DNA of 64,000 nt from Diprion similis (taxonomy: Eukaryota > Arthropoda > Insecta > Hymenoptera > Diprionidae): NCBI RefSeq assembly GCF_021155765.1, contig NC_060112.1, positions 19,468,001 to 19,532,000 of the forward strand, written 5' to 3'. The notes beneath the pieces were generated by a model, which was given only the letters and a program-made list of their open reading frames with translations, was not told where the DNA came from and ran no database searches. Shown piece after piece: positions 1-64,000 of this stretch. The position numbers and the translations under genes were made by a program. Numbering within the stretch: position 1 is the stretch's first letter; the number at the start of each line of letters is the position of its first letter.

Positions 1-446
1 TCAACCCGTTTAACGAATTTGACCGAGTTCATTTATTTTGATGTTTACAAACAGTGTGATCTTCACCTTGGCATTTTATGCTCATTTCGAAAAGAAGTGG
101 TCAGTACGGTTTATATCGGAGTCCATTTGAATGGCAGTTTTTTTTCTAAGCTGAATCAAAGGAATTGCACGTAAGCCTCGAGTCAAGACCTTGAGTTTGA
201 AAAACAATATAATTACATATTTCGCAACTCAATCTTGACATCTCATAGGATTGCACCCGCTATAAAACTCATTTGAGAGCTAGAGGTGAAGAAGTCATCA
301 TGAGTAGGAAATCTTTTCTCTCTTTTTATTAATGACCTGGTTGACTGACTGAAGAAATTACGAATCAGAAAATTTGCAACTGTTTGTATTACGCAATGGT
401 TTCCCGCTTCGCATAGGTATCATGACAATTCAATGTCTTGACTTAC

Positions 447-604
447 CGCAGAATGCGCTCTATCAGAAGTCTTCCCAAAAACCCAGCACCTCCAGTAAGA
501 AGGACGTTCATGCCTGCATAAAAACTTGCAACTTCGCCGGGACCTGTGGCCAGATTGGGTGCAGGGTCCGACATCATATCTCGAATATACGAAGCTTGAG
601 ACAT
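447..604 (-). CDS. FAR-A: first coding exon of a fatty acyl-CoA reductase, rest outside window
   Basis: Only exon 1 is present. It reads from ATG at 604 leftward to 447 and ends in phase 2 at a GTAAGT donor, giving 52 codons plus two bases, the same length as exon 1 of FAR-B. The peptide opens MSQASYIRDMMSDPAP and carries the NADP-binding Rossmann motif TGGAGFLG at residues 37-44, followed by RLLIERILR. FARs reduce long-chain acyl-CoA to primary alcohol with two NADPH, usually on ER or peroxisome membranes. In both complete paralogues intron 1 is about 1.7-1.8 kb, so exon 2 should lie to the left of base 1. Bases 1-446 are therefore intron; I see no exon in them. The exon resembles FAR-B more than FAR-C (shared LATGPxEV and RLLIERILR). 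No stop or frameshift is seen, so it is an edge-truncated gene and not evidently a pseudogene. Confidence 0.85.
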
Positions 605-3025
605 CCTAACGAGAAATGCCTGTGAATAAAATCAGAATAAAATTTGCAAGTGCAAAGTTTCTTCGGGTTGATTTAGTGTTTTCAACCATATAGTGTTGTA
701 GTTCAATATTGAGTGTACGAAAAGAACTTTGGATTTAGTTATTGGGTAGTTTAAGGCTGTTGAATCAGCGAAAAATAATTTGAGGATGGTAAGATGCTGA
801 AAAAAAAGTCGAGGCGATGAGAGAGTATGGGGCGAAGTTCTGCCCATTTTCGTCAGTTAGCTTTCATTCGCGAGAGCGACCAGCTCTCACGTGGGCACAA
901 TCGATCTATGTGAGTGGTTTAGGTAAGGAAAATATTGGTCGCCGATGGTTGTTTTTTTTTCTTCTTCCACAATTCTAGTTTGTTTGTATTTTTTTTATTA
1001 TGCTTTTAATAGATTTTTCTATCGTAATCTAAATAGCCGTTCGTACGAGCGATGATATTCAATATTGTCTGCGTCCGCGGGAACCTGTCGAATATTTTGG
1101 TGGCGACTCTTTCGAAATGGAAGACGGAGTAATCAAAAAATAACATCCACCTTCTGAAGAAGATTTCGACGAGTTTCGTATGGATAACATTACTTGTGTC
1201 ACAAGTACCTTTAATATTTACTCTTGTCGTCTGATTTAATTTGTGAAAGTATATTTTCAACATAAGTAAAAAATTTAAAAGAAGATTTTCCATATTATCG
1301 AATTTGCTTTCCCTTTTTTCTCGCTTCTTGACTTCCGAAAAGAAATCAAATATGTCTAATTTTCAATATGCAAAATAACTATCTGAGTGGGGCATGAATT
1401 TCATGATTTTTTTTCTGTAAGAGCATCTTTTACATATAAAAATGTCACGGGACCAATTTTCTTAAACGACTTTCCACTAGTCCACAATTTTTGAAATATT
1501 TTCATATGCAAACGACGTTTTTCGACCATTTTATAATTTCAATGACACGATGAAAAAAGATTCCATAAACAATATCGCTTGTTTACACAAATTAGAATGG
1601 TACAGATTTTTCTGAACAAGATAAGCTGATGAAAAATGTAATGGACGCGGTTGACCCATGTTCGTGATTTACGTGTGCAAAAAATAGTGCGTGGACTAGG
1701 GTTGACATCAAAATTATACGTATAGTTCATTGCGTCTATTTTCCATTCGTAATTTTTATCGCACCAGAAGATTGTGTGGAAAGTGAGACAGTGACAAACT
1801 ATTAATTAGACGCGAAACGTTAAAATGTTGCGTTATACATGCAGTTTGGAACAGTAAATTTATAAAGAGCGATTACTGGTGGCGGATGACACTTTAAAAA
1901 TGCCAACGTATTGGAATCAATCTAGAATAGCGTAAAAATACTTTACTTCTTTAAAATGAATGATTCGAACTATTTCAATCGAATGGAGACTTGATTAATG
2001 AAATAATAATTCCATTCGTGCATTGTCAGTTCAATTATTTCTCAACACATATGACAACTTGAAAAGCAACTACCACAGTCAAATTGCAACTGGATACGTC
2101 GGAATGACTGAAATTGTTCGGACGTACCAAAGCAGCGACGGGAGAAGTCAACAGCTAGAAAACCACCTCGAAACTGAACCATACGCCGAGAAGCTCGGGG
2201 TATAAGTAAGGATCAACTCGGAAACCTTTTCAACGGCTGTAAGATATTAAACTGCCCGTGGTAACCTCCTATTCCTATTCTTAGAAATGGAAAACTTTCT
2301 AATGAGGGGCGCTCGCTATCAATTGCATTACTGTTTTGTCCTAGTAATGAAGAACGTGCTATGAAAATACTTGGATCACAGGTTGGCTGATTTCTATTTC
2401 CTTTTTTTTTATCGCACTTCTCGTCGGAAGGAAAACTCTTATGATAGTTGCATTTCCAGGTATTACAGGGACTCTTCGTGATTGAAATAAAAACATTTGT
2501 TCGTAGCACACAAATCAAGGCAGATAAATGTAGAATGGACATTGAACCTCAAATGGCTTTCAACACTAAATTATATGTGACGGGCACTATTCGGTGTTTG
2601 TGCATGTAATTCATCACATTTTCTGCAAAACTGCAAAATGCAAACGATTAAAAATAAAAATATCTGTTCTTTTCCCGGCAAGTTGTTCGATTCTAATAAC
2701 TTTTTATCATCTTTTTCAGTGGCGTACGTTTATGGAAATGACTGGCGTCAATGATCTTGTCGTGGATAATTCAGAGCACGACCAACGTGAAAACAGAGAG
2801 CTAATATGAATAAATGCAGCGAGATCGCATTAGTTGAAGCAATCACACAAACAGAACTATTTAATCAATTCGTATGCAACGCTTATAGTTGCGTAAACGG
2901 CTATTCAAGTGAACCGGAACGAGATTACCACATCTGAATCCGATTCTTGTGCTTATAAACTTACGAATGTAAATGACTGCGAGAAAATAAAAGAAATATG
3001 GACAAATATATAAAATGATTTCGCT

Positions 3026-3417
3026 TGTCTAGTGGTATAAGGTCGTTTGCGCCAAAAAGGCTATTTCGGTGCTAAAAGGTCGTGTATTTTGTTCCAGGAT
3101 AAACGGGAGTTTCTTAAATATCAATGAATCTTTGCGTTTCAGAAGTTTTCGGAGCATTTGCACGAAAAAACAGATTTTGGCGGATACGACCTTACACCGT
3201 TAGTTCACAGAATCTTTTCTCACAAATTCAGAGATGAAAGGGCGTACCCGCCAGTACTTACGATCTTTTACCGTTAGTTGTATAATTTTTCATATCTATT
3301 TTTTTAACGCGTGTTGACATCTGTGGCCGAAATGCGAAAAAAAGTCGATATGCCCTATTACTTTTATGCGAGGTGAAAGATCGTATATTGGCGCATACGA
3401 CCTTGTCCCATTAGACA
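3026..3417. mobile_element. MITE-like element with 28-bp terminal inverted repeats
   Basis: The left end begins TGTCTAGTGGTATAAGGTCG and the reverse complement of the right end begins TGTCTAATGGGACAAGGTCG; both arms then run into TGCGCC. Within the 392-bp element the same core occurs twice more in inverted orientation (near 3178-3206 and 3258-3280, around ACGACCTTACACCGTTAG), so it is internally palindromic. There is no coding capacity. Superfamily is not assigned, and no clear target-site duplication was resolved. Confidence 0.75.
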
Positions 3418-4699
3418 CGCAATTTATTAGTCTTTAACTAACCAACGAAACGAATACTTCAGTGTATAAATTGATTTGGGGTTACTTAATAAGCTTTGAA
3501 ATTATTATTTTAGCAAAATATTCCAAGTTATTTATCACTATGGTCACTTCACAAATTCCAGAGGATATTCTTCCACTAGATCGACTTTTCGCGGTTGACA
3601 GATTATGCGACACTGAACTGAGGAGTTCTGGACTGAATGCCTTATACAATGCATCACTTTGATATTTGGATCACCTGAATTTTTATCTGGAATGTTCTGT
3701 TTGTTTTCTATCCATTTTTATGACCAAATCAGATTCTATATATTAAATATTAGCAAATTATTTGGAAGTTGCTTAAGGCCTTATATACGTCTAGCAGCGC
3801 CAAAAAAGCGGTACGAGGAAAAATTTTTTAAATAAGGATAACAAAAGAACTCAATGAAAATAAATAATACGCATTGTTTATTGGTATTTAAACTTTGTAA
3901 AAAATTTTATCTTACCATGGTTTTACAAAAATTACTATATAAAAAATCACGTGATCCACAACACTGAGAAAAAGTTGCTCGACGGTTGGTATCATATCTC
4001 CAGTAAATCTTGATCGATCTGCAAAATTTAAGAAAATTCTTGTGAAATAAAGTTGTAGTTATTGTGTGTCGGGCCGAAATTATGAATTTTGAAAAATTTG
4101 GTGATTTATGGCACTTCAAAAAAAAGTATACGTTTTCCGTTATAAATTTTACACTTCAGATATTTTTATAACATTTTTGAATCAGAATACCGAAAATCCG
4201 GCTCGAAAGATTATGGCAAAAACGATTTCGAATATTTATAATGAAATTGCATCAAAACATATCAAACACTGTGTGAGCTATCATGCTGACCGTGTCGGAA
4301 AAAGTATTTTCGAGAAAAAGGCGTTCCAAGTTTTAAGTGCGTTTTGCTGGAAGTCGCGCGCAGCTGAAGCAAGAACTTTATGAATTTTTTGATTTGTTAT
4401 GTAAACTCACGTTTAATCTCTGATTCCGTCTTGATATCGTATGCCGTCCTTGTCGGTAGTTAATTGTTTTCGTTTATTTTTTTACAGTCGACGAGCTGTT
4501 CTGGCTTCTTTCGTCGGGCAGTGACATTTTCTACAATAGCTTGGAATCTTTGGGAAATTTTTGCAATCGACTTTCACAGAAATGAGCCTGAAAAAAGTAA
4601 TGAATTTTTTGAAAGTTTTGAACGTATGTGAGGCCTTGATCTCTGGAGCAAATAGATTGTGTCCTTTTATTATTATTTCAAGTAACTGGCATTTGTTTT

Positions 4700-5156
4700 T
4701 GGGAAGGACGTGAACCCAGTGAGGAGTGCGAGTAGGACTTGCGCCCTGAGGGTTCCGTACAAAGTCAACTATTATTTTTTTTCTATGTGATATAACTGCA
4801 AATTAACTATTTTCGTACCTTATCCCTCACTTATGCTGTGGGACCTTGCTTCTTTCCAAATTTCCTGATTCTACGTCAACGGAAAGTACCTATCCTATAA
4901 GTTTGGATGAGTGAGTTTGCGGTATCAAAACATGTGACATAAATGGTCGTATCTTTTGATTGCGTAGCCTTAGAAGCTCAAATTTACCCCACCTGCAAGA
5001 GCCAGTAGACGTTAGTATTTTATATCAATTTCAACCTGATACCTCTACCCGATTCCTGTTAAGAAAGTCTTGACAGACGGATGGACAGACAGACAGGCCG
5101 ACAACGAAGAGATCCTACGAGGGTTCCGTACTTACGTTTTGAGGTACGGAACTCTA
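4700..5156. repeat. Dispersed arthropod repeat ending in GACAGACGGA / GGTTCCGTAC motif
   Basis: The stretch contains GAGGGTTCCGTAC at about 4748 and again at about 5118, a run of GACAGACGGATGGACAGACA at 5071-5090, and a closing GAGGTACGGAAC that is the reverse complement of GTTCCGTACCTC. From memory this combination (the 'CTTGACAGACGGACAGAC' tail followed by a GGGTTCCGT hairpin) is a common non-autonomous repeat in many insect genomes. It has no ORF of its own. Boundaries are approximate. Confidence 0.6.
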
Positions 5157-6154
5157 GAAATGATTCCACGTTTCGCCGGGATGATTTCAAGATACCGAAA
5201 GTGAAGCCTAACTTGTTAAAGCTCTCGGGGTATAACAAATCACTTGAATGCCCCTTCCGAACAAATAATTCTAAACTCGTTTTAATAATTTTTCTGGAAA
5301 AACGAACACTGCGTTTCAAAATCTTTTCCGAGACAAGAGAGAATTATTTTTTTTTTTCAAAATGATCTCTGTAGAAACTAATTTTATAGAAACGATCCTC
5401 CCGATTTCCCGCCCACCTTGCACCACAACCCAACCTCGGTCATTAATTCCGTATCGATACAAAACTTGGCAAAAAATACAATTTATATAATGATACTGCA
5501 ACGTTCTAGGCGTTGAAAAATAAATCAAACAGGTTCGCGAGCTTACGAATCGAATTAACAGGCAGCGAAATTAAGAAATCGAAGAAATGTTCTCACTTAC
5601 TGGGAAATGCGTATTATCAGTTTGGAGTCCGAAACAAGTCTGATTGTACCATAATACCGGTTGACGCAGCAACCTTATTGATTTTGAGATCTATAGAAGC
5701 CCTTGTACGTCTTTTATACGTGATGGCTAAGCGGATGATTTCACGTAACAATGCTATGGTTTTTATCAATTCACTTGATATGTTAAAGAAATCCAGCTAC
5801 TTTGAAGCAACGGCAAACAAATAACATGGAGGTAATTCATTATACAATCTAAGGTCAAATACAGCACGAGTTCCGGTAGTGGCATTTGAATAGTTCACAG
5901 AGAACAGCGCGGAAAGTGAAAAGGCAGAATTCAATCGCCTAAGCGACGTAATGTAATGTGATTGAAGTTCGGACCGTTTGTCAAAAGATTTTTTTTTTTG
6001 CGTGAAATTTTTCTTCATTTATTTCAACAGTTGTAGATGGGACAGCGGTTTGTGGTGAAAGAGAAAATATTTTTCTTCGACCGTAACAAATTCCTGAACA
6101 ATCCATGAAAAGTAATATTAATGTACAAACGATTCCATGGTCCCGGATTAAATG

Positions 6155-6335
6155 ATCAGTTTTGGGTTTATGGTCGTAATAGAAGAAATGGTAATTAAAA
6201 TCGGATTTTTCAAATGACGGGAGCGGTGCATGAAAAATTCTTGATCGGTCATCGCTTACCTGTTCACTGCTCCCAGCATTTTGAAAATCTGATTTTAATT
6301 GCCATATTCCGTATCACAACCAGAAACCCAGGACC
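6155..6335. repeat. Fold-back hairpin, arms about 75 bp
   Basis: Left arm 6155-6232 and right arm about 6261-6335 are imperfect reverse complements (for example GGTAATTAAAATCGGATTTT against GGCAATTAAAATCAGATTTT in the reverse complement), with a loop of about 30 bases. The RNA would form a long hairpin. It is probably a small fold-back transposon derivative. Confidence 0.65.
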
Positions 6336-8997
6336 GATAGTCCAATTCAAAACCGTTTAATTGTTCCATCGTTAATACTTTCATAATTATTCGGTGATAT
6401 TCGACGGTGGAAAAGTTTACGTTCACTTTTTTGACGAATCCACGTTTCGACATTAATTATTTTATATATTGTCGACATTTTGACATTCATCACGATACAA
6501 GAAGAAAGTTTAAAGCAAAACAAATAAAATTGCTCGTCGAACGGTCCAAACTTCAACCATTTTAAGTTGACACTCGCACTTCCGTATATTATGTATATCT
6601 CTAGACCGGCGAGGGAAGTAGCCCACGAGCCACATGAGTAAAACCATATATGGGGTGAAGCCACAGCCAATGTATCATCATAAACGTACCGATCTGTGTC
6701 AAAAGGCTGAAGGCGTATTTTTCCGCGCAGCGGCACCAAGTCCCCATTGCATTTATCTATTCTCACCTCCCCGCGGCAGCCGCTGCGCAGAGAATGCATT
6801 CCAAATTCAAAATACTGGATGGGTGAGAATTTTTCTGACTCTGAATTACAATGAATCTCATAATCGACTAATGTCAAGATTTATTAGTATCGAGCTATCG
6901 TACTCCGAATCAAGAAACATATGAATCACTATCTCTGGGTATTTATTTGCTAAGCGACGCATTTTGACATCATGAGACTTGTAACTAGGTATTACTGAAG
7001 GAATTTTTCTTCATTTGAATTGATGAAAACCATTGTTACAAAAAATCGCTAATTTGTCATATGAACAAAAAAGGAAATGCGTTAAAACTTCATTAAGTAA
7101 GAATTTAACTTGGCAATTGCAAAGGAATCGGTTTAGAATCGGTATCTTCAATCATTTCATCAATCGCAGGAGAGTTATCATCATTCAATAATCGAAAATA
7201 TAATCCTATACTCAGTAAGACCTGAAAATGAGACACTCTAATCACATAGTAAGCTTTTCTCAACCGAATCAGCCACGTGGTTTTTTCCACGTGGAGTAAA
7301 TTAATTAGTATATTGTGTACCAAGGGCGTAAAGTAGACTGTTTTAGACCGAGTGTGGAGTTTGCAGCACGAACCGATAATGAAATATTATTACCCGCCTT
7401 CTTAAAGCCGGTTAAAAAATAGGTAACTTTCGGGCCGCTTAATAGGTCTAAGAAAATATAGAAATTGTGCATGTATTATAAAAAATAACCTCATACGCGA
7501 TGGCAGCAAAGAATGCAATTTACTTGTGTTTGAGCTCCAGCTACAGCGTTGCCCAGCCATTTTACCCCCAATGTATCCCAGCGTAATGTCTATATCTGTA
7601 ATCTTATTCGACCAAAGTTACTTGTAGTTAAGATATGCCGCTGTCCGATCTTCGAATATCTTCTCAACCGTATCGATTGAGCCGATTCTTCTACGCTTCG
7701 CTGAAGATAAACTATTGATCTATGCATTTCCTAGCATGGGTTTCGTACCAAGACAAAATTATCTCGATCTTTTTGCGGTTCAGTAGAATTAAGAATAAAG
7801 AAAAATCAGAAAGATATGATACAGCTTTTCACTGTCAGTAGTTTGTCCAATTGATGTAAAGTCTCAACCAAGTCCGGTTAGTGGTCTCGGCGTTGACGAG
7901 GTCATTTACGAATTCTTAAACGCTCATGTTCACCTTTCTTCATATTCGTTGTCACGTATGTGTCGAACCTTGATTTAAGAGCAAATAACAAGATATTCCT
8001 TCTTTGCTTCTTTTACGATTATATTTTCAGGCACATGTGGTGTGTCCCGATCAGTTCATATCCTATTGATGACGATTGAACAACGGAATAATTAAAATAT
8101 AGAATGATTATTTATATTTCAGAGAAAAACTATACGAGGCAGGAAAATGAGGCGTGCAATGGAACCCGCGCGCCGATGTGACGTTCCGTGCTAGATAAAT
8201 TAATTTTTTTCCAATAATACGGATAATTTCTCCATGAATTGAAAATGCGTTGTTGATAGAAAATTTGACGTAGAATACGATAGATATACTACGAACTCAC
8301 TACGAGGCGGGGGTAATTGTTGAAAATCGATTTAAGCATTTTTATTGTTCACAACGATGTGAATTTGTTAATGATTTTCAATGAAACTTGTTAATATTTG
8401 CACTAAAATTCGCGAATTTGCAGGGTGGGAGCTGGTGACATCGGTCGTTTCGAGATTCTTATTTAAAAGACGGTGATTTGCTTGATTGCGTTTATTCTAT
8501 TAATGATTGTATGCAGAACAAAGAGTGGATTCGACGGAGGACGAAAAACGATTGACTCGAGATAGTCACTGGCTCGCAGCTGACATTCGGCAGGGCAGCC
8601 ATTGTGTGTTAGTGTGTTAATGTGTTCGTGCGAGAGTGTGCGTCAGTGAGAGCTTTACATGTAAACACCTAGCCAGAAACAAGAACTGCTGGACAGAAGG
8701 CCTGAGCCTTGTCTGAACAAAACTTTTTTTTATCAAAATTCATGCTTTAGCTTTAAAATGAAAAAAAGTATTTTCTAGCTCAAACAGAACCGGAGTCATG
8801 CATTTTTGAGAATGAGTTCGCAAGCCGAAAATCACTAGATTCTTAAATTTTCGATCCGCTCTGTTTTCAAAATACGCGAAAAAAAATCCTCGAATAATTA
8901 TCTCTTTTTTTGATATAGAACCCGTAAAAAAATTCTGCTGAATGAAAAATGTGTCGGTCAGAGAGGTGTTCGGTTTGTTAAAGATTCTCCCATATTA

Positions 8998-9632
8998 GAG
9001 TGGTCCTGAATTGGGGGTCGGAAAAATTTTCATCAGGACACTCCGCAGATCTGTTCCAGATTATAAAAAAAAGTTGTGTAAAGTTTGAATGCCAACGCTC
9101 GCTGCTGGGGTACAGCACGGAATCGCAAGTTGGGGCTGCGGAATCCCGTCGCAGATCGTCACATGCCGTGGTTCACCGCGGCTCCACCCGGCGACACTTG
9201 GAACGGCACTTTTGGTGTTCAAAAAACCTATTTTAAACACTAAAAGTGCCGTACCATGTGTCGTCCGGCAGAGCTGCAGACATCCGCGGCATGCGACGAT
9301 CTGTGACGGTATGCGACGGGATTCCGCAGCCAGGGGAGCCGTTGCGATCCCGATTATAAATGTAAAATACACGTAATTTTGACAGCTGGCATTTCGGTTC
9401 TTATGGCTTTGGTACAAATTAACGGACTAGCGGGTCATGGTTATAGGCCAATTCCATCCAATCAGATCCGCAACAGTGGGCGTTGGCCTTAAAACTTTCG
9501 GAGTTTAGAGGCATGTGTTTCAGTCGACGTAGAGGCTTAAAACTTTACACAGATTTTTTTTAACGACTTGAATCAAATCTGGGGAGCGTCCTGATGAAAA
9601 TTTTTCCAACCCCCAAATAAGGACCACCCTAA
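8998..9632. mobile_element. Large fold-back MITE, ends GGTGGTCCT-like
   Basis: Nearly the whole 635-bp element is self-complementary. The outer arms are 8998-9086 and 9537-9632 and share AAAAATTTTCATCAGGAC and TGTGTAAAGTTT. The inner arms, 9112-9228 and 9229-9345, share GCTGCGGAATCCCGTCGC and ACGGCACTTTTGGTGTT. Both ends are flanked by TA (TA-GAGTGGTCC ... GGACCACCC-TA), compatible with a TA target-site duplication as in Tc1/mariner-type elements. Open frames seen on both strands here are a by-product of the palindrome. Confidence 0.75.
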
Positions 9633-9945
9633 TGTATGTACTTTGATATTTAAAGGGTAAAAAGAAAAAATGACGGTACAGAAAAAGATCTAACGACTCA
9701 ACATTAACAGAAATAAAACTTGACACATCTTTCATTAACTACGTATCTAAAAAGTAAGTATACAACTATAAACTATTATACTCTCGAAATATAGCCCTTT
9801 GGATTCAATTGCATGACTGACGACGCGTTTATAATCTCACTTTTCTGTTAAATTGTGCGAATAAAATCAGATGAGCTGACCTATTATAAGACCGAATATT
9901 TACATCGTTACATGCTCCTTTTGTGTTGTTGTTTTATGTATCATT

Positions 9946-10264
9946 TTATGAAATCAACTCGAAGGTAAAAAATTTGCTAAAGGACCCGATACTTCTGATA
10001 CTTCTCATACTTCTGCCATGTGGAACTTCTGGTAAAAGATCCAGTGGTTGTTCTATTCCATCTTCCGGTTGTTTTTCATTCCCGCAGGGTACATCCTTCA
10101 TTGTCAAAATATTCTCTAGCAATGTGTGATGTGTGGACAAAGACTCGTCAAGTGTGGCTGCGAATATTTCAGGAATCATTCTACCAACTGTGATCAAATT
10201 CATTGCGTGCGGTGAATGTGCGGTCACAGTTTTCAAAAATGTCACAAGCACTGTCAAAATATCA
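9946..10264 (-). other. Exon-like open stretch, family not recognised
   Basis: On the minus strand an ACAG acceptor-like site at about 10221 is followed by an open frame to a TAA at 9946. The frame includes PHAMNLITVGRMIPEIF and LLENILTMKDVPCGNE. The composition is more protein-like than the surrounding ORFs, and it ends in a RSMRSIRSIGSF repeat. No start codon in good context and no partner exon was found. It could be the last exon of an unrecognised gene, a pseudogene fragment or chance. Confidence 0.25.
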
Positions 10265-10379
10265 TTATTTCAGAAGCTCCTGGGGCGCTGGGGAGAGTAG
10301 GGAAAATCTGAAAAAAGTGGTACGCCTTTTAGATTTGAAACAGCAATATAAACAATCGCGGACCAAATCCAATAGGGTC

Positions 10380-10425
10380 AGGGCCAGACCTAGTCGAATT
10401 GACGTGGAATGCCCCACATACTTGT
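10380..10425. repeat. Copy of a dispersed repeat with GGAATGCCCCA core
   Basis: The sequence CGAATTGACGTGGAATGCCC at about 10397 closely resembles CGATTTCACCTGGAATGCCC at about 25607 elsewhere in the window, and both continue CA(C/T)AT. The boundaries of the full repeat were not resolved. Confidence 0.45.
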
Positions 10426-11907
10426 GACGAATTGGGCTTGACTATTGTTCGTTTATGGAAGAACTGACTCGCCATATGTATAATTGAACGGTCGCTAGAG
10501 GACACAAACTTCGAAACACGATTTGTCTGAAGTGAACAACGAATTTCCTTCTCCTGATCGCGTTCGTTTCGAGAGGAAATGAATTTTTGGAATGAAAAGT
10601 TGGCACTTACCTTCCGTTCATCTTGATCTTTTTGACTATTACATTCGTGGTTATGCATGCTCGGCGGTAATTGGACGCGAGACGAACTGCTTAATAATGT
10701 CTGTTCCTGATAAATGTCGTTAGGCTAACGGATGAGAACTGAGTGGTTGTTAATTGATTTGACTCGAAATTCAGATTAAAAACCATATCAAGAGACTTAT
10801 TCAAAATAAATGGATTACTCACAGTAACAAAAATCAATTCAGAACACCGCCAGAGACTTCGGTATGGTTGGTATAGAGTAATCCATACTTAATCTGTGCT
10901 GACGATGAGTACGGAGTATTCAGACCTGGGAAAAGTACCGAAACACATCTATTGGACGGATTGGACGTTATTGGTAGGCGAGGACTTGAATGGAATGAAA
11001 TTGAAAACTTTCCAAGATTATTATTGCGTCAGTAGCTTTATTGCCTCAACCTTTCTGCGTGTATATGCCTGTAAAGTAGTTTACCTACTTGCATTGCGTC
11101 CAAAACCGATTCCGTTTTTTTAGGTGGGTGGGGGGAATTCTTCCATTCATTCCAGAGTCATCTTGCATCGCGGTATGGATATTTTTTGATTTTACAGAGG
11201 TTGAAAATTTTTATCGTAGATTAATAATAGTATCTAGATTGATTCACACAGCGATCCTTTACATTCGGGCAAGAATGGTGACAGAAATCATTCGACTCTC
11301 CATTAGGAACAAGTGAAATGTTGAACTTCAAGCTAGTTTTGATTTTATTGAGAAATTATGTATAAAAAGTGCAAAGGTGTAACGGTAATCAACATACCAT
11401 GTGACTGAGATAGAGTGAATGAACAACCCTCTTCTGTTCCCTGATTCTGATTCAGAATAAATGGTTAAGGATGAAAGTGAACATAATTACTTAAAAGTGT
11501 ATTGATTGACAAAAGGCAAATCTGGTAGTCGCTAACATGATTTCGATTTTATTCGCACACTTTGAATTCTTAGTCAACAAATGCTTCACTGAGAGGTCAA
11601 GATTTAAAACTACTATTGCAGGAAGAGAACTGTTAAGAGACAGTGGCAGGCATACTTGCGGTATTTTGACGAATCCCATATTTTTTCATTCACTCACTCA
11701 CACCTGCCGTACATGAGAAGGAGACTCGTAGTTCGACCTGCCATTCCTATAATTATTTAAGTATGGGGGTGAAAAAAAATGTTTTTAGAAAAAAAATCAC
11801 TTCAACGTGCTACATATATAGAATTTCGCAATGTTTCCGGTTTTGATAGGTAAGACTAGAAGGAAATGATATGAAAGTTACAAATGTTTGTTCAATTTCT
11901 GTTTCAG

Positions 11908-12465
11908 AGAAGCATTACGAGCGCTACATTTCCAGCAGTTGAGAGACTTCAATAACGAGGCTTTGTGCAAATATGCACATAAAACATGTACGTATCAATT
12001 TTTTTGCATTGAAAAAATCATTTTGTACTCTATAAATACACTTGAAACTGCACCAAAAGTTCGCTTTGGTGAGTCATTTCTTTCTATCCTAAAAAAATCC
12101 CCGAAAACCAGAGTTTCTTGGACCTTCTAAAACAGGACCCCCCGTTAATATTTCGTTAACTGAACATCCTCGTATTTGTGTTAAATAATAATAAAGTTAG
12201 CAGAAGTATTTTTCGTTTAGCTCGTGCAACTTATAAATTGTTGTGATAACCAAATATTCGTTTTGCCGCACGTGAACGAAGGATTTCGTTGGTCGAAACA
12301 TTTTTTATTCTTTTGTTCCAACGACATTTTTCTTTCTGTGTAGAAAAATTGAAATGAAACATTCGAGATATGAACGTTACGATCCAATCCCACTGAGCGA
12401 TGATGAGCAGCCTGCTCTCGATTCTTCTACAGCTCTATTCTATTCACAATGGTTAAGTACGAGTT
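11908..12465 (+). other. Two exon-like stretches of unknown affiliation
   Basis: Stretch one (11908-11991) sits between a TTTCTGTTTCAG acceptor and a GTACGT donor and reads EALRALHFQQLRDFNNEALC in its only open frame. Stretch two (about 12344-12465) follows TTTCTTTCTGTGTAG, contains an ATG and reads MKHSRYERYDPIPLSDDEQP before a GTTAAGT donor. Both look like true exons, but their phases (1 out, 2 in) do not match each other, so at least one more exon or another reading is needed. I do not recognise the protein. They lie just 3' of FAR-B on the opposite strand. Confidence 0.3.
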
Positions 12466-12716
12466 TTAATACGTTTATGTAATTTTATTTTTTTAAGTTG
12501 AATTATCCATTGACAACTCAAGGAATAGTATAAAAATAGTCAAGAGTAATTTATCTCATTGCAGTTCATAAAATGTAGTTAAAGACAAATTTTCTGGCAT
12601 TGAAGAAAAATAACGAAGTACTCAAGCTTCTTCGGCTGCTTCTTTGTGTTGGAAATGATCTCCTCAGATGATGTAATTGAACAATTGCTGACTTATAAAG
12701 AATATCATGGAAGTTG

Positions 12717-15700
12717 CTATATGCCCATAAATCTCACGAGTGTCCATAGAAGCCAGAAAATAATTCCACATAGCACTGATATCAAAGTGTAGTGAGCTAG
12801 TCGTAATCTGGAAACAAAAATTCAGAATGTCAAGTCGTATAATTCATGAAGGTATAATCTTTGGAACACATGGGTCGTAAATTATAATAAAGTCTGAATA
12901 AAATATCAATGATAACAATGAATATTAATTGGATACATATATCGCATTATAAGACATTCGATTATTAACTGAATCATATCAAATTGAAATATGTAATCAT
13001 ACTGTTTTACTTTGATTCTGCAGCATAAGGCAAATACAGTACATCAGTGCATTCTTAAAGGTAGTCCTGCAGGCGTGTCGATACAAATATCGATTTATGA
13101 AAATTGGAAACGATTAAACGAACCTTGCATATCTAACAACTGCTTTAGGTCCAGTGTGTAATGGGTCTTTCACAATGTAAACACGTAAACCACGAATGAA
13201 ATGGTAATTGTATTCACTCCAGCTGAACTTATCCATGTTCAACTCAAACTGGTTCTGATCGGCGGGGCTCAGTTTCGCCGACAGTCTCAAAACACCGTTG
13301 TTATTGAAGCGCCATTGTTGCGTCGCGAAATACGAAATCACGGCGCTGAATTTGTGGATCTTCTTGTAAGCTTTCCATAACCTGTGAAGAAGCAACACCA
13401 CTCATTAAGGCTCCTGCAAACTTTGGATGTAAGGATGAAATATCTCAGGCTGATGAAAGATCTGTACATCGTACAGGGATTATAAATTAATCGTCACGCG
13501 ATAAAAGAGTAATTCAATTATACTTACATGGGCTCACGACCCACAATGCGAGCCACACTGTCTACAATGAGAGCGGGAAGAAGGTGGAGAAAAATTGCGT
13601 ACATCTTGTGAACCCATTCATACTTGTTAAGTTTGAAGCAGTAATACCATATACAAAGCATGCTTGGAATTTGCAGTCCAAAATCTTCTATCTGTTGCAT
13701 GAATTTACCCCACGTGATAGGTTTCTGGCAGGATGATACAACGTTGTAGATCGGAGGTTCATCAATCTCCGGATTCTTTGAACTATCTGCGTTATTGATA
13801 TTCGAGTTTCTGAAACAGAATAATTCACCCTACGTTGATTTCGGACGTTTACACTGAGGATTCCATACCCTTCAAGTAAGAGGGCAGCGCAATCTTACCG
13901 AGCTTCGGCGAGATCCCATGCAGCGACAATGACATTGTTGATTACGTAGTCTGCGGGAATCAAATCGGCGATCATGTCCGGGTCACAGTGAAGAGTCCGC
14001 AATAATCCAACTGCAGCCCCAACCACTATTCCGGTGGCACCGTAGACGTTGTTGATCCAACCAGCGACGGGTTCCTTAGAAGTCGCGATTACTATGGAAG
14101 GTCTGACCACGCAGACCGGCAGACGGTGGTCGTTCCGACGAATGACATCTTCGGCGACCGCTTTGGAGAAGGCGTACGTATTCGGATACTTACCCAAGAG
14201 TCTGTTAGTTCGCAAGCAATCACGAACAGATTGAGGTGAATGAAGTTAGTGAAATTTTGTAGACATTTTTTGTGAGATGAACTTGTATTATTCTGTAATA
14301 TGTTGGTCTGAGGCTTCGCGCTCGACGAAGTCAGGAGTCAAGAAGCCTCTGGAGGAAATCGCGTCACTTACACCGGCGTGAGGTGTTGGAGGGGGGCGTC
14401 ATCTAATATCTCCACGAGATTGAGTAATTTGTCCGAGTCGATCGGTGGTGGGTAGAATTTTTCATCGATGAACTCGCGAACGCAGTTCGAGTAGGCTGTT
14501 GAGATGTGGACGAATGCCTGCAGTCGGTGGAAGAGAAGGAACGAGAGTCAGAAATTGTAAAATTGGCGAAATCAGCGCTGCTGACCGTCGAGCATCGATC
14601 AACCCACTTTAAGATTTGGCATTTCCTTCGCGAGTCTCAGCATCTCCTTGGTGCCTCTGACGTTGATGTTGGTGGCGGTCCGTAAAGTTTCGTCAAACCT
14701 TACGGTGGCTGCACCGTGTATCACGACGTTCGTGGCTCGGAGCAGCTCCCTTTGCTCCGGCGCCAAACCCAAACCGATCTGCCCCACGTCGCCCTCGATC
14801 AATCTAACTTTTTGAGCAAATCCAGGCTTCTCTCTCTTCAGTCGGTCGAAAATCTGCAACATCTCTCACTTATAGTTGAAAGGTATCTCCAGGTTTGTTG
14901 GTTCAGTGGTGCAGTTATGATTAAATTTTTTGCATGCGTGAGGGTTGAGGCTAGAAGTAGTTCAACGTAACTCACCACGTCGTCGAAAAGTTCCTCAAAT
15001 CTGTCTTCTGAGCTTTTTCCTTTCTTTGCTCGCAGGAGCAGAAATAACGTGTTTACGCCCGAGCATGACCTGTGAATTTTAGTACTCAGTCTCGACGGTC
15101 AATTTATGTTAATCCACAAATGTTTCAATCAGAAGTTGTTTCGTAGTACACTGAACTTGTTTTAGTTTGAAACTATTTCTCACCAAAGTACCACTTTTTC
15201 GTCCACGTGTGTACCGTACTGTCGTACGCGTGTAATATACTGAAAGCTAATAATGAGATGTAGACTGATATGAATTTAGAAACTTAAACCGGAATTTCGA
15301 ATTCAAAGTCTGTACAGAAAACAGGAACAACACTATTTCCGCGACCAGTGAGGTGAATTAATTGTTCCCACATGGTAAATTGATATAGCATAGACACTGA
15401 GAAACCTACATGTGCCATTTAGAATTTGTAAGTTTACACCGCTAACTTCATGTATTGAATATGTCTTTCTGATGAATTCTTGTATAAGCATTCATGAGAA
15501 TTACAACGACCAATTATTTCTAACAAAAATGCAGAGGACTGCCTAATAAAAAATGATAGAATAATCCATGCTGATAACCTAGCTTCGAAACGTATGATCA
15601 ATGGTTAATATAAATGTCTTGTTCAACCCAGCTTGCAAAAGTAGTGACAATGAAGGGTTATCAAACGTTATTTTGAAAAGTTCAGCTGATTTTAGTTTCG

Positions 15701-16902
15701 AGGTTTCGAGCAGCCCTTCAACAGACTGTACAAAGATTCAAATTCCAATCTTGTAAGCAATTCAATTAGTCGCAAAATGCTTCCAGGACTAGTTCCATAT
15801 TACTGGATACGGGTATGTTAGGAGAACATTGATGACAAAGAGGATTTTTTTTAAATTTGATGAAGAAATGTCACCCAGCCAATATTTTCTTTCTTTCTTT
15901 TCTGCAATATAGAAGTTTGTCAGATGAAAGGCTCGTTAAAAATGTCACTTTCAAATGGCAAATCTCAATGTATACATATTTCGAGAAGACCGGAGCAAAA
16001 TGGCGCACTGAAGGCAAGAAAGTATGCTGTAAATTATGTTTATTCAAATGATACTAATCTATTCCTGTTAACTTACAATTGTCAACAAAAATATTTCACT
16101 TAACAAGGTGCAAAATGTTTCTAAAACTACCCAGAAAATTTTACCAGCCAATTCTTGACCGACTCCACTTTTCCCCGATCTCAAATTACAAGGGTGCCAT
16201 TCGCATTCTACGTCACACTGTCTTCGGGCATTTTGTTCCCCCCGCACACTACACATTAACACGCAGTTTTTTAATTACCTATCGACGTTATGTGCCCTAT
16301 TTCGTTCTCGCACCTCCCCCTCTCCTTCGTGCAATTTAAAGTGTGGTCATAATATGACGGATAATATTAATCATCCGATCAACAAACAAATAAATGTGCT
16401 TAAAAAAAGAGCGCTATGTGAAGCTACGAGTGTATTCTCTTAATGAAAGGTCGTGACAGTGAAGCTAACCCCCCTCCTGAGAGCGTGGCGTTACATTTGA
16501 ATGGCGCCTAGGAGAACAATAACGGAATAGAAATAATACGAATAAGAGCTATAAATGTATAAGAAACTGAGCGAGTATTATACCTCAAAATTTTATTTTT
16601 CACTTTACGTAATACAGGCTTGACTTACCCGGCGGGAAACTACAAACTGGGTTAGATTTTTCGGACATTGGATAGTCGCTATAAACGGTGACGGATTATA
16701 ATTTTATTCTTTGTAGATGGTGAAAATTTGGAGTCATGACTTACCGCAGTATTCTCTCTATCAAAAGCCTTCCTAAAAACCCGTTACCGCCAGTAAGCAA
16801 AACGTTGAGATTTGAGTAAAAACTGGAAACTTCACTGGGACCTGTGGCGAGATCGGATGCAGGATCTGACATCATGTCTCGTATATACGCAGCTTGCGAC
16901 AT
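12717..16902 (-). CDS. FAR-B: alcohol-forming fatty acyl-CoA reductase, complete, 525 aa
   Basis: Eight exons: 16902-16745, 15069-14976, 14853-14608, 14517-14372, 14201-13899, 13809-13528, 13381-13124, 12807-12717. Phases agree throughout and the protein ends at TAG 12717. It reduces fatty acyl-CoA to fatty alcohol using NADPH, feeding wax-ester, cuticular-lipid or pheromone synthesis. Visible features are the Rossmann motif TGGNGFLG (37-44), the conserved IHGAATVRFDE segment in exon 3, LKAFVHISTAYSNC across the exon 3/4 junction, the short-chain-dehydrogenase active site YAFSK (224-228), the GWINNVYGATG segment, the C-terminal 'sterile' domain (WRFNNNGVLRL in exon 7), and a terminal hydrophobic segment LISVLCGIIFWLLW typical of membrane anchoring. 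Length is normal for insect FARs. Substrate chain length cannot be told from sequence. Confidence 0.95.
15070..16744 (-). other. Intron 1 of FAR-B
   Basis: A 1.7 kb intron between the GTAAGT donor after exon 1 and the CACAG acceptor before exon 2. I see no nested gene and no clear repeat in it. Confidence 0.7.
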
Positions 16903-17030
16903 TTGAACGTGTGATATCTAATGGATGAGAACAGAACAAGATTTACTAGTGTGGATCAATTTTTATTTTTTCCATGCGCTAGTGTTACACCCAAGTTTTG
17001 CACTCAATGGCCACACTATCGTTCACATCC

Positions 17031-17632
17031 ACCTTAAGGGGGGGAATCATACTTATATTTGAAAGTTTTTTCAAAGAAAATAAAAACACTTAAATCAATT
17101 TGAATCTGAGGGCCCTATTATTCACAGTTTCAAGAACATTTCAGAATTTTTTCATCGAAATTGATAACAAAATAGCGATATGGCGCACATATGTAGCGAA
17201 CGATCACGTTTTCAATTCGGTGTCACAGATTCCTGGGTCAGTTTTTATCCGATCGACTTGAAATTTCGACAAATATTTCAAACATGTTGATAGACTCAAC
17301 GTCGTGGCTATATTTTTGAATTCCAATCCCAAAATTTTTTTACATAATTTTTTTCAGTAATATTATGGTCAAAAAATGTAATTTCTTTGTTCATAATCAT
17401 ATGCATTTGAAAAAAAGTTTTTTAACATTTGGGCTACGAGGTCGGACCCGAAAAGGTGTTTATAACTCAAAATAATTTTTCTATTTGTTACGCTAATGTT
17501 CTTGAAACTATAAGTAATAAAGCCTGTGAAATCAAATTGCCCAAGTATTTACATTTTCCTCAAAAAAGTTCCTGAAATGAGGGACGATTTTAGGCTGTGC
17601 AAGCTGTAACCCCCCCCCCCCCCCCCCCTCAC
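17031..17632. mobile_element. MITE-like element with G-run/C-run termini
   Basis: The left end reads AAGGGGGGGAATCA and the right end, reverse-complemented, reads a long G run then TTACAGC. The sub-terminal parts match in inverted orientation, for example ATTATTCACAGTTTCAAGAAC at 17116 against ATTACTTATAGTTTCAAGAAC in the reverse complement near 17505. The right end contains a run of about 20 C at about 17610-17629. No intact ORF. Confidence 0.6.
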
Positions 17633-17792
17633 TCCACCCATAAGTTAGAAAAAACTAATTCAAGACTTAGATCATTTTGCAACATATATTTTTCATTTAA
17701 AATATCAGCAGACTGTATAAAAAGTGCTACAATTACGAACAGCTGATTAAGCATCAAACATTTTGAGGCGCATTTTACTGTGATTACTTGAA

Positions 17793-18846
17793 ACGAACGA
17801 TCTTCAAAAGTGTCTTGAACGTCGTGAGTCCAACTTACACTGGTGAGATGCTCAAGTCACTCAAGTTGATTTTCACCCCAAATTCTCGTTTTTTCGCTGT
17901 TATCTCCGAAATGATCAACTTTACCGAAAAAATGTTCACGCAGTGCCTTATAGGGAAATAATTTCGTTATCAGAAAAAAACATCAGTGATTTTGTGAATT
18001 CAAACTCGTTATTCACTTTTGAACAATTTGATCTTCCTCGTGGATTTTTAAATACAGAACCAAGTACGTGGGAAACAAATCTTGATTATCAAAAATGTTT
18101 CGACACATTCAAAATGTTGAAAGTAGTTAATGATACCGCCGAAAGAGGAGTGGCACTCACTGAAAGTTTTAATGAAGGTTTGATTCTAACAAATTTCAGA
18201 GACAAAAAATTTTTCAAATTGTACAGAATCATCGCTCTCAGTATACATCGTGTATAAAATCACAATATCTTGATAAAAAACAAATTCAATGATTAATATC
18301 TAGTAGCTATTCTCATTAATAATGTATTGCTGTTACTACAATTTAGACATTTGTTATTTGTTTAAGTTTTTATTCGATTAATTGTTTATCATATATTACT
18401 TATATATATAAATTTGAATGTACTCGTAATTTTGATAGCTGAAACAGCTGGATCATATTTTCCAAGTTTCTTCAAATCCGAGCTTCGTTACTATAGGTGA
18501 TTCATCTTTTCCCACTATCTCAATTTCGGAAAAGTGATATTGACTTGAAAATATGGTGATATGATATGCAATATAAATAATTTAAAACGTTTGATTCAGT
18601 AAACCATAAAAATTTTATGCTACAAACAAGTAAAAGTTCGATATCTCACGAAATATTAATCTGAGCATTCAAGTCTAGAGGACCTTTTTTGTAGAAAATT
18701 AAATTTCCAACAAAATTTTTTTTTACATTTTTTCGGTAAAGTTGATCATTTCGGAAATAACAGTGAAAAAACGAGAGTTCGTTTATGTATTACACCAGTG
18801 TAAGTTGAACTCACGACGTTCAAGGCATTATTGAAGATCGTTCAAT
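17793..18846. mobile_element. Inverted-repeat element carrying a remnant ORF
   Basis: The arms at 17793-17940 and 18722-18846 are imperfect inverted repeats (shared GAACGATCTTCAA, TTGAACGTCGTGAGT, CCGAAATGATCAACTTTACC). Between them, 17943-18257 encodes about 104 residues on the plus strand ending in TAA. The segment MLKVVNDTAERGVALTESFN resembles the C-terminal part of an uncharacterised, multi-copy arthropod protein linked to mobile elements (motif VNDxAERGV, from memory). The usual downstream part after this motif is not recognisable, so the ORF looks truncated. No transposase catalytic residues were seen. Confidence 0.6.
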
Positions 18847-19297
18847 TCTGCGTAAATTGCGACCAAGACCAATGTGATATCATAAAATTCCGCTGAGTTG
18901 TAGAGATTTGAAAAAAAAAACGCTTCGGTTCACGTGTATTTTATATGGGAAATCTTTTCACACCCTGGGCGAGTACTTAATATTAATATTAATGGCTATA
19001 ACTTTTAGGGAATTTTTTGTTCGACATATCGAACAAATTTTAGATGGGGACTGTAAAAATAATAGTCGTTCAAAACAAATCACCCTAATGAATATATGTG
19101 ACCGTTATGGGATTGTGATGGATATACCCAAACAGCAGCGGGGGAAGTCAATGGCGAGAGTACCTCTTGATTACCGAACCGTACTGCAAGAAGCTCCACG
19201 TACAACTGACGAGGGAAACCCGCCGAGTGGAAATGAAACCTCTCCGATACAGTCGCAACATCACAAAGTGGAAGAAGGGTAAGAGTACGGGAACAGC

Positions 19298-20010
19298 AAG
19301 GCGGTCCTTGAAAAAGTAACTTTTCAAATTTTGACCGGCTCGCCCTCCGAATTGGTACATAATTCAAAAATAATTCACCAATTTTTTCACATTTTTATTT
19401 CAACTATAATCGGTGTCCCAAAGAAGATGGGTGTCATTCAATCCTTCCCCGGGCGTATTAAATCTACCCAACGGATTTAGATGGTTTTGGAAATTTGGTG
19501 TAAGGGGGTTTCTTGGGTTGCTGATCACGAATCTGAATTCAAAATTTGAAAATTCGAAATGGCAGATGCAATTTGGTGAATCGAAATCCAAAGAGTCATT
19601 TAATTTTGATGAAACTCGGTACTCGGGGGATTTTGAGGTCGCTGATTACGAATATGAACCCGAAATTACAAAGTTCAGAATGGTGGATCCAATATGGCAA
19701 TATCAAGTGACTTTTGGAGTTTTGTTTCACCATGTTGGATCTGTCACTTTGAATGTTCACTTTTGAATTCAGATTCGTAATCAGCGATCCAAAGAAAAAA
19801 ACTCCGATACCAAATTTCATCTACATCCGTTCGGTGGATTCGACGTGCCCCTGAAAGGGTTGAATGTGGAAATTCACACTCTTGGGGGCACGGATTATGG
19901 TTGAGATAAAAGTCTGAAAAAATTAGGGAATTAATTTTGAATTACGTGGAGCCGATTTAAGGGGCAACTCGGTCGAAATTCAAAAATGACTATTCTGAGG
20001 ACCACTCTAG
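19298..20010. mobile_element. Large fold-back element with internal 120-bp diverged repeats
   Basis: The ends are inverted: GGCGGTCCTTGA at 19300 against GAGTGGTCCTCAGA in the reverse complement of the right end, then GACCGGCTCGCC against GACCGAGTTGCC. A sub-unit (start near 19492 and again near 19612, containing GCTGATNACGAAT) recurs directly and, inverted, at about 19690-19818. The terminal GGTCCT resembles the element at 8998-9632, suggesting a related family. Open frames on both strands come from this symmetry. Confidence 0.65.
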
Positions 20011-22515
20011 GGGATACATATTATGTCTTAGGTGCAGATACTCGACAGTTATAGATATCATATACTTCCGCGGCAACAAGAGCTAAAGACCAGATAAAAT
20101 TAAACATGAATTTGAACACGCGGCGCAAAAACTCGACGCCGTTGACGTACACTCGCACAGACGGCGCGCGGGCTTACTCATGGACGGACGAGCAAACTTT
20201 TACCGTCAACTACTGACTATCGGCACGAAGCCAAAATACGTGTTCCCTTGTTTTTACCATTTTTTCACCCTGCGATGTTTCGACTGTATCGGAAAGTGAC
20301 ACTCAGCGAGTTCTCTTCGTCGGACAACTTCATGGTTTTAGCGCAAGGCGTCATCGCTATGAATCCAACCGATTCCTATGGATCTTCGCATATGCGCACA
20401 CAATTAATAGTCCCGGTCTGAATTCCATTAATTCTCTTGCATTGATCTCAAGTATTTTTCAAGATTTCATCGTTTATGTAATTAAATGTACACCATTAGT
20501 CAAAACATTACGATAGTCGCGTAAATGACTATTTTGAAGTTTCCCAGCATGCACCATGCCTGTGTTTATTGTAGATTCAAGAACCTGTAGAATGATTCTA
20601 TATGAATAGGTCGATTGAACGGACATTTTTGATTGGGATTTACGCATTTCAGCGAGTGATTTGAATGACACACGAGCCAAAGACCACTCCGAATCAATTT
20701 AAACGAGTGTTACAGCTGAATCAGACTTTTAAATTTATGAAAATATAAACGATTGACGCCGTTATCCGGTTCCTTTGTGAGGCATTCTCAATATTTTTTT
20801 TTTGTACAAGAACGCTGATGTCACCATATGCGTGACACTTTCTTGTATTGAGAATAATGGCCACGTGATGTTATAACGAAGCAATTGTGGCGCGATTTAC
20901 TTATTTGCATGTCCAAATTCCGCTGATAAATGTTCTCCAATAATAGAATTTAGTTGTAATAAAATTTATATTATAAATATGTTTACCGGCAATCGGTCAA
21001 TTCATAACAAAGATTTTTCAAGTGAAAACCTGTTTAGTATTACGATATAAACTTTCGGAAGGAGAAAATTATTTATTTAATTGTCTTTCTTAGATTGAAT
21101 ATTGAATCTCTTTTAAAGTTTCGTTAATCGTAGTTTAGAGTCTTCTTGTTAAATAAAAAGGTTCGATATGCATCCCACACGCAAAACACAAAGTTTACGA
21201 GTGATAATCGGCCATTTGGCCAATCCATTCTGGATTTGCCTTTGTTGAAACCCAAATTTGAAGTGATTATTGTGCAATATGTATCAATGATGCCTGATTG
21301 TTAGTTCGGACAAAGTATGTTATGATTCACTTTTAACGCAGTCCTTTACAAGCTGTCATACCTGATTCACACGTGAATTTCTTGGACAAACAACGTGACT
21401 GCAGGCGAATTCGAATGCCATGATGTAAAGTTTTGTGATAATTAAGTCCAGTTAAAAAAAAACAAAAAACATTTGACCTGGAAACACAAATTATATTGCA
21501 CTCGGGTATTGTTTTAAATCAAGATGATATTTTGCCGTTTCGGAATGCATGGATGCACGTAAAACAACTTATGTATATTCGATCATTCTAAAATCAGTGA
21601 AATAGCGTGATTTCAAGACTGATGCTTCCGTTTATGCATCACACAGGGGTATAATTATCACACTTTCACACATCGGGATAACGTTAGGTTATACAGGTTT
21701 CGTGATGCATCCGGAAATGAAATTCAGAGGGGCGATCACAAAATTTTTGCAACATGTTTAATTTTTTTTTTACAATGCATCGTTTAACTTTTATAGAAGG
21801 TTATTCTCCGTGTGTATGTGTTGAGTGTTTATTTTTTCAATTCATTTCATTGTCAGCTATCAATAAAAAAAATATTTCCGATACTGTAATCAATTATTTG
21901 CGAAGATATCAATTGTAGGCAAAGCGGCTTTCTTTCGTGCAGATAAATAAATGTAAATCGTATCAACAGATCTATTCATGACCGGTTGTTAATTGTCATG
22001 TATCGTATAGGTAATCAGACGTGAATCGTGACTGCTTTTATACACTGCAGAGCGTAGACACTGAGTTTTTATACTTCCAGGATTTCATCGTTCGTACAAA
22101 ATGTCAGTAGAACTTCGTCATTTTCCATGAATTTCATACAGCAGTATGTGTATGCATTATCTCTGAAGAATCGTGAACCCTTTGTCACATTTAATCAATC
22201 TAAAATAACCATTTCAATCACCTTACGGTAGCCTAGAAGAGATTCCGCAATGACACGGGATGATACATTCGTAGCAGCCGAAATTTAATCGTTCAATCAA
22301 GAGTAGGTATTACGAAAATTTCTCTAGTTACATTTTAGAAAAATTCGTACATAATATGTATGCATAGCTACAAGTATCAATGATATAAACAATATGAAAT
22401 CAGCACTCATTGTCAGCCACGTAAAAGAGTCCGATTCTCTTGGGCTTTGATAACAATTTTAAGATTATTTTGGCACGTTGAAATTCTCCTGTAGATAAAT
22501 TGCGATCACCAGAAA

Positions 22516-25500
22516 TTACCATAACCCAATAACTCGTAGTAACGACCATATCAGCCACAGCAAAATTCCGCAGATCGCTGTCAACAGGGTATAGTGAGCT
22601 ATCTTGATCCTGGACAACGAAAAAATAGATAATTTATCAAATATTTAAAACAGGGATGACACATATAACGACAGACATAATGTATTGACGTAAAACTGTC
22701 AACAAACATCCGGAAATAACAATTCGATATTGGAGTGAAGAAATATCGTGAAAAATGATTCATACCTGGTGTATTTCGCTGCCGCTGCTGGTAAAGTGTC
22801 TAAAGGATCCTTCACAAGATATACACGGATACCACGAACGTGACTGTAAGTGTAATCTTCCCAGTTGAGGCCCGCCACGTTGAAGTCAAATACACTCTGA
22901 TCGGCAGAACTTAGTTTATCCCACAGTCGTAAGACGCTGTTGTTACTAAACCGCCACTGTCGTAGCGTAAAATATCTGATCACAGTGCTGAACTTGTGAA
23001 TCCTCTTGTACGCGTCCCACAACCTGTACCAAGTCAATGTGACAAATTGAACATCCAGAAAATTTTGTAACCGATATTCTCGTCTCGCGATTGTGATTTA
23101 CTTATTGCATCGCGTTCATACGGTGAGTGCCACTAAACACACTACATCAGTTTGGTTTGCATGTATCAATTATATAAGAAAAATTGTCGTAGTCTTGAAA
23201 AAATCCTGTTATATTATCATTGTCAACCATTGATACGTAAATAATTCGTGATTGTCTTATACTGTAAATTTCTTACACAGGTTTTCGTCCGGTGAGTCTA
23301 GCCAAACTGTCCACAATGATAGCAGGAAGAAGGTGACAAAAAACCACGTAAATGTTGTGCAGCCAACTATACTTATTAAGTCTCAAGAAGCGAATCCATA
23401 CGGTCACCAGGGATGGTATTTCCAGTCCCAATTTACTAGTATGTTTCATAAATTGTCCCCAGGTAATGGGTTTCTGGCAGGATGAAACGGAGTTATAAAT
23501 CGGCACCTCTTCCGTCTCCGGGACCATGACGTTAACCTCATTGTCGACGTTGATACATCTGAAACAACAGTGAAGCCCATTCAGTGAACATTTTACTTAC
23601 TCGAAGTGGACAGACGATAAGAAGTCTTACCGAGTTTTGGCGATATCCCAGGCCGCAACAATGATAGTGTTGACGACGTAGTCTGCAGGAATCATGTCGG
23701 CGACCAGTTCCGGGTCGCAGTGCAAAGTATGCAGCAGCCCGACGGCAACAGCGAGTACAATTCCGGTAGCACCATAAACGTTGTTTATCCAACCAGGCAC
23801 AGGTTCCTTCGCCGTGGCAATTACTATCGACGGTCTTACCATGCATACTGGTAGAGTATGACAGCTACGGCGAACACTATGCTCGGCAATTACCTTAGTG
23901 TAAGCGTAGGTATTCGGCCATTTGCCCAGGAGTCTGCAACGTTTATTAATCAGCAACACACCAAGGTTAAACTAGAGTAGAATCGGTGAATTTTGTGGTC
24001 TGTTTGTACTAGCGCAACAATGGTATCAATCCATATCAATGATAATTTCGTTTCGCAAACTAATTTGAGAACCAAGGTGCATTTTAAGCTAGAAAATCAC
24101 ATCGCTTACACGGGAACCAAGTGCTCCAGGGAAGCGTCGTCCAGTATGTCCAACAACTTGAGTAGTTTATCCCCATCTATTGGTGTTGGATAAAATTTTT
24201 CTTCGACCACTTCTTGAACACAATTTGAGTAAGCAGTTGAGACGTGAACAAATGCCTGAAGCAGGTCAACGGAAAATTATAGAGCAGGATGGAGCGATGT
24301 TTTTTAATGATATTTACTTCGTGACTATCGGAAAAATATGAAATTTTTCTAGAGAAACTATTTGTATTCAAGTTAAACCAGTTTCTGGAATATTCAGTAC
24401 CACCTTAATGGATATATTGCATACCGACCTTAAGATTCTCCATTTCCTGTGCGAGCGATAAGAGTTCGTTGGTCCCCCTTACGTTGATGTTGACGGCGAC
24501 TCGCAAACTTTCGTCGAATCGCACAGTGGCTGCAGCGTGTATCACGATGTGGGTAGTTCGAAGCAACTCTCTGTGCTCTTTAGACAAACCCAGGCCAACT
24601 TGTGCTATATCGCCAACGATCAGCACAACCTTTCGTGAATATCCAGGCTGTTCTTTTCTCAGCCGATCGAACATCTGTAAATATGAAATCTTGTCGATTG
24701 TGATCTCAGTCCTTTTATTTTTTTTTCTGAAATTTTATAGGCAAAATCTTGACGAAACTCACAGTGTCTTCAAAAAGCAGCCTGAGTCTCTCCTCGGGAC
24801 TCTTTCCTTTTTTCGCTCGCAGGAGTACGAACAAAGTTTTTACATCCGGACAGGACCTAGAAATTTTTTCTCAATCATTAGCAACGAGTGTGCTAATTGG
24901 TTCATATCGCAAAACACTTCTTTTACCCAGCCCAGTACGTACAACGAAACAATTGTTCGATATTTATCAGTAATACTAGGAGATTGCGCTTTGAGGATGA
25001 ACGATAAGCAGATACCTATGCTGTTCGATCAAGATCTAAATTATGTTTTTACAACTCGTCGTGTCTGCAATTATTGACAAGAGTTCCAAAGTTCCAAAGT
25101 AAACGTGACACACGAACTACAACATAATTCAATAGATGCAAAGGTGTCGTTGACAAGTCCTAATACATATTTAGTATTTACTTATTGTTATTCATTGTCG
25201 GTATTCAAAACAGTCTTGCATCATGCTTTGAATTTTTATATAAAGAAAATTCCAGCTGAACTAACCCACGATTGAGCTGATGCGTTCAGATTCAGATATC
25301 TGCTTGTGTGTGTGTTTTTATTTTATTTTGGAAACTAAAAAAAATGTGAAAAAAATATTAAGCAGCCACAACGACTTTCTAATTATGGTAGATATGACTT
25401 ATTTTTGACCCAAAATCTGTGGAAAAAATTGCAGAATTTTAAAAATGGTATCTTTTTAGTTATCCCTTTTTTACACAAAAACGATCGTCGCGCCACCTGC

Positions 25501-26848
25501 AGAAGTAGCGAGAAAATTCTTGAAAAAAATTGGGCTTCTTTTAAAGTGGAATCAATACGAGAAAAAAAGTTATGCAAGGATCTGATGACGTGAGGCAAAT
25601 GACTCCTCGATTTCACCTGGAATGCCCCATATATGTATGTATTTTTTTTTGGAATCCTATTGGCCTTCATGTTAAATCAAAGGATTTGGAGCTATGATTT
25701 GTTTTCAAATCACTTTGTTTAAACGATGAGATTTTTCAAGAGGATGTAGCGCAAAATCTTGAGGTTTAACAATAAAATACTCAGTTCGGTTGGAAGTTTG
25801 ATAAAACATGTAGTGAAATAGTCAACAACCTTCATGTAAGTGATTTTTATTCTCAAAACGGAAAACAGTTGTTTTTTCGTTAAGTACGTTATGATTGATT
25901 CAGCACGAATTTTTATCATCGAAAGATGCATTCGTTAGGTAAATTTCAGTACCCAGGACATTATGCCTCAACTTGTTGCTGAAGTGTGAGAACGATATTA
26001 AGTCCAGTTGAGAAAGTTATTGGGATTCGGATCTCTATAATATTTCGTGAAAAAATTAATAAATCGTCTCGGATGACGTAAAAAATGTTATTCTCATTGA
26101 ATTTATCTAGTAAGACTTAAAAATGTTTTCAATGGTTGCCAGATGATTCTCGAATTTTCTAGATGATACTAGAACATTTTCAATAGTTACCCGAGTTTTT
26201 TGGAGACCTTTTTTACGTCATCCGAGGGACCTTTTCGTGTAAAAAATCCGGGCCCAATTAGTGACGTACTTGACGAAAAATCTATTTTTTTATTTTAGGA
26301 GTAAAAAAATCATTCTTGGCAAGGTTATAGATTTTTTCACCATTTTCTTTTTCAAACTCCAAATCAAACTAATTTGAGTCTATGAAATTTCATTGTCAGA
26401 GCCCACATTTTTGCGCTACATCCTCTTGAAAAATGTCATGTTCGGAATCACTCAAAATCGATAGATTTAAAAAATCTGAAATAAATTCAGTCTTCTTGTC
26501 GGCTAACAGAATTCCGTAAAAAAAAAAATTAAAACTGCATCTGAACAGATGAAGTCGAGCGTAGGTCGTGTTCAGCTACAATGCCCAATAAGCAGTGCAG
26601 TATAAATTTAATCGCACTTCATAGCCGTTTGATTCTGAGAAGAGATCAGACTATTTTCGTTAGGCAATGATAATTTGCGCGATAATTGCTCACCGTAATA
26701 TTTTTTCTATCAAGAGGCTTCCCAAAAAACCGACACCTCCTGTAACCAGGACATTACGATTGGCGTAAAAACTTGCAACTTCTTGCAGACCTGAGTTGTC
26801 TGGCGCAGGGTCTGCCATCATGTCCTGAATATACGTAGCTTGGGACAT
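22516..26848 (-). CDS. FAR-C: alcohol-forming fatty acyl-CoA reductase, complete, 525 aa
   Basis: Eight exons: 26848-26694, 24856-24763, 24674-24429, 24255-24110, 23933-23631, 23558-23277, 23023-22766, 22609-22516 (TAA). Exons 2-7 have exactly the lengths of those in FAR-B (94, 246, 146, 303, 282, 258 nt) and the same phases, so the two genes arose by duplication. Motifs are TGGVGFLG (36-43), IHAAATVRFDE, AFVHVSTAYSNC, active site YAYTK (223-227), GWINNVYGATG, SVSSCQKPITWGQF, WRFSNNSVLRL in the C-terminal domain, and the hydrophobic tail LLTAICGILLWLIW. The role is NADPH-dependent reduction of acyl-CoA to fatty alcohol at a membrane. It differs from FAR-B in the sterile-domain linker (exon 6 start) and C-terminus, where substrate preference may differ. 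Exon 1 begins MSQATYIQDMM. Confidence 0.95.
24857..26693 (-). other. Intron 1 of FAR-C, repeat-filled
   Basis: A 1.8 kb intron (GTGAGC donor, TCTAG acceptor). It holds a dispersed-repeat copy around 25380-25640, with TGGAATGCCCCATATA at its right end, and the inverted-repeat element at 25729-26436. No nested gene is visible. Confidence 0.6.
25729..26436. mobile_element. Inverted-repeat bounded element in FAR-C intron 1
   Basis: TTTTCAAGAGGATGTAGCGC at the left is the reverse complement of GCGCTACATCCTCTTGAAAA at the right. A second, inner inverted pair, TCTCGGATGACGTAAAAAA (26066) against TTTTTTACGTCATCCGAGG (26211), forms a hairpin of about 165 bp. No coding capacity. Confidence 0.65.
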
Positions 26849-29535
26849 TTTCGAGGAGAATATTCAACAAACTGAAACAGAAAATCGTCAACGTCGTCAA
26901 ATGCAAAATGTAAAGCTCTGAGTCCGAAAGCGGATAAAAATGAATTTTAATACATTCACTGATAGTTAAAAAAATATATACTGCAGGTATCGGTGACCGT
27001 GGTGATCTTCATCACCGGCAAGCAAGCTAAGAGAAGTTAATTCTCGAACTCCTTAAAGTACGACCGCTGATCTGTACAAAATATCTAAATTGATCCAAAT
27101 TAATTAATAACATTTCCAAAACGTGGATCACTATTCCCGTAACTCAGAGTTGTAATATATGCATAAGCTTCCATTTACGGAATACCCTCCACTTTTCTGG
27201 CAGGTTTTACAGACCTTGGTAAATTGTTATTTTCCCTTATAATATGATTTCGTAAGACTCAAGACAGATAAGTGCGCAGTGATGAAGCTGCTATTTAAAA
27301 AAATCAATATTCAATATCGAATTCCGGATTTCTGCCCAATTTTAAGTGCCCTGAGTTTGTCCCGACGTTCCAAGAAGTTCAAAAATGTTTTGTCTCCAAA
27401 GTTTAACCTAAGATTCAGTAATTTTTAAAGACCAAATCTATGAATCACTAAATACTAAAATATAATGTAATATTATCCAATATTGCATTACCAATTGGAA
27501 GTGAGGAAATAATTATTTGTCTTCAAACACTATTTTGGAGTCTCTTGGTACCACTGATTACCGTAAAGAACCCGAGAAGTGCCACAGAGCAAACTTTGGC
27601 GCTGGTGCTACAAGTCAATAGCAGTTCATGTTCAAACCAACAATGCTCTACGATGATCCACCTGAAACTAAGACTAAAAGCAAACAAGCTCTCCTTGACT
27701 TCCTGCAGTAATTTATTATTCTTCGGAGAAGGGGGGCTAAGGAGTCAGTAAGACTTGGACTTAATGCCTGAAAATAAATGAGTCTGTTCAATGCCTGCCA
27801 CCACTGGATTATTGAATAATTAATTGCATATGCAATAAATTATTTCAGCGCTATGCACTTCAGGATACAAAGGTGAAACCTCGATTGTTTAAAGCATTTA
27901 CATTTCTGGGAGGTATAGCAAAACCAATGAATAGTTTTAGATAATTATTGAAATGCTTGGGGTAATTTCACAAACCTCCGAAAGGCTTGAAACCTCTATC
28001 TGCAGACATGATCCGTAATTCGATTCGATATCCCTTCAACTCGTTTTCTGACAGTATTGAAGAATATTGGCGTCATTTGAAAAACCATATTCTAAATTCT
28101 AATATACTCGAGAGGCGGTATTCTTGTGGTTTTTGAGATGCATGACAAAGGTCATGTGAGATCTTGAGATACCTAATTATCTAAAAATGTCAAAGGTTTG
28201 AGTATACTGCCCTGGAAGTTGAGTGAAGTTGGTTTTTACAAACGTCGAGGCCGGCGCATTTCAAGCGGGTCGCGGTCATATTGAAGGTAATTAAAATTTC
28301 AGTTGAAATGATTAAGTTGTTCTAAACCTAATTCCTGTTGTCTATTTTCGGCTGCACTACTCGTGAAGTGGAATTATATATGCGCTGCCCTCTGAAGTTG
28401 ATTCAATCTGCAATACCTCGATGCGCGCAGAGCCGTTTCACAATTATTCGTCAATATTCTATCTGTTGGCCTATAACCGTACGATATCGAAATAATTTAC
28501 CTCTGCGCGAATTCATGCAAGTATAATGACCCAACATATAGCGAGACCAAGGAGTTGATTTTCCGGTGGCGAAACGCAATTCCGATGCACTTTGATCCGC
28601 CATACGTTAATCCGCTAATTTAGCGCATTAGCTACGTTTTTTTTTTTTTTGCGGCCTTTTCTTTACCTTTACACTCTCTGACGCATAGAATCGAACTCGC
28701 ATTTTGTTTCGAATTAAAAAAAAGGAAGTCGGAAGCGAAAGGCATTGATGAAGGTTACTGCACATACAGATACTATATAAAGTTTTGACAGAAGTACTTC
28801 GTTCTAGGTAGCAATTTTAAAAATCCGCCAGTGGTGGCCGTCGTCCATTCAGGTCCTAGAATACCGAACTGACTAATCTTGGGATGGCGGGATGTGACAC
28901 GCATTGAAGAAAATACATATAATTAATCCTTTGTCACTTGTTATTGGAAACTTGTATTGCAAATTCTTTTTTTACGTGTTTTATTTATCATTGTTTTGAA
29001 CCATTACGTATTTAAATTTATAAAACATCCGCAATTTTTCTTTGTTTTTTCTTCTTTTTCTTCTTCTTCTTCTTACTTCATTTACATTTCTGTATCTTTG
29101 CCTATAACTATATTATCGTCCTCACGTAGTGTACCTATTAGGAGCATTATTTGACAGCACTTTAAGGCATTACGTATATTAAAAACAATCATTATATTTA
29201 TACTATGGACATCGTGCGGTATTTATTGGTTGAGAACTTGGAACCAACCGGGTATATTACGGCATCTCTAAATACTTTCTCACCCAATAAAAACGTTCAA
29301 ATAATTTATAATTGTTATATTTTCAAGCACTGCCAGCCCCAAGATGAACCGCAATCAATCTTTATAAATAAAAGAGAAATTACAAATATACACAACGTGG
29401 TTAAAGAAAAGTAAATTGAACTGTAGGTAGAGATAAAATGATTACAGGAGATACTTACAGACTGTTAAAGCTTTCAAAATAGATCGCAACTTCGGTATGA
29501 GTGTTGGTTGTTTGATCGGTACGTATTTACAGTCG

Positions 29536-29566
<31 letters not shown>

Positions 29567-29887
29567 GTTTTACAAGCCTCGTTCTGACATTTAATGATTT
29601 TGATATTACATGAAAATTGATTCAGAATAATCACTTCACCTAGAATTGCTTGATAAGCAATAGGTAACTGTGTACAAAATCGTGTGCTAAGCGGAATCGT
29701 TCAATTTCATTGAATAATCCGAGGATCGGGTGTAGCCGTAAAGAATAAAAAAAAACTTCATAAATTTATCACTTTTAGAGGAATGCAATTTTGAAACGCA
29801 ATACATAAATAATAATTCACGAATAAGAAAAGTGAGTGCAAAATCGAAATTTTACACGTTTCATGAAATGTTTTACATAGGCAGTGA
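26849..29887. other. Spacer between FAR-C and WASHC2
   Basis: AT-rich sequence with a TTCTTC tract at about 29040-29075 and a TA microsatellite at 29537-29567. I see no gene here; short ORFs lack context. The 3' untranslated region of WASHC2 presumably occupies its right end. Confidence 0.55.
29537..29567. repeat. TA microsatellite
   Basis: Runs of (TA) interrupted by a single TG, about 31 bases. Confidence 0.85.
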
Positions 29888-32800
29888 TTAGTCTTTTTGG
29901 AGCATACTTAACGGGTCCTCGACAATTTTTTCGGCAGTTTTTCTCAAATCCCTAGTACCTGCTCTTTTAATCACTCCGCGTTTTTCAACCGACTCCGATC
30001 GACTGACATATGAGGTCGTCGATTTCCCAAATATATCGACGCCTCCCTCGTTATCGTCGTCGTCGTCGTCGAACAGCCCCGAAGACGTCATTGGTTTTTT
30101 AATCACAGTCTTTTTTCGCGCAAACACGTCCTCGTCGCTACTTGACTGATCGCCGAAAATATCTTTCGCGATCTTATTCCCGGTGGAAATTCTCTCTACA
30201 GGCTTCGTTTTACTACCGATGGTGAATATTTCGGCACTATCGTCATCGGAAAATATACCGGAGGTGGTAGTTGCATTTTTAGTTTCAGTCTTCACTTTTG
30301 CCCCTGTAGTTTTTTGGCTTCCTGACGTGTTTTGCTTGCCGATCTCACTGAATATTGATTGACTCTTCGAAGAGGATTCTGTCTTGGTGATTTTCTCCTC
30401 CGTAGTAACACTCTGCGATGATTTTGAGCTAGACTTGTTGGCCAACTTTTTCATAGCGCCGCCAAAAAGATCATCGTCCTGGTTATCGTCGTCGGTAAAA
30501 AGATCGATTTTCGATTCTTGGTGGGGTTTTCTAACGGACTTTGGTAGTGCCGTGGTAAAAAAGTCTGCCTCCGAATCCTCGGCGAAAAGATCAAGGCTCT
30601 GTTTTTTTGTGGTTGACGACGTTGTTCTACTTTTATCAGTTACTTTCAATTTGCCATGTTCCGATTCCTTTGAGGAACTACTCGAGAACAATCCATCGTC
30701 GTCGTCATCAAACAACAGATTCTTACCCTTTTCGGGCGACGGAGTTTTCGTTACAAATGGGAATAAATTGCTCGGATCCTTCAGGGGATCGTGATTACCG
30801 TCGCGGAGTGGATCGGTTAATTCCTTTTTCTTTTCTTCCTGTTTTCTAACCCCGCGAGACTCCGCCTTGCTTTCGACCCCCGAGTCTTGTTGATCCTGAG
30901 ATTTATCCCGTGAGTTCGCTTCACCAGCAGACTCTTCATCTCTGATTGATGTATTTTTAACCGCACGTACCTCTTCGCCTGTGATCGGTTTCTCCCGTTT
31001 CTTAACATCTTCTTTTTTCGTATCGGTATAAGAAGATTCATTAGTAACGACTTGTTTTGACGACGATTCGAACTGATCGCTGAACACGGCCGTCTCTCCC
31101 TTCTCACTAAGCGTCCGGTTCTTACTTTTAGAGGTTTCGTGTTTGGCGGTTTTTTCAACTTTCACGAAGGACTCGACGGGCGAAAGAATCGGGGCCCTGC
31201 CAAAAAGGTTGTCCTCTTTCGGCGGATCCTCGGGGAGATCCGGAGGTACGTCAAAGAGGTCTTCCTCGTCGGTAGAAGGCGAGAGAAGCGTGTTCTTGTT
31301 CATGCTCAACGTGCTTTCTTTGCTAAAACTGATCTCCGAGCGATCGTCGAGAAACGTGGATGAGCTTGAATCGGTCACTCTGACGCTGACACTTTCGCTT
31401 ACGCCTCTAGAAGTGGTCAACCTGTCGTTGTTCGAATTAACGATATTTTCAAAGTTCACCGATTTTTCCGTAATAGACGGATTATTGTTTTCACTGTTAG
31501 AAGACAAGTTTCGATTTGTTTCGGAATTGTTATCGGTTGCGAAGTCTACGCTGTCGAAATCGATGCCGCTTTTGCGAAGAGCGTTCTGACGCGCGTGTCT
31601 ACTTTGAGGGCGTCGTTTCGTCTGGATCCGGACTCGACTCTGCAACAGATAATTGCCATGGTTACCAATGATAAAAAAAACGCTACAATTTTGACTGAAT
31701 CTGGAGTCTCAAGTTATCATTCAAAAGGCACTTCAAAGGAAAAATCAAGAAAATTATTTTACTTCCATAAGAATATCAGTGGAAATCGTGTCTGGTACAC
31801 CTATTGGACGTGCTTCCGGCTATGATCAAGTATTCTAAAAGTACCTCGTTCAAATTAACTCACCTTAGACGCGGTGACGCTCAGTGTTTCGACTTGGACT
31901 GGTTGATCGAAGCTGATGGCTGGCTCGATTTCCTTTTGGTCGGTGGGCGAGAGGAGTGGAACAGCTTTGGACGGTTCGTCTACAATTAGACAAAAGATTC
32001 GTTGATTAATTGCGACAAATTGTAGAGTGCGTGAAAATGCTTGCACAATATTCTGTGTTGAAGAATTTCCGCTTACCTGCGGGCAGTGTAGGTGTAGGAT
32101 TCTTCCTTGACGTGCTCGAGCAGCTGCCATCCGCGCTGTCCTTGTCCGCGTCTTCTTCTACTCTGTCTTCGTTCTTTCTCCAAACCGGGGGTGAGTCGGT
32201 CGGGGACAAGATTTTCAGATCGCTCATTCGCCCCATCAAATTCTTTATTTTTCCCGAAACAACCCGACGCTGAACGGCGTTCGGTTTTTCACCCGATCGT
32301 ATTTCCAGTGTTTTCGGAGGTTCTCGTTTTTCCTCAATGGAGGAAATTTCTTCCGACTTGAAGGACGTCGAGGACGTTGCTTGTTCGGTATAAATATTAT
32401 CAGACTTGGAGATTGTCGACGACATTTCTCCCTCCGAAGAGGAAATTCTTGTTTCGGATTCGAAACTTTTCACCGAAGATCCCTCCGACACCGTTTTAGT
32501 TCCCTCGATGATTTCAGATCTGATTTCCGTCGATTTCGACGAGGCAACATCTATTCTTTGATTCAATTTCTTAAACACCTCGGGTTTCTTCGCGATTCCA
32601 GGCTTCGCGTCCGCTTCGAGAAGTTTCGACTTCTGAACTGTTTTAATCTCGTTCAATATCTTTGTGGCGAGATTCTTGGATTTATTTATCGAGGAAATAC
32701 CATCCCCAACGTGTTTACTCAGCGTGGAATGCTCTTCTTCTGCATTTATCGTCCGTTCAACGTTACCTCCAGCGACTGGCGCTTCGCTTCCGCTCTTCGA

Positions 32801-35800
32801 CTCCACATCTGTTTTCTCTACGGTCTTTGCCACGTCCAACTTAGCCGCCAGTTGTTCCATCACTTTGGATTTAATCTGGCCTCCGATCTTCGCCCCCGAT
32901 TTCACCACCGTCTCTGACGAGGCTTCAATTTTCTTCAAGGACGAAGTCACTTCCGACTCACTTCGATCAAATTTTCTCGTAGTTTGCGACGGTGCAGCGA
33001 ACAGATCCTCCGCACCATCGTCAAACAAACTCGGTGCCATTTTCCTCTGACTCTCCGATATTTTCTTACCAAAACTAGGAGCGAACAAATCGTGGTCATC
33101 CAGATCATCGAATATACTACCAATGTTCGTGGCTGTCGCGGTCTGCCGAGTCTCTTTGCTACTGACTTGTTCCGATTTTTCTTCATCTTTGCTCGAGACG
33201 ACCGACGCTTCTTCGACAACTTTCGAAGCGAATAAATTCACATTCGACGAGTCTTTGCCAGCGGAAATGCCACTCCCGAGTTCATCCGCGTTTTCGTTCT
33301 CATTCTCGTCGAACAATCCTTTATTCTTGAAGATATTGGGTTTGTTGGAAGGTCGCGACGACGCCGTTGTCGTGAGAAGATCGGTGCTTTTTTGTGAGCG
33401 GGATCCAGAGCTGATGTTGGAGAAAAGGTCGTCGTCGGAATCAAAGTCATCGAACAACGAGGCCACCTTAGATTTTCCCTCGGTCTTCGACCCGGCTTTT
33501 GGCAGCGGTGGAGGGCCGAAGATGTCGTCGTTTTCAAGAAAAATATCGGAGTTCTGAACTTCCGTTGGGTCGGGTGCTTCCTCGATTCGGGCATTGTTCG
33601 GTGAATTCTCACTGTCACGGCTGAGCGTTTTTGCCGCGAAAAGGCTGTCGCTAGCAATCCTTTCTCGATACATGTCTCCGGTCTTATTCCAAGTCGACGT
33701 CATCGCCGGCTGGAAGTTAGGGCTGAAAGCATACCAAACATTGCGGTATTAAATATCAAAATCCTTAATTAAAAAAACTATCTGAGCTGAAGAAATTTAA
33801 TAGGTATAAGGTATGTATTTTATTTTTACTGGAGTCCCGAGATATACCGTTGACATAGATTTGTAAATCGAAAGGGAAAAAGTAAGAAGTACTGCCAGTA
33901 TATTGCGTCTTGTCATTCTAACGACTTGGCAATCACTTTATGTATGTACCTAATTCGAACGGGTGCCAAAATATTTAGGAAACAAACGCGGCGTACTTAA
34001 AATCTAGCTGTGGCGTCAGTGACCGGCACCGCGTACAGTAATAAGAGAATTAAAAAAGATCTAAATCTAGGTCAGAAGTAGGTATTGTAACAATTTACGA
34101 ATGGTGATAAATTTAAAAGAGAAATAAATAATAAAAAGACAAGTATACGTAGTGGATAAAAATGTATATTACCATCATTCATTTATTTATAAAAACATAT
34201 TAAAAAAAAAGAGTTTACAAAACAAAAATGCAAGGGTCCCTACTCGTCGCAAGTCCACTGACCGGACTTGTTAGTCTAATGAAGAACAAATAGACGGCAC
34301 AAAAATGTATAAATTAAAATGTAGAACACAAAAATAAATAATATAAAATCGGACAATAGTCGTCGAAAGATAAATAAATATAAAACGATAAAACGGAAAT
34401 AAATAGATAAAATTGGATAAAACGGAAGGTAGAGCGATTACGTGGGTTGCTGAGTTGTGGGTGATAAAATGTGATTTAATTATTCCTTTCTAGAAAAATT
34501 TCGTTGTCAATGGGGGGCTATCGATTATTACCTGATCAGTATTTATTAAATATCACTTTCCGAACGTTTATCACTCCCCCACCGACTCTAACCTTCGACG
34601 ATCGTAGGCCTACTAACTACTTCGCTGTTCCATTCTATCCTTCCATAAGTCTGTTTACTATTTGAAATATAATACATCATCACAGTATCTATACTTGAGA
34701 TTTCTTGAGCAGCGCGTGTTTTCTAAATACGTATCGAATTATCTAGAATACCGATTTTCTTTTCAACGCAGCAATTCTACTTTACAACAGACTATCGGTT
34801 GGAGAGAAAACGCACTGGATTTCTTGAAGTAGGCATATGCGAAATGACTCACCAATCCACGCAATTTATTATATTACTAAGCCTCATCTTTGCCGATGAT
34901 GCTGTGCGTGAAGAGTATAATGGAGATTAAAGGTCAGAAAATAAACCGGTAAGTGACATACGTCGCACCGTGAGACGGTAGTTGAGAATATATTTCGACT
35001 CGATCAGCGACGCCTTTTGAGTAGTTTCGTGACTCACGTGGTCGTGATCCATTCAATAATATTCCCAAAATAAATATGAGCGATAAAATGCTTATGATAT
35101 TTACAATTATCGGATGTATACTCGTATATATAAAAAGGAGAATTTCAAAACTATACAGGTATGTCATGTACGTACGTATAATGATTTTTGACACATCCCA
35201 ACTTTACAAGAACTGAAAGAGAACTAAAACTAACGGTTCCGTCCGCTGAATTAGCAAAGGAAATGTCTAAATCCAAACTAACCAGAGCGCAGCGAAAACG
35301 TCTCTTGATAGACTAGAAGAAGGATGTAAAAGTCGGACAGCTGCGCTTCGTGATCAGAGACGTGTCGCACGCAAGTGTGATAACTCCCTCGTATCCTTGA
35401 TTTTCGGCCACTTTCGCAGTCACCAATGAACCGTGCAGTTTTGCGATGCAAATACGAGATACGTGATATGAGTCGAAATTGAACGGTGATTATTAATATC
35501 CTTCCAACAACGAGGAAAGAGAATCAAAGTAAAATTGAACCTGGGTAAAATGAACTGCGTAAAAGTTCACGCGCAGTCGTTTTCGTCTGGTGAGCAGTCA
35601 GAAAGTAACTGAGAGCATTTTGAGAAATTCTACGAAACGGCAGACGTCAGGTGTGGAGGTTTTCCTATCGCCCCTGAGATCGAGCTTGCACAATCGTCTC
35701 CGCAAAAGCGCTGGCCGACTGCCAAAACGTATATACTACAGATATACAAAGGACAACGACCAGACCGCTATCATATACAGATTTGTAGAGCCGCAGCTGC

Positions 35801-38800
35801 GCGATCGTATCGGATTTAACATGCTTTTTATTTATACTGAAGATCTGATTTCTTGCAAACAATCCAGCGAGCCCCGCGGAATTATTGCGCTTTCTAGAAA
35901 TTTAAAAAAATTGTTTTTGTTCAAGAATACGTGTATAAAAACTCAGCTCATTGTCAGATCTGAGATCCGGAGCTTGTAAACAGTTCTGTTCTTTGTGTGA
36001 ACACATATTTTTCTGCAGTTTACTCAGCGAACATCGCATGCTGATGCAAGTACCGCGCAGTAACGATAAGTATTAATTACATTGTAGCTCTAATTAATCA
36101 GCTCTTAAGTAAGTGGCTATAAATTAATTCAGCGTTGTGTTGGTTTTATAATTGATAAGTAAAAAATGTTTCAGAAACCCGTGAAATTCTTGCACGATAG
36201 TGTTGCACTTGGAGAATGAAAACCGGGCCTACCTCAATTATTACTCTTGTCGTCAACTTTAAAATCAATCTTGTAAAGAACAATAATTCCCAGATTCTCT
36301 TCCTTCTTTCGTCAATTTTATATGGAATAAATTTCTCAGCAGAAAAGATACTTGAAACGTTGAAAAAATACGAAATAATTCACGATATCGGTAAATGGTT
36401 ACGACAGGGTTTACCAAATGTTACATAACGATACACCGATCAACGTCAATCGTATAGTTGCCCAATAATTGTGATCCACTAATCATGAGACCGCACAAAG
36501 GATAGTGAGAAGAATAATAATAAGATAGTGGAAGATTTTCAAATAAAATGCCGCTAATATTGATATACCTCCAAAGCAAATGGGATTCGCTCGACTTTCG
36601 AATGCCAAATGACAATAAGTTTTCCAAGAACTGCATAAAAATCAATTTTCGATTTTTATCTAGAATTTTTCATCCAACTGTTCGACTAACGTATAATTAC
36701 TCAAAACGAATTTTACTGCTTCAACTATTACACATGAACGATAATCCTTCCCCATTATCTTATGGACTTTATGTTCGCAGTGCACGTATCGGTAAGGAAT
36801 ATTTATAATTATTGTTTTGTATCAATGCTATTTATATTATACATAATAAAAATGATCTACTACTTTCTTTGAGAGGCGATAAAAGTTATTAGAGAAAAAA
36901 TAACACTAATTTCGAAGGTTCTGCAGTAAATTTTTTTTCACGTTACAAATGGCTTGGCTGAATTGAAAAGTTGACGATATCATTTCTCTTGACCATTATT
37001 TTTAGATTTCCTGCCATTACATAGAACGATGCGGGAAAATAGCCGATAGATCATTATCGTCGATAGGCTAATAGAGTGTGACATGATTTAAAAATATTAT
37101 AAGTGCCTATAACTATTCCAAGATGTGGTAGTCCAATAGATAGTCCAATTCTCTATTTCATAATAATTTTTAACACCATTATCTGCATCTCTGCTGCTAG
37201 TATTTTTTAACACTACCAGATAAATATTAAAATATTAAACGTCAAGTGAAATTTCGAACATTTTCTGTCAAGATTTTATGGTGATCCCGTGAACAGATTG
37301 AATTAATGCACAGCTCCACATAGAGGGGCTTCGCCAGTTATAATTACGACAATGTTGTTATCGACGTAATACCCCCATGCGTTTAAAAGTGGAAAAGATA
37401 AACATTATTAATGCGACATTTGTGTGTGTAAGAACAATGGAAACTTTCGAGGGACACGAGCCATTTGAAGAAGTTTGAGGGCAAACGTTTGAGATTCTGC
37501 ATGAAAAAAGTTACTTCTTCATCGTCGAGATCACCACCATGAAGATCCTGCAATTGGCAACTGTGATTTGTGTTTTACTACAAGTCCTCACAACTCTTTC
37601 GGCATTAAGTGAGTCTATTTTACAAACATTACGTGATACTGCGTATATATTCCATCTACAAGATTTCAGTTTGACAAGTAAGACAAAAAGAAGTCCTGTT
37701 GTCAACCAAATTCAAAATTTTGTTGAAATTCTACAAAATCCCCATATATTATCATATAAGAAATTGAAAGTAGATACATTATCATAGTGATTTCTCAAGA
37801 TATAACAAAATAACCTGTCATGATGAGATTTTAAAAAATTTGAGAACCTTCAAGTCTCGCTAGCATGTCGATTATTCAACATTTGCCCTCACGAAACCGA
37901 TAAGTATGATTCGACTTCGCAGCATTAAAGCAAGGAAACGGCAAATTACGGATAATCAAAAGATAGTGACAAATAATGCAGAAAAAAATCATCAGGCTTA
38001 TGAACAATACAATTATGAAAAATGGATATTTGAGCCCATATTAGTGTATTTACGGTACTATCGGAAAAAAGCATCTGATGCACTATAAGAATATTTTTAG
38101 TGGTTCTGATTTATACGTTACACATTAACCATATGCAGTATTGTTAATTGTAAGCTGGATGACTTTTATCGTGCCAATCATAATGCAATTATTACAGAAA
38201 ACGTATGCAAACACAAAAGAAGACAACTGACACAGGGACAAAGCCTGACGGACTGCTACACAATTACAACCTGCAACGAGGGGGGCGTTTTATCGCGAAA
38301 AGAGTCGTGAGTGTAATAATAATAATAAGAAGACCAAGAATAATGATAATAATGATTTCTATTATACAGCTCCAAGTTTGAATGATAAAGCTTTCGCGGC
38401 TAGGATTCCTATTCCTACCACCTCGAGTTACATTATCATATCGCAAAAATACTAATAATGAATTTTTCTCTACAACAGATGCCCGAGGTACATCTGCGCT
38501 CATCATTTACGCGGCTACAAACATTTCGATCACCGCAAGCCTTATCCCGAATGTTGCGGGGGTCCCATTTGCGACGATGTTTATAAATCTTACTATTACA
38601 TACCCTAAGGGGTGAGCGATTGAGTCAAAGTTAAGTGGGTAAAATATCTTTAGATGCAAAATTCAAGTTGAAATTTTACTGTCGTTTAACTTATTTCTGT
38701 ACCTGCGAATATAACCATTCTATTGATTACTCATATCTATTCAAGTACTCATGGCCGTTTACTGTTTAGATGTAAGCTGTGAACTTCAAGCATGGGAATT

Positions 38801-41800
38801 CTTCTAACCGAATGAAAGACGGTTGGTTAATTGTCAAACTAAAAGTATTATTGCGACCGGATGAGCGAAATGCATTCTCATCGGGTGTATGATTGAAATA
38901 TTTGTTTGACGTGAACCTTCAACGTCTTGTGGATTCGATTGTTTATTTTCCTTTACTTTCTTTTGAGTTTTCATTTTTTCTAAATACCACGAGCTATCTT
39001 ATCGACTATCGGATAACAGTACGAGCTAACGTTTACACAACAATTCACATCTCCCAAAAAGCGAGATGTGAGAATCGATGAGAACGCGAGATTGAACCTA
39101 TCGGCGCTCTGGCCACACTGCCGCCCGTATAATACATGCTGATTTCTGACAGACTTTCGTTATCTTGCATAAGCTGTATTGATATTTCCACTCACCTATG
39201 GGTGTGATAAACAAAACGTGTAGAGTGAAGAAAAAAAAATATAAGTAAGAGTGCATTATTTCAAACAAATTACGATACACACTGCAGATAAAGAAGTTAT
39301 ATGAAGTGTTTTAATTTGACAAGTGCACACAATTACGAGATATCAGCAGATTTTTTTTCTTCATCTCGACTTGTATTTATAAAAAAAATTTAGAACGAAT
39401 TTCGATACGCGAAAATTTGGAAAAAAATTCAGTTTTTATGCTAATATCACAAGCGACAGCTATGTCACGTTTGCACAATTAAAACGTCTTTGTGGGAACG
39501 TCGGTAGAAAATAATTTCTAATTACTTGAAACATCGCATTTGCTGTGGAATAAGTTTCTATTCAATAATCTGTGAGTAATATAAGTTTGGTTAAAAAATA
39601 AATCAGGAGTCTCATCATTTCCGATAATTTTGCGCAATATTGCAGAGGAACGTAGCTAAAATACACAGATAACAAGTCGATACGTACGAATTATGATTAG
39701 TTTTGGCAAACGATCCACTTGGAACGAAGAGAAATCAACCGAAGGTGAGTTTATGCGAGATTTTGTAAACAAACCTATGGATGTTGCTTTGAAGTGAAGT
39801 ACAGTATTTTATGGCCGCTTAGATGACGCAGTTTATCATCATCTGTTCTCTCGTTTTAAATAGTCCCGTCTCTTTTCACCGCACAGAATCCTACGACCTT
39901 TGAAAATTTTCGACGGCACAATCCACCGATCTTCACCTATTGCAAAGCGCCTCACTACTTATAAGCTTTTAAAATATTGCGTACAAGGTGTAGATAATTC
40001 TGTCCGTATATCTATTGCAGAGCACTGGATCGACGACTGCCAGTATTTAGTGTTTGAGTCATTTAAGGAACCAATCTCACTCACAATCGGAATATATCCT
40101 CACAGCCCGTCACACACGCCTATCTCCGACCGACCTTGTGCAGGTCTCTTCCTTGTATAATATGCGCGTCGCGATATTCTATTAGAGTATTTACGACGTA
40201 GCTGCGGATGTATTCTGGCGAAAGTGTTTACGACGTGGAATCCCATGTGCAATACCTACGACCGATGATTATAAACCGCGATGGATCGGACCGTTTTCCG
40301 TTTCCCTAGAAGTTAAGATTTGCCACCTATGTTACTTCACGCCTTCGGAAATTCTAACTCACGGGAGCGAGGTTTAAGATTTTTTTTTCCACTTAATAGA
40401 AACGATCTTGATTCAATCTGTAGAGACAGTGAAAAAATTACTCTCGCTGTTGCTGATTGAAAACAATATTAACTGACCGTTCCTTCAACACAGGAAAACG
40501 CGACAGACTGTTGAATTCAGGAAAAACAGTGACTTGGAATACGGAGAACCTATTCGAAAGCATACTAGACTTGTTTCATCGACGTTATACTCGGAATACG
40601 TGTGAAGGAAAAAATGGGCCGAATTGGCAATACCGTCTGCAGAAACCGTTCAGTTTCCAATTTCCCGCACTTACAGTTGCAGACTCTTTTAATTACTGTA
40701 ACTTTTCGAATATGTACTCGTAGCGCGAACCAATTAACCTACTTGCAAGATCTCTTCGGTAAGCTATTTCTAGACTTGCTTGACTGCACGTTCGGCCGAT
40801 TATAAATGTTTGTAGAATTCGCAGCCGCGTTCCACAATGATGCAGCTCTACTTTCTTCGTCGACATCTTCATTTTCTCCCTACCGGTAACAGAATTTTTT
40901 CTCGTTATAACGCTTTGACTTAAAACTTTTAACAAAATTAGTTAAAATCACCTTACATTTTAAATTCTTTAAAAATTTTTCACGAATTTTTAAAACAGAA
41001 CATATTGTTATTCCTAATCCCGATATATTTTGGTTACCGGATATGGTGACTTTACGTTCTGAATAACAACGAACAACTTTAATTAATACAATTCAATACA
41101 CGTAATCGGACACTGCGTGCCGCGTAGTTGAGTGTAAAATATCGGCCAAACGGGCATAATTTTAGTTTCAAATACGCGCGTACGAATTCATTGATTACAT
41201 CAATGTACGGTGCGTTCGGTTACCGAGAATCACATGAGAAGATCATTTACATACTGCCAGTAATATAATCGCTTAGACACTATTATTTCGGAATTGACTA
41301 GTATATAAGGGTGAAATCATTATCGGTTTTAAATTATCTCTCGTTATTGTTTCGCTAGGTCAACCATCTTCAATGTTGTTATTGCTACTTGATTCCGAAT
41401 GACCGCATTATGTGTACTGTCACGCGTGTTTTTGTATGCGCAATATAGTAGTTCAGTAAAACAGCACGGATATGACGTTTGATTACGTATATGATATGTA
41501 GATGGTATAAATTAACTTATGCGTTGAAATTTTGAGGTGATTTCAAGAGCCTTGCTTCAAGGAGACTAGTCTGGAATAAAGTCGACTCGGAACAGAATGG
41601 TTTTTTTTTATACAAACATTCTCCACACTGCTCAATTATACAATAAACACTGCTGACGGCATGCTAAATTCTGGTGAATAATAAACCGTATGCAACCAAC
41701 CTTATATTCGAGCCCGCTGTAACGTCATCCACACTCGGTGGCTGCAAGGAGATACCGCTGCTTTCTCTACTCTCTGTATTTCGAGATATCATCACCGGAC

Positions 41801-44800
41801 TCCCATTACTAGAATCGTTATTTATCACCGAATTGGCGTCATTTCTCGTGTTCGTTGCTCTACTGCGTGGGATTTCAAAATCGGATGATGACTGACTGCT
41901 ACAGGATTCACTCGACGGCTGCCGACGTAGCTTTTCTGAAGCAAGAATATCGATCTGCCCAAGGATAGAAACTCCACCCACTGGTTTCTGCAATAATTAA
42001 AAAATGGATTGTCATTACGACAGAAAAATACTTACAGAGAAGTTCAGCATGGATATCATTTAAAGTTAGACACTTTTTCGACAGATCAAACAGAATTATC
42101 TCATTTTACTCCGATCACAATTCTCATAAACGTCATGACATCGTCGTTATTATGACAAGGAAGATTTTCTTCAGCTTATTTTTTTTCTAATATAGGTACA
42201 TTGATAACGTACAGTAATTGGTTTAGAACACACCAAAACGGTTTGATGAGGGAAACACAGAAAATTGAAGCAAGGTAGAACAATTAATGCAATCTAAGAG
42301 TGCATCTTCAGTGCGATCGTACCTTTTTACTACTGGTGTTGGATGCTGCTGCGGGTGTCGAACCAGTACTCTTGTCTGTAATACTCGTCTTGGCTGCGGT
42401 CCAATATGATCAACAGAATTCTAATATTAACTCTGGTTATTTATAGCTTTATAGTACAGCGAAGTTTGCTGGTATTATTCAAGATTTGAATAAAATTTGG
42501 AGAAATTTCAAAATATAGGCTTGACTATAAATAAGCTTGAAAAAATTAGCGGTATCACAAAATACCGCTTGCGTCTGTTTTTCAGGCAGTAAAATAGAGG
42601 AAATCCTTAATTATTGCTGTTTGATCAGATGCTGATTCGCAAAATTTTTCAACTATATGATAAATATTACCGTTGCGATTGCTTTCTCTGCTGAAAAGAT
42701 TTCCCTCATCCTCTGGTTCGTCACCAAACAGTGAATTAACCATGTCATTTGTTTCAGGCGTACTTGTTGCCATTCCTTTTTTTTCCATGATCCTACTCAC
42801 GGACAATAAGTTTTTACTTTTTGGTTTATCTTCTGTGCGAAGGCTGTTTGTTGGTGAATTTTGTTGTTTATAGGGCTTGCTTGTTGATGGTTTACTCGAA
42901 AATAGACTATCCGAATCTTCTGAATCCGCATCACCAAATAGGTCGTCAATTGCTGATTTTGGTTTGGTTGCTGGAGTTGGTAATGATGCAATGGTTGGAT
43001 GTGGATTATTCGAACATAAGAATGAGTAAATTAAAATAACATGAAAAAACCGAATTTTTATCAGCTCTGCAAACTTGACTTGAATCCAAAATATTCTGTA
43101 ATATCGAATGCGAACTTACCAACAGCACTGATAGGCGGTGGTGCATCAAGCGATGAAGGAATGATGGAGGATTGCAAGGGGTCATCAAGCTTGTTGCCCC
43201 ACAAAGAGTTAGGCGATTTTTCAGAGAATAACGACGTTGGTTCAGTGAATAAATTTTTGTATGGTGCACCGAACAAGTCTTCATCTTCACGAGTAAAGAG
43301 ATCATCTGTCAGGTGTAAGTGGGGTATTCATTGTATATTATATTTGTATTCACCAAGCTCTTGATGTACTCGGTAATAAAAAAACATGATTGATTGTAGT
43401 TTTGTGATGTATCATGAATTTGTGGTGAAGTACTACCTTCAGGCTGAGTTGCAACGGGTTCCTCGATGACTTGAGCATTTATAGATTTTTCTGTTGGAAT
43501 AACGTTCCCCAACCTTTTAGCCAATTCCTCTGCAAAATTTGGTGCTCCGCTGATAGAATTCTATAATCATAATTAACTTTCAAGGAGTTTTGCATCTGAT
43601 ATGCACTGTAAGTGTAGTGTGTTGGCAATAAATTACGACGTAAAAATTAAATCACGTAGTGGTGAAAAATTCGTATTGGAAAATATATTACTTTGGGCAA
43701 ACTATTTGCAGCTGTGGAGCTTCCATTATCTGAACCAAATATGTCTTGGTTATCATAGGATCCCCTATCATCAATGTTTCGCACCGCATTATTCATTGCA
43801 TTAAAGTCGTTGGATTCGCTTGACGACGAAGACAGTCTCGCTATTCGTGGTTTGTGCATGTTAATTTGTTTCGGATTTACAGCCGTGTCATCGTCTGAAT
43901 CACTTTCAGATTCATCTTCCTCCTGGTGCTCTGAGTCGCTACTGCTAGTCTCCAAACCTATTTTACTTGAATTTTTCCATTTTTCAGAGCCAATTACGTA
44001 AGGCAACGGACGATCCTGGTATGGATCCTTTGGTCTCAATATGATGCTGTTGAAAATATAAGTTTCATAGTGAAAATACCAGTCATGAGTAACGATATCT
44101 TGTATTTTTGAATGGTGTTTTCAAACCTTGGAATTGCAGTCTCTCCTTCATCTTCGCTATCACTAGCAATGACTTCCAATGTTTCGTATTTTTCTTCCAT
44201 TATCGCGATTCCACGCCGTACAGTCTCACCTATGCTTGCTATCAGTTCTGCATCTAACTGTTCTTTAGTTTTTGGTACCTGATGAAATTTATCAGATTAA
44301 TTACTGAGATCAGCTCTTTTCATCAGACAGATTTCACTTCAATAGAACAATAACAATACACAATGGACAATAAAAATAAAACAAAAAATAAGTCTAGTGA
44401 AAAAAATTCAGTCTTGCAGACTTACCTCCAGCTGTTGTTCCTTCGGTGGTTCAGCTTCTATTTCATCCTCGCAGACTCTACTCTCGATAAATTGGGTGTT
44501 GGCCAGAGCTAGTGACGTGTTAGTTATATTATCTATGAAAATAATTGTTTCGTCAAGCTCTGAACTGAACGAGTTTAAGGCTTCCTGCGTCTTGTTTGCT
44601 TTTGTCATCAGCTTCTAAAGGAAAAAAACGAAAAATCATGCAAAAATTGTTATTTTTTTTATTAAGAATTCATTCTATTGTTAAGAAGCCAGGCTACAGT
44701 CTTTATCGAAGTGAAATCTATGAGGGAAATGTTTTGAAACGATAGATATAAAGTATTGAATTTAAATAAGACCGTTTACTAAAAACAAAGTAAAAATTGT

Positions 44801-45094
44801 AAGCGTTTTCGTCCCAGACACAGGTTTGAATACCTATTGCATCTCATTTTCATTTTCTTTTGATTGAAAACGACTTGATTTTCCGTCAGCATGCCTAATT
44901 TTCGGCTTCGGATAAATATATTAGATCCGAAGTAGTTATTAAGCAAAAATTCCTACGTCTGAAAATTGTTGCAGATGCTGCAGAAGGCCAGCGTCTCCGG
45001 CAAGATTCCAGACGCCTCTTTTCTCTCGCATTTCATCTGTAGTCCATGGATGATCCCATGGCTTCTCTGCTCTCTCCTGTCCAGCTGACGAGTC
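29888..45094 (-). CDS. WASHC2: WASH complex subunit 2 (FAM21), 5' start exon not identified
   Basis: Twelve coding exons join in phase: 45094-44957, 44614-44426, 44278-44127, 44046-43692, 43560-43437, 43305-43120, 42970-42671, 42393-42323, 41987-41701, 33722-32077, 31979-31864, 31639-29888 (TAG), about 1771 residues. FAM21 is the tail subunit that brings the WASH actin-nucleation complex to retromer on endosomes. The head shows KPWDHPWTTDEMR, NLAGDAGLLQHLQQFS, LANTQFIESRV and DPYQDRPLPYVIGS, all FAM21 hallmarks. KKPVGGVSILG spans exons 8/9. The long tail has many acidic LFa motifs that bind VPS35 (such as LFDDFDSDDDLF, LFTDDDNQDDDLF, DDLFGDADSEDSDSLF). The basic SRVRIQTKRRPQSR at the start of the last exon matches the capping-protein-interaction region, and the end is EDPLSMLQKD. 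A short exon may be missing between the first two listed exons. Confidence 0.93.
33723..41700 (-). other. 8 kb intron of WASHC2 containing a nested gene
   Basis: The phase-2 junction ATA-AG/C joins exon 41987-41701 to exon 33722-32077, so the intron is real. It holds the plus-strand SVWC gene (37539-38608). Other contents are an A-rich low-complexity tract at about 34080-34440 and AT-rich sequence. ORFs at 35590-35979 and 39887-40160 were examined; neither has convincing start and splice context. Confidence 0.75.
37539..38608 (+). CDS. Secreted single-domain von Willebrand factor C (SVWC, Vago-like) protein
   Basis: Three exons: 37539-37608, 38198-38306, 38479-38608 (TAA), 102 residues, with phases 1 then 2 matching at both junctions. 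ATG follows a good context (ATCACCACC). Residues 1-23 form a signal peptide with core LATVICVLLQVLTTLSA. The mature part has eight cysteines: VC, DC and TC in exon 2 (QGQSLTDCYTITTC, then a glycine-rich turn), and SC, IC, a CC pair and a final C in exon 3 (KPYPECCGGPIC). This spacing, with tyrosine/proline before CC, fits the SVWC family, secreted arthropod proteins induced by infection, nutrition or stress. Drosophila Vago is antiviral and its mosquito relative signals through JAK-STAT. The gene lies inside a WASHC2 intron on the opposite strand. The family call rests on the cysteine pattern; role here is inferred. Confidence 0.82.
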
Positions 45095-47563
45095 CTAAGA
45101 AATTTTACAAACAAGTTGTAATATTTTCAACTTTACCACCACGATTAAACATAGTAAATTTACTGCCTGACAGTATAGTTTAAGAGGTTATTCTGATAAA
45201 AAATTAGGGGCCTTCCATCTGAAGTTCAGCTATTGATAGAAGACCCCTAAATTGTCCGCGTGATTGTGATCCTCCCCTTCAATGTCAGCTGATAACGAGG
45301 AAAAAAAAGAGAGCAGGAAAATCATTGTGGAGATAAAATTGTAAAGAAAGTAACGTTTAAATATTAAAGCTAGAGATTTTCACCATTTCTTATGTGGACT
45401 GACACCTGAAGTGTCCCGAGTCACTTTTTATGTTGTGCAAATCACATTTAACGGGGAAAATTTGGTTATTAATATCAAACTGTTTCCGATGACAGCTTAG
45501 GAGCTATCACTTAATCACTTCTCTTATTATTGCTTATAGTGCGATCGGATTTATTTGTTAATCGAGGTTCGAGTCACAGAGTTTTAAAATCGCAAGTCGC
45601 AACTATAGACGTAGAGATTTGGCTACAGTATTACCAGTTTAGTGGTTTTGAAGAATTATTCGTGGGAAGCGATGCCTGTGTGGCGGGATATATGGTGATT
45701 TGAAGGAATGACGATGTGTTAGGTAAAAAAATTTGCAATTTAAAGCTAATATAGTGCTGATAGTTTCATGTTTTTATTGAATAATTTGGCCTTTTTATTA
45801 ATTTAGTACTCTGGCAGTGAATTATGGGGTGATTACTGCTAAAAATGTCGAATATTGGCAATACAAATCAAATAATCGATGCCTATATCGATTCGATAAT
45901 CGATTAAAGAACGCCAAAGAGTCTGGTGATTTCTGTGGATGATTTTTAGCGGAATAATGACAATTTGGGTTGGCAACATTGTTTGGTTAAGTTCGGGCGT
46001 TCCGCCGTCCAAGCGGTAGCAAAACAGCGCTTTGCAGCGCTTTGGTTGTTTGTCAATATTTTACTTTACGAATTTTATCCAGCTTTCGGGAGTTCGTTAA
46101 TATCGGATTATTTCCACTGCCGTCGGAAAGTCCTCAACGCCTAGAAACTTGCGGTTTATCTAGGGGCTCTATCGGCGTAAGTAAATTCACTTTAATATTG
46201 CGTGCCTGGAGCGAGTTAACTCGACGGTGTGTGTTGTGTACCCAATGCCCAATGCGTATGTGCTTCAGTTCATTGATATTATCGTGTGTCGCACATACAC
46301 ATATGCATTTTACGTGTACGTGCATACCTTAGCAGAGTTGCATGTGCAATACTTAACGCAATTCTGCAACAGAAACAAGGCCGAGATTTGGATTCCTATG
46401 TGTGTAATTATTATTCACCTCATTCCGACCAGATGGATTGTTTACTGATTTTGCCTATAATACCGTATTGTTCCGAATATTAGACGAGTTTTTTTTGTTG
46501 TTGACAGCACCCGCCAAAAATCGTCCTTGCCTTGTACGGGAAGCCGTCTTATGCCCGTCTGTGCGGATAAGTAAGAAAAACACCTTGAAATACAGTCCCA
46601 GGATTTGGGGGCGTTACATATGCGGGGTCGGTTTATACTCGGAATAATGCGGTATTCTTGACGGTGTGCCTTATGAATCTCTTGAGTAGCTGGAATAAAA
46701 ATAATCTTGAGCGGGTGCTGAACACTCCAAACAGCAAAAGACTGTGATGCACGTATGGGGTCATTTTTACAGGTTTGACAGACGAGCTCTACGTCGTCAC
46801 TTAGGAATAACCGAAGTTGATTCAGTTCATGACAATACAATGTGAGGCAAGTACTACCTCAACAGTGTAACAAACAGCAGAATAACAATATCATTGATTC
46901 AGGTCAACCAAGAAATATATCAATTCGTTTGTTTTCATTTCATCATTCTTACTGCCACATTACGCCAATTTTGAAAAAGTTAATTCTGTTGTTGAAGTTG
47001 TCAGACATGACAGGACTGTTCGTGAATTTTTTTTTATGTACACAATCAGAAATTGAAATTTTTTACTTTGGTAGCATCTGATAAATAGCTATTTTGAAAA
47101 TAGTTGTAGCAGTTGACATATTCTTGTTAGGTATTGCCTTGTAACTTATGTGTCGTTGGATAACATAACATAACAGATTGTCATTGAACTAACATTCAAA
47201 AATAAGTGCCCAATCGTTTTGGAATATGCTGATAGGCTTTTGTTTATTTTGTTTCAGTCAAATTTGAAGATTCACCATGATGTTTTGGACAAGGATAATA
47301 TGGTTCATAGACCAAGGTGGTCATCTTGAGATTGACGAAGACACGAAGTGGCCTACTGTATTATTGAGTTGATGCACCTGAAATATATTTAGTCCTATAT
47401 CATCGATAGTTTTAAATAAATACAGTCACCCTGGCTCTTTTGAAAATATTTCAAAGACTTACAAGTGTTAATAAAACCAGTTTTAATGAAGCTGAAAGGG
47501 TGCAGAAGAGGGCAGGATCTCTTTTGAGAAGGTTCAGCGTAGCACGACTGACTCCGATGAACA
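45095..47563. other. Intergenic region between divergent WASHC2 and RYBP
   Basis: It should contain the WASHC2 start exon and the promoters of both genes, but I cannot assign a start. One candidate is an ATG directly followed by a GTGAAA donor at about 45392 on the minus strand, in the right phase but too weak to call. A short MITE lies at 46461-46654. No other coding region is seen. Confidence 0.5.
46461..46654. mobile_element. Short MITE, copy 1
   Basis: The left end TACCGTATTGTTCCGAATAT is matched by the right end in reverse complement (AATACCGCATTATTCCGAGT), and the internal part AAAAACACCTTGAAATACAG matches copy 2 at 49354-49487. About 194 bp, non-coding. Confidence 0.75.
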
Positions 47564-48305
47564 ATGAACCATTCCGGAAGTGGGAAGCGGCAGGCAAAGG
47601 TTTTGGAAGACAACTATTGGGACTGCAGTGTCTGTACCTTTAGGAATACAGCTGAAGCTTTCAAGTGCCTCATGTGTGACGTCCGCAAAGGAACCTCTAC
47701 GCGGAAGCCCCGCATCAATCCTCAACTAGTAGCTCAGCAGGTTGGCAATCGTTGTAACAAAATTTATTGACCTCGAATGAAAACATAGAGACGCCATTGT
47801 CTAATTGTGTGAATGTATCAATCTGTATGCGGAGTGAATTACACATTACAAAGTAACGGATAAGAGTATTCTGCAGTAAGCGAATACATTATACCCCGAT
47901 TTTATTTACCACTGTAACATATTGGAATAATAACACTATATATGAATGTACTATTTCGATTCACAGGCTGCTCAACAACAATACGTACCACCCTTAAAAC
48001 CAGGTAAAAAAGAGGGTGGAAGCGGTAGTAGTACTACCAGCAGTGGAAAAGACAAGGAACGAAAACTGGATAAACCAAGACGCAAGAACTGGCATCCACC
48101 TCGTCTCAAGAACATTGACCGGAGTACAGCACAAACTAAAGAAGTCACTGTGAATAATGTTACCGTTGTCATCACTGAATACAAGCCAAAAGTAAAGAAG
48201 AGTTCCGACCAGTCCGGCCTGTCGAGCAGTGCGTCTTCTGAGAATGGAAGTCAGCACGATTCTAATCAGGATTCTAGAAGCCTTGACATAGGAACTGATG
48301 CCTAG
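47564..48305 (+). CDS. RYBP: RYBP/YAF2 family Polycomb protein, 171 aa
   Basis: Two exons, 47564-47740 and 47967-48305 (TAG), join in phase 0 at CAGCAG/GTTGGC. The start is supported by an in-frame TGA at 47558. RYBP bridges RING1 and other factors in variant PRC1 and binds ubiquitylated H2A in the nucleus. Residues 19-46 hold the RanBP2-type zinc finger, with Cys21, Cys24, Cys35 and Cys38 in [17 protein letters not shown], followed by the invariant [20 protein letters not shown]. The C-terminal half has a lysine-rich linker (residues 70-100), then [12 protein letters not shown] and the beta-hairpin [16 protein letters not shown] (about 119-134), which contacts RING1B in the mammalian homologue. 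It ends in a serine-rich tail. It is shorter than human RYBP, as in other insects. It is divergent from WASHC2 and converges with PWP1. Confidence 0.95.
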
Positions 48306-49353
48306 TTCGACATTGCGACATGTGCATAAATAATTGTAATTAATATATATGCTATGCAAAACCATACCATCTGATATCAGCTGCTTTACTTTTAATGAAA
48401 TTTGTTGATTCACATCTGTGCGAGAGATAAGTACTATCAATTGCCTTATACTCGCGTAAACTGTTATCCAATTATCCACATACTGTGGTTTTAGAAATAT
48501 GTAATTGTCGGATGTTTTGGTTTTCGTGACATATTTCAGTGTTCTAATGATGGGAAAGTTGGCTGTTACTCGTTGCTCAATCCCGCATCCTTAGCTGGAA
48601 TATCTTGCATTAAATTGCACATGCGTCATAGTATCAAGTGATATCACACTGCCAGAGATCAAGTTATCGTTTTACATGCCTTTGAAGTGGTTGAAAAACT
48701 ATTGTATAAAGGTTCAAGGTTAAAAAACTTGCAAATATTTTCCAAATAATTTCTCAAACAATTCTTCATTTGTTAAAGATATTGACTTGAATTTTTACAA
48801 TATTAATACTATACATGAATTGATTACAAAAATTTCAGTAATTGAAAGAAAAAAAAGGTATTTTACCCCCTGATACTGAATGAGCGCATGGTATCAACGA
48901 ATAGTGGTTATTTTTTTATAATGAAAAAAAAAAAAAAAAAATAATTTAACTGCCCAAACGCGTCATAATGCATGATTGTGAATTCTCTGGATCGAATAAT
49001 TGCAGAGTAACTATATTATAGACATTGTTGTCAACAAAATCTCATTCTTGTTACATGTTCTATATTTCTTGTATTTTGTCAAAATTGCTTAATATTGGTT
49101 AGTAAGTGTGCTAATAGCATTTATTTCCAGTACTGCAGTGATAACTGCACATGACAATAGCCTAAAATAGCAAGTTATATTTTATAGATCTTAGACTCGG
49201 AGAATCCATCAAACAGAACCATTTGTTGATTGATCTTTCTATGTGTAAATAAAAGTAAGCAGCGCAAATTCAAAAACTATAGGGAATTTATCAAATACGT
49301 AGAATTAGAGAACGTCATAATTAGATGATACACATATCTCACTATCTAAGAGA

Positions 49354-49487
49354 TACCGTAGTGTTCCGAATATAAACCGAGATTTTTTGTCGTTGGCAAT
49401 ACCCGTTAAAATCATGGTCGGTTAAAAAAACACCCTGGAATACTGTCTCAGAAATGGAGGTCGTCTTATACTCGGAACATTACGGTA
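49354..49487. mobile_element. Short MITE, copy 2
   Basis: The ends TACCGTAGTGTTCCGAATAT and (reverse complement of right) TACCGTAATGTTCCGAGTAT form near-perfect 20-bp inverted repeats. The internal AAAAACACCCTGGAATACTG is shared with copy 1 at 46461-46654. About 134 bp. Confidence 0.8.
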
Positions 49488-51062
49488 CTCGTTTCCGGTA
49501 CATGACGAACAGATTCCACAACAACTTACAGTTTCATTATAAAATGATGAACTTGTATATAATTTCTCACATTAGGAGATTAATATGACGAATAAAGTAT
49601 TGTCATTCAATTGTTACATTAATTATATTTAGTGCAAATTACTTTTTCAAAAAACAGCTTTTCTCTTAACAAGTTACAAAAGTAAACGTTATGTACTCGG
49701 CATATTAAATTTTATTGCATAGAATACACCGTTTTGACTTAGACCTGTAAAAGTAATTACCTTACAATGCATTCAATTGATGATTATAAAACTTCAACGC
49801 GTCCACGAAGTACTCAACTACATATCTTTATATTTTCGCAAAATGTCATTTCAACTATTTGCAATTCGGAATCATTACGGAGAAAGCTAAGGATGGAAAA
49901 CCGAGCCTTAAACATCAACTTGTGTACTACCATAGAGATCGTAACTTATCTCTGATCCGAAATTGTTGCGTATAGTCGGGCAACGACAGCTTTGTTTTTC
50001 TTATTGAAACTTTATGCAAAAAGTGTAGAAAGTATGGATACGAAGAGCAAAGCTGACGATGGAATGCTATGAAAATACATCAATGTGAATCTTTGAGGCT
50101 GAAATAGATACAGCTTAGAATTGTCTTAAAAGTAAAATATTTGGCAATTATCAAATAATCAATTGTCGGAAAAACAAAAAAATTATGAATATCAAATCAA
50201 AACTTATCTGTACTATGGTAGTAGCATGTGAACTGTGTATATTTAGATACTATGTAAACTGTATTAGTAATTATAAAATTGCTAATATTTTAGTAACAAC
50301 AACGGTTTTTGGTGTAAAATTAATCGCATAGAATCTCTGTGTACAACTAATCCAACAGCAATTATTCATTTATATTGAAATAATATGAGACTGTGTTACA
50401 CATTGTTTAATACAATACACATCTTATTAGTTCGATCAAAAACAAACGATCCCATGGAACCAAGTTGAGGTTGAGCAGAGTCAAGATTATTGGAAAATAT
50501 AAAATTGATCGTTGACGCCATCGAAATTAAGACCGCATGAGGAGATTCAGGATTATTCAATTTCACGAAATACGTGGCATAACGCCTGCTAATAGTCGTA
50601 CAGATAAATCTTGTCTTAGCTAGTGCGGCTGAGTTAAGTTTCGTCTTTTCTAGTAATCTCTTGAATTTTATACTTGTTACTAAAGCTGTGTAAAGCTTCA
50701 ATTTTTACACAGCAAGATGAACGCACCTGAGGTAACTAGAGACATAATCAATCTGTTAGGTTCATGTTGTATACACAGCAAAAGTCAAATTCATGTGATC
50801 ATCGAATCATTGAAATCTACTTTCACCGAAGCAAGTAAAAGTTAAACTGACAATATTCTCGCCTTAGGCCAGATAACCGATTCGTTACATTTTTTCACCT
50901 CTAGTGCGTGGTGTGTGCCAACATTTCAGTTTATTTATCTCCTACAGAATACGGTGGTGTAATCGTTAATTGGATCACACACTTTTTACGCAAGGTATCA
51001 CAATTTCAACCAGACTTTATACGAATATTTAAAAAGCGTGGTATAATTTTTTACTTCGCGAC

Positions 51063-51290
51063 GGTCTACGATATCTTCATCTCATGTATTACAACTTTAT
51101 GGTATTTCGTTTCAGTAGAAATCAAAATCTTTTGTTCAGGTCTACGATGTCTTCATTTCATGTATCACAACTTTATGGTATTTCATTTCAGTAGAAATCA
51201 AAATCTTTTATGTAGGTCTACGATATCTTCATTTCATGTATTACAACTTTATGACATTACATTTCAGTAGAAATCAAAATCTTTTATTTA
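51063..51290. repeat. Three tandem copies of a 76-bp unit
   Basis: Units start at 51063, 51139 and 51215 with GGTCTACGAT(A/G)TCTTCAT. Each contains TTTCAGTAGAAATCAAAATC, a splice-acceptor-like sequence, and the copies differ at only a few positions. Confidence 0.9.
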
Positions 51291-51444
51291 GGCTTCTGCC
51301 TTGCGGTAATCGCTGTCCGTCGGCGTCCACTGTGAATGTGAGAAACCCGCTTTAATAGATCAGTACGGTATCCACGAGGTACACCAACTATGACTGCAAA
51401 GTCCATTTTGTAATATTCTTAGGAAAAGTATTGTAAATTGAATA

Positions 51445-51520
51445 TAATATCTGTATATGTATATGGGTGGTGTATGTATATATACAAACATATACATATA
51501 TTTATGTATACATTATATTG
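51445..51520. repeat. TA/TG/CA-rich low-complexity tract
   Basis: Alternating purine-pyrimidine sequence (TATATGTATATG ... ACATATACATATA), partly palindromic. Confidence 0.75.
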
Positions 51521-52225
51521 TTAATTATAATGTAAACTTGGATATAGGTATATCAGTTAAGTAGCGCCTAGGATATTATTTATCAATTTCACTTCAGTTC
51601 TGAGTGGAATCTTAGTAGAGCAATGTTGAAATATTCTGAGTAATTATATCAATTTTTGCTCAATTCTATACATCTTTCCACGAATGAAAATTACAGTGCA
51701 AAATTATCGTTCCACGGCCGATTTATTACGACAAAATTGGGTTCACACTTATTGTATACTGAATACATGTAACCTGTTGATTTTGAATGTAAATAATCTA
51801 ATAAAATTTAATTATTCGAAAAAATTGAGAATATGTACATTGTACAACCACACCTTTTGTTGTCAGACCGATGAAATAGCGTTTAAAAAATTCTATACTC
51901 ACGTTTACATGATGTATTTATGATATTGAAGAAATGACTCGGTGACTAATGCTAATGATATATTTCTTTATAAATATATTCTTTCCAAAATACAGTTAAC
52001 AGTCGATTTTTCTATTCTGCTAACTCAACTGTTTTGCGATAGAAATGTTTCAACAGTAAATCATACATTTCGCACCAATTTTATATAGTATAAAATCACA
52101 GGAGTCTATATTTATGAATACGTGTCTGATAAAGTTTTTTTTAAAGAAAAACGTACATTCCTTTACTGCAAACGAGAGGTGAAAAATATACAGGTCTTAA
52201 TATGTTATATTCTTTCTGAAACTTT

Positions 52226-55061
52226 TTATTTTTTATTTCGCTTTTTTTTTTTACTCAGACTATTGGTTGAGACTGAACCCAAAGCCATTGAGCTCATTTC
52301 GTCGGTGACGTCCATTACCTCTGCTGTATTGCTGTTCAGTTTTACATCAACTTCGGGCGGATTCTCTTCGCATACTATTTTTATCATTGGTCTATTGGAA
52401 AACCTTTCTGAAACTGAAAGTCCACGAAATATACATTAAACGGCGTTTCGACAGTAAATCAGACTCGTGAATACGTATATTTTGCAGACTGGGTGTGACA
52501 ATGAAATTGATTTGCAAAATAACTAATTTCTTAGATGCAAATACATCATGGTTAATCTTGTGAGTGTTATATTTTACCATGAAAATAGCGAAAAAGAAAT
52601 CATAACTAAGCCAATTCACCTGAGGTGCTCTCTAGTAGATCAAATAGTTTAAAATTGTGAGATTTGTTATCGCCTCCCGCAGCAAACATAAATGGACTAT
52701 TTGGGCTCGCTTCCAAACATTGTAGCGCTCCTAAGTTTGTCTTTGTTTCCCATACAAGCTCTGGTATTTTATTATTGACTGCATCCCACACTTTCACATA
52801 ACTATCAGTTGAACAGCTGACTAAAAGTCCAGGACAAGAAGTACTGAGAGAAAGACCTGGAAGAAAAATAAATTTGCATATAAAGAGACTAAAAATTTAT
52901 GAACCAATGGATTGCTAAATGTTTTAGGTGAACTTTCGAAAATACCTGTTACTTCTTTTTCGTGTGCAGAGAGTAGCCACAATGGTTTATCGTTTCTGAT
53001 GTCAATATAGTGCACGTTTCCATTATCTGTACTTATCTGTGGACAAGAAAATAAGATTACATGATGAACTCTTTGATCTAGAATTTTCTTCGAATTTCTT
53101 CACTTACAAAACAATAATTGGGGTCAAAATGGTTCCATAAAACCCTTTCTACCTCACCCGAGCACTCCCAAACTTTAAAATTGGTTTCAGTTCGGCAATC
53201 AAATAGCCTTGCATTTCTGAAATTGAATGAGTTGTAATATGTTTTTATATTTTTGCCTCGTTTTTGCAACTAAGTTTGAGCTTGAAGCAGAAACATACTT
53301 ATCTCCACAGCCTGTTAGCAGATGTTGAGCTTCACTAGGATGCCATTTGATTGCTTGGACTTTTTCATTAAAGGTATTCAATTTAGTTACAGGTGTTCCG
53401 TTATCCAAATCCCATAAAAGAACAGTTTGATCCACTGAACCACTTGCCAATACATGTCTATAAGGTAAAATAAGAATGAACGGAAATTAAAGGATTAGAA
53501 ATTGCCATTCTGTAAATTGCGAACAAACTGAAAATTACTTCAGTAATATTATTGAAGACAATACAAAGTCTATTGTAATGCAAGTTCACAAGGTTGATAT
53601 TGATACAATTATAAATTACGTATATTGAAGCATAATCTGATTCTAGTAGTTCCTGATCCACTAACAACAACGTAATTTTTTCCCGAGTCCACCTTTTGAG
53701 AAGTTCTACTAGTGACTTGAAACACTAGATTTACAGAGAAACAGGCTGTTCATTTAAATATGCCACTGACTGTTTTTCATAACTTATTATGGACGTCAAT
53801 CAATCAGCATGTTACTAACGTGTAATTACAATTCCACGCTACATCTAGAACAGCATCTCTGTGTCCAACTCTCTTCTGCTTCTTCTTCTTACTCGGTTTA
53901 GAACCAAGTTTAAATACTGGTTCTAAACAGTCCACTAGATCCAAGTCCCAAACTTCAATAACGGGAGTCATATTTCCAATTGCACAAAAATTACCTTGAA
54001 AAATGTATTTCAAATGTGAATGTTAATATACAATTGCATTCCCAATCCTGAAACATTTTTTTTTACCCGGCTTTGCATCGCTGGGGTCAAAATTAAGCCA
54101 TTCCAAACACAGTGGGAATGATGGTAGTAGAATATCATGGTGACAATAAAAGGATCCCTCTGCCTCGTTGTACACTGGAAATGAAAATAAGGTGAATGAA
54201 GCAACATTTAGGAGTGATATCAATTCTCGTGCAAACATTAAATGCTCCAGTTTGGACATCAAGGGTTCGTGTGCGGCTCATTGACATTAGCGAGAACATG
54301 TTTTCTTTGGAATTGCTGGTAAGAGTTGTTGCGCATAATATAAAAGACACTCATGTTTTTATCGTACCGAACACTTCCAGAATACTGGCATCTCCTTCAA
54401 CATGTCCCATCACAACAAGATTATCATCAGGCTTGATAATATCGTCTTCTTTTTCAGAGTCCTCGTCACCACTGTCTGGTATTGTAACATACGGATCTGT
54501 TCCATCTTCGTTTATGACCGCTAATCCTCCGATATTGCAGTGTACATTACCTCCTAATCAAAAAGTACACAGTAAGTGGATTTTGTATATCAACATAAAG
54601 ACGAAAATAGGATACAGAAATGTGACAACATCTACCTTCTTCGTCGTACTTGTCAAAGTGATACTCGTCATCCTCCATAGCTTCGCCATCGGCAGTGATT
54701 TTTTCTTTCTTCGTCTTGTTCTTTTTGGAGTTTGTTGAATCTTCGTCAGAATCATCTGTACTATTTTCGACGTCTCTAAAATTTATTGAATTCACATAAA
54801 TCTTTGTAACAACGAGATTGTAGGGAAACTAAAAGTTAAACTCACCGGAGATCTGACTGAGTTTGCTTAATGATTTGCTCCAATTCCTGAGGTGTAAGTT
54901 GCACCTGAGACACGAAAGCATTTCGTCAATTATCCAGCACAAATCAATTATTCGATTTCCACATTGCCGCTACTTGCAACGCAACGTGATAACCTAACCT
55001 TGTCCGGATTCGCCGCTGCAACTCCCCTCTTTACCCATGTAACGCACGGTATGAAATTCAT
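52226..55061 (-). CDS. PWP1: Periodic tryptophan protein 1 homologue (WD40), 504 aa
   Basis: Eleven exons join in phase: 55061-54999, 54904-54846, 54775-54636, 54553-54368, 54174-54067, 53994-53820, 53457-53299, 53216-53108, 53036-52946, 52856-52620, 52413-52226 (TAA). PWP1 is a nucleolar WD-repeat protein acting in rRNA transcription and ribosome assembly, and a growth regulator downstream of TOR in flies. The N-terminus [20 protein letters not shown] and acidic KYDEEG (about residue 87) are family hallmarks. [20 protein letters not shown] and [19 protein letters not shown] precede a lysine stretch (PSKKKKQKR), then repeats with VLLWDLDNG (about 257), [21 protein letters not shown] and YVKVWDA (about 383). 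The end is an acidic then lysine-rich tail. Length matches human PWP1 (501). Start chosen as the only in-frame ATG preceding the hallmark N-terminus. Confidence 0.96.
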
Positions 55062-55317
55062 TGCTATTTTTTATTGGCGATCTGTTGCTTCCGTAGTCGT
55101 TACGTTAGGCCCTCCAAATCCAAAAAACAGCCTTCAACAAATTTTGGTTATGGACAACATGCGCGATGCCGCACGAGGCAGCATTTGATGTCAGACACGC
55201 GACCAAAGATATCTCCTTTCTATTCATTTGCTAGTCACGTTGGCAACTCTGTTTTATTGAGGTTGAGCTTCAGGCTGTTGTGAGAGTTAGAACGGTTGAC
55301 GGTTGGTACGACTGTTA

Positions 55318-55560
55318 ATGTTTTTCAAAAGCATTGCTTGCACTCTGACAAGAATAACACGAAGTCGAATATGTCGCCCTGAATCTTCATCAGAATTTGA
55401 TATTTTCATTTACTTGAGGTCTTTAAACTGTTACTTGCATAAACTTTTTACATCTGCAAGACGAGCGACCACGCAATTTGATGATTGGTATACTTTTCAG
55501 ATATGTGTAGGAGTTGCAGTATTTTTGCATAGCTGGCCACGGATTGTGTCTTTCTCATGA
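55318..55560 (+). other. Small ORF (80 aa) divergent from PWP1, unverified
   Basis: ATG at 55318, 257 bp from the PWP1 start on the other strand, stop TGA at 55558 and an AATAAA at about 55576. The peptide opens MFFKSIACTLTRITRSRICR, basic and short of acids as in mitochondrial presequences, and ends with a hydrophobic ICVGVAVFLHSW. I do not recognise it. Position and poly-A signal favour a small gene, but chance is quite possible. Confidence 0.25.
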
Positions 55561-56999
55561 CAGGGGATAGAGTTTAAATAAAAGCTGAAGCTCATTCGCA
55601 CCACTTTCGAGAAACAAATGAACTGAAAAGGTAACCATTTTCTATTTTTGTCTTTCTAGCTACGCATGCATACTAGCCAAAATAAACGTTCTCATGGCAT
55701 GAAAAAATCCGGCAATACTTACCTTAATTGTATTCGGATACGTTAGAAAAATATCGAAATATATAAAGAGATAATTACACAAAGTGAAACGCTGAGGCTG
55801 ATGTACCAATGTTAAATTATATACCGTGGCTTAACAGCGTGAATATTGCATATAATCAAAAGCTTTCAATATTCTTGTTGATTTAGAAGTAATTTTATTC
55901 ATGTACGGAATGTGAACGAGTGGACATAGTGGTACGTTCAATTGCCTGTCGCCAGGAGATGGATTGACGCAGACTGTAAATGTCAGGTATATAACGCAAG
56001 CAGAGCGAAAAAACTGGCTCTCAGAGTCTTGAAAAAAAGAAACTTGAATCCACGTGTCGAAACAATCAATATAAATACGATGGGACAAAAATTGTGATTC
56101 GTCTCTCCAATGATTTATATGCTGTCTTTAAAATTATTGACGTTTTATAATACATACATGAACTGTTCGCATGATTTATTGAAATTTTATATACCTATAT
56201 GTATATACACATAATGAAGCCATTTTGGCAGACTTAATCTACCTAAACACATTACGAAGATTGTACCCTGCAGAGTTGCTGGTAACGGTCTTACAGCCGT
56301 GTAGTTATTCAAATTGATTTTAAACAGGTATACTGCATAGACGAGAATCTAAGAGGAGTGATTTTGACAAGTTAATCGTACCGAAAATTCTATCACACCG
56401 TTGATGTACAACTAACGTCTTTACGGCTCCTGTTGCAGGGATTTGCTGTAACTAACAGCCGTGATTCGATTTTGACACGCTGACACCTTATACTTCCTCC
56501 AATTTAAAACGTCCTTCGCAAGTCTCGTCTGAGTCTTGGGGTAAAAGCAGCGGTCGTACTGGAATTTTTAAGGTGATTTTGTGAGTTTACAATTACAGGT
56601 ATATAATTTTTTTTAATTCACAACTCTTACTGCGAAAAAGATACGGACATTTCTGCGCAGCAAACTCACTCACTTACAATTAGATCGATTCAGTGGCACA
56701 GGCAAAAAATTATTCAAGACTTTTATTCATTACTCATCGGTAGTTGCGAAGGTTCTGCCGTGCATCTATTAGATAAGTTAACTCCATATCCGTAATGAAG
56801 CTTGATGAATACATGAATATATTTTTGTCAAGCATCAATGAAGTTTGTCTAGAAAGAAGAATAGAGACGATCGCGCGTTGATGCGCATGCGTAATTTACA
56901 ATTACATCAAACTTGACTGTGGCCTTGAGTTGGTTCTCAGGTTTAAGTGAATGAAAAATTTCAAGTGCAGTCTCGGGTAGGTACCCTGGGGAGAAAATG

Positions 57000-57130
57000 T
57001 GTGGAATTTCATACCTGTAGCTCATTCGTGTATCGCCATTCATGCGCGTTTCTTACCCTCCGTCAGTCCTGGTTGGTCGGTCGTTCGGGTCGGTCGTGGT
57101 TCGCGCTTTGCCTCGTTGCTGAATTCGTCA
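57000..57130 (+). promoter_or_regulatory. Possible transcription start region
   Basis: A locally GC-richer patch with GGTCGGTCGTTCGGGTCGGT and an arthropod initiator-like CGTCAGTCC at about 57060, in an AT-rich surrounding. Direction and target gene are unknown; a gene running right out of the window is one option. Confidence 0.2.
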
Positions 57131-60100
57131 CGTGAATGGAAATAGTAAATTACAAACTGTTTCAATTACTTAACAGAATACACTGCAGAGTTCCAAGCAT
57201 ACAATGGTACAACGTGTTTATAAGTGTAAAATTATTGATCCCACTGTGACAACCGTTTCAGTGAGTGAGTGAAAAACTGTTGATTGAAAAACAGAGACTG
57301 AGGAAATTTCTGTCTCTTATTTTGTATTATTATCATTATTGTTATTACTATAATTCTTTCACTTTGAACTCGACGGAACGAAATTGATAATCATGAGTAG
57401 AGTTTAATCAGATTAGGTAATTTAGTTTTGGTAACTTGTTGCCTCCAAACATTTTCGCGCTTCAAACGATATCAATCTCGTGCATTAGATATAGTCCATT
57501 ATATCAAAAAGTGCTGTAGGCAGTAATCTATCATTGTCGCTCCCGCTGGACCCTAATATAGTTACTATCTGCGAAATGCACTGCGAACTTTGCTGCTCAT
57601 TTAATACTGAGTTTCTCTATATGGGGTGCAGGCTTATTATCAATTGACAACTGTTGAATCGCCTCACGGATTATTCGTAAAATCACGGCCAGCTTTGGCT
57701 CTCTTTCTCTCTTCTGAAGTGCTAGAAAAATTGCGTTAGAATCTCGATACCGCCTGCAGTGAGAGTGTGAACACGATTCAAGACTACGGTGGAAGTGTAC
57801 TTGTAATTGTAAGTTGGATTTCAAGCTTTTTGCCCGTCGTCGGATAGAAAATATTGGACGGCGAGCTCTCCGTTCGTTTGCACCTGTACTTTTGCCTGGG
57901 TATGGAAGATTTTGGCCGGTAGCATCTTCCGTCCAATGCAACACGTGAGTCTTGCTATACTTACAATGATAGTGTTTATTTTTTTAATTGAACCATTTTT
58001 TACACGTTATTTTATTCGTCACTTTCGTTCTCGCCGAATCCCGTGTCACGATTCTTAAATGTGACGTAGATGCTTTATGGAATTCATGCACCGCCTCGTA
58101 AAATTATCCTAATGAAATATGTCAGGAAACAGGGTTTGAAACAGGGTTTACCAGTTGTCGAGTCTTTCGAAGAGAATCTCTACCGAGAGAATGCTTGAAG
58201 TGAAATTCCATCTTTGATAAATTGAAATTCCAGTAGCAACACGGCTTTGCACTTAGGTTGAGTATGTCTTACTACAATTACACGTATGAGATGCGAGTGT
58301 CTGCACGAATTCCCTTCCTCTCTCCGAACGATCTCATGCCGCAATGTGATACGCCAATTAATTCTATTGTACGACGATATTCTGGATCCTTGTCGTACGG
58401 TGTTCACAACGAAATTCACAGTCGAGCCTCTCAAACTGCTTCTGTCCTCTAACGTGTTACCGTCGTGAGGACAAAGCTTCAGTGAGACGTCTGTCCGGTC
58501 AATGGGTGCACGGGAAATCTGTTGCCCCGTTGTAGGGTTATTTGCATCTCCATTCGTCCATTAGTTAACAATTTAATTACTAGCCAGTGTGACCCGTTGC
58601 TGCGGGTAGCTTCAGGGTGTACGGTGTCACATCGTTTGAGAGGAACTTTCCATCCACTATCGAAACACCTTTTCACATCGTCCAGGGTTGTCACATGAAG
58701 CTCGTTGTGTTTCATCATTCGTAAAATTCTATGCGAAAAGAGCTTTTCTTTCATCGGTATATCGCATGTACGTACCTAGTGTAATTTTTGTACAATCCCT
58801 GGATACTGAGCGATATTATTTCTTCTCCGCTTATTCTCTGGACGATGAAGAAAAATGTATATTTCTTCGCGTGCGCCCACATAAATTTCGGTCGCGTGAA
58901 AAATTGTAAACGTTTTCGCACGATCTCGGTTCACATCTACACAATATGTAACTTGCCAGAGGTTTACGAGGTCGTACGGGGAGAGAAAAAAGTTTTTATT
59001 AGTAATCATCCTTTCTTATTTTTCCAAAGTTGTTTGTCGACATTATTCGAATGACATAGAAATGAATAAATAAAATCACTACTCGGTATGTTCGTCATTA
59101 CAGTAAAAATATTTGGCAAAGTTATAAAAAAAAAAAAAAATACGACAAAAGTTGAACATAATTATTATACGCTACCAAGCAAAGGGCTGAGTTGGCGCTT
59201 GTTATACATATAATGGTGCTAATATAGCTCATGTTCCAATTATCGGCCATCATTCCGCATTTCCCTTGTGCAGCCCTGCTATGAAGTGGAGGCCAGCGTA
59301 AGTCTCTTGTAAAGGGCATTTCCATTAGCAGCATATATTGGAGTGGGAGCTTAGTGTGGCTAATTTACCAGTCAGGGCTGGAATCGAAGGGAAATATATA
59401 TATGTACGTGTGTAACAAGGCTGATTTAACGAATAACGCTACCCGCTCACGTTTACTTGCTACTAAGGTTCTTACTTATTCTGACTCGTAACAAGTTTCA
59501 CAGCGTTCCACTGGGGTGTTCGTATCCCAATCGAATTATCGATTAGCGTAACGAACGTTATTGAATAATAATGCCAGGTGAATTTGTCATGTCATAATTT
59601 CAGTTTTGGATCATAACAATGAATAAAAAAAAAAAAAAAAAAACTTTCAGTGGGAAGTCGCGATGCATACTTACGATTTACTATCAGACACGATTCTGTT
59701 ATTGCTGCAAGTTTCTGATTTTGTGTCGCGTCGATATCTATGATAGGATATGCATTCGTTCGTTGCAATCTACAGACTGGCTCAACTGCAAAACCCTTTC
59801 GCTAACTGTCTCACCTTTCCACAGTTTGCCAATCTTGACCCGGCTCACGATTCGTATGTCTAAATGATACTCACAGAATTTACGATTGCGAAGAATTTTA
59901 ATGAATGGTGGACCATCTCCCCTTTGCATCTTGCGTACCCCTATACCTATGTATCTCACGTGATGAAAATTTCTCGAGCTGCTTGAAACGGATGAACACT
60001 TTGAAATTGGATTCCTAACCTAGACTAAATTCAGCGTATAACGTATAACACGCCTGTAACAATATGCCTGTACATGGATGTTTGCTTTGTGTTAACCTGT

Positions 60101-63100
60101 TATACCTGCTTATGTATTAGCACGTCTATACGTAGGTACGCTTGAGTGTAAATATACACATGCCGGCTGGTGCTCGTTGAAACAAGAGGCTTACAGTTGC
60201 TTTGATATTCTGCGTGCGTGGAACATAATTCGAGATATATATCTAAATATTAGACGGGTGATAAGGGTTCGCAATAAATTGTCGCACGTATGCACCTTTC
60301 GTGGATGTAAGTGAATCCGTGGCTTGAAAGCTTGGCTTTCAAAGATTTAGTGCCATGATCGGATTATCACGGAAGAGGAAGTAGTGGGACTATTCCCGCA
60401 TAATTTTATCCGGACGATTCGAGATACGCGTAAGCCGGCTGCCAAGTTTTTTCGCGATCAAATTGAACAAATACTCAAGTCTTATCTCATTAATTGTAAG
60501 ACGGACCACCCCGACGATTGATGTTTCACGATTTCTCAACAATCCCGCCGAGTTGTTTAATCAAACAAATTGAGCATCATTCACTACCAATAGGCGATAA
60601 GCTGGGCAGTGTTTTCACCCGCAAGGAAGATTGAATCGCTACAAAGTACCACAGGATGAAGAAAATTGATGAAGTGCACGTTGCAACGGTACTTTCCTTG
60701 GAAACGTATCCGTGTTTGTAATGGATTTACTAATCGCATCCTCAGACGGATTCTTGAAAACAAAGCTAGGATTGGATCCAGATAACGAACGATATATGGT
60801 TAGCTACGGAATCCTGAGTGCTTTATGAGGTTGCAAAGATTTCAATTGTGCACTTTGCACGCATTGCTATTTGGAGTAAATATTATATCATCGAATACGA
60901 TTTTAAATGTTGTTTTTATATTTCGTGCCCAGCAGTTGTTTGAAGATGGGGGGTCGAACGCATTTTATTTACTTCCAAAATGCAGCCTATACGTACAACG
61001 AAACCCTACGTTGTACGTCTGTCCGTTGAATGTATAAAACCTATTTTGCAAAGGTTGTTGTTTGTTTGGTAAAAAAAATATTGACAAATAGTAATTTCAC
61101 GCGACAACATATCCAAGTATGAACCTTGTGTAAACAGGCAGGAAGAATCCTCTCACATGTAACATTGATATTTTTATTCCACCAAGCGGAAAATATTGTG
61201 AATCGAATGTGATTTTGCCAGAGGAAAGAATGAAATAAATAATCGACTGAAAGGTGGAAAACGAAAACCCAGTGTGATCTGGGCGACGATTTGGGCTGTC
61301 GGGTGAAATGTCATTTGTCTTTAATAAAAATAAAAATAAAAAATTCTCTCGCTACGTTAGGTTGCTATATTTGCTAAAGTCAATAAAATCTTCTCATGTG
61401 TATTGTCAAATAATTGACACACCTTCCTACATCGATATTCGTACAGCAAAAGTTGTATTTTCAAGCCCTCCACTTGGTAAAATTCTGTCGTATTCTGTCT
61501 TACATCGACTTTATACAAGCCTGAAGAAACCCCGTGGTTACATTCTCATTATCGAAGGCAAGGGAAGTTGATTAATTAATTGACGTAACGGTAGCCTGCT
61601 TACAAGTTGTGAATAATCGAATCCAGCTGCAAAATTGCAACTGATATTAACTTTATCTAATAATATAATTGCGAGAGAATTCCCAGTTCTCACGCAACTA
61701 CGACGAAGTGACATGAAGTTAGACGACGAGGTGAATATATTGCATCATAATGGCAAATATTTCGACCGGTACTTATTCACGTACACTACCGTAGGCTTGT
61801 GAGTCAATGAGGAAGAATTGTAGTCGATCGTTGCCGGTATAACAAGGTTTCAAAATCAAATTTCAAGTCGACGTTGAAATCACTTCTTTTTTTACCTCGA
61901 AGCTGCCTGGCCTGGGGGATTGTTGGCTCTTTATTGCTTTTACGGAGTATGCCAAAGTGTTCGAAAACCATAACCACCTAAACAGCCTTCAGCCTTTTCA
62001 GTATATCTATACCCAGGTTTTGACTGTGATTATCCGGATGTGCGAGCTTCCTTGCGAAGAGCTTTGCATGCAGCCCGTGCTTCCTGTCGTTCTTTATTAT
62101 CGATAGAATAGAGGAAAATCCAAGCTTGTGATAACGAGTTGTCACAGATCATCAAACTACGAAATATAAGAATTTGAATGATTACCGGCGTGGATTTTCA
62201 GGGCACATTGTTGCAACAGTTCGCGCGAAGTATCAGTCACGAGTGACTGTAAGATTTTTTAGCGTACGTTCTCGAAAAATGGAAACAAGTGATAAAGTTG
62301 GAGTGAGACAGCAGCTTTTGATGAAACCAACACTCTAACCCGTTATAAATGGCTGTTCCGCGAGTGACAATATGATAAGTGTAATATTGAGTCGAGCAAA
62401 CAAGGTCTGTGAGGTTTATAACGAAGGGAAAATGGTGTCTTCGGGCGGAAAAGAAAGGTTCATTATTTATGCCGAGAAAACTAATTCCTCGAAGAGCACT
62501 TGAACTTGTAGGTCGTATTGTTTGTAAAAAATGTATTAAGTTGCAAATGGAAAAGCCTCGGCATTTCATGCTGGTTGTCGTTTTGTTAGCTCGTGTTTCT
62601 CTTAGAAACAATGGAAAAGTGTCGGTATTCTTTCAATTGCGCCTTACACAGTTATTCTCAACGAACTTCACCGAGATTTTTATATAACACTCCGCTAAAA
62701 CGTGCCACTCGCTTTCTAGCGAAAGTACAAAGTTTTCATATAACATCACGTATTTTAGCTCATTTCAACTTCGTTTTTATTTCTTGTCTGAATAATTGTG
62801 AGTTTGAAATACGATTTCGAATGGAATCATCCTCGACTACCTCGATACCCAGGGTAGCTTCACGTGTCTGCCGTCGACAAAATTTTTTAACCGTATAATT
62901 ACAACCAAATGTTGAATTTCACTGTTTTCATGGATAACTCATTTTTTCTTTCTTCGATGAGATCCTTTGGTTCACCAATTTCACGATTCCGAATGAAGAC
63001 TCACTGAATCGACGGTGTTTTGTCTCGAATTTCGGTAAAAACGTGTTGCTGATTTTCGTTTTCATAAAAATCAGTGACGCCGTAGACTTTATATAATTGA

Positions 63101-64000
63101 GATAAATTAACGAGATACTCTTGACTCGACACTGCTGGGATTTCTCCACATTTATCGTTAGACACGAAGCGAGTCGCTCAGCAAATTGCGTGTTCTGGAA
63201 AAGTCGACGGACTTCGTCACGGGCCTTGACTTATTCGATATCATCTGCTTTACTATTATAAGAGTTACGTTGCTACCGGCATTCGGAGTTGATGAATATT
63301 AAGACTTTTAATGGGGTAGCGCCCTTCTCCCTTGAGGATTAGCGTCACGCTTAGCCTCCCCCAACTGGCGACGTAAGTCCGCAAAGTAATTACGAAACAC
63401 AATCGCAATAAAACAGCTCATTTCGGATTGCGTATATTGCATGCGAGGGCGTAATTGCCCGAGATTAATACGACGAGGATGGAAAAGAGGAGAGTATAAG
63501 CACCGAGCAAAGACTGTAGAATAAATAGATGAAGCAAGGAGGAGCCAATTAATGCTTGTACAGTTTGCCCTACCATACGTATAGGTATATTAGCCAGCGG
63601 GCACGGAGTCTCTGCCTCGTCTTTCGACCGGCTGCGTTTTACCCAAGAATCAAGATACGCTTCTTTCATCGTACTAAGCAGATTTGTTCAGCATCGCTGG
63701 GTATTCATCGGGTATTTGTAGCTGCAATTTTCCCCGGTTAAGGTCATATTGAAGGGTACCTCATCTGTCACGAAGTGTATTATTTATAGAGCTTGCAGGA
63801 ACTCGGAATTTGAATTTGCTAAAGTTACGGAAATTCGTGACACGTGTCGGCAGAAATTTTTTTCGAAAAAGGATAACGCAAAACGTATCAGGCAGCCAAT
63901 TTAGCGAAAAGTTGTAAGACAAGAAAAATTTATTGGGATCTATTTCAGTCGGTTTTATGCGCAATCGTGTTGTCGTTTGGTATTCCGGAAATATTCGATT

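Follow-up and report, generated by a model that had tools for sequence, protein, structure and literature searches.

The window analysed here, a stretch of 64,000 nucleotides from Diprion similis that corresponds to C8:19468001-19532000 of the searched genome, carries on its plus strand a short gene of the SVWC family that appears to be intact and looks real on present evidence. We consider it probable that this three-exon gene lies nested antisense in an intron of a WASHC2-type gene and encodes a short secreted peptide of the immune type. The elements of the gene are the following:

37539..37608, plus strand: exon 1 of the SVWC gene, 70 nt, with the start codon and a hydrophobic leader (23 codons and 1 base) and the phase 1 donor A/gtgagt
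37609..38197, plus strand: intron 1, phase 1, 589 bases, with the acceptor ttacag/A
38198..38306, plus strand: exon 2, with domain cysteines 1-3 and the phase 2 donor C/gtgagt
38307..38478, plus strand: intron 2, phase 2, 172 bases, falling within the codon that immediately precedes domain cysteine 4, with the acceptor caacag/A
38479..38608, plus strand: exon 3, with cysteines 4-8, the motif YPECCGGPIC and the stop TAA
38206..38572, plus strand: genomic span of the SVWC domain (Pfam PF15430), residues 27-91, divided by intron 2

All three exons were found at the positions given in the first-pass annotation, with canonical GT-AG splice sites and joins in phases 1 and 2, and they form a coding sequence of 309 nt including TAA that specifies 102 amino acids. 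The reading frame holds no stop and no frameshift, and an in-frame stop precedes it at 37476. The earlier description of a three-cysteine exon followed by a five-cysteine exon was borne out as well: besides a cysteine at residue 11 in the leader, eight follow it, at residues 27, 43, 49, 61, 66, 85, 86 and 91, with YPECCGGPIC at the end. It had also been remarked that such exons hardly stand out as ORFs, and indeed only one (37479-37787) of the 56 stop-to-stop ORFs of at least 100 aa contains an exon in frame, exon 1. Across its six frames the window contains a single instance of the cysteine pattern of the last exon, C-x(2-4)-C-x(6-30)-P-x-CC-x(1-4)-C, and none of 60 Markov order-1 windows of equal length contains any. 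The putative leader reaches a mean hydropathy of 2.7 over its best 12 residues, and the predicted mature peptide, some 80 residues long if cleavage follows residue 22, contains 13 K+R, 7 D+E and 5 H.

A DNA search of the genome with 1601 bases, in which common words were skipped, revealed no other copy of the gene; the only matches elsewhere were five pieces of 42-49 bases, all from the AT-rich stretch of intron 2. That stretch (38308-38356) resembles a TAA repeat and matches contigs C6, C9 and C10 at 84-93%.

The profile search by which the joined protein was to be checked according to the first-pass annotation gave a match to SVWC (PF15430) from end to end (residues 27-91, profile positions 1-66 of 66, E 5.3e-4), but its 20.6 bits fall below the cut-off of 27, and taken alone the match is suggestive of SVWC. 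No other Pfam family rose above chance in the 102 residues, the nearest being Rieske (E 0.17) and VWC (E 0.57), and in the PDB no sequence matched the protein. It shares with the family a putative leader, eight cysteines with an adjacent CC pair, a single domain and the match to the full profile, whereas it differs in its score below the cut-off and in the division of the domain by a phase-2 intron.

At the level of sequence, what decides for SVWC membership is the presence of relatives in the same genome. The search of the genome with the predicted protein gave 10 matches, three to the gene itself, four on C7 and one each on C14, C12 and C4. The one at C4:16101885 (E 0.448, 29%) was put down to chance and dropped, because no cysteine pattern was found at that place. 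The other loci could be modelled as follows:

C7:799618-800044, tandem cluster: SVWC relative, three exons, phases 1 and 2
C7:808145-808564, tandem cluster: SVWC relative, three exons, phases 1 and 2
C7:808999-809418, tandem cluster: SVWC relative, three exons, phases 1 and 2
C7:809855-810299, tandem cluster: SVWC relative, three exons, phases 1 and 2
C12:13198691-13198273, minus strand: SVWC relative, three exons, phases 1 and 2
C14:11545610-11546354: SVWC relative, three exons, phases 1 and 2, six cysteines

The gene-model finder required intron 1 in phase 1 and left intron 2 free; it returned no model for C12, C14 or the locus at C8:21.75 Mb. The C12 and C14 models were read by eye and then checked, and the first exons of the C7 copies at 808999 and 809855 were read separately. 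In all six relatives, as in the window gene, a phase 1 intron follows the leader and a phase 2 intron lies directly before domain cysteine 4. Exon 1 measures 70 nt in the window gene and in five of the six relatives, and 73 nt on C14; exon 2 of the C14 gene has only 34 nt, and its predicted peptide therefore has six cysteines instead of eight. Since separate loci share intron positions, phases and domain, a chance resemblance or a wrong join of exons is very unlikely. The loci make up a small class, dispersed and partly tandem, with the common plan of leader, cysteines 1-3 and cysteines 4-8 separated by introns in phases 1 and 2. Four short SVWC genes of this kind stand in a tandem cluster at C7:799618-810299.

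A profile built from five relatives (C14 and the window protein excluded, first 20 residues removed) recognized the mature part of the window protein with 44.4 bits and the full protein with 41.8, while none of 500 plain and none of 500 cysteine-keeping shuffles reached 44.4 bits, the best scoring 13.5. The spacings between the eight domain cysteines, adjacent CC included, are 15, 5, 11, 4, 18, 0 and 4 in the window protein and 13-14, 4, 10-11, 4, 17-19, 0 and 4 in the five eight-cysteine relatives, so that C2 and C3 stand 5 apart here and 4 apart in those relatives. Identity of the window protein to the relatives is 27-38%. When the seven sequences are aligned, all of them have D77, K80, YP, PIC and six of the eight cysteines, but the first two domain cysteines in the window protein are out of line with those of the relatives.

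Low Pfam scores are found among the relatives too: three of the six exceed the cut-off (29.3, 32.5 and 29.5 bits), two stay under it (22.4 and 24.1), and C14 has a weak match to the end of the profile (13.5, positions 51-66 only). The matches of the other relatives begin at profile position 17-19, and thus omit the first cysteine. The window protein scores below five of the six. In the gene tree it sits on a very long branch beside C12 (support 81/66), a placement too weak to build on. A Pfam SVWC search of the raw genome (269 Mb, 60 contigs, E up to 1) gave three matches, at C8:17.37 Mb (48.6 bits), C8:21.75 Mb (19.4) and C7:0.81 Mb (18.3), and none in the window; because this search did not list the window gene, split short SVWC genes can be said to escape domain searches of raw DNA. 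The second of these matches (C8:21750538-21750684, minus strand) has an SVWC-like tail with another cysteine spacing and gave no gene model, and was kept out of the class. With several such genes in the genome, the window gene is an addition to a known family and nothing strange: an ordinary further member, nested like many genes.

The nesting itself is supported as a model. The features of the host are these:

29888..31708, minus strand: 3' ORF of the host, with a weak match to CAP-ZIP_m (WASH complex subunit)
32006..33722, minus strand: host coding sequence that follows the intron, an ORF with repeated acidic LFDD-type motifs and no Pfam match
33723..41700, minus strand: modelled host intron, 7,978 bases, with a phase-2 donor AAG/GTTGGT (exon end 41701) and a phase-2 acceptor TTTCAG/CCC (exon start 33722)
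41701..41935, minus strand: host exon that precedes the intron, entered in phase 1 and left in phase 2

Host ORFs with acidic LFDD-type repeats run along the minus strand between about 45 and 30 kb, and these motifs, together with the likeness at the N-terminus, are what we take to mark the host as WASHC2/FAM21. One of the five host ORFs matched CAP-ZIP_m (PF15255, E 0.002), with 18.9 bits against a cut-off of 28.2; two host ORFs compared with the PDB, and three more compared with Pfam, gave no match. Judged from its sequence the host looks like a WASHC2-type gene. Splice scores and phases fit an exon 41935-41701 followed by one that starts at 33722, and therefore an intron of 7,978 bases that holds the SVWC gene; an alternative phase-0 splice pair (41796 and 33709) fits as well and would enclose it too. 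The earlier claim of a gene nested on the opposite strand within a WASHC2 intron thus stands as a model, carried by the weak PF15255 match, the host ORFs and the matching splice phases. Such nesting is widespread: intronic genes account for about 6% of Drosophila genes, according to the abstract of PMC3786989. None of the SVWC matches listed in our literature search described a nested SVWC gene in its title or abstract opening, and in a search on SVWC gene structure, introns and Hymenoptera the single domain von Willebrand term was absent among the matches listed.

Elsewhere in the window, an ORF with a RYBP/YAF2 motif (47946-48305, plus strand; PF17219, E 4e-21) adjoins the host gene. Fatty acyl-CoA reductase-type ORFs (Male sterility protein, PF07993) occupy 13895-24734 on the minus strand, at 13895-14245, 23627-23971 and 24405-24734, and are possibly tandem genes; the ORF at 13524-13829 had no Pfam match.

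The promoter motifs of the SVWC gene told little. Reported SVWC genes carry NF-kB-like or IRF sites in the promoter or 5' UTR, according to PMC13115929. In the 1 kb upstream of the window gene no kB-like site (GGGRNYYYYY and its reverse) was found, an absence that says little because only about 0.3 would be expected from the mean rate of the window. The STAT motif TTCNNNGAA occurs once in that kilobase, where the mean rate of the window is 0.44 per kb; TTCNNNNGAA (window mean 0.47 per kb) and the TATAWA box (1.8 per kb) do not occur in it. TATAAAA is present upstream of two C7 copies (799618 and 808145). Comparison of the 200 upstream bases with those of five relatives (C7:808999 excluded) was at chance for four of the five, with 138-261 of 500 shuffles scoring as high, and gave 28 of 500 for C12. 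Beyond the stop codon the nearest AATAAA is 989 bases away.

The SVWC family is restricted to arthropods, as a 2026 paper states (PMC13047442), and the insect and crustacean members so far studied are described as signals that activate JAK-STAT via integrins, as microbe-binding receptors, or as both (PMC13115929). If the window gene is transcribed, the leader would be removed in the secretory pathway, and a basic mature peptide of about 80 residues may fold on four disulfides and, once outside cells, serve in haemolymph or in an epithelial secretion as a binding peptide or signal of the immune type, like the studied insect SVWC proteins. The basic charge would suit surface binding, and to suppose a role in defence is reasonable as a guess. 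In the house fly, WHIS1 / MdSVWC are likewise short SVWC peptides, listed with a response to or action on bacteria (PMC13115929). By description, WHIS1 has about 100 residues after the leader against about 80 here, and its pI of 7.52 may be set against the 13 K+R and 7 D+E of the window peptide.

The same secreted peptide might, on the other hand, serve a use outside defence, in cuticle or body shape, reproduction, saliva or venom, an alternative that we regard as doubtful although it has precedents. The Drosophila gene grooveless (CG31997) is needed for the thoracic groove, and SVWC peptides are described as common in arthropod venoms (PMC13047442 and PMC12758981). Grooveless has an SVWC domain and an export signal, features also predicted for the window protein, but by its description is 147 aa long with a role in body form (PMC13047442). 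No particular tissue is indicated by the sequence, and in the review table of PMC13115929 all entries but BmSVWC1 have a response to viruses or microbes, in a review that covers immunity.

It appears improbable that the gene is the Vago orthologue and, like Vago of flies and mosquitoes, encodes a cytokine that viruses induce and that turns on JAK-STAT in other cells. Vago is an SVWC protein, and one is known from a bee (BtVago); the window protein has in common with DmVago, CxVago and BtVago the SVWC domain with its eight cysteines and a predicted secretion. However, it has 102 aa and BtVago 153, and the genome has its strongest SVWC locus elsewhere, at C8:17366927 (48.6 bits), with the domain unsplit; the lack of a kB-like site upstream adds a weak point on the same side. 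Of the first-pass label of a Vago-like defence gene, SVWC has held, while Vago and inducible antiviral find no support of their own, given the Pfam score under the cut-off, the best SVWC locus elsewhere and the known SVWC roles that are not antiviral. At that other locus (C8:17366918-17367151, minus strand), the best Pfam SVWC match of the genome, the whole domain lies in one open frame of 143 aa with an alanine-rich tail, possibly a Vago-type gene judging from its sequence; it barely matched the window protein, with E 0.036 over 14 residues out of register.

A decaying or never-transcribed old duplicate whose exons stayed open by chance might account for the long branch, the Pfam score below most relatives and the upstream sequence not shared with four of the five relatives compared, but is very improbable given canonical splice sites, a frame free of stops and frameshifts, and eight cysteines and the most strongly conserved residues retained at such low identity. 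A viral link was also considered and is without support, since a scan of viral contigs with one last-exon peptide pattern picked out 9 stretches and no confirmed relative.

The tandem copies at C7:808145 and C7:808999 offer a view of how members of the class diverge. They differ at 0 of 70 positions in exon 1, 1 of 150 in the introns and 18 of 200 in exons 2-3 (exons 2-3 against introns, Fisher P 0.0005). The changes mostly alter amino acids (15 against 3), although with so few sites dN 0.076 and dS 0.052 cannot clearly be told apart. In the 3' flank 10 of 250 positions differ, more than in the introns, which counts against a pure exon effect, and in the 5' flank 110 of 300 do so in a gapless comparison, which may reflect misalignment. 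Besides diversifying selection, gene conversion affecting the front half could explain this pattern. We tentatively entertain the possibility of an expanding split-domain SVWC class with near-fixed leaders and introns and a diversifying mature part, as in antimicrobial or venom peptides; the window gene would then be its most diverged, basic member, put in the WASHC2 intron by an old DNA duplication and since under a control of its own. If the class does consist of rapidly diversifying secreted peptides, it would bear on the question of separate jobs for SVWC subtypes, which a 2026 review poses as open (PMC13115929).
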